Virus record (IMG/VR): IMGVR_UViG_3300031774_000068
Coordinates: 1-35,294 of that record
Length of the DNA stretch: 35,294 nt
Strand: one strand, 5' to 3'
Source: a virus
In this document: positions 1 to 35,294 of the stretch, piece after piece
Numbering within the stretch: the first letter of the stretch is position 1
Layout of the letters: the number at the start of each line of letters is the position of its first letter
Translations under genes and position numbers: made by a program
The notes under the pieces: model-generated
The model's input: only the letters and a program-made list of their open reading frames with translations
The model's database searches: none
Told to the model about the DNA's origin: nothing

Positions 1-61
1 CAGTAAATTAATTGAATTAAATGGCGATAAAAGCTTGACGGTAACAGTTACCAATGTATAA
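1..61 (+). CDS. 3' end of the 72-residue last gene (duplicate of 35145-35205)
   Basis: This is the partial copy of the gene at 34987-35205, present because the contig ends overlap. Reading in the frame that ends TAA at 59-61 gives the C-terminal residues DKSLTVTVTNV. It differs from the right-hand copy by one codon (GGC in place of GAC). It is not an independent gene. Confidence 0.85.
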   Translation, partial: SKLIELNGDKSLTVTVTNV

Positions 62-62
62 T
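35..62 (+). promoter_or_regulatory. Early sigma70-like promoter with palindromic operator
   Basis: A -35 box TTGACG (35-40), a 16-bp spacer and a perfect -10 TATAAT (57-62) are visible. The spacer region carries the palindrome GGTAAC-A-GTTACC (40-52), placed where a bound repressor would block RNA polymerase. The same arrangement recurs at 33584-33611. The -35 and -10 lie inside the 3' end of the preceding gene, whose stop TAA overlaps the -10. The promoter would transcribe the genes from 97 rightward. Promoter assignment is strong by sequence; the identity of the repressor is unknown. Confidence 0.85.
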
Positions 63-96
63 GGACTCATCTTTTAGAGAGCTACGGAGAGTAAAA

Positions 97-267
97 ATGA
101 ACATAGGCGATAAAGTTTGGGTTAGGTTGACTGATATTGATGACGAGTGCTGGGTGACGGGTTTAGTCGTTGGGTTTACTCCAAAAAGAATTAAATGCGA
201 AACCACACACGGCTTAAGAGACATCGCAAATTACGCACCAAAAAATGTAAAACCAAGAGAAGCATAA
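97..267 (+). CDS. Small early protein, SH3-like beta-rich, unknown function
   Basis: A 56-residue protein, first gene of the transcript from the promoter at 35-62. The ATG at 97 was chosen over an in-frame one at 61 because it follows the Shine-Dalgarno CGGAGAG at the right distance and because the 61 start lies inside the -10 box. The sequence begins MNIGDKVWVRLTD and alternates hydrophobic and charged residues, as in small beta-barrel folds; no family is recognised. It occupies the same position as the 58-residue gene at 33652, which has a nearly identical promoter and leader, so the two may be diverged paralogues (inference). Confidence 0.75.
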   Translation: MNIGDKVWVRLTDIDDECWVTGLVVGFTPKRIKCETTHGLRDIANYAPKNVKPREA

Positions 268-274
268 AGCTAAC

Positions 275-288
275 GGGGCGAAAGCCCC
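275..288 (+). promoter_or_regulatory. GAAA-capped RNA hairpin between early genes
   Basis: Perfect 5-bp stem GGGGC/GCCCC closed by a GAAA (GNRA) tetraloop, with no U-tract after it, so it is not a classical terminator. It lies 10 bases before an ACGGA ribosome-binding site. A matching hairpin with the same loop sits after the first gene of the other early operon (33835-33850). A processing, stability or translational-control element is plausible. Confidence 0.7.
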
Positions 289-308
289 ACAACCTAAACG
301 GAGTTACT

Positions 309-533
309 ATGAAATTTTCACCTGAGCTGCATTTTCACGACTACAAGTCATTACAGCAAGTTGAGCACGATGGCGACACTTGGGTAATCCTTGGTAGAGG
401 CCGAACTAACGATCAAGGCCAAACTTACTGTCATCTAGCCAGCACTACTCGCGCTAGAAAACAAAAAAACGGTTTTAATCCTATCCAAGCCACTGGCTGG
501 TTAAACATCAAACTAAACGGAGTTGAGCAATGA
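309..533 (+). CDS. Small early protein of unknown function
   Basis: A 74-residue protein beginning MKFSPELHFHDYKSLQQ. The ATG at 309 was preferred to an upstream in-frame ATG at 195 because it follows ACGGAG at a good distance and the upstream extension overlaps the previous gene and the GAAA hairpin. The stop overlaps the start of the ArdC-like gene by four bases (ATGA), indicating one operon with translational coupling. No domain recognised; the sequence is polar and beta-rich. It probably belongs to the early host-takeover set. Confidence 0.75.
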   Translation: MKFSPELHFHDYKSLQQVEHDGDTWVILGRGRTNDQGQTYCHLASTTRARKQKNGFNPIQATGWLNIKLNGVEQ

Positions 534-1381
534 AAAACCAAAAAATTTATGAGCAAATCACTGAGCAGGTTATCAACGGCCTGCAAGGTGCAAAAAAGTG
601 GTCAAAGCCTTGGACATACGTCACAAGCGCACCACACAACGGTATCTCTGGCAGGGCATACAGTGGCATCAACTGGTTAATCCTCGCCCTAGCCCCATAT
701 GATAGCCCACAATGGCTTACCTTTAACGGCGTTAAGGAGTTAGGTGGCAGCGTTAAGGGCCAGAAGGCTACTCAGGTTATTTACTACAATGTAACCAAGG
801 TTAAAGACAAAGAAACTGGCGACAGTAAAACCATCCCATTCGCAAAGCCTCACAACCTTTTCAATGTAGAGCAGGTTGAAGGCCTCGATAAAACTAAGCT
901 TGTCGGTTATAAGCCAGAGACTATTCTTGACTTAGATTACAATGAATTTACTGCTCACAATTTGGCAGAGTCTTTGCAGGTTAAGCTATCTTATGGATGC
1001 AGTCAGGCGTGCTTTATTCCATCAGCTGATGAAGTAAAAATGCCTAATGCTGAGGATTTTGTAGATACGGCCCAGTTTCAGGCTACGCTAATCCATGAGC
1101 TTATCCATTGGACAGGCCACAAGTCACGCCTTAACAGACTAGGTGATAAGTCTAAAGAAGGTTATGCGTTTGAAGAGCTGGTCGCTGAGTTAGGTGCAGC
1201 AATGGCTGGCAGTATTTACGGCTTGCCGTATGAAGGCCTGCAACACGAAGAGTATATTGCATCTTGGTTAACGCGACTCGGCGATGATCCGAAGCATATC
1301 TACAAAGCGGCAAAGCTTGCTGGCAAGGCTGTTAACTATTTAATTGAAAATTCTGCGGTAGCCGCTGTAAAAGCGGCATAG
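530..1381 (+). CDS. ardC: ArdC-like antirestriction / ssDNA-binding metallopeptidase-fold protein
   Basis: A 283-residue protein with the two-part ArdC layout. The N-terminal about 130 residues (IYEQITEQVINGLQ, then KKWSKPW and SGRAYSGINWLIL) match the DUF1738 ssDNA-binding domain. The C-terminal half is a zincin-like domain with HELIHWTGH at about residues 189-197 and a downstream FEELVAELGAAMAG that can supply the third zinc ligand. ArdC proteins of plasmids and phages protect incoming DNA from restriction and bind single-stranded DNA. Lying in the early operon fits a role just after injection. Starts with ATGA overlap to the upstream gene, after ACGGAG. Confidence 0.88.
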   Translation: MKNQKIYEQITEQVINGLQGAKKWSKPWTYVTSAPHNGISGRAYSGINWLILALAPYDSPQWLTFNGVKELGGSVKGQKATQVIYYNVTKVKDKETGDSKTIPFAKPHNLFNVEQVEGLDKTKLVGYKPETILDLDYNEFTAHNLAESLQVKLSYGCSQACFIPSADEVKMPNAEDFVDTAQFQATLIHELIHWTGHKSRLNRLGDKSKEGYAFEELVAELGAAMAGSIYGLPYEGLQHEEYIASWLTRLGDDPKHIYKAAKLAGKAVNYLIENSAVAAVKAA

Positions 1382-1392
1382 GAGCGCAACTA

Positions 1393-1665
1393 ATGAAAAT
1401 GAGCTATAATAAGACGACTTTTGTTATGTATGATCTTGAGAATCCTGAGATTTGGAAAATGTTTAAGTTGTTTGCTATGCAGGCAACAAAGTACCGAGAT
1501 CGATATTCAGCTAGAGCTATCTTTCATCGCATTCGCTGGGAGACAATGGTCAGCGGCAAAGGTGATTTTAAGGTGAACAATAATTGGTCAAAGTATTATG
1601 CAGAAAAGTTTATGCGTTTATACCCAGACCATGATGGGTTCTTTTCTACTCGGAGAAAGTCATGA
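1393..1665 (+). CDS. Conserved small phage protein of unknown function
   Basis: A 90-residue protein preceded by GGAG at 1381-1384. Its C-terminal region (GDFKVNNNWSKYYAEKF, then YPDHDGFFSTR) resembles a family of uncharacterised phage proteins of about this length that recur in early regions; I know no function for it. The middle is rich in Arg, Tyr and Trp, so it could bind nucleic acid (inference). Its stop overlaps the next start by four bases. Confidence 0.75.
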   Translation: MKMSYNKTTFVMYDLENPEIWKMFKLFAMQATKYRDRYSARAIFHRIRWETMVSGKGDFKVNNNWSKYYAEKFMRLYPDHDGFFSTRRKS

Positions 1666-1817
1666 GCACAGCTAAAAATGCAAAGGTTGCAAAATCTAAA
1701 GCAGAGCTAATGCGTGCGATGCGTAAACGGCGTAGGGAAGACGGATTGATCGCTGTGACTTACTGGGTAACGGCGGATCAGATAAACAAGATCGAGAAGG
1801 TCTTGAGAGAGAGTTAG
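1662..1817 (+). CDS. Short basic protein, possibly ribbon-helix-helix
   Basis: A 51-residue ORF starting at an ATG overlapping the previous stop (ATGA) and ending TAG at 1815-1817. A basic N-terminal helix (KAELMRAMRKRRREDG) is followed by a short strand-like AVTYWVTA and an amphipathic C-terminal helix (QINKIEKVLRES). This strand-plus-helices arrangement resembles small Arc/MetJ-type DNA-binding proteins, but the match is weak. It sits just before the terminase genes and may regulate the early-to-late switch (speculation). Confidence 0.7.
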   Translation: MSTAKNAKVAKSKAELMRAMRKRRREDGLIAVTYWVTADQINKIEKVLRES

Positions 1818-1819
1818 CT

Positions 1820-2005
1820 ATGGTGCGGTTAGATGCGAATGATTACGAAGTAGACGATTCAGTCATTGAGTTGATCAACGCATTCTCCGCTGCACTATTT
1901 GACAAAGACCGACTGGCACTGGATGACGTATACTATTTAGCCTGTGATAAAGTAAGCAGCAAGTGCTCATGTTATGAGCCAGTATGCATATGTGAGAGAA
2001 GATGA
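1820..2005 (+). CDS. Small acidic Cys-rich protein of unknown function
   Basis: A 61-residue acidic protein starting after GAGAGAG. The C-terminus carries a cluster of cysteines (KCSCYEPVCICERR plus one earlier Cys) that could bind zinc. Its stop overlaps the start of the small terminase gene by four bases, so it is translated with the packaging genes. No family recognised. Confidence 0.6.
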   Translation: MVRLDANDYEVDDSVIELINAFSAALFDKDRLALDDVYYLACDKVSSKCSCYEPVCICERR

Positions 2006-2421
2006 CCAGACCAACAATATTTAACGATGAGTTAGCAACCACTATCTGCCATCGCCTTACTATGGGCGAATCTGCACGACAAATCTGTCGCAGTCACGAT
2101 ATGCCATCCCTATCTACCCTTATGAAGTGGCTTACAGAGTCAGATAAAATCGAGTTTTCGGAGCAGTACGCGAGGGCCAGAGACTTACAGGCTGATTACT
2201 ACGCCGATCAAGTGGTCGATTTAGCTGATGAGCTCATAGAAGGATCTGATAATAATGAGATAGCTAGGGCCAAGCTACGCATCGATAGCCGCAAGTGGAA
2301 GGCCTCTAGGATGCAACCTAAAAAGTGGGGTGATAAGTCAGCTGTAGACGTAACATCGTCTGACCAGTCATTTAAGCCTACTGTGATCAATCTAGTCGCT
2401 GCTGAAGTGCCTGATGAGTAA
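2002..2421 (+). CDS. terS: Terminase small subunit
   Basis: A 139-residue protein directly before the large terminase and overlapping it by eight bases. The N-terminal half contains an HTH-type pattern (TTICHRLTMGESARQICR, then MPSLSTLMKWL), followed by the helical ADYYADQVVDLADEL and the segment RAKLRIDSRKWKASRMQPKKWGDK. That order is typical of small terminase subunits that recognise the pac/cos site and form a ring feeding DNA to the large subunit. Length is normal for the family. Confidence 0.9.
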   Translation: MTRPTIFNDELATTICHRLTMGESARQICRSHDMPSLSTLMKWLTESDKIEFSEQYARARDLQADYYADQVVDLADELIEGSDNNEIARAKLRIDSRKWKASRMQPKKWGDKSAVDVTSSDQSFKPTVINLVAAEVPDE

Positions 2422-3694
2422 TGTCGCCACAATCAACCTACCGCCAAAGCTAGTTAAGCTATTCGATGGTGAGGCCCGATATCGATGTGCATGGGGCGGT
2501 CGAGGATCAGGTAAGACTGTTAGCTTTGCATTGATGACAGCTGTCAGAGGTTATATGTGGGGTATGGCTGGCCGTAAGGGGCAGATACTCTGTGGTCGTG
2601 AGCATTTGAACAGCCTAGAAGAATCTTCGTTAGAAGAGGTTAAATCGGCTATCAGGAGCTGTGACTTCTTGGTCGATTACTATGAGATAGGTGAGAAGTA
2701 CATCCGATCTAAGGATGGCAACATCAGCTACACGTTTACTGGTTTGCGCCGCAACCTAGATTCCGTTAAATCTAAAGCCAAGATACTTTTGTGTTGGGTT
2801 GATGAGGCTGAAGGTGTAAGTGAAACTGCATGGTCTAAACTGATTCCTACAGTGCGTGAAGAGAACTCAGAGATATGGGTGACTTGGAATCCAGAGAACA
2901 AGAACTCATCGACTCATCGCCGATTCAGGCAGAATACCCCAGAGGGGCTAAAGATAACTAACGTCAACTGGCGTGATAATCCGTTTTTCCCGAAAGTATT
3001 AGAGCTCGCTAGACAAGAGGATCTTGAGCTGCGGCCAGAGTCTTATGACCATATTTGGGAAGGTGACTTTTTAGTACACGTTGACGGTGCTTACTACATG
3101 ACAGAGATGCGTGATGCTAGGCAGGGTGGAAGGGTTAGTGGTGTCCCATATGACCCAGCATTGCCAGTAACGACTGCATGGGATTTAGGTGTGGGTGATT
3201 CTACATCGATCTGGTTTGCTCAGTTTTATGGCAAAGAGGTTAGGCTGATTGATTACTACGAAAGCAGCGGTGTTGGCCTCGATCACTATGTTCAGCTACT
3301 CAACAGTAAGGGTTACACCTACGGCAATCATATCCTACCGCACGATGTCAGGGTGAGAGAGCTAGGCACTGGCAAGTCACGCTTAGAGACTTTAGGCACG
3401 CTAGGTGTTAGGCCAATCACTATTGCGCCGCAGCTAATGGTTGACGATGGAATACAGGCGGCCCGATCAATGATAGCCAGCTGCTGGTTTGATGAGATTA
3501 AATGCTCCAGAGGTATAGATTGTCTGGGCCAGTATCACAGAGATTATGACGAAAAGAATCAGACGTTCAAGGGCAATCCTGTGCACGACTGGGCATCACA
3601 TGGCGCAGATGCATTTAGGTACTTAGCAACAGGTCACAAGCCAGATCGAAACTGGGGCGAACCAATAAGAAGAAACATCAGAGGTGTGGTATAA
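2414..3694 (+). CDS. terL: Terminase large subunit, PBSX type
   Basis: A 426-residue packaging ATPase/nuclease. The N-terminal ATPase domain has a P-loop WGGRGSGKT at residues 27-35 and a Walker B with catalytic acid (ILLCWVDEAEG, about residues 123-133). The C-terminal RNase H-like nuclease domain starts near AWDLGVGDS (about residue 255), with further acidic positions in HDVRVREL and HDWASHGADAFRYL. Family knowledge: it translocates DNA into the prohead through the portal and cuts the concatemer. The stop codon overlaps an extended -10 motif (3687-3698). Confidence 0.95.
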   Translation: MSNVATINLPPKLVKLFDGEARYRCAWGGRGSGKTVSFALMTAVRGYMWGMAGRKGQILCGREHLNSLEESSLEEVKSAIRSCDFLVDYYEIGEKYIRSKDGNISYTFTGLRRNLDSVKSKAKILLCWVDEAEGVSETAWSKLIPTVREENSEIWVTWNPENKNSSTHRRFRQNTPEGLKITNVNWRDNPFFPKVLELARQEDLELRPESYDHIWEGDFLVHVDGAYYMTEMRDARQGGRVSGVPYDPALPVTTAWDLGVGDSTSIWFAQFYGKEVRLIDYYESSGVGLDHYVQLLNSKGYTYGNHILPHDVRVRELGTGKSRLETLGTLGVRPITIAPQLMVDDGIQAARSMIASCWFDEIKCSRGIDCLGQYHRDYDEKNQTFKGNPVHDWASHGADAFRYLATGHKPDRNWGEPIRRNIRGVV

Positions 3695-3698
3695 TCGG
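3687..3698 (+). promoter_or_regulatory. Extended -10 motif TGGTATAATCGG (late promoter candidate 1)
   Basis: TG-G-TATAAT followed by CGG, with no recognisable -35. The same TGNTAWAATCGG pattern recurs at 8770, 16062 and 23809. It lies over the terL stop and just before the gene at 3716, with a start point expected about seven bases after the -10. Extended -10 promoters can work without a -35. Sequence match clear, activity inferred. Confidence 0.65.
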
Positions 3699-3715
3699 CG
3701 TTTTTTGGGGATGCT

Positions 3716-3898
3716 ATGAGCTTATACAAAAACATTGCAAAGAAGAAGGCCAGAATAAAGGCTGGATCTAAAGAAACTATGCGAAAAAAAGGAGCTAAGG
3801 GTGCGCCGACTGATAAGGCTTTCAAGCAGGCTGCAAAGACAGCGAAAAAACCTAAAGCTAAGAAAAAAGCAGCTAAACGGTCAGGAAAAAAATACTGA
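3716..3898 (+). CDS. Small Lys/Ala-rich basic protein
   Basis: A 60-residue, extremely basic protein: MSLYKNIAKKKARIKAGS at the N-terminus and a Lys/Ala-repeat tail resembling histone H1 C-termini. Its N-terminal half resembles small proteins I recall next to terminase genes in marine podovirus genomes; none has a known function. It follows the extended -10 motif with GGGG as ribosome-binding site. A DNA-condensing or nucleic-acid-binding role is plausible from charge alone. Stop and next start overlap. Confidence 0.75.
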   Translation: MSLYKNIAKKKARIKAGSKETMRKKGAKGAPTDKAFKQAAKTAKKPKAKKKAAKRSGKKY

Positions 3899-4188
3899 TG
3901 CCAAAGAAAAAAGACTCCAAACTGTCTAATGCTGGTGTATCAGGTTATAACAAACCAAAGCGCACTCCAAACCATCCTAAAAAGTCTCATGTTGTTGTTG
4001 CTAAAGAGGGCGATAAAACAAAGACAATTAGGTTTGGTGAGCAGGGAGCAAAGACAGCTGGCAAGCCCAAAAAAGTTGAGTCTGAAGCAATGAAGAAAAA
4101 GCGTGCCTCATTCAAGGCTCGTCATGGTAAGAATATATCTAAAGGTAAAATGTCTGCGGCTTACTGGGCCGACAAGGTGAAGTGGTAA
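3898..4188 (+). CDS. Conserved basic phage protein (DUF6321-like)
   Basis: A 96-residue, Lys-rich protein. It contains RTPNHPKKSHVVVAK, then KTIRFGEQGAKTAGKP, then FKARHGKNISKGKMSAAYW near the C-terminus. These blocks recur in a conserved phage family that I believe is catalogued as DUF6321; the number is from memory. Function unknown. It overlaps its neighbours by one base on each side, between the other basic protein and the polyvalent protein, so it is probably a virion or DNA-associated product. Confidence 0.75.
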   Translation: MPKKKDSKLSNAGVSGYNKPKRTPNHPKKSHVVVAKEGDKTKTIRFGEQGAKTAGKPKKVESEAMKKKRASFKARHGKNISKGKMSAAYWADKVKW

Positions 4189-7100
4189 TGGCATTAGGCG
4201 CAAGAGCACAGGGTATACTTGATCTCATACTCGACCCTAAGAAATATGACGATTCATTTGAGCTCAGAAATATACCAAAGGTTAAGCCAAGAGATGAGTA
4301 TGGCGTTCCTATTGTTGAGGGCCGACCCGATGATGCGCCTACAATCACTCTCAGCGATTTAGAAGGCTACCCATACCTATCAACAATGTCTGATAGAACG
4401 GCGGCAGGCGGCCAGCTGGTTGGTATAGGCGACAAGGATTTAGCATATCCGATTGACTTGACTGGCGGTCAGGATTTCATGCGCAACAATCCAAACTTAT
4501 GGGCATCTGGAACTAGCCCTGTCAACCAGATGATACAGGCTGGTCAAAATCTAAAAAAAGAATATGGTAGAGATCCTGTTCTAATCCCTTGGCGAATGTC
4601 GGCATCAGGCAGCGATTTCTCTGGTCAGATGACAGGCGGCACGATGATGTCTTATGCATCGGCCAATATGCCTGCTGCGGTCAAAAAGCAGTTAGATGCT
4701 GATATCAGGGCGCGTGTGCCAGATTTTGTCGGTGTCGATAATCCATTAGCACAAGAGCAATTCGCTAGACTGCCAGACGCTACTAGAAAGTTTATTCAGC
4801 AGCAGATAATGGATAAAGATTATCGTAGCCAAGGCGGTATATCTCTGCCACAGGCAAGATTGGCTATTGCTGACCCATCACAGTTAGATGCGCAAGTTAT
4901 GGGATTGCAAAATGTAGGCTTGCTAGATGTTGATGCTGGAAACTTGTCTGGTCAAGGCAATATCATCTATCCTGACGCTGTAGGCGGCGAGTTTATAGGG
5001 CGGCTTGATACTGATGCTACTCTGATAGATCTTGACCCTACAGCTCAATACAGGGCTACATCTGGCGGTATTTATGGTCGCCCACTTAGTGTAGGCGATG
5101 ATGGGCCGAGGACTGAGTTTGGCCAAATGAGGCGAGCAGCGGAGATTGCTCCGTATGGCGGCTTAATCGATGATAAGTTGCTGCGAAATCTTGAGTCGAA
5201 GGGAATAAAGGTTAGTGCCAATCCGTTTATGACTCTAGTCGGTGTTGGTTTAGCTGGCGGAGCTTTATTTGGCAGTGAAGAGGCAGATGCTGGTATTTTG
5301 TCAGGCACTTACAAAAATGTGTCGCAAAACATTAACCAACTTGATAAGGTTATCGACCGACTGAATAGTGGCCAGCCACTACGTTCAGGGGATCTATTAT
5401 ACGGTAGTGAGGGAGCAACATTCCGAACGCCACAATTTGAAACGGAAGCGAGAGTATTCGATGAGCTTAGAAACCAATCCCAAACCTACGGAGAGCCAGT
5501 CTTCGACAGGGCAACTATCGGAAGTAGAATTAATATTGCAGGAAGAGAACGAGTTAATGGAATTGCTCGGTTTTCCATGCCATCAGCCTATCAAACGGAG
5601 CTCGGAAGGCTAAATCTAAACAGTCCAGATATGATCGAGATTAGCCCAGACCAAGTGGGTGCTGATTTATTTTCTGAGCGTATCAATGCAGCGAAAAAAT
5701 CTAATCGGTTTGGCGCAGCTGTTGAGGCGTATGACCCAGACGCATACAAAGGTATGCGGTTATTCCTGAGCGAAGATGGCGGAGCTGGGTTTGCATTAAA
5801 GCCAGATGGTGATTTAGTTAGTGCGTTCAGCGATGGATCTACAAAGGGTGTAGCATCGCAGTTGTTGCTGTTAGGTATCGAGCAGGGTGCTAAAAAGTTA
5901 GATGCATTCGACACAATCTTGCCAGAACTATATTCAAAAGCTGGATTCAGAGAGACAAGTCGACTAAAATTCGACCCAGAACAAGCACCAGCAGATTTTG
6001 ATCCAGCTGTATTTAGTAGGTTTAATGAGGGTCAGCCTGACGTATCGTTTATGGCCCTAGATCGCGGCAGAGCAAGGCCAGTAGAGCCAATCTATGCTGA
6101 CGACTATGCTGATGCAATAGCTCGTCAACAGGCAGGTGTTAGCAATCTAGATGATCTCAGATTAATTCCTGAAGGTGATCTATCTATAATGCCTGCGCCT
6201 CAGCGATTCTTTGATCAAGATAATAAAGCGTTTAAACCATTCCTATCTGACATTCCATTTGAGTCTGGCGGTCGATACTTATCTATGGGTGAAAACCGTA
6301 GAGACTTAACAGGCGCATTTCCAAAGACTGCATCGATATCTATTGATCCTACTGGCAAGCCAACATTTGCTGTGTCTGGCGAGTCGCGCAAGGGAGTACC
6401 GCCAACTGAAGGCCGCACAATCAAGACAAACCTATTTAAGAAGAGTGCAGGCTGGAACTGGGAGCAAGTGCCAGAGGGCTTTCCAAAAGACCCTGACAAA
6501 GGCTTTCCGATTGTCTCTGTTGAAGACAGCACTGGTCACTATTACTCACTATCCACTGATTACCCAGAGGGCGTGAGCCTACAAAGAAACCCATCGACAA
6601 CTGAGCCTAGATTACGACCAGAGACTAAAGGTTTCATTGAGTACGGTAATGTGGTTGGTACGATCCGAACTCGTAAAAGCAAGGCTCATCCAAAAGGCAA
6701 AATCCACAACGTATACGACAAGATAACTGTACGCAATGTTGCGCCAGCTGTTATTGCTGGATTTGCTGCTGCGGGCCAGTCAGAGGATGCTGATGCGTCT
6801 TATGTTGGTATTGTTTCTAAGCTTGGGTTTGGCCGACAAGATTTGCTAAATACTGCAAAGCGTATGGAAGAGCAGGGTGATAGCCCAGAAGAAATATGGT
6901 CAATGACTGGTTGGGAAAAGAATCAGGCTGATGGTGAGTGGCGCACAGAGCTACCTAACACTAACACCAAGATCAATTTCGATAAGCTTGTAGATGATGG
7001 TGTGATGAATGATCTTCCCACACTTCTAGGTGCTGGCGATAAAAAGAAAATAAAAGTAGATAGCTTTGCAGAATACAAGCTAAAAGATTTAGTTGATGAC

Positions 7101-8750
7101 CCAGAATTGCTTGATCAGTATCAACCAAGAGAGCTGTTTAGGATCGCTGACGATAGATTTGCTGCTGACTACTATGACCAGCCTGCTCCGCCTTTAAGCT
7201 CGGAACAAGCCAAGCTGATAGAAGAGTATGGCGAGCCAAGATACAAACCAGATTTTTTTGATACTGATTCTAATCAAAGAATTTATGGATCTAGGCAGAC
7301 AGGCCCGCTTGGCGATATACGAGTTGTATTTGACCCTAACCTAGATGCTGGTGAAGGCTACTGGAATAGCGACTTTAACACTATTGGTATAGGCAATAAC
7401 TCTACTCCAGAGGATGTAAGAGGGACTTTACTGCACGAATTACAGCACGCAATCCAATCTAGAGAAGGTTTTGGTGCTGGCATGAACGCAGATTATATCG
7501 AGCAATTGCAGACTGCTGCTGCGGAGTTTGATATTAGAGGCGGCCAAGCCGAAATAGACAGGCTAACTAAACTGGCTGACGAATACACTCAGGCTTATGC
7601 ATCAGGCGATATTAAAAACGTAACATTAGAGCAGGCAGGTGCTGCTGTTGATGCACAAGAAATGATTGGTAGACGTGCACTTGATGAGAGAATGCGCGAG
7701 ATAGGATCAAAAATAGACCCAGAAGCTGATGGCTATGGATCTCCGTTTGCTATCTATAAAAATACAGCTGGCGAGGTTGAAGCTAGAAATGTAGAGCAGA
7801 GAGATCGAATAAGACGATTAAATTCTGGCCAAGCCTCACTCGGTGAGTTATTCCCTAATAGGCCGCCAGTACCATATGTTGCCAAATTTGATCCCGATGA
7901 GACTCCAGCATTCGCATCTGAGCGTTATGTAGGGGGTAAAGACCAGTCACGACAACTATTCACGCGAGGCGATTTATTAGAAGAAACTATTGGGACAGAC
8001 TTAGATCCTAACGACTTTTTGTCTGGCACACAGTTAAGTAAGCGTTATGTAGATAATATACGCAACGCGCTGAAATCGACTAATAATATGACTACAAGCC
8101 AAGCTATTATAAAGGCAGATGATATTATAGATAAAGCTCCGCCAATATTGAGCACTAAATCAGCATCGAATCTATCAAATTATGACCCATTCAAAGATCA
8201 ATCTGAAATGCCGTTCGATATTTATAATCGCCCAATGTCAAAAATGGAAGCGAATTTAACGGTGGATGTGTTTAGGTCTGTTGCTAGAGGGTTTGAAGAC
8301 GCTATAAAAATGATCGGTGGCGGTGCTGTCAGTACAGTAGAGCCAGAATCTGGCGCGTTTAAGGCCGTCATGGATGTGCCAAGTGTGTTCGGCGAATATA
8401 ATGAAACCACAAAGGAATTAACAACTAAAGCAGGAACTCAATTAGGCAAGGTTCTTAGGCCTGCACTAGATTATGTTTTGAATGCGCGTTTTGTGGGCAG
8501 CCTTAACCCATTTAAAGAAAATCAGTCTCTAAAGGAAAAGTTGATAGAGGATATGACGAGAATATCTGATCAATACAATTCTATGCCTGACTTTGTAAAG
8601 GAAGAAGTTGCGCCAAGAATAGGTTATGGAACATTGGCTGCACTGGGAGCTTTGACATTTTATTTACCATCTCCAAAGCCTAAGCCAGACGTAAAAATAC
8701 CACTGAAGCCAGACGACCCTGTACCACAAGGCTTATTAAGCGCAAATTAA
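4188..8750 (+). CDS. Giant polyvalent protein (GNAT-like plus LPD23-like HELQH domain)
   Basis: A 1520-residue protein, the largest in the genome. The ATG at 4188 (AGGTGA upstream) was preferred to GTG at 4182. Residues about 1-360 are a conserved-looking block of unknown fold. About 480-600 resemble the N-acetyltransferase-like domain of phage polyvalent proteins (MRLFLSEDGG, then LDAFDTILPELYSKAGF). About 885-1210 resemble polyvalent domain LPD23: MEEQGDSPEEIWSMTGW followed by the zinc-protease-like HELQHAIQSREGFGAG (HELQH at 1083-1087). A hydrophobic stretch lies near residue 1490. Such proteins are thought to enter the host with the DNA and counter defences; that role here is inference. 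Confidence 0.85.
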   Translation: MALGARAQGILDLILDPKKYDDSFELRNIPKVKPRDEYGVPIVEGRPDDAPTITLSDLEGYPYLSTMSDRTAAGGQLVGIGDKDLAYPIDLTGGQDFMRNNPNLWASGTSPVNQMIQAGQNLKKEYGRDPVLIPWRMSASGSDFSGQMTGGTMMSYASANMPAAVKKQLDADIRARVPDFVGVDNPLAQEQFARLPDATRKFIQQQIMDKDYRSQGGISLPQARLAIADPSQLDAQVMGLQNVGLLDVDAGNLSGQGNIIYPDAVGGEFIGRLDTDATLIDLDPTAQYRATSGGIYGRPLSVGDDGPRTEFGQMRRAAEIAPYGGLIDDKLLRNLESKGIKVSANPFMTLVGVGLAGGALFGSEEADAGILSGTYKNVSQNINQLDKVIDRLNSGQPLRSGDLLYGSEGATFRTPQFETEARVFDELRNQSQTYGEPVFDRATIGSRINIAGRERVNGIARFSMPSAYQTELGRLNLNSPDMIEISPDQVGADLFSERINAAKKSNRFGAAVEAYDPDAYKGMRLFLSEDGGAGFALKPDGDLVSAFSDGSTKGVASQLLLLGIEQGAKKLDAFDTILPELYSKAGFRETSRLKFDPEQAPADFDPAVFSRFNEGQPDVSFMALDRGRARPVEPIYADDYADAIARQQAGVSNLDDLRLIPEGDLSIMPAPQRFFDQDNKAFKPFLSDIPFESGGRYLSMGENRRDLTGAFPKTASISIDPTGKPTFAVSGESRKGVPPTEGRTIKTNLFKKSAGWNWEQVPEGFPKDPDKGFPIVSVEDSTGHYYSLSTDYPEGVSLQRNPSTTEPRLRPETKGFIEYGNVVGTIRTRKSKAHPKGKIHNVYDKITVRNVAPAVIAGFAAAGQSEDADASYVGIVSKLGFGRQDLLNTAKRMEEQGDSPEEIWSMTGWEKNQADGEWRTELPNTNTKINFDKLVDDGVMNDLPTLLGAGDKKKIKVDSFAEYKLKDLVDDPELLDQYQPRELFRIADDRFAADYYDQPAPPLSSEQAKLIEEYGEPRYKPDFFDTDSNQRIYGSRQTGPLGDIRVVFDPNLDAGEGYWNSDFNTIGIGNNSTPEDVRGTLLHELQHAIQSREGFGAGMNADYIEQLQTAAAEFDIRGGQAEIDRLTKLADEYTQAYASGDIKNVTLEQAGAAVDAQEMIGRRALDERMREIGSKIDPEADGYGSPFAIYKNTAGEVEARNVEQRDRIRRLNSGQASLGELFPNRPPVPYVAKFDPDETPAFASERYVGGKDQSRQLFTRGDLLEETIGTDLDPNDFLSGTQLSKRYVDNIRNALKSTNNMTTSQAIIKADDIIDKAPPILSTKSASNLSNYDPFKDQSEMPFDIYNRPMSKMEANLTVDVFRSVARGFEDAIKMIGGGAVSTVEPESGAFKAVMDVPSVFGEYNETTKELTTKAGTQLGKVLRPALDYVLNARFVGSLNPFKENQSLKEKLIEDMTRISDQYNSMPDFVKEEVAPRIGYGTLAALGALTFYLPSPKPKPDVKIPLKPDDPVPQGLLSAN

Positions 8751-8769
8751 AGCTATTTTTGAAAAAAAA

Positions 8770-8781
8770 TGGTAAAATCGG
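8770..8781 (+). promoter_or_regulatory. Extended -10 motif TGGTAAAATCGG (late promoter candidate 2)
   Basis: Second copy of TGNTAWAATCGG, in the 50-base gap between the polyvalent gene and the adaptor gene. It is followed by a T-run, as in the copy at 3687. A start near 8785 would give a short leader containing GTGAGAG before the ATG at 8801. No -35 is visible. Confidence 0.6.
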
Positions 8782-8800
8782 TTTTTAAAGTGAGAGTAAA

Positions 8801-9442
8801 ATGGCGATATCTACATTAGCAGAATTAAAGACGACAATAGCTGACTTTTTGAACAGGTCAGATTTAACTTCTGTCGTGCCTACCTTTATTGATTTAGCTG
8901 AATCACAAATCAATCGAGATGTGCGTCATTGGCGTATGGAAAACAGGGCCACAACGACTTTAACTTCTCAATACTTGACTCGGCCATCTGATTGGGTGCA
9001 AACCCAAAGAATCAGAATAAACGGCGGGAAAGATAATTTAGAGCTGCTAAGTAGTGCAGCAATGGATGAGCGCAGAGCATACGCAGATAATATAACTGGC
9101 GTGCCTGATGGATTTCGACATATTGAAGATCAATTCGAGTTTTTCCCTTCTCCAAATGCTGACTTACCATGTGAGTTAGTATATTTGCAAAAAATACCTG
9201 CTTTGACAGATTCTAATACTACTAACTGGCTGCTAACGTATGCGCCAGATATTTATTTGTACGGATCTTTGCTGCATACCGCACCATATCTATCTGATGA
9301 TCCGAGAATCGCTGTCTGGGCGCAGTTGTACTCTGCGGCAGTGCAAAGGCTCAATGAAGAGTCAGAGCAGGCAGATGAGAGCGTGTCAGGTTTGAGAATG
9401 AGGCGCAGAGGTTTAAATACTGGATCGACAAGGTACAACTAA
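8801..9442 (+). CDS. Head-tail adaptor protein (SU10 type)
   Basis: A 213-residue protein with the pattern of podovirus adaptor proteins: N-terminal helices (LAELKTTIADFLNRSDL, then FIDLAESQINRDVRHWRME), a beta-rich middle (RPSDWVQTQRIRI, then GFRHIEDQFEFFP) and a C-terminal helical part (YLYGSLLHTAPYLSDDPR). Family knowledge: adaptors form a ring under the portal and connect it to the tail. The ribosome-binding site is GAGAG before ATG. It opens the tail module, after the extended -10 motif. Assigned from pattern. Confidence 0.8.
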   Translation: MAISTLAELKTTIADFLNRSDLTSVVPTFIDLAESQINRDVRHWRMENRATTTLTSQYLTRPSDWVQTQRIRINGGKDNLELLSSAAMDERRAYADNITGVPDGFRHIEDQFEFFPSPNADLPCELVYLQKIPALTDSNTTNWLLTYAPDIYLYGSLLHTAPYLSDDPRIAVWAQLYSAAVQRLNEESEQADESVSGLRMRRRGLNTGSTRYN

Positions 9443-9822
9443 TGGCCCTTTCAAATTATCTGGACAGAAAGGTATTGGAGCACGTTTTGGGAGTCCAAGC
9501 GTATACACCTGCCAGTAACCTATATCTTGGTTTGTTTGTTGGTAATCCAGAGTCTGGTGGTACAGAGGTGTCTCAATCATCTTATTATCGGCGCGGCATA
9601 TCTTTCAATGTAGTTACAGATAACTTAGCGACTAACGCCGCAGATATTGATTTCATAATTAATGAGTCTTTTGGGTTAATCGATTATGTTGGAGTGTTTG
9701 ACGCATTGACTGGTGGAAATTTATTAATAAGTGCTCAGACAGGCTCACCATTAAATGGTAGTGACACTCCACAAGTTTTTTTAAGAGCTGGCGCACTATC
9801 AATCAGGCTAAATAACGGATGA
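9442..9822 (+). CDS. Tail-associated protein, Gp80-like family
   Basis: A 126-residue beta-rich protein. MALSNYLDRKVLEHVLG, then NLYLGLFVGNPESGGTEVS, then YVGVFDALTGGNLLISAQ follow the pattern of a small phage family usually annotated as tail fibre protein (Gp80-like). The start overlaps the adaptor stop by one base. Probably a virion tail component; the exact position is unknown. Confidence 0.75.
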   Translation: MALSNYLDRKVLEHVLGVQAYTPASNLYLGLFVGNPESGGTEVSQSSYYRRGISFNVVTDNLATNAADIDFIINESFGLIDYVGVFDALTGGNLLISAQTGSPLNGSDTPQVFLRAGALSIRLNNG

Positions 9823-10046
9823 GGTATAGCCAAGGCCCATACAATTATAGTATTTACCAAGGTGCGTTAGCGTTTAGGGATTTTATTGCATCATCTACTA
9901 CGGTATCAACGGCTAGTGTAAATATTGTTGTGTTATGGACAGATGAGGTAGTTGCGCCATCTACATGGGTAGATCAACAGGTTAGTGCAGCAACTTGGGT
10001 AACACAGACAACTCCAACTTCAACATGGAAAACAATTAGACAATAG
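9819..10046 (+). CDS. Small tail-module protein of unknown function
   Basis: A 75-residue protein starting with an ATGA overlap with the upstream gene. It is rich in Thr, Ser and Val with a repeated tryptophan pattern in its C-terminal half (PSTWVDQQVSAATWVTQ, then TSTW), spaced about ten residues apart. Such Trp-Val repeats suggest beta-strands packing into a trimer or a strand-exchange segment. No family recognised; position implies a tail or fibre-attachment role. Confidence 0.65.
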   Translation: MRYSQGPYNYSIYQGALAFRDFIASSTTVSTASVNIVVLWTDEVVAPSTWVDQQVSAATWVTQTTPTSTWKTIRQ

Positions 10047-10054
10047 GTGAAACA

Positions 10055-10894
10055 ATGGCGAACACAACCAACTATTCTTTTAATCTGCCAACAGTAGGTG
10101 CGAACTTAGATTCGTGGGGCGGCTTATTAAATAATAACTGGACATCAGTCGATAGTTTACTAGGTGGCGGAACTGCCATAACTGGCATCGATATTAATGG
10201 TGGCACAATTGACGGCACTGTCATTGGCGGAACAACTACAGCAGCCATCACAGGAACAACTGTAACAGCCACTGAATTTGTCGGCCCACTTACAGGTAAT
10301 GTGACAGGAAATGTTACAGGAGATGTTACAGGAGCTCTAACTGGCAATGCATCTACTGCAACTCAACTAGCTACACCTAGAGCTATTGCTGTTACATCTG
10401 GCCCAATCACAACATCAAGTTTAAATTTTGATGGCTCTGGTGACGTAGCCTTAACTTCACTACTTAACTATGACTCTGTATGGCCAATAAATTCAATATA
10501 CATATCTACTAACGCAGCAAACCCTTCCACATATTTTCCGTTTACAACTTGGGAAGCGTTCGGTGAGGGTAAGGTTATTATAGGTGCGGGTACACACACT
10601 GACACCAGAAGTGAATCGAAAACATTTGTTGGTGGTGACACTGGTGGTGCATATCAGCATTTGTTAGTTGAGTCTGAAATACCAACACATAACCATGAGC
10701 CAGACTCACAAAGAAACCATCTTTTAAGGACAAATGTTAATACATCTGATGGCGGATTTGATAGCACCAGTGGAGAACCAGATTTAAGTGCACAAGGTAA
10801 CGCTGAGATACAAGATTTCGGTGGCGATACTGCGCACAATAACACACAACCATATATAGCAGTTTATATGTGGAAACGAATAGCAAATCCATAG
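10055..10894 (+). CDS. Tail fibre protein with collar-like C-terminal domain
   Basis: A 279-residue fibre protein. The N-terminal about 45 residues (YSFNLPTVGANLDSWGGLL, then VDSLLGGGTAI) match the fibre-attachment segment also present in the next gene. Residues 81-100 are tetrapeptide repeats (GNVT GNVT GDVT GALT GNAS), a usual fibre shaft element. The C-terminal part (PINSIYISTNAANPSTYFP through EIPTHNHEPDSQ to HNNTQPYIAVYMWKR) has the tail-collar/baseplate Gp10-like domain with its conserved THNH and NNTQPYI motifs. Likely a receptor-binding fibre. Ribosome-binding site AGGTGA. Confidence 0.88.
   Translation: MANTTNYSFNLPTVGANLDSWGGLLNNNWTSVDSLLGGGTAITGIDINGGTIDGTVIGGTTTAAITGTTVTATEFVGPLTGNVTGNVTGDVTGALTGNASTATQLATPRAIAVTSGPITTSSLNFDGSGDVALTSLLNYDSVWPINSIYISTNAANPSTYFPFTTWEAFGEGKVIIGAGTHTDTRSESKTFVGGDTGGAYQHLLVESEIPTHNHEPDSQRNHLLRTNVNTSDGGFDSTSGEPDLSAQGNAEIQDFGGDTAHNNTQPYIAVYMWKRIANP
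10295..10354 (+). repeat. In-frame 12-bp tandem repeats in tail fibre gene
   Basis: Five consecutive 12-base units, each encoding G-(N/D/A)-(V/L/A)-(T/S), lie in frame with the fibre gene. The first three differ at one to three positions, so the array expanded fairly recently and could vary in number. Repeats of this kind set the length of fibre shafts. Confidence 0.8.
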
Positions 10895-10903
10895 GTAAAA
10901 AAT

Positions 10904-12055
10904 ATGGCTGATGGTAATACACCAACTTATAGCTTAATACTTCCAGAGATCGATGGTGCTGATGGCACATGGGGTGTAAGTCTTAATACAAACCTTGGTA
11001 GCTTAGACTCACTACTTAGTGGCGGCACAGCGTTAACAGCAATTACTGTAACAGGTACGGTTACTGCTGGTCATGTTGCAGCTACTACAGTAACAGTAGG
11101 TGACTCAACAGGTACAAACCTAGAGCTTTATGAAGACAGCAGCCAAAATGCAATTATCAAGCAGAGAGGTACTGGAAACTTACAGATTTCTGGTGTTGAC
11201 GGTTCGCTATCTAATGAAAGTTACGCACAGTTAGTATCTTGGGATGCTGATAATGTAAATCTAAGTTGGCAAGGTGCTACTGGAGCAGGTACTAAACTAG
11301 CAACTACAGAAACAGGCATAGACGTAACAGGTGAAGTCAAAGGTGACACACTAACCATTGATAATAGTAATGGCCTAAATACTGCTGCGTCAGTTAACAG
11401 CTCAACAGGTAGGTCTATGCTTAATGTCATAAGTACCTTTGAGGGGACTGTGTCTGAGCAAGAGGCATCCATTGAAATTGGTGCAAATAAACTTGCGTTT
11501 ATAGATTTCAAAACTCCTGACACTGACGATTATGATTTAAGAATATATCATTCTGAACCAGAAAACCTATCAATGATAAATTCTTTAAACGAAGATTTAT
11601 TTTTAAGGTCAGGCGGCAAAGTATCATTACAACACGCTGGGGCAAACACTAAGTTAGAAACTACATCTACAGGCATAGAAGTAACAGGTACTGTAACTGC
11701 TGATGCGTTTACAGGCCACATAACATCTGTCGTATCTTCTTCTGCACAGACAATAGCTACTACAAGCTACGGAGTCAGAAAAATACACACTGGTGGTGCA
11801 GTAACTTATACCTTTGATGCTACAGGTACAATCTCTGGCAATGACATAGGTAAGGCAATAGTTATAGCTAATGCAGGCACTGACACTATTACCTGTAATT
11901 TCACAACAAGTAAATTCTATAAAATGATCAGCGGCGTTGATGCGGATTTAAGTGGCTCTGGCCTTGCTTCAATAACCATAGCGAAAGGCGGTGTTGCAGA
12001 GATAGTTATTACAGAAACTAATAAAGCATTAGTGTTCGGCGCAGGTGTTGCATAA
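10904..12055 (+). CDS. Second tail fibre protein, paralogous N-terminus
   Basis: A 383-residue fibre protein. Its N-terminus (PTYSLILPEIDGADGTWG, then SLDSLLSGGTAL) aligns with that of the preceding fibre. A long beta-rich shaft with Thr-Gly-Thr-Val repeats follows, then two similar segments (GTKLATTETGIDVTGEVKG and NTKLETTSTGIEVTGTVTA) that suggest an internal duplication. The C-terminal about 100 residues (KIHTGGAVTYTFDATG, then GKAIVIANAGTDTITCNF) look like a globular beta-sandwich. No enzymatic motif seen. Starts after AGGTAAAAAT and overlaps the next gene by one base. Confidence 0.82.
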   Translation: MADGNTPTYSLILPEIDGADGTWGVSLNTNLGSLDSLLSGGTALTAITVTGTVTAGHVAATTVTVGDSTGTNLELYEDSSQNAIIKQRGTGNLQISGVDGSLSNESYAQLVSWDADNVNLSWQGATGAGTKLATTETGIDVTGEVKGDTLTIDNSNGLNTAASVNSSTGRSMLNVISTFEGTVSEQEASIEIGANKLAFIDFKTPDTDDYDLRIYHSEPENLSMINSLNEDLFLRSGGKVSLQHAGANTKLETTSTGIEVTGTVTADAFTGHITSVVSSSAQTIATTSYGVRKIHTGGAVTYTFDATGTISGNDIGKAIVIANAGTDTITCNFTTSKFYKMISGVDADLSGSGLASITIAKGGVAEIVITETNKALVFGAGVA

Positions 12056-12624
12056 TGTTTAGTTTAGGAGCGATATCTGAAAGCCAAGCATCCAGCGTTA
12101 ATGTTGGTGTTGTTGTTAAGACAGGAAAGGTTGGAAACGCAAATTATGGATCGACTATGAGGCAAATGGAGCAAGGTGGTGGCGGTACAGCGTTTACAAG
12201 GGCTGGAACAACACAAGAGTACACTGAGGCTAGAGCTGATGCCAACGCCTCTACAGGCTCAGATCCGCAGCCGCTGGATATCATGGTTAAAGGTAATATA
12301 TACCGCTGCGTAAGAATTATGAATTTTAATGATATCGGTGTTGTGGGGACTCACATTGAGTTAGCAAGTACAGACTCAACAATTAACCTTTCTAAAACAG
12401 ATATTGCTGGCATATCCACAGAATTAGGTTTTTTACCGTCTAGCTCGGCTAATTTTTCTAACTTTACAATTTCTACTATTTGCGAGCCATTTCAGTCAGG
12501 GGTTGTTAATTACGTTAATCAATGGAGTTGGGACACTGAAACATCTTCACCTGCACCAAAGACTCTGCCAAATATTTTAGGTTTTGTTAGTGGTGCTACA
12601 AAGACAGTAGAGATTGTATTATGA
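12055..12624 (+). CDS. Tail-module protein of unknown function
   Basis: A 189-residue protein whose ATG overlaps the stop of the preceding fibre gene. It is beta-rich with few charges and no recognised motif. The middle (GNIYRCVRIMNFNDIGVV) and C-terminus read like a virion structural protein. It overlaps the next gene by four bases and so shares the fibre operon. Possibly a fibre-associated or head-decoration protein; family not known to me. Confidence 0.7.
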   Translation: MFSLGAISESQASSVNVGVVVKTGKVGNANYGSTMRQMEQGGGGTAFTRAGTTQEYTEARADANASTGSDPQPLDIMVKGNIYRCVRIMNFNDIGVVGTHIELASTDSTINLSKTDIAGISTELGFLPSSSANFSNFTISTICEPFQSGVVNYVNQWSWDTETSSPAPKTLPNILGFVSGATKTVEIVL

Positions 12625-13073
12625 CAGTAAGCGTTCAAACAGTCGATTCCGTAGATAGTACGGCTTTCAAGTTAATATGGGAATCCTGTAAAGATAGAGT
12701 TATCGAAAACCAAGGTGCAGTTACATATGAGCAGATGCTTGCAAAGTTTTCTGAGCGAGGTGTAACTATAGTTGAGGGTGTTAAGGATGGAGTTATCACT
12801 GGATATATTGTTGGCCCTGTTGATCTGTCAGGTATTTGGTATTTAACTAATGCTATTACAGAATCACCAAGTGATTTTATGTCGTATAGTGCAGAGCCTA
12901 TGCATGAGCTGCTTAGGGAGAACAATATAAAAAGTGTTATGACATGGTGTAAGGAATCAACTCCAATGATTACGCTAGTGGAAAACAATTTGAACAGGCC
13001 TGATCTGTATGCCGCTGGCGAAAAAGTAGAGATTACTGAAGGTCATTATAATATAACGGTGCAGGTTTTGTAA
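12621..13073 (+). CDS. Unknown protein in tail operon, possibly GNAT-fold-like
   Basis: A 150-residue alpha/beta protein with ATGA overlaps upstream. A central strand pair (GVTIVEGVKDGVITGYIVGP) followed by alternating helices and strands recalls an acetyltransferase-like fold, as suspected for the gene at 16077, but the acetyl-CoA binding loop is not recognisable. Position between fibre and holin genes suggests a virion or late role. Function unassigned. Confidence 0.65.
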   Translation: MTVSVQTVDSVDSTAFKLIWESCKDRVIENQGAVTYEQMLAKFSERGVTIVEGVKDGVITGYIVGPVDLSGIWYLTNAITESPSDFMSYSAEPMHELLRENNIKSVMTWCKESTPMITLVENNLNRPDLYAAGEKVEITEGHYNITVQVL

Positions 13074-13258
13074 TGAGCGAATTTGACTTAGCTTTAGAGC
13101 GTTTAACTGCGCATGAGAAAGAATGCCTAGCTCGGTATGAGGGCATAAATAAAAGGCTCGATGAAGGCGGAGATAGAATGAAAAGGTTAGAGGGTTGGGT
13201 TATAGCTATTTACCCATTCTTCATAACTTTACTTTTAGCACTTAAATATTTTGAGTAA
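13073..13258 (+). CDS. Small tail-anchored membrane protein, possible holin partner
   Basis: A 61-residue protein: a charged, coiled-coil-like N-terminal part (FDLALERLTAHEKECLARYE, then DRMKRLEG) and one C-terminal membrane segment (WVIAIYPFFITLLLALKYF, about residues 42-60). It overlaps the previous gene by one base and precedes the holin by three bases. Such small tail-anchored proteins next to phage holins are often pinholin-like or antiholin candidates. No direct evidence here. Confidence 0.7.
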   Translation: MSEFDLALERLTAHEKECLARYEGINKRLDEGGDRMKRLEGWVIAIYPFFITLLLALKYFE

Positions 13259-13261
13259 ATT

Positions 13262-13636
13262 ATGTGGCAAAGTTTAATAGGGCCAGTAAGTAATTTAGTT
13301 GGCTCGCACTTAAAAAGAAAAGGCGAAGAAAAGCAGGCTAAACACAAGGCGAAAATGGCTGTCATAAAAAATGACGCTAATTGGGAGTCTAAAATGGCTG
13401 ACGCTAGTGCTAACTCATGGAAAGATGAGTTTTGGACTATTGTTTTATCTGTGCCTATTTTTATGGTTGGTTATGCAATTGCAGCTAACGATACAAGTGT
13501 AATTGAAAGGGTTGAGTTAGCATTTCAGGCATTAGCTGATTTACCTGAGTGGTATCAGTATCTATTGTTTATAGCGATATCGAGTAGCTTTGGTGTTCGT
13601 GGCGCAAAAAGCTTAATGCAAATGAGGAATAAGTAG
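13262..13636 (+). CDS. Holin, 3TM family
   Basis: A 124-residue protein resembling the three-transmembrane holin family (GTA_holin_3TM-like). A basic N-terminal half (SHLKRKGEEKQAKHKAKMA) is followed by NSWKDEFWTIVLSVPIFMV and a second hydrophobic stretch (LPEWYQYLLFIAISSSFGV) ending in basic residues. Family knowledge: such holins form membrane lesions that let the endolysin reach the peptidoglycan. It sits 13 kb from the M15 endolysin at 26264, an unusual split. Overlaps the next gene (TAG/GTG) by one base. Confidence 0.78.
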   Translation: MWQSLIGPVSNLVGSHLKRKGEEKQAKHKAKMAVIKNDANWESKMADASANSWKDEFWTIVLSVPIFMVGYAIAANDTSVIERVELAFQALADLPEWYQYLLFIAISSSFGVRGAKSLMQMRNK

Positions 13637-15402
13637 TGGCTTTAATTGGTTTAGATATTCCTGCTGGCGCGGTTCGTAACGGAACTGACTTAGATTCGTC
13701 TGGAAGATGGCGCGATGTAAATCTTGTAAGATGGGAAAACAACTCTGCACGCCCTATTGGTGGGTGGCAAAACAGGGAAGTAAACGCGCAGTTTTCTGTA
13801 TCGTCTGCGACTTGTACGCTTGATAATTTTGTTACTGTTGTAACAACAACTCCGCATGGAATGTCTGCCGCGCCATCTATAAACAGTATTTGTAGTGTAA
13901 CAGGACTAGGGAACGGTAGTAGCTCTGGTGTTGACCCGAATGACCCAGTTGCTATTGTTTTAACAATTAACAGCACAACTTCTTTTACCTATTTAGTTTC
14001 TAGTGGTGTCGTTAACGGCGATACCTTTGCCACTGGATCAGCTATTGTTTCTCAATTGCGTTCAGTAACTTTAGGTGCGCCGCCAAGAGGTGCTTTAGGC
14101 TGGAGCGATAATTCTTTCAATCCAAATATAGCAGCTGGTACTTATGAAAAACTTTTTCACTTGAGTGGTATAAGTGTTAAGTCTGATATAACTCCAACAA
14201 ATTTTGTTGCTGGATCAATCGATGCGCAATCCAATAGCGGATTTGGCGGTTATTATTACGGCCTCGGAAATTTTGGCACGCAGCGAGAAGATAATTCTAT
14301 AGGTATAGAGGCGACTTCTTGGGCTGTCGATAACTGGGGTGAGTATTTGGTTGCTGTTCCTAGCAATGATTATGCAGCAAAAACTATCTACGAGTGGCAG
14401 TTAAATCCAGCCACACCAGCAGCTCCAATAGCCAACTCACCAAAGTGCAATTCATTGGTGGTTAGTGAAGATCGATTTATTTTAGCATTGGCTTCTGATG
14501 GTAATCCAAGACTTATAAAGTGGTGTGACAGAGAAGATAACACTTCTTGGACTGCCGCTGCTACTAATGAAGCTGGAGACTACACACTAAACTCAACAGG
14601 AGAGATCCTGATGGGTTTAAACACTAGAGGTAGGGTGTTGATACTAACTACAACAGATGCGCACGCTGCTGCTTATTCTGGGCCGCCTGTGGTGTATGGG
14701 TTTGAGCAAGTTGGTAGTCAGTGTGGAGCTGTGTCGAGGCATTGCGCAGTGGCTATCGATGAAGGTGCATTCTGGATGAGCTATAACGGATTTTTTGCTT
14801 ACAATGGTTCGGCTGTTGTCGAGATGCCTTGTGATGTGCAAGATTATGTTTTTGAGGATATTAACAGAGCTGAGATAACCAAAGTCTGCGCTGTTGATAA
14901 TAGTCAGTTTAATGAGCTGTGGTGGTTTTATCCTAGCGGCGGATCGAATGAGTGTGATCGCTATGTCATTTATGACTATAAAGAAAAGCACTGGAATTTC
15001 GGGCAAATGGATAGAACGTCTGCTATCGATATTGGGATATTTACAAACCCAGTGTGGTTTGATTCTACAGGTCTATTGGTAGATCAAGAAAGAGGATTTT
15101 CGCATGATGGATCAACACCGTTTTTAGAAAGTGGCCCTATACTTATGGGTGAGGGTGAGCAGATTATGAATGTGACATCATTAATACCAGACGAGAAAAC
15201 TCTGGGCGATGTTACAGCAACATTTAAAACAAGATACTACCCTACAGACACAGAGCGATCTTATGGGCCGTTTACGATGGCAAATCCAACATCTGTTAGA
15301 TTTCAAGGCAGACAGGTGCGTATGAGGTTAGACGGAACTGAGCTCGTAAATTGGAAGGCTGGCAAAATGCGTATAAATGTAGAGGCTGGTGGTAAGCGAT
15401 GA
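13636..15402 (+). CDS. Tail hub/nozzle candidate structural protein
   Basis: A 588-residue protein with a GTG start overlapping the previous stop, preceded by GAGGA. Its N-terminus (MALIGLDIPAGAVRNGTDLD, then GRWRDVNLVRW) resembles large structural proteins near adaptor and fibre genes of marine podoviruses. The body has beta-propeller-like repeats (SPKCNSLVVSEDRFILALAS, then GRVLILTTTDAHA). Beta-propeller nozzle or hub proteins of podoviruses have similar size and place; this is why I propose that role. A stabilisation or tail-accessory protein is the alternative. Confidence 0.72.
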   Translation: MALIGLDIPAGAVRNGTDLDSSGRWRDVNLVRWENNSARPIGGWQNREVNAQFSVSSATCTLDNFVTVVTTTPHGMSAAPSINSICSVTGLGNGSSSGVDPNDPVAIVLTINSTTSFTYLVSSGVVNGDTFATGSAIVSQLRSVTLGAPPRGALGWSDNSFNPNIAAGTYEKLFHLSGISVKSDITPTNFVAGSIDAQSNSGFGGYYYGLGNFGTQREDNSIGIEATSWAVDNWGEYLVAVPSNDYAAKTIYEWQLNPATPAAPIANSPKCNSLVVSEDRFILALASDGNPRLIKWCDREDNTSWTAAATNEAGDYTLNSTGEILMGLNTRGRVLILTTTDAHAAAYSGPPVVYGFEQVGSQCGAVSRHCAVAIDEGAFWMSYNGFFAYNGSAVVEMPCDVQDYVFEDINRAEITKVCAVDNSQFNELWWFYPSGGSNECDRYVIYDYKEKHWNFGQMDRTSAIDIGIFTNPVWFDSTGLLVDQERGFSHDGSTPFLESGPILMGEGEQIMNVTSLIPDEKTLGDVTATFKTRYYPTDTERSYGPFTMANPTSVRFQGRQVRMRLDGTELVNWKAGKMRINVEAGGKR

Positions 15403-16061
15403 GCCTAATTGGAAGGCCACCATCAGCAGGCCGAACTACCTTTCAAAGATGGGCAGAACGCCTAAATGACTGGTTAAGTTATACACGATCTAGGTTAGCA
15501 TTTTTTCAAACTGGCGACACGCCGACAGAGAATGGTATAAACCTATGGAACGATACGCTTGGCTACCCTGTTGTATCAAAAGCCAACGAATGGCGTGAAG
15601 TAGTATTAGCTGGTGATTACGCAACTGTAGAGGCAACAGTAACTCAACAGGCTACATTGGCAAATACTGCGTATGGCGTAGAGTTTAATGTTATATCTGG
15701 TTCTACTGGCATAACTATCGATTCGACTTACGATACAAGATTAAATTTTTCTGAAGGTGGTTTGTATAAAATAAGCGGCCATATTCAGATAAAATCTAAC
15801 TCCAGTAGCGTCAAAAAAATCTATTTATGGCTGGCGATTGACGGTGTTGATGCTGCGCACTCTGAAAGGGAGACTGTTAAAGATAATGCATCTGTGCATA
15901 TTATGCCTATTAGCGATTTAGCGCAGATAACATCTGGCAGCTATTTAGAGGTTAAATGGGCTGTAGATGATGTGGATTTATGGTTAGAAAGCGAATCTGC
16001 CACTGCATTTGCACCAGCCAGCCATGCAGCAGAGGTATTTATAACAAGAGTGCACGAATAA
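15399..16061 (+). CDS. Jelly-roll (C1q/TNF-like) virion protein
   Basis: A 220-residue protein. N-terminal about 60 residues (TTFQRWAERLNDWLSYTRS, then TPTENGINLWNDTLGYPV) look like an attachment segment. The C-terminal about 140 residues (TVTQQATLANTAYGVEFN, then FSEGGLYKISGHIQIKS, then YLEVKWAVDDVDLWLES) follow the eight-strand pattern of C1q/TNF-like jelly rolls found in phage fibres and decoration proteins, usually trimeric. Overlaps the hub candidate by four bases. Likely a receptor- or capsid-surface protein. Confidence 0.75.
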   Translation: MSLIGRPPSAGRTTFQRWAERLNDWLSYTRSRLAFFQTGDTPTENGINLWNDTLGYPVVSKANEWREVVLAGDYATVEATVTQQATLANTAYGVEFNVISGSTGITIDSTYDTRLNFSEGGLYKISGHIQIKSNSSSVKKIYLWLAIDGVDAAHSERETVKDNASVHIMPISDLAQITSGSYLEVKWAVDDVDLWLESESATAFAPASHAAEVFITRVHE

Positions 16062-16073
16062 TGTTATAATCGG
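16062..16073 (+). promoter_or_regulatory. Extended -10 motif TGTTATAATCGG (late promoter candidate 3)
   Basis: Third copy of TGNTAWAATCGG, in the 15-base gap between the jelly-roll and GNAT-like genes. Transcription would start at about 16077, which is the ATG of the next gene, so that gene would be read from a leaderless mRNA or from the in-frame ATG at 16101. No -35 visible. Confidence 0.6.
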
Positions 16074-16076
16074 AAG

Positions 16077-16448
16077 ATGGAAAAAACATTAATAGAAAAA
16101 ATGAATGATTGCCGAGAGTGGATTGAGTCGGCACTTGCTTATAGCGGCGGCACGCATGATTTCAGAGATGTAGTCGATGCAGTGATGACAGGCCATATGC
16201 AGTTTTGGGAAGCCCCAAAAGGGTGTGCGATAACAGAGGTTATCACCTTTCCAAAGAAAAAGGTTTTGCATATATTTTTGGCCGCTGGAGAGATGCAGCA
16301 AATTGTTGATATGGATGAGTCGGCAGTAGAATGGGCCAAGTCTATTGGTTGTGATGCGGTTAGTATAGCTGGTCGCAGAGGTTGGAAAAAAGTTTTAGAG
16401 CATAAAGGTTACGAAGAGCAATTTACTACACTAGCAAAGGATATTTAA
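16077..16448 (+). CDS. GNAT-fold-like conserved phage protein
   Basis: A 123-residue protein. The pattern (DVVDAVMTGHMQFWEAPKG, AITEVITFPKKKVLHIFL, then MDESAVEWAKSIGCDAVS, IAGRRGWKKVLEHKGY) matches a conserved podovirus family of about this size that resembles N-acyltransferase folds, with the C-terminal GRRGW...GY signature. An enzyme activity is not established. It sits among candidate internal virion genes. The start is uncertain because of the promoter motif ending four bases before the ATG; ATG 16101 is an alternative. Confidence 0.75.
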   Translation: MEKTLIEKMNDCREWIESALAYSGGTHDFRDVVDAVMTGHMQFWEAPKGCAITEVITFPKKKVLHIFLAAGEMQQIVDMDESAVEWAKSIGCDAVSIAGRRGWKKVLEHKGYEEQFTTLAKDI

Positions 16449-16449
16449 T

Positions 16450-16842
16450 ATGAGTGGCGGCGGAAAAGGCGGCGGTTCAACGTCAAAACAAGAGATACCA
16501 AAGTGGGTAGAAGAGCCTAGCAAGCGTAATTTGCGAAGAGCAGAGGTTGCCCAGCAAATCGGTTATCAGCCATATATTGGTGCTGATTTGGCGGCATTTA
16601 GCCCAGCACAAGAGGCTGCTCGTGAAAATACTATGGGTGCTGCTAGTGCTTATGGTTTATCTGTGCCTACATCTGGATCTGGTTTGCCGCAGGCAACTGA
16701 TTTTGGTGGTGGAATCCGAGGTTACAGCTCATTTCCGATGTTTGATCGGGCGCGTGATGAGATGCGATCTAGAGATGCCAATCAGGCTGCTATTTATGAC
16801 TCTTTATTTGGTGACCGTAACCCACAGCGAAAAGGTAATTAA
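16450..16842 (+). CDS. Virion-associated Gly/Ala-rich protein
   Basis: A 130-residue protein starting MSGGGKGGG. Segments such as GYQPYIGADLAAFSPAQEAA resemble small proteins paired with the next gene in marine podovirus genomes. Its function is unknown; the low-complexity flexible sequence and place between GNAT-like and internal virion genes suggest a structural or ejected protein. It is followed by its larger neighbour after two bases. Confidence 0.7.
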   Translation: MSGGGKGGGSTSKQEIPKWVEEPSKRNLRRAEVAQQIGYQPYIGADLAAFSPAQEAARENTMGAASAYGLSVPTSGSGLPQATDFGGGIRGYSSFPMFDRARDEMRSRDANQAAIYDSLFGDRNPQRKGN

Positions 16843-16844
16843 TC

Positions 16845-17960
16845 ATGGGCGGATCTAGGAGCAAGTTTCAAGATACAAGTAGTGTTTACGCAGATTCACC
16901 ATTAGAAGGCAAGTCTGTTGGCTCTTACACACCTACATTTGCTGGCAATAAGTCTGGTCAATATCAAGGCACTGGAATGTTTGGTAACAATGCCTATGAG
17001 CAAGCGGCAAGTGGCATAACAGCTGGTATGGATGCTACTGCTGCGGCAGGTATGTATAGCCCAGAAAAAGTGCAAGCAGGCCAAATGGCTGGTGCTGATT
17101 TATCTGCATACACAAACCCATATGAACAGCAGGTAGTGCAGCAAACGCAAGACGATATGATGCGTGCGCAACAGATTCAACAGAATTTATCAGATTACCA
17201 AATGGGTGCAGCAGGCGGATTTGGCGGATCTCGTCATGGTATAGCTGATGCAGAATCCAATAGGGCTTTCTATGATCGTTTGGGTGCGACTACTGGTCAG
17301 CTGCGTCAAGCAGGCTTTCAGAATGCTCAACAGCAAGCTCAGGCTGATCTTAACCGACAATACCAAGCAGACACATTCAATGTTGGTGCGGGCGAGAGAA
17401 CAGCGCAGAGAGCCATACAAGCTGGCAATCAGTTAGGATCAATGGGTAATTTAGGATTCACTCAGGCACAAGAGATCAACCGAGATGTACGCAACCAAGG
17501 TAATGTTGATCAGTTAATGGCCCAGCAGCTAATCGATGCGGCTAAAGGTCAATTTGCAGGCTACACAGGTGCACCAGCATCTACTATTGGCTACTTATCT
17601 AATGCGCTCGGCGCGACAACTGTGCCAGTTAATTCACAGCAAACCAAAGATGTTGGCTTATTTGATTATCTATCAATGGGCGCACAAGTTGGTGGCGCAA
17701 TGGCAATGTCTGATATGCGCTTAAAAACGGAAATTAATAAAATTGGTGAGCTCGGTCAGGGTATTGGCTTGTACACTTGGAAGTGGAATGACAAGGCGTA
17801 TCAGATTGAAGATGAGATGCGTAAAGAGGGTATTACCATTGGTAACGAAGTTGGTGTTATGGCTCAAGAGGTTGAAGAGATACTTCCAGAGTGCGTTATC
17901 GAAACTAAGTCTGGCTATAAGGCTGTTGACTATCAAAAACTACTTGAGGTTTTACACTAA
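16845..17960 (+). CDS. Virion protein with C-terminal S74 self-cleaving chaperone domain
   Basis: A 371-residue protein. Residues 1-285 are Ala/Gln/Gly-rich and helical (AYTNPYEQQVVQQTQDDMM, then AQQQAQADLNRQYQ), unlike a beta-helical spike. The last about 83 residues form an intramolecular chaperone of the endosialidase/peptidase S74 type: SDMRLKTEINKIG from Ser289, GIGLYTWKWND, GVMAQEVEEILPE and GYKAVDYQKLL. Family knowledge: this domain folds trimers and then cleaves itself off just before the conserved Ser. The body lacks fibre hallmarks, so its target structure is unclear. Confidence 0.85.
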   Translation: MGGSRSKFQDTSSVYADSPLEGKSVGSYTPTFAGNKSGQYQGTGMFGNNAYEQAASGITAGMDATAAAGMYSPEKVQAGQMAGADLSAYTNPYEQQVVQQTQDDMMRAQQIQQNLSDYQMGAAGGFGGSRHGIADAESNRAFYDRLGATTGQLRQAGFQNAQQQAQADLNRQYQADTFNVGAGERTAQRAIQAGNQLGSMGNLGFTQAQEINRDVRNQGNVDQLMAQQLIDAAKGQFAGYTGAPASTIGYLSNALGATTVPVNSQQTKDVGLFDYLSMGAQVGGAMAMSDMRLKTEINKIGELGQGIGLYTWKWNDKAYQIEDEMRKEGITIGNEVGVMAQEVEEILPECVIETKSGYKAVDYQKLLEVLH

Positions 17961-18463
17961 TGATTCCACCAATCGATCCAGCAACTTTAGCCGCAATAAT
18001 GGGCGGCAATGGTGTAGCAGGTGGCCCTAGTGCTATGTCTGCACAAGGTTTGTTAGCCAATACTAATTTTAACAACTTACCAATAAATGCTGCTGGTAAT
18101 GTACAAGCACCAAGCCTTGCAAGTAACGTGTCTGCCGCTGCGTCTGCCCCAGTTGATCTTAACAGTCAAGTGGGCATGACAGGACAGACACTTGGTAGTG
18201 CTGTAGGAGCACCTGCTATACCTTCTATTCCTGAAGGCGTGCCTGCACCTACTGGCGGCGGGATGCAGATGCCCAGCATGGATACTTTGAAAGGTATATT
18301 TGATCAAGGTACAGCTAGTGATATGCCTATGGCTGAGTCTCCAGCTGCAAGAGCCTCTGGCTACTCAGAAGCTGCACCACAGCAAGCAAATCCATATGCA
18401 AGCGCAGCGGCCAACCAAGGCCTGCTACAGATGTTACAGAAAGCCTATTCATTAGGAGCATAA
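17960..18463 (+). CDS. Ala/Pro/Gly-rich virion-module protein of unknown function
   Basis: A 167-residue low-complexity protein starting with a one-base overlap to the S74 gene. Composition is rich in Ala, Pro, Gly, Met and Asn, with few charged residues, so it is probably disordered or a structural linker. No family recognised. Position between two internal virion candidates suggests it is part of the injected or core material. Confidence 0.65.
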   Translation: MIPPIDPATLAAIMGGNGVAGGPSAMSAQGLLANTNFNNLPINAAGNVQAPSLASNVSAAASAPVDLNSQVGMTGQTLGSAVGAPAIPSIPEGVPAPTGGGMQMPSMDTLKGIFDQGTASDMPMAESPAARASGYSEAAPQQANPYASAAANQGLLQMLQKAYSLGA

Positions 18464-18464
18464 A

Positions 18465-19619
18465 ATGGCTGGCCCATTAGATATAAGAAATGCAACACCA
18501 GAAAGTGTTATAGGCAAGAATACAGGGAATGGATTGCTTAGTAATCTAAACCCTGATGAAATGCGCCGTCTTGAGTTGTTATATCAGCAACAAAAAGAAA
18601 GCCAAACTGAAGATCCAGAAAAGAAAAATCTGTTTCAAAAGATCGGTAAGAAATTAACTGACCCTACAGTGTTGACTGGATTAGCGGCTGCTTTCGATAG
18701 TGTAACTGCTGCACCTAATCCTGCTTTGCAGAAACGCTATGGTGATATGGTAACCCTTGATAAACTAAGAAAACAAGGCAATCAAACTGCTGCCTATTTA
18801 CGCAATCAGGGAAAAGACGAGTTAGCCACAATGATCGAAGCTAACCCCTCTATGGCTGGCGAGTTAATGAAGGCTTATGCTTCAAATCAAATGAAGCAGC
18901 CTTATTCTCGTAAAGGCATCGGTACTGTACAGGTTGACCCAACAACAGGGCAGCAGTACATGATTGAATACGATCCTAATGTAGCTGGCGGTGTTCGTAG
19001 AGTAGATATCGAGGGTGCAACTTCACTCACACCATCGGAAAAAATAACAATGGAAGCTGATGCTGCTGCTGTACAGGCTGATCGTCTAGCGGCACAAGAG
19101 TATGGACAAGAATTGTTTGGCACGTTCGGTGTTGTTGATAAATCCATAGATAATTTACAGCGCATTGGTGACTTATCTAGTGATGGTGCGCGAACAGGAT
19201 TCTTCACTAAATACTTGCCAGCGTTCGATGAGAATACTGTGGAGCTGAGACAGATAGCTAATAAAATGGGTATCGATATTATCAACTCTGCTACGTTTGG
19301 CGCATTGAGTGCAACAGAATTGCGTTTAGCACTATCTACAGCATTCGATCAAAACTTATCTGGTCAGGCATTACAAAATTATGTAGATCGAAAAGTTAAA
19401 GCGCAAAGAAAGCTGCGGAATGAATTGCTCGATCAGTCTAGAGTTTTAATGTCTGGGCGTATGACTTTAAGTGAGTTTGCAGATGACATTGCGGCGCAAG
19501 ATAAAGAGGCTAGAGAAATTGCATCTTATGATTTTGCCAAAGATGGTGTTAAACAGAATCAATGGGATGCCATGAATTTAGAACAGCGTAAAGCGTTTAT
19601 AGCAGCGGGCCAAAATTAA
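18465..19619 (+). CDS. Candidate internal virion protein
   Basis: A 384-residue, mostly helical protein after AGGAG. It starts MAGPLDIRNATPESVIG and has a helical body (RRLELLYQQQKESQTEDPE, then NLFQKIGKKLTDPTVLTGL). The N-terminal layout resembles uncharacterised virion proteins located between tail genes and portal in marine podoviruses. The next gene begins at its last base. Role in ejection or core formation is inferred from location, size and helical content; no catalytic motif seen. Confidence 0.72.
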   Translation: MAGPLDIRNATPESVIGKNTGNGLLSNLNPDEMRRLELLYQQQKESQTEDPEKKNLFQKIGKKLTDPTVLTGLAAAFDSVTAAPNPALQKRYGDMVTLDKLRKQGNQTAAYLRNQGKDELATMIEANPSMAGELMKAYASNQMKQPYSRKGIGTVQVDPTTGQQYMIEYDPNVAGGVRRVDIEGATSLTPSEKITMEADAAAVQADRLAAQEYGQELFGTFGVVDKSIDNLQRIGDLSSDGARTGFFTKYLPAFDENTVELRQIANKMGIDIINSATFGALSATELRLALSTAFDQNLSGQALQNYVDRKVKAQRKLRNELLDQSRVLMSGRMTLSEFADDIAAQDKEAREIASYDFAKDGVKQNQWDAMNLEQRKAFIAAGQN

Positions 19620-21565
19620 TGAATGATTTGCAAGCTAGAATTATTGCGGAAGCAGAGGCAGAAGCGGGTATCACTAACGAGCCTGTTATTGGTGCAGATG
19701 GCAAGCCTGTGCCAAGGCAAAAGCTACGAGCTGGTTTGCAAGGCCTCACGTTTGGCGGTGGCGATGAGATAGAGGCTGCAATAAGGGCTGTATTACCCGA
19801 AAGCATGGGCGGCGGCGAGTATGAACAAATACGAGATGAGTTGCGTCAAAAATTAAAAGACTATGCAAAAGCCTATCCAGCTGAGTCTATCGGATCTGAG
19901 ATAGCGGGTGCTCTACTACCAACTGTAGCTGCATTTGCTACTGGTGGCGGCTCGATACCTGCATCGGGGAACATTGCAAGAATAATTGGTACTGCTGCGC
20001 CAACTGGTCAGGGTATACAAAAATTAAAACAGGTTGCTGGTACTGCTGCTGCTCAAAGTGGATTGGGCGCATTAGGCTATTCAGAAGCAGAAAATATTTC
20101 TCCAGAGCAAGCCACTGATGTCGGTGTAGGCACAGGTGTTGGTACAGCAATTGGAACTGGATTGACTTATGGTGCTGGCGGTGCTGGCGTGCTTGCCAGA
20201 AAAGTTATGGACTTTGCCAGAAATAAGTTTGGTGACCGAGCAGATACAGCGGTACAAGCAGAGCTAAGTCGACTGGTAACAATGACAGGCAAGTCTGAAG
20301 ATCAGATTATTCAAGACATTATTGATGGCCGAGTAATGGCAGACAATGCAACTTTAGGATTGGCTATAAAAGGAATGGTTAATGAGGGCGGCCAAGCCTC
20401 TGCTGACATTTTATCCATGAGTGGGGCAAGAGCCGATCAAACGGGTAGTGCTGCAACTGGGAAGCTTAGACAGGCATTAACACCAGACGCAGACGACCCT
20501 AATGTTGTACGGTCTTTTAGAGAAGATGATAAGGCTTTAAGTGCGCAGCAATCAAAAGCATACGATGAGGTTTTTGATGCTGGTCAAAACCTACCTGTAG
20601 AAACTGCTGAAGAATTATTAAATGTCATCCAGCGAGTACCTGAGACAAGAACAGGTTTAGCGAGAATATATCAAGCCGAAAATTTAGTACCTTTATTTAG
20701 AGAATTAGAAAATGGTGCTATTGAGTTTGCGCGAGCCCCTACCTTGCGTGACGCAGAGATTGTACGCAGGGTTCTTACAGATGTTAAGGGCGCAGAGTTT
20801 TCAGCTGGCCGAGGACAGATGGGTTCAACCATAGGCGATCTGGAGTCTGGTTTAAGAACACAGATTGATACAGCATCGCCAGAGTTAGGCGCAGTTAGGG
20901 CATCATATGCAGGTAAAATGGCGGGTAGAGAGGCGTTTGAGCTCGGTCGCAAACAAGGCTTGACAATGAATGTTGATGAGCTGTCTTATATGATGGAAGG
21001 CCTAAAAGGTGAAGCTTTAGATGCATTTAGAGCAGGTGTAATGGATGCGCTAAATAATAAGGCCCGAAGGTCTGGTGTCATGCTTAGGGATTTAGCTAAT
21101 GAGGATAAACAAATTGGCGCAGCACTTAGAGCTGTACTTCCTGCTGGCCGACAGGCGGATGAGGCTTTAGAGTCTGTATCTACAGCTGCTGCTGCAAGAG
21201 AGCAAGATAAATTTATTCAACAGCGTGCTGGATCACCTACATCTGGCTTAGAGTCTGAAAGAATGAATAGAGGCTCAGGTGTATCAGCAGAAGATATGTT
21301 AAGAGGATCACAGGGTGACCCGTTCTCTATAATCAGAATGGTGAAATCTTTAATGCCAGAAAAAACTGGTTTAAGTGATGCACAAATACAGCAAGTCGCA
21401 CAGGTGCTATACTCAGAAAGTCCAGAGCTAGTTGAGCAGGCGTTGACAGATCCTACTATGCAGGGCCGTTTGATCAGACGTATAGAAAATCTAATAGAGG
21501 GTGGTTTGTTAGCAACAAGACGACCAGCACAACAGCAATCAAGCCAAGCAGCTACAGGTAATTAG
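19619..21565 (+). CDS. Candidate internal virion / DNA ejection protein
   Basis: A 648-residue Ala/Gly-rich helical protein. It starts MNDLQARIIAEAEAEAG, followed by LRAGLQGLTFGGGDEIEAA and hydrophobic glycine-rich segments (GVGTGVGTAIGTGLTYGAGG) that could insert into membrane, then a long helical body. This combination is usual for podovirus ejection proteins that build a conduit across the envelope. It ends two bases before the portal gene. Assigned by pattern and place; specific family not certain. Confidence 0.75.
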   Translation: MNDLQARIIAEAEAEAGITNEPVIGADGKPVPRQKLRAGLQGLTFGGGDEIEAAIRAVLPESMGGGEYEQIRDELRQKLKDYAKAYPAESIGSEIAGALLPTVAAFATGGGSIPASGNIARIIGTAAPTGQGIQKLKQVAGTAAAQSGLGALGYSEAENISPEQATDVGVGTGVGTAIGTGLTYGAGGAGVLARKVMDFARNKFGDRADTAVQAELSRLVTMTGKSEDQIIQDIIDGRVMADNATLGLAIKGMVNEGGQASADILSMSGARADQTGSAATGKLRQALTPDADDPNVVRSFREDDKALSAQQSKAYDEVFDAGQNLPVETAEELLNVIQRVPETRTGLARIYQAENLVPLFRELENGAIEFARAPTLRDAEIVRRVLTDVKGAEFSAGRGQMGSTIGDLESGLRTQIDTASPELGAVRASYAGKMAGREAFELGRKQGLTMNVDELSYMMEGLKGEALDAFRAGVMDALNNKARRSGVMLRDLANEDKQIGAALRAVLPAGRQADEALESVSTAAAAREQDKFIQQRAGSPTSGLESERMNRGSGVSAEDMLRGSQGDPFSIIRMVKSLMPEKTGLSDAQIQQVAQVLYSESPELVEQALTDPTMQGRLIRRIENLIEGGLLATRRPAQQQSSQAATGN

Positions 21566-21566
21566 A

Positions 21567-23669
21567 ATGCACGATTTAGAGCCGTTAAGTAATGATGATA
21601 TAGAGAACATTGCAAGCACTGCCGTAGAAGATTGCATGAGCTTTGTCGAGTCTGAAATATCATTCGACAGAATAAAGGCTCAGAGATATTACGATGGGCA
21701 AGTTGATATCGGTCAAGAAGAAGGCCTTTCATCTGTTGTTGCAACAAAAGTAAGAGACACTATCCGTTCGATAATGCCTAACTTAATGCGTGTTTTTTTG
21801 CAGTCGGATAAGATTGTTGAGTATGTACCTAGAAACTCACAAGAAGCACGATTTGCAGAGCAAGCAAGCAAATATGTTAATTATAAGTTTGATGAAAACA
21901 ATGGATACAAAGTCTTATACGATGTATTTCAAGATGCATTATTAAAAAAGTGCGGCATTGCAAAAGTTTATTGGGATTCATCTACTGAAGTTAACACATA
22001 TAATTTTAGCAATCTTAATGAGATGGAGTTTACTGCATTAGTAAATGATGATGATATCGAGATCGTCAAGCACGTTACAGAAATTGAAGTGACTGTTGAT
22101 CAAAACGGTGTGGAAGTAGAAAGCCCTGTTCACGACTTAACTTTGATGAGAACAACGGACACAGGTAAGTTAGTGGTAGAAAGTGTGCCACCAGAAGATT
22201 TTTATGTCGATGCAAATGCCACATCATTAGAAGATGCATATTGTGTTGCCCATGTTACTGATATGCGAGTTGGCGATTTAGTAGAAATGGGTTACGACTA
22301 CGATGAGGTTGTAGATTTAGGTGACGCATCAGACGTTAACTTAATGGCTACTGAAGAGTCATTTGAACGTAACGGTTATACCGATATCTTCGATGAAGGT
22401 CAAAACCTAGATCCATCAATGCGCAAAGTTATGGTTACTGAGTGCTACATGAAGATGGATATTGAAGGCACTGGTGTCGCACAACAATACAAACTGACTC
22501 TGGCTGGCGACAACTACAAACTTTTAGGTTACGAGCCTTGGACTGATTTGCCATTCGCGGTGTTTGAAACTGATCCTGTACCGCACACATTTTACGGTAA
22601 GTCGATATCTGATTTGATTTGTGAAGATCAAGATGCAGCTACTGCATTATTGCGTGGCGTATTAAATAACGTGGCATTGGTTAACACACCAAGAACAGAA
22701 GTGTTAGATGGTCAGGTTAACATCGATGACGTTTTAAATAATGAAATTGGTGGTATTGTTCGTGTATCTCAACCGAATGCAATACAGCCACTAGCAGTGC
22801 CATTTGTAGCTGGACAAACACTATCTGCTATCCAGTATTATGATCAAGCTATCGAAGAAAAGACTGGAATTAACTCTACCAGCACAGGCATGAATCCAGA
22901 TGCCCTGCAAGCACAAACCGCAACCGCTGTTATGGCGGCTATGCAAGGATCAGCAAACCACATCGAGATTATGGCTAGAAACTTAGCCGAGGGCGGCGTG
23001 GCTCAGATGTTCAAGCTTATGCTGGCTCTTTATATTGAGAACTGTGATTCTGAGGATATGATGCGATTAGCTGGCGGCGACTACGAGCCAGTAGATCCGC
23101 GCTCATGGGATAAACGCATGGGTGTTAGCGTCAAGGTTGGTTTAGGCACAGGAATGCATGACCAGCGTCAGGCGGCGTTACAGCAAGCCTTGCAGGTACA
23201 AATGCAGATATTCCAATCATTTGGGCCAGAAAACGGCTTAGTTGGCATGACTGAGGTGCGTCACTCATTGGCAGATATCTTGGCCATGAATGGTATTAAG
23301 AACGCCGAGCGTTACTTCAAGCCAATGAATCCAGAGATCGAACAACAGATTATGATGGCAGAGCAGCAGAGAGCACAGTCAGAGGGTAAACAGCTGACAC
23401 AGCCTGAAGCATTTGTGCAGGCCGAGCAGATTAAATCTGAGTCTAAGGCTCAGACAGATATGGCTAAAATGCAGATTGATGCACAGAAAGCAATTGCTGC
23501 TGATGACCGAGAGCGCGATCAGATGGATCAAGATTTACTGGTTGATGCTGCTGAGTTACTGGCCCGATATGGTGCGCAGGTGGATGTTGCACAGATCAAG
23601 GCTGATCAGGCCAAACCAAGATACCCTGACTCAATGCCTGTTGACGCTGTCACTGGTGGTCGATTCTGA
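21567..23669 (+). CDS. Portal protein, P22-like
   Basis: A 700-residue portal. The N-terminal part (FVESEISFDRIKAQRYYDG, then VRDTIRSIMPNLMRVFLQS) and the middle (VESVPPEDFYVDANATSLED) follow the large P22-type podovirus portals. The C-terminal about 110 residues are highly helical and Gln-rich (KMQIDAQKAIAADDRERDQ), fitting the extended barrel of this family. It forms the dodecameric ring through which terminase loads DNA. Immediately followed by the small protein, scaffold and capsid genes, which fixes the head module. Confidence 0.9.
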   Translation: MHDLEPLSNDDIENIASTAVEDCMSFVESEISFDRIKAQRYYDGQVDIGQEEGLSSVVATKVRDTIRSIMPNLMRVFLQSDKIVEYVPRNSQEARFAEQASKYVNYKFDENNGYKVLYDVFQDALLKKCGIAKVYWDSSTEVNTYNFSNLNEMEFTALVNDDDIEIVKHVTEIEVTVDQNGVEVESPVHDLTLMRTTDTGKLVVESVPPEDFYVDANATSLEDAYCVAHVTDMRVGDLVEMGYDYDEVVDLGDASDVNLMATEESFERNGYTDIFDEGQNLDPSMRKVMVTECYMKMDIEGTGVAQQYKLTLAGDNYKLLGYEPWTDLPFAVFETDPVPHTFYGKSISDLICEDQDAATALLRGVLNNVALVNTPRTEVLDGQVNIDDVLNNEIGGIVRVSQPNAIQPLAVPFVAGQTLSAIQYYDQAIEEKTGINSTSTGMNPDALQAQTATAVMAAMQGSANHIEIMARNLAEGGVAQMFKLMLALYIENCDSEDMMRLAGGDYEPVDPRSWDKRMGVSVKVGLGTGMHDQRQAALQQALQVQMQIFQSFGPENGLVGMTEVRHSLADILAMNGIKNAERYFKPMNPEIEQQIMMAEQQRAQSEGKQLTQPEAFVQAEQIKSESKAQTDMAKMQIDAQKAIAADDRERDQMDQDLLVDAAELLARYGAQVDVAQIKADQAKPRYPDSMPVDAVTGGRF

Positions 23670-23899
23670 ATATAAAAGAGCGTGCTTATAACGCTAGAGC
23701 ACTATTAGATAACCCTTTATACAAAGAGGTTATGCAAAAGATTAGAGAAGATCAAATAAAGGTCTTCACTAACGAGCAGTCTCCTATAGAGACTATTAAA
23801 GTCGCGCATGATATAATCGGCGCGTTAAACAAGATCGATAATCACTTCCAAACTGTATTTACAGAAGAGGCGATGTTCGACAAACGTAATAAGGATTAG
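23666..23899 (+). CDS. Small protein between portal and scaffold, non-ATG start
   Basis: A 77-residue ORF read from CTG at 23666 (ATT at 23663 is an alternative); it overlaps the portal stop. The frame is open from a TGA at 23642 to TAG at 23897. It encodes LNIKERAYNARALLDNPLYK and a helical remainder (VAHDIIGALNKIDNHFQTVF). No ATG exists before 23732, and starting there would lose the well-formed N-terminal helices. Small proteins of this kind often lie between portal and scaffold genes; function unknown. It contains a copy of the TGNTAWAATCGG motif. Confidence 0.65.
   Translation: MNIKERAYNARALLDNPLYKEVMQKIREDQIKVFTNEQSPIETIKVAHDIIGALNKIDNHFQTVFTEEAMFDKRNKD
23809..23820 (+). promoter_or_regulatory. 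Extended -10 motif TGATATAATCGG (late promoter candidate 4)
   Basis: Fourth copy of TGNTAWAATCGG, inside the small gene between portal and scaffold and about 84 bases before the scaffold start. It could give extra transcription of scaffold and capsid, which are needed in the largest amounts. Being inside a coding region weakens the case for this copy alone. Confidence 0.5.
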
Positions 23900-23903
23900 T
23901 ATC

Positions 23904-24938
23904 GTGGAAACGCCTAATACCGAAGCAAGCAGTACATTAGAATTTGATGGCACAGTGGATGGGGCTGTCAGTGCTCTACTACAGGAATCTGAAGTAAACT
24001 CAGAAGAATCTATTGAGGAAGGCGCGGAAGCTACCCTTACCGAAGAAGAGTCTGAAGAGCAAGTTGAAGAGGAAAGTGAAGAAGAGCTTGAGCCTGATGA
24101 GGATGAGAACGTAGAGTCCGAATTAGATGAGGATCAGGATGAATCCGAGGATGACGACACAGAATCTGAAGCTGATTCACCCAATGATCAACAAAAATTC
24201 ACCGTCAAAGTTGGCGGCAAGAATGAAGTTGTAACCCTTGATGAGTTAAAGCAAAGTTTTTCTGGCCAAAAGTACATCCAAAAGGGTATGCAAGAAACAG
24301 CAGAAACTAAGAAAGAAGCCGAAGCTGTTTACTCTGCCCTGCTACAAGAGCGACAAGCAATTGCGCAACTTTATGAGCAAGCGCGTACTGGTAATGTACC
24401 GACTGCGCCTAAAGAGCCATCGAGAGAGTTGTTTGAGACAGATCCAATTGGTTACATGAATGCAAAAATGCAGTACGAAGATCAGGTAGCTGAGTACAGC
24501 AGAGAAATGCAGAAGTTGGAAGTAGTATCTCAACAGCAGTCACAGGCTCAAATGGCGGCACAGCAAGCTTACATGAGACAAGAGTTGGAATCGTTGAAGA
24601 AGGCGATACCAGAAATGCAAGATGAAAAACAAATGCCTGTGTTGAGGGAAAAGCTTGTAAAAGCTGGAACTGATATTTACGGCTATACCAACGAAGAGAT
24701 ATCTGAGGTAATGGATCATCGAGCTATTCGAGTTTTAATGGATGCGGCAAAGTACCAAGAGATAGTTAATGGTACTGAAAAAGCTGCGGAGAGAGCAAAG
24801 CCTAAAAGTCGAAAACGTACTACGAAAGCAGGTTCTAAAAAGCAAGGCGCAAAGAGTGTTGCACTTAAAAAGCAAAAACAAACTTTAGCCAAAACTGGTA
24901 GCGTTGAAGACGCTATTGCTTTATTAATGAATGAATAA
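23904..24938 (+). CDS. Scaffolding protein
   Basis: A 344-residue protein with GTG start after AAGGA. Residues about 30-95 are extremely acidic (runs of Glu/Asp such as EESEEELEPDEDENVE), followed by a coiled-coil/helical centre (AYMRQELESLKKAIPEMQ) and a very basic C-terminus (KPKSRKRTTKAGSKKQGAK) ending in a short helix. This acidic-helical-basic layout and the place between portal and capsid genes are those of podovirus scaffolds, whose basic C-terminus binds coat protein. No protease motif is seen, so scaffold exit is probably P22-like. Confidence 0.88.
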   Translation: METPNTEASSTLEFDGTVDGAVSALLQESEVNSEESIEEGAEATLTEEESEEQVEEESEEELEPDEDENVESELDEDQDESEDDDTESEADSPNDQQKFTVKVGGKNEVVTLDELKQSFSGQKYIQKGMQETAETKKEAEAVYSALLQERQAIAQLYEQARTGNVPTAPKEPSRELFETDPIGYMNAKMQYEDQVAEYSREMQKLEVVSQQQSQAQMAAQQAYMRQELESLKKAIPEMQDEKQMPVLREKLVKAGTDIYGYTNEEISEVMDHRAIRVLMDAAKYQEIVNGTEKAAERAKPKSRKRTTKAGSKKQGAKSVALKKQKQTLAKTGSVEDAIALLMNE

Positions 24939-24951
24939 AAGGTGAATTATC

Positions 24952-25902
24952 ATGGCACAACCAACTAATACTTTCGACACTTATGATGCAAAAGGCATCC
25001 GCGAAGATTTAAGCGACATCATCTATAGCATTACTCCAGATGACACTCCTTTCTACTCTGCGTGTAAAAAAACCAAAGCTACTCAGCGTAAGCACGAGTG
25101 GCAAACTGACTCATTGCGTAACTCTGCTGTTAACGCCCACATTGAGGGTGGCGACACTAGCGCACAAGAGCCTACTGCAACTGTACGTTTAGATAACTTA
25201 ACGCAAATCTTTAAGAATGCGACTATTGTTTCTGACACTCTTCAGTCTGTTAACGCTGCTGGCCGTAAAGAAGAAATGGCTTACCAGATGGTTAAGACTG
25301 CGCGTGAGCAAAAGCTTGATATTGAAAAAGCTTTATTTGCTAACCAAGCAAAAGTAGACGGCAACAGCACAACTGCTCGTCAACTTGCTGGTTTAGGCGC
25401 GTGGATCAAAACTAACGTTGAAAAAGGTGCTGGTGGTGCTAATCCAACTGGTGACGGTTCTGATGCTCGTACTGATGGTACAGACACTGCATTCGATCAA
25501 ACTAAGTTTGACTCTGTTATGCAGTCTATCTGGACTAACGGTGGTGAGCCTGATCGTGTTTATTTGTCTCCATTCCAAATGAACAAAGCGTTATCCTTCA
25601 CAGGTAACAATAACCAGCGTTCTGCTGTACAAGCAGGTGACGAGAAAGTTGTTAAGTCATTAGCTGTTTACGTTACTCCTTGGGGTACTGTTGAGTTTGT
25701 ACCAAGCCGCGAAAACCGATCTGACGATGTTTACATCCTTCAGAACGATATGTTTGCGACTGCAATCTTACGACCAACAAAAAGCACTGAGCTTGCTAAG
25801 ACTGGCGATAATTCACATCGTCAAGTTGTTACTGAGCTTACGCTTTGCGTTAAGAACGAAGCCTCATCTGGCTTAGTAGCAGATAACACTACTTCAGATT
25901 AG
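24952..25902 (+). CDS. Major capsid protein, SU10 / DUF5309 type
   Basis: A 316-residue capsid subunit. The N-terminus (TFDTYDAKGIREDLSDIIYS, then ITPDDTPFYSACKKTKATQ, then HEWQTDSLRNSAVNAHIEGG) follows the SU10-type (DUF5309) capsid family of HK97 fold; the C-terminal part (VYVTPWGTVEFVPSRENR) fits its A-domain. Codon choice differs visibly from the neighbours (more CGT Arg and GCT Ala), as expected for a very highly expressed gene. Ribosome-binding site AAGGTGA. A strong terminator follows. Confidence 0.93.
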   Translation: MAQPTNTFDTYDAKGIREDLSDIIYSITPDDTPFYSACKKTKATQRKHEWQTDSLRNSAVNAHIEGGDTSAQEPTATVRLDNLTQIFKNATIVSDTLQSVNAAGRKEEMAYQMVKTAREQKLDIEKALFANQAKVDGNSTTARQLAGLGAWIKTNVEKGAGGANPTGDGSDARTDGTDTAFDQTKFDSVMQSIWTNGGEPDRVYLSPFQMNKALSFTGNNNQRSAVQAGDEKVVKSLAVYVTPWGTVEFVPSRENRSDDVYILQNDMFATAILRPTKSTELAKTGDNSHRQVVTELTLCVKNEASSGLVADNTTSD

Positions 25903-25924
25903 TTTTAAAGGTTGTTATCTTGAG

Positions 25925-25955
25925 AGGGGTGGGTTAACGCTCACCCCTTTTTTTT
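25925..25955 (+). terminator. Rho-independent terminator after capsid gene
   Basis: Stem GGGGTG (25926-25931) pairs with CACCCC (25942-25947) around a ten-base loop that can extend the helix by wobble pairs, followed by eight T. It separates head genes from the lysis genes and should reduce read-through after the capsid transcript. The best terminator seen in the window. Confidence 0.9.
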
Positions 25956-25967
25956 AAGGATTATTTT

Positions 25968-26264
25968 ATGAAAGATGTTCGGAAAGAAAAGGTACACTTT
26001 AATCGTCACGATGGCACGTTTACGATACAAAACACCTATGACAATGCGCCTATTTTAGAAAAGGCAAAGCAATTACGAGATGCTGGATGCACTGATATGG
26101 GTGAAAGTAGATTGGTAGGGCATATACCAATGTATCTGGTAACTGAGTGGATGAAAGAAGCTGGATTAAAGCCTGACGACACAGAAGCAAGAAAAGAAAT
26201 TATTAAAAAGAAAATGCTCTCTGGTGACTTTGATAAATTTAGAGTTTGGAAAGGAACTTATTAG
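25968..26264 (+). CDS. Conserved protein after capsid gene, unknown function
   Basis: A 98-residue protein after AAGGA. The pattern HDGTFTIQNTYDNAPILEKA, then GESRLVGHIPMYLVTEWMKE, then KKKMLSGDFDKFRVWKG is one I associate with small proteins encoded directly after SU10-type capsid genes. It could be a head-completion or decoration protein; no function is known to me. The next gene starts at its last base with GTG. Confidence 0.75.
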   Translation: MKDVRKEKVHFNRHDGTFTIQNTYDNAPILEKAKQLRDAGCTDMGESRLVGHIPMYLVTEWMKEAGLKPDDTEARKEIIKKKMLSGDFDKFRVWKGTY

Positions 26265-26614
26265 TGACTTACAAATATTTCAAAATAGAAGATTTCGATT
26301 GCCAAGAAACTGGCAACAATGAAATGCAAGAAGAGTTTATACACAAGCTAGATGAGCTGCGAGAAGCTTGTGGTTTTCCGTTTATCATAACTAGCGGATA
26401 TCGTAGCCCAAATCACAGTGTTGAAATAAAGAAGCCAAATGGTGGCGGCACACACACTGATGGTATTGCAGCAGATATCAGAGTAAGCGGCGGTGCACAG
26501 CGTTACCTAATACAAAAGCACGCATACCGATTAGGCTTTACTGGTATAGGTGTTGCAAAAACATTTGTGCACGTTGATACGAGAGACGCTACGCCAGTTA
26601 GCTGGAAATACTAA
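26264..26614 (+). CDS. Peptidase M15 family endolysin (D-Ala-D-Ala peptidase-like)
   Basis: A 116-residue single-domain peptidase. The GTG at 26264, overlapping the preceding TAG, was chosen because AAAGGA lies just upstream; an in-frame ATG at 26246 is possible. Zinc ligands fit M15A: His64 and Asp71 in THTDGIAADI and His103 in FVHVDTR; IITSGYRSPNH is the conserved lead-in. Such enzymes cut peptidoglycan cross-bridges and serve as phage endolysins. There is no signal peptide, so export depends on a holin, presumably that at 13262. Confidence 0.9.
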   Translation: MTYKYFKIEDFDCQETGNNEMQEEFIHKLDELREACGFPFIITSGYRSPNHSVEIKKPNGGGTHTDGIAADIRVSGGAQRYLIQKHAYRLGFTGIGVAKTFVHVDTRDATPVSWKY

Positions 26615-27162
26615 TGCGCGTTTTTTTAGTTTTACTTATTGTGTCTATTGGTGCATTTGGTCAAGAAGAGCAGTCTGCAAGTGTTGGAGATTTTGGATCT
26701 AATAACCAACAATCCGCAGAAAGTATTGATAATAGAACAAGCACGACAGTCACACAGGAAGGAACTCCAGTAAACACAGCTGTTGCGCCAAGTAGCTCTA
26801 CTTACAATCAAGATGTTTGCACGTTTAGCGGTAGCGCAGGCGTACAGACACAGGTTTTTGGCTTGGCATTTGGTAGTCCTATAAAGGATGAAACGTGCGA
26901 GTTATTAAAACTAAGTAAACAACTGTCAGCACTGGGCCTCAAGGTTGGTGCTGTTAGTATTATGTGCCAAGATCATCGAGTTTTTCATGCTTTATACGAG
27001 AGTGGCACACCATGTCCAACAAATCAGGGGTTAATAGGTGAAGATGCATATACGTTCTATAAAAATAGGCCTGATCGCGTTCCTGATAAGCCTATCATTT
27101 ACCGCAAAAAGCCAGACGCAATTACAAGAAAGCACAGCGGTAATAAATTCCCTAATCGGTGA
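26614..27162 (+). CDS. Secreted Cys-containing protein, unknown function
   Basis: A 182-residue protein with a clear signal peptide (MRVFLVLLIVSIGAFG, cleavage likely before QEEQ). The mature part has a Ser/Thr/Asn-rich flexible region, then four cysteines (in DVCTFSG, DETCELL, SIMCQDH and TPCPTNQ) able to form two disulfides in the periplasm. No lipobox, so not an outer-membrane spanin lipoprotein. Its 3' end overlaps the next secreted gene by 125 bases in another frame. Position after the endolysin suggests lysis or envelope activity. Confidence 0.75.
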   Translation: MRVFLVLLIVSIGAFGQEEQSASVGDFGSNNQQSAESIDNRTSTTVTQEGTPVNTAVAPSSSTYNQDVCTFSGSAGVQTQVFGLAFGSPIKDETCELLKLSKQLSALGLKVGAVSIMCQDHRVFHALYESGTPCPTNQGLIGEDAYTFYKNRPDRVPDKPIIYRKKPDAITRKHSGNKFPNR

Positions 27163-27823
27163 AGGGGCTAACAATTTTATCTCGCAAATGGCTGAAAATA
27201 TGGTCACAGGCTCTACTCTTATTGTTGACCCTGACACTGGCCTCGAATATCACGTTACACAAGAGCAGCTCGACAACTTTAATGCTGCCTATGCTGTTGC
27301 CCTTGCCGAATCCACTCAAGAGCACCTTACTGGTTTGCTGATACAAGATCAAATCATTGACCAACAGGTTGAGTTTGAACACCAAAAAAACAACATGATT
27401 GAAGAGGCTACAGAAATGGCAGCTGTAACTGCTATTGCCGCCGAAATAGAGGCCGCTGATGAGTCAACTAAAATCGGAATGGAAAAATACGCTACCGATA
27501 ATGATTTGCGAGAAATAAAACAAGACACAAGAGATAGGTATGCGGCAAGTATCGAGGGCATGGTTGTCGCTAGTCGTACTAAAAATATGTTAGAGCAGTA
27601 CGATGGAGCAATTATTGAGTCAACAACATTTGTTACTCAGGCCACAAACACTGTTCAATCATTTTACGATAACGCATCTGTCAATATTGATGAGGTTTTT
27701 ACTAACCAACTAAATGTTGAGTGGGCAAGCCAAGCGGTAGGCGTAGAAAATAATTTTTGGGTTGATAACACCCATATCGAACAAACCTTTTTTCCTGATC
27801 CATACAATGAGATGAATCCATAA
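27038..27823 (+). CDS. Secreted helical protein overlapping its neighbour
   Basis: A 261-residue protein from GTG 27038 (AGGGG upstream); ATG 27044 is an alternative two codons later. The N-terminus IRSIKIGLIAFLISLSFTAK is a signal peptide. The mature part is acidic and strongly helical with few aromatic residues, ending in a short Trp-containing C-terminus (WASQAVGVENNFWVDNTH). Its first 125 bases lie inside the preceding gene, so the entire signal peptide is encoded out of frame over that gene's C-terminus. Function unknown; periplasmic location inferred. Confidence 0.78.
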   Translation: MKMHIRSIKIGLIAFLISLSFTAKSQTQLQESTAVINSLIGEGANNFISQMAENMVTGSTLIVDPDTGLEYHVTQEQLDNFNAAYAVALAESTQEHLTGLLIQDQIIDQQVEFEHQKNNMIEEATEMAAVTAIAAEIEAADESTKIGMEKYATDNDLREIKQDTRDRYAASIEGMVVASRTKNMLEQYDGAIIESTTFVTQATNTVQSFYDNASVNIDEVFTNQLNVEWASQAVGVENNFWVDNTHIEQTFFPDPYNEMNP

Positions 27824-28239
27824 TGAAACCAGAGCAAATTAGCACTTGGATAGGTATAGCTACTGCATTCGCAGGCGTGGTAGCATCATTTGTAACGATG
27901 GAAACGAAGCTTACTGCATTAGAAGGCAAGATGAGTGAGCTCTATAATATCGATGAAATTAGAACAATGGAAAAGCGTTTAACTACTTTAGAAGTAACGC
28001 AAAGTAATAGCTCTGTTGGAGCACTGTCTGCAACAATCGCTACATTAGAGGGGCAAATAAAAAATGTTGAAACAAAAGTTAGTGGAATTAAAGGTGTTGA
28101 TTCTGGAAAAATTGAAGGCGGGATTAGCGTTAATAAAAGCCGAATACAAGGCCTTGAAAGCGAAATTGAAAGAAACGAAAGATCGATTAACAGCCTACGT
28201 CAAAAGCTGGCTACATTGAACTCTAACCCATTGAGATAG
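27823..28239 (+). CDS. Membrane-anchored coiled-coil protein (spanin-like candidate)
   Basis: A 138-residue protein with one N-terminal membrane segment (WIGIATAFAGVVASFVTM, about residues 9-26) and a long coiled coil (KLTALEGKMSELYNID, then SRIQGLESEIERNERSINSL). This N-in, C-out topology is like an inner-membrane spanin (Rz), and it follows endolysin and secreted genes. No outer-membrane lipoprotein partner was found, so spanin is only a candidate; a tail-anchoring or virion role is possible. Begins with a one-base stop/start overlap. Confidence 0.65.
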   Translation: MKPEQISTWIGIATAFAGVVASFVTMETKLTALEGKMSELYNIDEIRTMEKRLTTLEVTQSNSSVGALSATIATLEGQIKNVETKVSGIKGVDSGKIEGGISVNKSRIQGLESEIERNERSINSLRQKLATLNSNPLR

Positions 28240-28241
28240 AT

Positions 28242-28281
28242 TTGATATTTTCTACACATCGACTATCTTTAACTATCTTTA
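28242..28281 (+). promoter_or_regulatory. Promoter-like region with 10-bp tandem repeat before metallophosphoesterase
   Basis: In the 52-base gap there is TTGATA (28242-28247), a 16-base spacer and TATCTT (28264-28269), plus a perfect tandem repeat ACTATCTTTA at 28262-28271 and 28272-28281. The repeats overlap the possible -10 and may be a regulator site. The -10 is imperfect. Confidence 0.45.
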
Positions 28282-28291
28282 ATGGAGATTG

Positions 28292-29446
28292 ATGGTGAAA
28301 GAATTACTAGAGTTTTGCGAGACTGAAAGGCAGAAAGAGATAGTTTTAGCTAGAGCTGGCAGCCTAACCAACAAAGAAGCAGCAGATAAGCTAGGTATTG
28401 GTGTAAGGAACGTGCAATTTGCACTGGCTCGTGTCAAAAAAAATGCGGCCAAACGTGGGTTTTCTCCGCAGCATGACATGACGCATCCAGTGCCTGACGG
28501 ATTCATTGCAAAAGGCGTTAGTACCTTATATGACGATGAGGGAAACATAAAAGGCCAATGGGTTAAATCTGACGCACTTAAAGAAGATAAAATCGATCAA
28601 ATAAGAAAAGCGTTAGATGAATTTATTTTAAAGCATGACGGCAAGTCACCTAAAATACCCTCTCCAAGAAAATCTAAAAAATCAGACGAATTAGCGGTCA
28701 TTAATATTGGCGATGCCCATTTTGGTATGTACAGCCATGCCGATATTTCTGGCGACAACTACGATGTCAATATCGCAGCTAACAGACACAAAGAAGTTAT
28801 ATTGAGGCTGCTTAATAATGCGCCAGATTGTGATGATTGCGTAATAAATCAATTAGGCGATTATTATCATGCTGACACTTACCTTGGCACAACCACAAAA
28901 GGCACACCATTAGACACTGATGGCCGCTTAGAGCACGTTTTTCTTATCGGCCTACAGGTTATGTCATTTATTGTAGAAGAGGCTCTGAAGCGTTTTAAGC
29001 GCGTTACAGTGAGGCATTGTCGCGGGAATCACGACTCAGTAATCTCTATGGGGCTGAAGGCCCAACAACAGGCGTACTGGCGTAATAATAAGCGTGTTAC
29101 AATCGAAATGTCACCAGCACCTGTGTGGGTGTTTGAGTGGGGTAAAACGGCCTTTTTGGTGACGCATGGTGATGCGCCAAAACCAGCTAAACTAGCAGAG
29201 TATTTTGCAGCCAAGTACCCAGAAATATGGGGCAAAAGCAAGCATCGCTACTGCTTTCATGGCCACATACATTCTAAGCAAACGTCTATTGAGACTTATG
29301 GGGGTGCTATCACGGAATCATTTGCAGGGCTGCCGCCAGCGGATGCATGGCACGACTCAATGGGTTATGTCAGTGGTCAATCTATGTGTTTGCTGGTACT
29401 GCATAAAGAAAAGGGCGAGGTAAGACGGACTACAGAGAGGATATAA
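28292..29446 (+). CDS. HTH domain plus calcineurin-like metallophosphoesterase
   Basis: A 384-residue protein. The first about 55 residues hold a LuxR/sigma-like HTH (LTNKEAADKLGIGVRNVQFA). The rest is a metallophosphoesterase with the full set of metal motifs: GDAHFGMYSHAD, NQLGDYYHAD, CRGNHDS, VTHGDAP and CFHGHIHS. The combination recurs in many phages, without a proven substrate; a nucleic acid or nucleotide phosphoester is likely. ATG 28292 after ATGGAG was chosen over TTG 28289. Overlaps the next gene by one base. Confidence 0.9.
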   Translation: MVKELLEFCETERQKEIVLARAGSLTNKEAADKLGIGVRNVQFALARVKKNAAKRGFSPQHDMTHPVPDGFIAKGVSTLYDDEGNIKGQWVKSDALKEDKIDQIRKALDEFILKHDGKSPKIPSPRKSKKSDELAVINIGDAHFGMYSHADISGDNYDVNIAANRHKEVILRLLNNAPDCDDCVINQLGDYYHADTYLGTTTKGTPLDTDGRLEHVFLIGLQVMSFIVEEALKRFKRVTVRHCRGNHDSVISMGLKAQQQAYWRNNKRVTIEMSPAPVWVFEWGKTAFLVTHGDAPKPAKLAEYFAAKYPEIWGKSKHRYCFHGHIHSKQTSIETYGGAITESFAGLPPADAWHDSMGYVSGQSMCLLVLHKEKGEVRRTTERI

Positions 29447-29646
29447 TGGCTGACATCGAAGATATAACTCAACACAAAAACTTTGAATACAGAGAAACCG
29501 CTGTAGATGATTTATACATCGATATTTTAAAGATGATACAAGACAGGTCAGCAAGTGGCTTAATAAACGCCACTGACGCTGTAGGCATCTTAGAATGGGC
29601 AAAAACAACCATTATCATTATGAACACTGATCTTGGGGATGAGTAG
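29446..29646 (+). CDS. Small acidic helical protein of unknown function
   Basis: A 66-residue protein starting at the last base of the metallophosphoesterase gene. It is predicted helical and acidic (DDLYIDILKMIQDRSASGL, then GILEWAKTTIIIM). No family recognised. Its 3' end overlaps the convergent minus-strand gene at 29618-29764 by 29 bases. Confidence 0.65.
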   Translation: MADIEDITQHKNFEYRETAVDDLYIDILKMIQDRSASGLINATDAVGILEWAKTTIIIMNTDLGDE

Positions 29647-29764
29647 GTTTTTTTGGTTTCTTATCCTCATCCTTTTTATTTTTTTTCCCAAATACCTTAT
29701 CCCAGTTGTTTTCAAACTTTTTGCGGTCTATTTCGATTGGTCTTGGTGCACTACCCTTACCCAT
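29618..29764 (-). CDS. Short conserved phage protein, KGSAPRP motif
   Basis: A 48-residue minus-strand ORF: ATG complement at 29762-29764, stop at 29618-29620. The N-terminus MGKGSAPRPIEIDRKKFENN followed by WDKVFGKK matches a widespread but uncharacterised tiny phage protein, often MGKG-x-PRP then NWD-x-IFGK. A Lys/Pro-rich tail follows. It lies 18 bases after the initiator gene on the same strand, completing that operon. The ribosome-binding site is weak (AGGG at long spacing). Confidence 0.75.
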   Translation of the reverse strand: MGKGSAPRPIEIDRKKFENNWDKVFGKKNKKDEDKKPKKPTHPQDQCS

Positions 29765-29782
29765 ACTATTATCGCCCTATAT

Positions 29783-30412
29783 TTAATTAGTTAAGTGGTC
29801 GGCCCATGATGTGTCTTGTAGCCGAGTCATTGGATCTGCTTTTTTAGTTTTAGCGTTATCAGTGTCTCTACGCTCCCATGTTCTAATGCACGCTTTCCAG
29901 TCCTTCATTTTTGTTTTACCGACCATCCAGCCTTTCGATGCATACCAGTCATGAAAATGCTGGCCATCTATTTTATTTTTTCTGTGATTACAATAATCAA
30001 TTATATCTCCCACTTCAGGCGGCGTGAAACGCTGCTTAGATGTAGTATTAACTGTATTATTATTATGTAGTATTACGTTAGAAGTTTCCTTCTTGGGGGT
30101 ATGGAAGTTTTCTTCTATAGCCTCTGGAACATTTGTTCCTGCCAGTGTGATTTTACGTTCTACGGTCACACCTTTTTGGCCTCGTTTTTGGTACACATCG
30201 ATATAACCCCTAGACTCTAACTGGCTAATCCACTTGCTTACCGATCTATTAGTGGTTGAATACAATTCAGCAAAATACGCATTAGTGGCCCAGCAATAAC
30301 CTTTTTCGTTAGTTAATGCAGTGATCTCTCCGTATAATAATTTTGCATTGGGTGTCAATTCTTTGTCATACCTGACGTTTGCAGGGATAATTGCGTAATA
30401 GCTTTTTGTCAT
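29783..30412 (-). CDS. Replication initiator, DnaD/lambda O-like
   Basis: A 209-residue protein. The N-terminal about 95 residues form a winged helix typical of phage replication initiators (KELTPNAKLLYGEITALTNE, then CWATNAYFAELYSTTNRSV, SKWISQLESRGYI). An Asn/Thr-rich linker (about 115-127) follows, then a C-terminal domain with HFHDWYASKGWMVGKTKM and DWKACIRTWERR, as in DnaD-type and O-type initiators that recruit helicase. The linker DNA holds AT-rich 11-bp direct repeats. It starts by ATGA overlap with the HTH gene, with ACGGAGAG as ribosome-binding site. Confidence 0.85.
   Translation of the reverse strand: MTKSYYAIIPANVRYDKELTPNAKLLYGEITALTNEKGYCWATNAYFAELYSTTNRSVSKWISQLESRGYIDVYQKRGQKGVTVERKITLAGTNVPEAIEENFHTPKKETSNVILHNNNTVNTTSKQRFTPPEVGDIIDYCNHRKNKIDGQHFHDWYASKGWMVGKTKMKDWKACIRTWERRDTDNAKTKKADPMTRLQDTSWADHLTN
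30040..30075 (-). repeat. Candidate origin iterons inside initiator gene
   Basis: Two perfect 11-bp direct repeats ATGTAGTATTA (+ strand, 30040-30050 and 30065-30075) are 25 bases apart, with a third partial GTATTA between them (30054-30059) in an AT-only stretch. They encode the linker of the initiator protein. Lambda-type origins place iterons and an AT-rich region in the same position of gene O. Confidence 0.5.
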
Positions 30413-30627
30413 TTTCTCTCTCCGTAGTTAACAAATTGTGAAAGTGGTATGCCGAGGCCTTTACAAATCCGTTCTAATGTTTCTAGTGTCGGGTTGTTGT
30501 TTACACCACTTCTAAGTGCAGATAATGCAGATGCGCTAATACCTGTTTTTTCTTCTAACTCTTGATTGTTGTAACCCATGACAGCCATCGATATATGCAT
30601 AGCCTGTTTAACATTAAATTTATTCAT
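30409..30627 (-). CDS. Xre/Cro-family HTH regulator
   Basis: A 72-residue regulator read from ATG 30627, preceded by AGGTGA; a longer ORF upstream begins in the AT-rich promoter region and was discarded. The Xre HTH spans NQELEEKTGISASALSALRS, followed by NNPTLETLERICKGLGIPLS, the usual third and fourth helices. Such proteins repress or balance early transcription. Its stop overlaps the initiator start, so it controls or is controlled with replication. Its operator is unproven; GGTAAC-N-GTTACC at the two early promoters is a candidate, though that palindrome is not seen in its own promoter region. Confidence 0.88.
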   Translation of the reverse strand: MNKFNVKQAMHISMAVMGYNNQELEEKTGISASALSALRSGVNNNPTLETLERICKGLGIPLSQFVNYGERK

Positions 30628-30754
30628 TTGCTCACCTATTAAAAATAGCACCTTATCATAATAATAATATATCATCAATAAATAAGTTTTGGTTGCATTT
30701 ATGCGGCTATAATGTAAAATGCATAGCTCAATCAATCACATTTAAGGAAATACA
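30628..30754. promoter_or_regulatory. Divergent AT-rich intergenic region with + strand promoter
   Basis: A 127-base AT-rich gap between the minus-strand regulator operon and the plus-strand recombination operon. On + a perfect -10 TATAAT lies at 30708-30713, with only a weak -35 (about GTTTTG, 17 bases upstream), and the inverted repeat GCAT-TT-ATGC (30695-30704) overlaps the -35/-10 spacer. On the minus strand TTGATG and TATTAT boxes can be drawn but not decided. This is the natural switch point between the two early operons. Confidence 0.65.
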
Positions 30755-30937
30755 ATGAGCGATGAAGTTGGCGGTTATTTAATAATGTTAACGGTTTTAG
30801 CGTCTTTGTTGGCGTGGGTTACTCATATAATCCACTGTTTAATATATGCAAAGTATCTATTACTTATAGCTGGCGGGTTTATATTCCCAGTTGGGGTAAT
30901 TCATGGATTTGGCATCTGGTTTGGTGTCAATTGGTAG
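30755..30937 (+). CDS. Small two-span membrane protein
   Basis: A 60-residue, almost wholly hydrophobic protein with two membrane segments (YLIMLTVLASLLAWVTHIIH and LLLIAGGFIFPVGVIHGFGI) joined by a short loop. It follows AAGGA and is the first gene of the plus-strand early operon, ahead of csrA. Function unknown; early membrane proteins of this size in phages often exclude superinfection or change the host envelope (inference). Confidence 0.75.
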   Translation: MSDEVGGYLIMLTVLASLLAWVTHIIHCLIYAKYLLLIAGGFIFPVGVIHGFGIWFGVNW

Positions 30938-30949
30938 TAAGGAGTCAGA

Positions 30950-31156
30950 ATGTTAGTTTTATCTAGAAAGGCTGGTGAAAAAATAATCGTCAATGATGGC
31001 GAGATAGTTTTCACGCTTGTCTCTATACAAGGCGGCCAAGCAAAAATAGGCATCGATGCGCCGTCATCAGTGCCAATACATCGCGAGGAAATCTACAAGA
31101 AAGTTGTGTCGGATGGTCGCAAAAATAAAATTTCAGGAGTTAACAATGATAAATAA
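30950..31156 (+). CDS. csrA: Phage-encoded CsrA/RsmA RNA-binding regulator
   Basis: A 68-residue protein of standard CsrA length. It begins MLVLSRKAGEKIIVNDGEIV, continues GQAKIGIDAPSSVPIHREEIY and has a short variable tail. Residues needed for RNA binding are kept: Leu4, Arg6 and the Arg of HREEIY (residue 45, equal to Arg44 in E. coli). CsrA dimers bind GGA in leaders and change translation or stability. The gene sits in an early operon, AGGAG upstream, overlapping ssb by 11 bases. It could act on host mRNA, phage leaders, or both. Confidence 0.93.
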   Translation: MLVLSRKAGEKIIVNDGEIVFTLVSIQGGQAKIGIDAPSSVPIHREEIYKKVVSDGRKNKISGVNNDK

Positions 31157-31541
31157 TATCACTTTTTCAGGGCATTTAGGTCGTGATGCTGAAGTAAGGC
31201 ATACCCCAAAGGGCGATGCAGTATGTAGTTTTGCTGTGCCGTGTACGTCTGGTTGGGGCGATAAAAAGAAGACCGTCTGGGTTGAATGTTCTATGTGGAG
31301 AGAGCGTGGTGAGAAGTTAGCACCATACCTAACCAAAGGTACGCCAGTTGTGGTTTCTGGTGAGTTTTCTATGTCAGATCCATATACTGATAAGAAAGGC
31401 GAAACGCGAGTTAATGCTCGCTGTAATGTTAATCAGATACAGCTAGGAAAGTCGTCTGATGCGCAGCCTGTGGCTAAAGCACCAGTGGCAAAACCAGCTG
31501 ACCCTGTTGATAACTTCTATGACGACTCGATACCATTTTAA
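31146..31541 (+). CDS. ssb: Single-stranded DNA-binding protein
   Basis: A 131-residue SSB from ATG 31146 (AGGAG upstream; the frame extends upstream but inside csrA). The OB fold starts INNITFSGHLGRDAEVRHTP, with WVECSMWRERGEKLAPYL and GTPVVVSGEFSM as core strands. An Ala/Pro linker leads to an acidic tip DDSIPF, which in bacterial SSBs recruits repair and recombination enzymes. It precedes rad52 and is expected to supply ssDNA handling for recombination and replication. Confidence 0.93.
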   Translation: MINNITFSGHLGRDAEVRHTPKGDAVCSFAVPCTSGWGDKKKTVWVECSMWRERGEKLAPYLTKGTPVVVSGEFSMSDPYTDKKGETRVNARCNVNQIQLGKSSDAQPVAKAPVAKPADPVDNFYDDSIPF

Positions 31542-31543
31542 CT

Positions 31544-31642
31544 ATGACTAAATCAGATGATGAAAGGTTGTTGGAATCTCTGGAGCGTTTAGCAGACGCT
31601 CTGGAGTACATTGTTGAACGATTACGGAAAGAGGAATTGTAA
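31544..31642 (+). CDS. 32-residue leucine/glutamate helix protein
   Basis: A tiny ORF between ssb and rad52, beginning at 31544 two bases after the ssb stop and ending one base into the rad52 start. It encodes an amphipathic helix (ERLLESLERLADALEYIVER) able to form a coiled coil. The tight packing with overlapping stop and start supports a real gene. Function unknown. Confidence 0.6.
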   Translation: MTKSDDERLLESLERLADALEYIVERLRKEEL

Positions 31643-32310
31643 TGATAGATTGGAATGCACTTTTAGAGCCATTTCACGCATCAGAAGTAAAGTGGCGTGT
31701 AGGATCTACGACTAAAGATAAGTCTAAAGGTACGGCACTGGCTTATGTCGATGCTAGAACTGTTATGGACAGGCTGGATAACGTAGTAGGGCCAGAGAAT
31801 TGGCGAGACAGTTATCATGAGACTGCGACCAACAGAATCATTTGCGAGCTGGGTGTTTGGGTTGGCGACAAGTGGGTGACAAAATCTGATGGCGCAGGAT
31901 CAACCACATTTGAAGGTGAGAAGGGCGCAATAAGTGACGCATTTAAGAGGGCGGCGGTTAAGTTTGGCATTGGTAGATATTTATATGAGCTGCCAGCAGA
32001 GTGGCGGCCGCTGAAATCTGGTAAGTATTTTGAAACTCCGCCAGATATAAGCAATTATGTTACTAACAAGCGCAACACATCCGCATATAGGTACGGCTTG
32101 GCATTGCAGGAGTGCTTAGAAAGCATTATTTGCATTAAAGAGAACATCATCAACGGTAACCTGCAAGTTGCGGCAGAGGCTTATTTTGAGCTGTCTGAAG
32201 ATGACAAGATGGCCCTTAATAAAGCACCTACTCGTGGTGGTATTTTCACTACTGAAGAGATGCAAGTCATTCGTAGCACTCAGTTTAGAGAGGCGTTTTA
32301 TGGATCGTAG
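31642..32310 (+). CDS. Rad52/Rad22-family single-strand annealing protein
   Basis: A 222-residue phage Rad52-type annealase. The N-terminal about 160 residues follow the family: WNALLEPFHASEVKWRVGS, then DARTVMDRLDNVVGPENW, then GAISDAFKRAAVKFGIGRYL. It anneals complementary single strands, often with SSB, to join phage DNA ends into concatemers. Length is normal for phage versions that lack the eukaryotic C-terminus. AGAGGA precedes the start. It leads the Rad52-NinB-NinG block. Confidence 0.92.
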   Translation: MIDWNALLEPFHASEVKWRVGSTTKDKSKGTALAYVDARTVMDRLDNVVGPENWRDSYHETATNRIICELGVWVGDKWVTKSDGAGSTTFEGEKGAISDAFKRAAVKFGIGRYLYELPAEWRPLKSGKYFETPPDISNYVTNKRNTSAYRYGLALQECLESIICIKENIINGNLQVAAEAYFELSEDDKMALNKAPTRGGIFTTEEMQVIRSTQFREAFYGS

Positions 32311-32563
32311 CGAAATGGATGATGCTATATTGGCGACCCTGCAAGGCGGGGTTGCTAAGGGTGGCACGCAAATACGCAAAGAAACTGGTATAGAAGCTAA
32401 GTGGTTGCGTAAGGCTTTACAGCGGTTGCGGCACGAAGGGAAGATTTACTCTAAACCCAACGGCAAAAACAATGGTCATGCGTGGTGCATAAACAAGATT
32501 GACAGAGACTCTTATCAGTACAAGCTAGTATCACAAATATGGCTAGGAGACTTACGGCTATGA
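32300..32563 (+). CDS. Winged-helix-like small DNA-binding protein
   Basis: An 87-residue protein from ATG 32300 with AGAGAGG upstream; a longer frame reaching back to 32168 lies inside rad52 and was discarded. It contains a winged-helix pattern (GGTQIRKETGIEAKWLRKAL, then RLRHEGKIYSKPNGKNNGHA). It overlaps rad52 by 11 bases and ninB by four. It may regulate the operon or act as a recombination accessory; unproven. Confidence 0.72.
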   Translation: MDRSEMDDAILATLQGGVAKGGTQIRKETGIEAKWLRKALQRLRHEGKIYSKPNGKNNGHAWCINKIDRDSYQYKLVSQIWLGDLRL

Positions 32564-33024
32564 GTAAAGAGTTTATTGTTAACAGCGACAGAACATTTGG
32601 CGAAGTCATAGGTTGGATTAATGACTTATACCAAAAAAAGAAGTGGGTACGTTTGACGGCTAATACTGGCAAGAAACGCACGCCAAGCCAGAATAACGCA
32701 ATCCATAAATATTGCAGGATGGTAGCGGATGAGCTCAATGAGAAGCACATCTCTGCTTACATCGATTCGCCTATTTTAAAAACACCCATCGAAACAGACT
32801 GGACAATGGAGATGGTGAAAGAGATATGGCGGTCGGTGCAGGGCCAGATGTTTCCGCAAAAAGAGCGCAGCACAGCGGCCTTAAATCGAGATGAGGTTAA
32901 CGCAATCTATGATGTAGTGCACAGAGCGTTTATTGAAAAAACCGAAGGCATGGTTAGTGTTATGTTTCCATCACGAGAGGTAGAAGAAAATGTTAAGCAT
33001 AAAGTCGTGTCCATTGTGCGGTAA
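32560..33024 (+). CDS. ninB: NinB-like recombination protein
   Basis: A 154-residue NinB. ATG 32560 (ATGA overlap) was preferred to 32539. The family pattern is clear: KKKWVRLTANTGKKRTPSQN, then YCRMVADELNEKH, then TMEMVKEIWRSVQGQMFPQK. Lambda NinB (Orf) is a recombination mediator that binds ssDNA and SSB and replaces RecFOR. Its neighbours SSB, Rad52 and NinG make a complete phage recombination set. Confidence 0.92.
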   Translation: MSKEFIVNSDRTFGEVIGWINDLYQKKKWVRLTANTGKKRTPSQNNAIHKYCRMVADELNEKHISAYIDSPILKTPIETDWTMEMVKEIWRSVQGQMFPQKERSTAALNRDEVNAIYDVVHRAFIEKTEGMVSVMFPSREVEENVKHKVVSIVR

Positions 33025-33184
33025 GCAGCTAGAGACTGTTACTACTAGCGATGATGAGCTGTTAGGTTATTTTTGCCCTAACATCATTGACAACAGCTGC
33101 ACCTACACTGACACTGTTAGCCGTATTGAGTTTGAGATAGAAAGAAATGCCAGCAAGAAAACCAAAGACCGTACAGAAGCTTAG
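32990..33184 (+). CDS. Small zinc-ribbon-like protein
   Basis: A 64-residue protein starting inside the 3' end of ninB (AGAGG before ATG) and ending inside ninG. The N-terminus has CPLCG followed by GYFCPNIIDNSC, four cysteines spaced like a zinc ribbon. The C-terminus is charged. Small Zn-ribbon proteins are common in nin-like regions. Function unknown. Confidence 0.68.
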   Translation: MLSIKSCPLCGKQLETVTTSDDELLGYFCPNIIDNSCTYTDTVSRIEFEIERNASKKTKDRTEA

Positions 33185-33587
33185 GAAAGAAGCGTTAGAG
33201 CTCCTACAGAAGCTTGTGCGGCTAAAAGCAGCTGACGACAACGGATATTGCTCGTGTGTTAGTTGTGGCGTGGTGAGGCAATGGAATGACGCTATGCAGG
33301 GCGGTCATTTTGTGGCTAAAGGTAAAGGTGGCAAGAATATGTGGGCCTTGGTCGAAGAAAACGTACACCCACAGTGCGCAGGCTGCAATGGTTTTGGTAT
33401 GCGATTTGGGAACGCAGAAACTGCCTATACGCTATACATGATCGATATGTATGGTCGTGAAAAAGTCGATGAAATGATGGAAAAAAATATATCATCTAAA
33501 CTTAACAGGATCGAGCTCGAAGATTTCATTAGCGACTGGAAAGAACAGATTAACGATAATTTAAAAAGAATTGGGCAAAAGTGTTGA
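33147..33587 (+). CDS. ninG: NinG (Rap)-like recombination endonuclease
   Basis: A 146-residue NinG. The zinc module is visible: CSCVSCGVVRQWNDAMQGGH, then HPQCAGCNGFGMRFGN, and GHFVAKGKGG. Lambda NinG (Rap) cuts recombination intermediates such as D-loops and Holliday junctions. It ends in an RIGQKC tail whose stop TGA is part of the -35 region of the second early promoter. It overlaps the Zn-ribbon gene by 38 bases. Confidence 0.92.
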   Translation: MPARKPKTVQKLRKEALELLQKLVRLKAADDNGYCSCVSCGVVRQWNDAMQGGHFVAKGKGGKNMWALVEENVHPQCAGCNGFGMRFGNAETAYTLYMIDMYGREKVDEMMEKNISSKLNRIELEDFISDWKEQINDNLKRIGQKC

Positions 33588-33611
33588 CGGTAACCGTTAC
33601 TCGTGTATAAT
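33584..33611 (+). promoter_or_regulatory. Second early promoter with palindromic operator
   Basis: TTGACG (33584-33589), 16-base spacer, TATAAT (33606-33611). The spacer region has GGTAAC-C-GTTAC (33589-33600), the same half-sites as at 40-52 with a different centre base and an imperfect last base. It overlaps the ninG stop and starts transcription of the genes from 33652. The leader down to the start codon is closely like that of the copy at 35. Confidence 0.85.
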
Positions 33612-33657
33612 GATCCCATCTTTTAGAGAAACACCACTACGGAGAGTAAAAATGAAC
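33584..33657 (+). repeat. Duplicated promoter-operator-leader cassette
   Basis: From the -35 to the start codon plus one codon, this stretch matches 35-102: TTGACGGTAAC-N-GTTAC, TATAATG, CATCTTTTAGAGA, CTACGGAGAGTAAAAATGAAC. It is six bases longer in the leader here. The identity covers operator, 5' leader and ribosome-binding site and stops at the coding region, so the regulatory cassette rather than the gene was copied or kept. Confidence 0.85.
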
Positions 33658-33828
33658 GTCAATCAAATAGTCAAAGGCAAACATGCTGGTACTTTCGTAA
33701 TTTTAGGTTTTTTCAAACAGACAGACGGCGAAGAGTGGGCGCAATTAAAAGCAGTTGACCCACAAGATCATAGTCGGGTTGGTGCTGGCGAGTTAGCGTT
33801 ACCTGTAAGACTTTTAGAAACTATTTAA
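33652..33828 (+). CDS. Small early protein, unknown function
   Basis: A 58-residue protein from ATG 33652 after ACGGAGAG; the longer frame from 33571 runs through the promoter and was discarded. It begins MNVNQIVKGKHAGTFVILGF and has a short beta-rich body. First gene of the second early transcript, in the same position as the gene at 97. No family recognised. Confidence 0.75.
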   Translation: MNVNQIVKGKHAGTFVILGFFKQTDGEEWAQLKAVDPQDHSRVGAGELALPVRLLETI

Positions 33829-33834
33829 TTTAAT

Positions 33835-33850
33835 TGGGCCGAAAGGCCCA
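33835..33850 (+). promoter_or_regulatory. GAAA-capped RNA hairpin in second early operon
   Basis: Six-base perfect stem TGGGCC/GGCCCA closed by a GAAA tetraloop, no U-tract, directly before the ACGGAG ribosome-binding site of the next gene. Same form and place as the hairpin at 275-288, though the stem bases differ, which suggests the structure is selected rather than the sequence. Confidence 0.72.
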
Positions 33851-33869
33851 CTAACTACGGAGAGAAATA

Positions 33870-34190
33870 ATGTCTAATATTTATAAGTATAAGCGGAAAG
33901 AATTAGAGCCTTGGACTGCAACAGAGTGCGAAGGCTCTTTAATTAGCGAGTGGATTGGCGGATCTCAAGCGCAGATTGTCCTTGACTGGAATGAGTATCT
34001 GGTCGATGACTTAACAGAAAGCGAGTTAGGCTTTATTATCAAGACTGGCTTGAAGCACCTTAACTCAAATGGTGTTGTTTATGATGTGATATCAAGCGTT
34101 ATTGGTAAAACGCTAGAAGAGTTTGTTTGCAGGTATCACGAAGAAATCGACCAAACTTTTAACTTTAATAACCCAAATTACGGAGAATAA
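33870..34190 (+). CDS. Early protein of unknown function
   Basis: A 106-residue acidic protein after ACGGAGAG. It begins MSNIYKYKRKELEPWTATEC and is mixed helix/strand with an acidic C-terminus (YHEEIDQTFNFNNP). No motif recognised. Second gene of the early transcript, one base from the next start. Probably a host-takeover factor by position. Confidence 0.72.
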   Translation: MSNIYKYKRKELEPWTATECEGSLISEWIGGSQAQIVLDWNEYLVDDLTESELGFIIKTGLKHLNSNGVVYDVISSVIGKTLEEFVCRYHEEIDQTFNFNNPNYGE

Positions 34191-34191
34191 T

Positions 34192-34476
34192 ATGTCTGAT
34201 TTACTTAAAGAAATTTTCGATGCTGGCGCAAATGGTCATGATGCATTTGTTGCTAAACTCAATGAGGTTGATGCGGAGCTGTCACGCGGCGATGCATTAT
34301 CTGCCGAGGCCGAAGATGGTTGGTCAGAGCACAATCTCAACGTGGCTATAAAGCAGCGCATGGAGTCTGGCTACTATCCGCAGCGTCATCTTTTCTTAAT
34401 CGATGTTTATGAGTCTGCTGCTAAAATTTGGGATGATTCTCACATTGAAGCAGATGAAGAAGAGACACCTTTTTAA
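34192..34476 (+). CDS. Acidic early protein of unknown function
   Basis: A 94-residue strongly acidic, helical protein from ATG 34192 after ACGGAG; the longer frame from 34123 overlaps the previous gene. It begins MSDLLKEIFDAGANGHDAFV and ends with an acidic EADEEETPF tail. DNA-mimic-like composition is noted but no known inhibitor family is recognised. It overlaps the oxygenase gene by one base. Confidence 0.72.
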   Translation: MSDLLKEIFDAGANGHDAFVAKLNEVDAELSRGDALSAEAEDGWSEHNLNVAIKQRMESGYYPQRHLFLIDVYESAAKIWDDSHIEADEEETPF

Positions 34477-34997
34477 TGGGTGTTCAAATCTTCGATAATG
34501 TTTTTAGCAGAAATTTAGCTAAAGAGTTTTGCAGCAAGGCTGCGATGTGTAGATATCATTTTTACCACAGAGCACATAAAGATGTCCCGATTTTTCATTG
34601 GCATCGAGACAAGTGCGATCTAGCCTTTGCAATCCATGCGCAGCTGCCGTCATCAATAACTAATGATCACACATTGGTTAGGCATTACGGCAATGCGCAC
34701 ACTGCTGGAATAAACCCATCGATTCACAGAGATGCGCCATTATCTGCTAGTGGTGCAGCATTTACTGCCCTGTATTACTATGAGATGAGCTGGAAAGATA
34801 GCTGGGGTGGCGGTACTACCTTCTATGATGAAGAGAAAAACGTAACAGAAACTGTGGCTTATAAAGGTAACAGGCTTGTAATGTTTGATGGATCACAGCT
34901 GCACGCTGCTGACGAAATATCAAAAGACTGTGCATACCTGCGGCCAGTTGCAGTGCTTAAATACAGTGCCGATCTTAGGAGATACGATGGATCTTAA
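34476..34997 (+). CDS. 2-oxoglutarate/Fe(II)-dependent oxygenase
   Basis: A 173-residue enzyme of the prolyl-hydroxylase-like type. Iron ligands His84 and Asp86 (in NPSIHRDAPLS) and His143 (in FDGSQLHAADE), and Arg156 (in LRPVAVLKY) for 2-oxoglutarate, are all present; WGGGTTFY and GNRLVMFD are the usual core strands. Such phage enzymes hydroxylate proteins or nucleic acids; substrate unknown. It sits among early genes rather than structural ones, so a host or DNA target is more likely than a virion one. ATG overlaps the previous stop. Confidence 0.88.
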   Translation: MGVQIFDNVFSRNLAKEFCSKAAMCRYHFYHRAHKDVPIFHWHRDKCDLAFAIHAQLPSSITNDHTLVRHYGNAHTAGINPSIHRDAPLSASGAAFTALYYYEMSWKDSWGGGTTFYDEEKNVTETVAYKGNRLVMFDGSQLHAADEISKDCAYLRPVAVLKYSADLRRYDGS

Positions 34998-35205
34998 GTG
35001 CTACGAAACTTACTGCGAATGCTGTGAAGAGCCTTGCCTACCGATGACTATTAGGTTTGAGATGGGTGAGGCTATTTCGTATGGCAATCCGCATGAGACT
35101 GAAGATTCCTATATTGTGTCTGGGTGCTGTAGCTACAAAGTGGTCAGTAAATTAATTGAATTAAATGACGATAAAAGCTTGACGGTAACAGTTACCAATG
35201 TATAA
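34987..35205 (+). CDS. Small Cys-rich protein after the oxygenase
   Basis: A 72-residue protein from ATG 34987, overlapping the oxygenase gene by 11 bases; a longer upstream frame lies inside that gene. The N-terminus has a cysteine cluster (CYETYCECCEEPCLP) and a later GCCSYK, giving a possible zinc or disulfide site. The 3' end carries the -35, operator and -10 of the next early promoter, so part of its protein sequence (DKSLTVTVTNV) is shaped by regulatory DNA. Function unknown; the oxygenase may be its partner (inference). Confidence 0.75.
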   Translation: MDLKCYETYCECCEEPCLPMTIRFEMGEAISYGNPHETEDSYIVSGCCSYKVVSKLIELNDDKSLTVTVTNV

Positions 35206-35206
35206 T
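35179..35206 (+). promoter_or_regulatory. Early promoter, duplicate of the copy at 35-62
   Basis: Same TTGACG, 16-base spacer with GGTAAC-A-GTTACC, and TATAAT as at 35-62, present twice only because the contig ends overlap. In the real genome it is one promoter. Confidence 0.85.
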
Positions 35207-35240
35207 GGACTCATCTTTTAGAGAGCTACGGAGAGTAAAA

Positions 35241-35294
35241 ATGAACATAGGCGATAAAGTTTGGGTTAGGTTGACTGATATTGATGACGAGTGC
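35241..35294 (+). CDS. 5' end of the 56-residue early gene (duplicate of 97-150)
   Basis: The first 18 codons of the gene at 97-267, cut by the contig end. Identical to the left copy, including the ACGGAGAG ribosome-binding site upstream. Confidence 0.85.
   Translation, partial: MNIGDKVWVRLTDIDDEC

Follow-up and report, generated by a model that had tools for sequence, protein, structure and literature searches.

A phage polyvalent protein with constant ends, exchanged middle modules, and signal-peptide-like junctions at the module borders

The window, i.e., the whole 35,294-nucleotide stretch of viral DNA analyzed here (IMG/VR record IMGVR_UViG_3300031774_000068), carries between its terminase and adaptor genes an open reading frame (ORF) for a polyvalent protein whose two ends are constant among relatives, whose middle is exchanged, and whose module borders coincide with conserved junctions resembling internal signal-peptidase sites (Table 1). 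The question addressed is by what route the domains of a polyvalent protein are turned into separately working effectors once it has been ejected. The reading that we prefer, to which we give an even chance, is that of a polyprotein that is packaged in the virion and comes apart into its modules at these junctions.

Table 1. Features of the polyvalent protein gene and of its neighbors. Positions are those of the window and residues those of the polyvalent protein.
Feature	Residues	Position	Strand	Basis or remark
Terminase large subunit (PF04466)		2414..3694	+	Left border of the gene slot
96-aa ORF directly 5' of the polyvalent ORF		3898..4188	+	phrog_7595
Polyvalent protein ORF, 1520 aa		4188..8750	+	Open frame; homologues in other phages
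N module	1-362	4188..5273	+	Constant front end of the family; homologues, model, fold search
Junction 1	341-368	5208..5291	+	Lysine, hydrophobic FMTLVGVGLAGGALFG, then SEEADA|G; predicted cut A368|G369
X1, helical N-terminal extension	371-455	5298..5552	+	Occurs only with this GNAT
GNAT acetyltransferase-fold domain	479-627	5622..6068	+	PHROGs, homologues, model, fold search
D3 module, all-beta (predicted)	666-852	6183..6743	+	Solo ORFs, profile matches, model
Junction 2	847-870	6726..6797	+	Hydrophobic NVAPAVIAGFAAAG, then QSEDADA|S; predicted cut A870|S871, start of LPD23
LPD23 (PF18838)	886-929	6843..6974	+	Pfam, 38.6 bits (cut-off 27)
Zincin-like metallopeptidase domain	1041-1205	7308..7802	+	PHROGs, alignment, fold search
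HELQH zinc/catalytic motif	1083-1087	7434..7448	+	Alignment
GEVEAR, candidate third zinc ligand (glutamate)	1195-1200	7770..7787	+	Alignment
C2 tail, conserved C-terminal end	1419-1497	8442..8678	+	Hydrophobic stretch GYGTLAALGALTFYLP near residue 1480
SU10-type adaptor (PF24175)		8801..9442	+	Right border of the gene slot

The frame is read from ATG 4188, with GTG 4182 as an alternative start, and remains open to 8750. The small and large terminase genes (PHROGs phrog_1482 and phrog_3717) lie just upstream, at 2002-3694, and the 96-aa ORF that follows them has a weak PHROGs match to a "minor head protein and DNA pilot" family. On the 3' side, the SU10-type adaptor is followed by head and tail genes, and the major capsid protein is also of SU10 type. 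This order, with the polyvalent ORF between the large terminase (terL) and adaptor genes, was found to be kept in the loci of about 20 environmental relatives, whose terL proteins are mostly 62-85% identical. When the protein was compared by segment with phage genomes (tblastn), each block had relatives, although in different phages: N in C72C1, D3 in Roseobacter phage CRP-13, GNAT in DC33, Microbacterium phage Caron, and many Streptomyces phages, and LPD23 with the peptidase in AF, ctsTn925, and F116. The ORF is thus far beyond chance, since every block has phage homologues and about 20 relatives keep the gene slot. Packaging of the protein is plausible because its neighbors are head genes.

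Other genes of the window were noted. An ArdC anti-restriction protein (ArdC-N and MPTase-PolyVal) is encoded at 530-1381 (+), upstream of the terminase genes, so that the same genome encodes a second zincin. The protein encoded at 16845-17960 (+) ends with a Peptidase_S74 chaperone domain of the self-cleaving tail-fiber type. The portal, scaffold, and major capsid genes are found behind the tail genes (21567-25902), whereas in phage C72C1 they lie between the terminase and the adaptor, which is a block relocation.

The original prediction had described a 1520-residue polyvalent ORF beside the terminase genes, with an N-acetyltransferase-like domain at about 480-600 and two blocks (1-360 and about 610-770) that might be new domains. 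The ORF and its polyvalent architecture were confirmed, with the GNAT fold, LPD23, a HExxH domain, N, and D3 in one chain. The two blocks do correspond to two families outside Pfam, but their borders had to be corrected to 1-362 and 666-852. Structure prediction by segment bore out the acetyltransferase-like region: the model of residues 371-640, built from 42 sequences, had a pLDDT of 93.9, and the best 50 PDB matches in the fold search were all GNATs, over residues 479-627 (top match 1y9k, Z 9.9, rmsd 2.4, 130 residues aligned; RimI 5isv, Z 8.8). A GNAT fold is thus supported by the model for this core, with which the X1 extension belongs. PHROGs matched residues 520-594 to a family of unknown function, and the GNAT profile gave no matches among PDB sequences other than designed TIM barrels, which were spurious. 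In the GNAT alignment (A7), the tyrosine of LPxLYxxxGF is invariant; the acetyl-CoA loop, STKGVA, keeps the G and A of (Q/R)xxGx(G/A). Judging from these residues, acetyltransferase activity is plausible, but it may be altered, because the pyrophosphate loop lacks the usual Q/R. RimI-like GNATs are known to occur in polyvalent proteins, one family often being found beside ART (PMC5512222), and such a GNAT-ART pairing is seen in DC33.

The N module heads most members of the family, with 29-75% identity, and also occurs on its own in relatives as ORFs of 464-491 aa, with the adaptor gene next. No Pfam family was found for it. A fold search with the model of N from a relative (L174) returned YTH domains in all of the best 12 PDB rows (Z 6.3-7.5, rmsd 3.5-4.6), all with Z under 8 and with only 119-147 residues aligned out of a model range of about 280, a large part being skipped. 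Pfam YTH matched none of 17 N members, nor the window, and the hhalign comparison of the N profile with YTHDF1 gave an E-value of 0.68, inside the shuffled range; the optimum of this non-significant alignment pairs LWAS...PV...SG.DF.G with IWCS...PV...SG.F.G. A YTH/EVE-like (PUA-like) origin of N is put forward as a possible reading of the model. In the open-licence literature, no precedent was found for YTH domains in virions. A profile search of genome contigs with the N alignment gave no relative that would point to a host or a prophage.

D3 has no Pfam family that we could find and is all-beta according to its model. It can make up an ORF by itself (306-325 aa) or, elsewhere, stand at the front, in the middle, or at the end of proteins of up to 2191 aa. 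In the loci examined (L145, L126, L118, and CRP-13), D3 lies behind the portal gene, the solo ORFs directly so. In eight loci (L107 and L109-L115), D3 is circularly permuted, with its second half (profile positions 83-204) placed first and its first half (2-80) following after no more than about five residues; five of these loci were tested, and their halves are 45-54% identical to the window. The break falls in a variable loop (e.g., in L109, ORF 4882-10041, residues 1373-1570). The eight loci form two groups that are about 41-51% identical and come from several metagenomes, and an assembly artefact is thus unlikely. The permutation implies that the termini are adjacent in a compact fold. Fold searches with D3 as part of a larger model gave weak rows alone (3buz, an ADP-ribosyltransferase component, Z 2.1), and the sole match among PDB sequences, 2pma (E 0.004), covered a short hairpin and was not trusted as a relative.

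Toward the C-terminus, LPD23 is the only domain of the polyvalent ORF with a Pfam match above cut-off. An LPD23-like protease domain containing HELQH had been proposed; the motif was found where predicted, at 1083-1087, and both domains are present, but the idea that LPD23 is itself the HELQH domain was rejected, as LPD23 (886-929) precedes the latter (about 1041-1205). The same succession of LPD23 and a HExxH peptidase domain is seen in relatives, and the H, E, H, and GE.EAR columns are invariant across their peptidase alignment. Over the HELQH region, Pfam gave sub-threshold matches to DUF6782 (25.5 versus 27) and Peptidase_M78 (17 versus 22), MPTase-PolyVal (PF18818) not being among the matches to the polyvalent ORF, and a PHROGs metalloprotease family matched residues 1044-1090. 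With the model of this region from L174, the best structural match was PprI/IrrE (8sln, Z 5.5, rmsd 5.0, 91 residues aligned), with lethal factor at about Z 3. The PprI/IrrE match of the model is in line with the zincin assignment made previously (PMC5512222). The hydrophobic C-terminal stretch of the original prediction was also recovered, in the C2 tail. The junctions, the swapped middle between constant ends, the stand-alone forms of N and D3, and the circular permutation of D3 go beyond that prediction.

Comparison with relatives showed where the chain is exchanged. The window and L159, whose terL proteins are 85% identical, align over residues 3-368 (75%) and 857-1517 (45%) and carry different cargo in between, the middle of L159 being ART-like. 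The segment without a counterpart begins precisely at the cut predicted for junction 1 and ends within junction 2. In L174, exactly X1 and GNAT are missing, and D3 stands directly after junction 1. The exchanges among relatives, of GNAT, ART, methyltransferase, or no cargo at all, thus fall at the module borders, and stand-alone N ends there too. Three further loci were observed. In a close relative, L161 (ORF 3417-7484), ART-PolyVal and methyltransferase-like domains replace GNAT and D3. In L179 (ORF 3702-6425), two junctions stand back to back with no cargo between them. In L010 (ORF 5596-10542), with a terL only 36% identical, such junctions occur three times, and the GNAT shares 62% identity with that of the window.

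The junctions consist of a hydrophobic, charge-free stretch followed by [DE][DE][AS][DE]A|[SGAN]. Signal peptidase I needs a hydrophobic core and then small residues at positions -1 and -3, but no acids at -2, -4, or -5; the junctions are internal and carry extra conserved acids at these three positions. No other ORF of the window (at least 120 codons) has the motif after a hydrophobic stretch, both cases lying in the polyvalent ORF. The motif was matched 130 times in a non-redundant set of 482 large ORFs, 41 times after a hydrophobic stretch; in the reversed sequences, 5 of 44 matches stood after one. When the flank of LPD23 was inspected without any motif filter, all 18 distinct lineage members had Ala at -1, one of the set A/S/T/V at -3, and serine at +1, with a single exception that has alanine there; positions -3 and -1 thus follow the signal peptidase I rule. 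In this lineage, a junction always stands in front of LPD23-MPTase, and no such site was seen in other LPD23 proteins among the 80 listed; outside the lineage, a hydrophobic stretch precedes LPD23 in some proteins but is not followed by an acidic A-x-A site. Stand-alone N proteins have the same hydrophobic stretch but run on for only a few residues beyond it, and the acidic A-x-A motif is absent. Shared descent contributes to the conservation of the junctions, since they occur mostly in one phage lineage, with L010 as the exception. The AF2 pLDDT at the junctions is 25-45, and no ordered helix is supported.

In the preferred reading of a packaged and separated polyprotein, the N module (D3 in other phages) would be a carrier belonging to the head and presumably present in the capsid, a role suggested by the conserved gene slot and by the position of the stand-alone versions, next to the adaptor gene or the portal gene. 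GNAT, then D3, then the LPD23-zincin peptidase would be effector modules inserted between the constant ends. A carrier with exchangeable effectors fits the constant ends, the fixed slot, and the swapped middle, and the junctions fit separators. They would be processing sites at which the chain is split into 1-368, 369-870, and 871-1520 during or after ejection; GNAT is predicted to acetylate host or defense proteins, and the effectors may counter host defenses. In the likeliest course, the hydrophobic stretch would enter the host inner membrane, where it would be cut by signal peptidase I of the host or by a protease of the phage. We consider processing of the junctions by some protease to be slightly favored, whereas host signal peptidase specifically as the cutter is rather doubtful. 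The fullest version, in which internal signal-peptide mimics are cut by host signal peptidase on entry into the inner membrane, thus activating the effectors, and in which the carrier is a head protein with a YTH-like, modified-base-reader fold, seems improbable to us. No precedent for signal peptidase acting with phage ejection proteins was found in the open-licence literature, and the text of PMC5512222 does not mention signal peptide, linker, or transmembrane.

Three other explanations of the junctions were weighed. The chain may work as one piece, as is reported for N4 virion RNA polymerase, its junctions being uncut segments that insert into membranes or thread the protein through the portal and the inner membrane. 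This agrees with the hydrophobic, charge-free stretch at each border, with its presence in some LPD23 proteins from outside the lineage that have no acidic A-x-A site, with the hydrophobic part retained by stand-alone N proteins, and with the unprocessed transfer of N4 virion RNA polymerase and ArdC (PMC5512222), but it explains neither the retention of -1 Ala and of a small -3 residue nor the lack of the motif when nothing follows N; we regard it as rather doubtful. Cutting may otherwise be performed in cis by the resident LPD23-zincin peptidase, as has been suggested for DdrB of phage P1. Iyer et al. raised the idea, on limited evidence, that polyvalent proteins are processed by their own zincins (PMC5512222), and the invariable junction ahead of LPD23-MPTase would suit it. 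However, the junctions are kept in relatives without any HExxH (L012, L015, L018, L162, L164, L165, L167, L171, and L010), and they must thus be more than substrates for a peptidase of their own chain. Their upkeep does not depend on a protease acting in cis, although one acting in trans is possible, and autoprocessing as the sole reason for the junctions is weakened; we hold this explanation to be unlikely.

Finally, the junctions may be neutral linkers or fusion scars of an ordinary polyvalent protein, kept only by recent shared descent. Their restriction mostly to one lineage and their modeled disorder would be expected in that case, but positions -3 and -1 hold only residues compatible with signal peptidase while the rest of the stretch varies, the junctions of L179 persist without cargo, and those of L010 recur three times despite its distant terL. 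Moreover, no DNA-level repeat was found between junctions 1 and 2 that would point to simple recombination copies. Neutral linkers are very unlikely in our estimation.

For the preferred reading of separation at the junctions, the family supplies exact candidate cut sites, A368|G369 and A870|S871, together with constant carrier modules, and the cargo-less, peptidase-less, and stand-alone forms serve as natural controls. Two undescribed head-associated domains are defined, one of them circularly permuted in nature, and the rules of swapping illustrate how putative anti-host cargo is traded among phages.

Proteins of this general kind are known, while the junctions, N, D3, and permuted D3 are undescribed as far as we found in the open-licence literature. 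As in the polyvalent proteins of Iyer et al. (2017, PMC5512222), unrelated domains, including an LPD, a zincin, and a GNAT, are joined in one chain beside terminase and head genes, but N and D3 of the window lie outside Pfam, the signal-peptide-like junctions are repeated, and D3 is permuted in relatives. D3 is shared, at 27-34% identity and behind the portal gene, with gp55 of Roseobacter phage CRP-13 and with solo D3 ORFs (e.g., in L145), which lack N, GNAT, and LPD23 and occupy a slot different from that of the window. CDS0023 of phage C72C1 (L004; 468 aa) contains an N module, 27% identical over about 200 aa, and that genome's counterpart of the 96-aa ORF is 66% identical, but CDS0023 stands alone before the portal gene, without junction or cargo. 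Caron gp4, a head protein in which a VG15 minor capsid protein is fused to a GNAT 42% identical to ours, has a different carrier domain and neither D3 nor peptidase. The 3125-aa protein of Limnohabitans phage DC33 (LPD22, ART-PolyVal) likewise contains, within a polyvalent protein, a GNAT that is 41% identical, but with other partner domains. The DC33 record (L003, PQ492659.1), 39 kb long and encoding this 3125-aa protein, has a taxonomy line that assigns it to Inoviridae and is probably wrong. Phage P1 DdrB and the N4 virion RNA polymerase are likewise large proteins that are packaged and contain a zincin domain (PMC5512222), and the zincin theme is what likens them to the protein described here.

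Follow-up and report, generated by a model that had tools for sequence, protein, structure and literature searches.

A marine bacterial virus (an IMG/VR record of 35,294 bases, the whole of which is called the window here) encodes a product that is, by its sequence, clearly a genuine CsrA family member, and ACGGAG leaders stand before seven of its early and replication genes. Our preferred reading, to which we give a probability of about one half, joins an active CsrA aimed mainly at the host, a Shine-Dalgarno repeat that has spread with small gene cassettes, and promoters that carry a candidate site for a repressor. Seen directly were the match to the CsrA family, the distribution of the leaders, the duplication of a promoter module and the absence of one cassette from a relative (L002), in which two leaders are fused. 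CsrA would probably be made early, from a csrA-ssb-erf operon divergent from the XRE repressor candidate and rep, and would most likely act mainly on host mRNAs. The ACGGAG leader would be a start-associated repeat that works as a Shine-Dalgarno sequence; it would have been copied, and may have served again as the junction at which cassettes of small early genes are exchanged. Early timing would come mainly from two copies of a promoter whose palindromic candidate operator the XRE repressor probably binds. The sequence-only reading of this DNA had suggested that the phage CsrA times its own early translation. Control of the leaders by CsrA is partly supported, most of all for rep, and comparison with other phages lends it weak support.

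The ends of the window match over 150 bases with one mismatch, and this terminal repeat indicates that the genome is probably complete. Genes for portal, head and packaging functions occupy approximately 2.0-26 kb, and an exonuclease follows, as far as 29.4 kb. The replication and recombination side holds rep and an XRE-type regulator on the minus strand and, divergent from these and in order, a 60-aa open reading frame, csrA, ssb, an Erf/Rad52-like gene and NinB- and NinG-like genes, past which lie small genes with no assigned function and an anti-restriction gene (Table 1). The likely real start of the XRE candidate is the ATG at 30627, and in translation the end of its reading frame reads NYGE where it crosses the rep leader. 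The anti-restriction protein, which we take to be ArdC-like, had no relatives in our protein scan. Elsewhere, the product of 34476-34997 carries conflicting labels (2OG-Fe(II) oxygenase in Pfam, DNA endonuclease V in PHROG), and 4182-8750 encodes a 1522-aa polyvalent protein with an LPD23 domain.

Table 1. Genes, leaders and promoter modules of the window discussed in the text.
Feature	Position	Strand	Basis or remark
csrA, 68 aa, CsrA-family RNA-binding regulator	30950-31156	+	PF02599, phrog_9500, conserved residues
rep, replication initiation protein gene	29783-30412	-	phrog_19658, phrog_270; HTH_36
XRE/Cro-type HTH repressor candidate	30409-30735	-	Pfam HTH_26/HTH_3
Single-strand DNA binding protein gene (ssb), downstream of csrA	31146-31541	+	phrog_44
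Erf-like/Rad52-type annealing protein gene	31642-32310	+	phrog_1097
Anti-restriction protein gene	530-1381	+	phrog_7245
ACGGAG, leader of gene 97-267	84-89	+	copy at 35228-35233 in terminal repeat
ACGGAG, leader of gene 309-533	298-303	+	
ACGGAG, leader of anti-restriction gene	517-522	+	
ACGGAG, leader of gene 33652-33828	33639-33644	+	
ACGGAG, leader of gene 33870-34190	33857-33862	+	
ACGGAG, leader of gene 34192-34476	34180-34185	+	
ACGGAG within rep leader AACTACGGAGAG, start 30412	30420-30425	-	best CsrA-target candidate
ACGGA upstream of Erf/Rad52-like gene	31624-31628	+	reads ACGAA in L002
Sigma70-like promoter TTGACG-N16-TATAAT with palindrome GTAACCGTTAC (candidate operator), 5' of 33652 leader	33584-33611	+	read from sequence, aligned to copy
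Second promoter/operator module copy, 5' of 97 leader	35179-35206, also 35-62	+	

The csrA product matches Pfam CsrA with 75.9 bits (cut-off 27) over model positions 1-51 of 53, its PHROG family is labelled 'CsrA-like regulator', and it matches the sequences of solved CsrA chains at E 7e-12; an AlphaFold2 model from a two-sequence input had a pLDDT of 46.8. The earlier statement that the protein keeps its RNA-binding residues was borne out by an alignment of the window, a relative and E. coli CsrA, in which L4, R6 and H44-R45-E46 within the HREEI block are invariant and I43 replaces V. L4 and R6, in beta1, are presumably RNA-contact residues of CsrA. The VHRE block is described as contacting RNA in the plasmid protein RsmQ (PMC9928087). 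In a diverged relative, L017, the CsrA encoded at the equivalent place is 64% identical, and the gene order rep-XRE-csrA-ssb-erf is common to both. The leader of csrA itself reads AAGGAG in the window and TTGGAG in L017, and is thus not conserved. We gave no weight to ANGGA in this leader; it is found in 51 of the 64 viral csrA leaders listed (counted by eye, one start being doubtful) and does not discriminate, because AAGGAG is also the best Shine-Dalgarno sequence. An Rfam scan for a CsrB-like RNA gave only a sub-threshold L20 leader, and the 12 CsrA loci from a genome scan (planctomycetes and others) held nothing pointing to the host. Two planctomycete genomes (G001 and G005, behind loci L159 and L167) have 10 and 11 CsrA-family matches respectively, and phage F116 (L158) has a second 'CsrA-like regulator' gene (3032-3238) among its structural genes in addition to the early one at 20001.

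ACGGA had been placed at the starts 97, 309, 530, 33652, 33870, 34192 and, on the minus strand, 30412, and all seven were found there. ACGGAG lies within 20 nt 5' of the start in 7 of the 21 early genes and in none of the 33 late genes (Fisher p 0.0007; p 0.004 with three similar leaders merged to one); the leaders of starts 32300 and 27044 have no ACGGA. ANGGA of any kind is likewise commoner at early starts (10/21 vs 4/33, p 0.009). Since AAGGA is also an ANGGA site, the contrast proposed earlier between ACGGA and the AGGA of structural genes is not the CsrA contrast. A further ACGGA reported upstream of rad52 is present, but the likely Shine-Dalgarno sequence of that gene is a downstream AGAGGA, and the change to ACGAA in L002, a 95%-identical relative, ruled it out as a functional site. 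The sequence CTACGGAGAG, which is common to four of the seven leaders, occurs five times in the genome against 0.07 expected from base composition, four times at these starts and once inside the 4182-8750 open reading frame.

Leaders 97 and 33652 are duplicates of one promoter module. The alignment between the modules at 33575 and 35172 takes in the promoter, the operator and the leader, and in both the order is TTGACG, palindrome GTAACNGTTAC, TATAAT and then the leader. Such a promoter with its palindromic candidate operator could give early timing without CsrA. Scanning viral contigs for the promoter returned two, L002 and L153, and the leaders of L153 differ from ACGGAG (0 pattern matches), so that the transcriptional module can occur apart from the leader. 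L002 is without the 33652 gene, and its promoter leader runs straight into a 33870-type leader at CCAACTACGGAGAG, which is what leaders acting as recombination junctions would predict.

The duplicated leaders and the missing cassette would also suit a reading with no regulation at all, in which ACGGAG is an ordinary Shine-Dalgarno variant multiplied by module duplication and csrA is unrelated to it. The caution that ACGGAG is such a variant was justified by its use in phages that lack csrA (four ACGGAG leaders in Mu, three in D3112). We nevertheless consider this reading unlikely, as the rep leader lies on the opposite strand and is no obvious duplicate past about 12 nt, yet shows the same 10-12 nt match, and as conserved CTA and GAG positions extend past the Shine-Dalgarno core. 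The calculated pairing with the anti-Shine-Dalgarno sequence is stronger for the ACGGAG leaders than for late genes (mean -7.0 vs -5.4 kcal/mol, p 0.012), a point in favour of our preferred reading. TACGGAG and TTCGGAG both give -7.1 kcal/mol, so the A before CGGAG adds nothing, and the C costs 2.7 kcal/mol compared with an A (TAAGGAG, -9.8 kcal/mol). With a superfluous A and a C that weakens pairing, ribosome binding alone fails to explain the exact leader sequence. This counts against our preferred reading, as do the conservation of the rep leader past the core and the occurrence of csrA with ACGGAG leaders in an unrelated record (L036).

The rep leader is letter-perfect in both L002 and L017, even though its flanks, the csrA leader and the erf leader all differ in L017, where Rep is 63% identical and csrA is also present; its conservation reaches beyond the Shine-Dalgarno core. 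Among 79 rep loci with a start, ACGGAG lies upstream of rep in three, namely L002, L017 and L102, and the last was set aside as chance, given its longer distance and unrelated context. Within the stretches examined of the 80 loci retrieved by Rep, csrA occurs only in the L002 and L017 contigs. The orthologous 33870 and 34192 leaders are conserved in L002 only. Only the leader of rep combines conservation in a diverged relative, a multi-site layout and co-occurrence with csrA.

These properties suit the reading in which phage CsrA binds ANGGA in phage mRNAs and represses rep first, CsrA from the divergent operon thereby limiting or timing replication and the small early genes. This narrower form of the self-timing idea we regard as possible, if on the doubtful side. 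CsrA targets have been outlined as having A(N)GGA at the Shine-Dalgarno sequence, three or more sites and no fewer than two pairs within 60 nt, and Kulkarni et al. list ACGGA as a primary site (PMC4066749); our own implementation of that outline took three sites as the minimum, with two pairs or more spaced by 10-60 nt. In all seven ACGGAG leaders A(N)GGA lies at or close to the Shine-Dalgarno sequence, but six of the seven fall short of the multi-site criteria, which one late gene passes (early 1/21, late 1/33). The exception is rep, which passes in the window, L002 and L017, although its second upstream site is shifted in L017. The sequence of the rep leader may also be constrained by the end of the XRE coding region (NYGE), which runs across it. 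No GGA-loop hairpins, a known preference of CsrA that is not part of the published algorithm, were obtained on folding the seven leaders and that of csrA. The 33870 leader was the only one with a low folding z (-2.05), and this came from an upstream GAAA-loop hairpin with no GGA in the loop. Linear ACGGA is reported to be bound only transiently by RsmQ and quickly released (PMC9928087). The claim of self-timed early translation thus gains from the conserved rep leader and from L036, and loses by the failing leaders, the missing GGA-loop hairpins and the erf site lost in L002.

L036 (IMG/VR 3300018405_000067) came from a scan of viral contigs by leader alone, which returned 41 stretches, namely L002, L017 and 39 others, and it is the sole csrA record among the 39. 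It has eight ACGGAGN4-10ATG sites in 22.5 kb, by our own reading the highest count per kb among the records above 20 kb in that scan, with six or more ACGGAG leaders across 2000-10396. Its csrA stands directly upstream of an ACGGAG leader, with CTACGGAGAGAAAAAATG just downstream of the gene. Its gene content is unrelated to that of the window, and in its CsrA VHREE is changed to VDREE, the H of the HREE block being replaced by D. The record would thus be an independent combination of csrA with ACGGAG leaders, and as one case it gives independent support. That a self-directed CsrA regulon on ACGGAG leaders, holding back rep and small early genes, arose independently in at least the window lineage (window, L002 and L017) and L036 is nevertheless doubtful in our estimation.

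Viral loci with and without csrA were also compared more widely. Near-duplicates were removed (csrA+ from 81 to 66, csrA- from 103 to 40); L034-L072 and L153, which had been fetched by pattern, were excluded from the controls, and the csrA+ group was counted without L036, found leader-first, and without the window lineage (window, L002 and L017). The csrA-less status of a viral locus refers to the stretch examined and not to the whole virus. Gammaproteobacterial prophage controls were dropped, with terminases in only 2/143 and 16/229 genomes. The first comparison counted 60 of 385 genomic ACGGAG as leaders in 64 csrA+ loci and 6 of 92 in 40 csrA- loci, which differ in G+C (0.53 vs 0.40). The second added 13 csrA-less and five csrA+ isolate phages and dropped the leaders of csrA itself; its 122 loci (69 csrA+, 53 csrA-) gave 61/417 and 24/241, the latter figure speaking for a plain Shine-Dalgarno role. 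Relative to other NCGGAG leaders, ACGGAG was enriched in csrA+ loci with an odds ratio of 2.53 (1.71-3.62; 2.0 without the three richest loci) and in csrA- loci with 1.69 (0.99-2.81), but on label permutation the two groups did not differ significantly (p 0.11 for the odds ratio, 0.064 for the rate). We therefore rejected a general association of csrA with ACGGAG as proof, on account of these p values and the G+C mismatch. The sites are not clearly denser near csrA (odds ratio 2.8 near vs 1.97 far), which also speaks against a phage CsrA that regulates phage genes. Two csrA+ loci have six (L184) and seven (L202) ACGGAG leaders, each with its own flanking consensus, compared with a maximum of four in csrA- loci; their start-associated repeats are CGAACGGAGACC (L184, 1770-6593) and ACGGAGGGCACG (L202, 5190-12076). 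A PHROG search with ten leader-gene products (six from L184, two from L202, the rest from L036) matched none.

The leaders could instead be tuned to the CsrA of the host, as a brake released by titration or as a sponge, with the phage CsrA competing with it or replacing it. The entire CsrA family recognises ANGGA (PMC9928087; PMC4066749), and the presence of csrA in phages is reported to correlate with its presence in their hosts (PMC8450108). Chromosome stretches, however, show no clear ACGGAG preference (gammaproteobacterial set 3/61 leaders, odds ratio 1.06; planctomycetes 8/124, odds ratio 1.98, p 0.12). We hold tuning to host CsrA to be very unlikely.

Phage csrA genes are widespread; 85 of 50,697 phage records matched CsrA in our search, and Sobrero and Valverde (2020) list the gene in 30 phages (PMC7366521). 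The proteins are thus no novelty, and the usual view is that they act on the host; suppression of CRISPR-Cas by phage RsmA/CsrA was proposed by Campa et al. (2021; PMC8450108). The only infection phenotype in the literature searched is that of PTXU04, in which knock-down of csrA gave smaller plaques (PMC11879866), and our searches of open-licence PubMed Central papers turned up no published case of phage mRNAs as targets of a phage CsrA, which does not prove that there is none. The CsrA/RsmA proteins of F116, phi297, VvAW1, PSTCR8lys and PTXU04 resemble that of the window in being small and often in lying in an early or recombination neighbourhood, and share about 35-47% identity with it among the matches listed. 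The csrA neighbours in VvAW1 (a replication initiator, a pfam13443 regulator, exonucleases and SSB) are like those of the window. Unlike the window, the five csrA+ isolate phages compared, which do not include PTXU04, have no repeated ACGGAG set, with ACGGA leaders at 2-4 of 39-53 genes each.

The host-directed part of our preferred reading leans on RsmQ, encoded by plasmid pQBR103 and so not by a phage, a CsrA relative on a mobile element that binds GGA/ANGGA including ACGGA and is reported to affect chiefly host proteins (PMC9928087). Without RsmQ, 784 host proteins were altered (581 up, 203 down) against 16 of 733 plasmid proteins (PMC9928087), and a similar bias may apply to the phage CsrA, the data being from the plasmid and not from this phage. 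If the rep leader is truly targeted, it would be a small, concrete case of a phage CsrA controlling phage rather than host genes; if not, it would show that regulons are over-predicted when ribosome-binding sites are matched to CsrA motifs without multi-site, structural and csrA-less controls.

The repeat itself is most like the start-associated sequences (SAS) and their extended forms (ESAS) of cluster K mycobacteriophages, short repeats over the ribosome-binding site that occur only in the non-structural half of the genome, with conserved bases past the Shine-Dalgarno sequence and, in some, an upstream inverted repeat (PMC3203893). The cluster K SAS is a 13-bp sequence, GGGATAGGAGCCC, in 11-19 copies and conserved at many genes across relatives (PMC3203893), while the seven copies of the window are looser, conservation as far as a diverged relative is seen for rep only, and its TACGGAGAG does not fit the 13-bp consensus. 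Whether a phage product binds the SAS is left open in that account (PMC3203893), and CsrA control of the present leaders, if true, would assign a protein to a start-associated leader repeat. GC-rich hairpins with GAAA-type loops stand in the gap between stop codon and ACGGAG leader at 276-289 (before 309) and 33837-33850 (before 33870), and at about 8937-8952 in L036 (before 8971), and recall the inverted repeats of the extended start-associated sequences.
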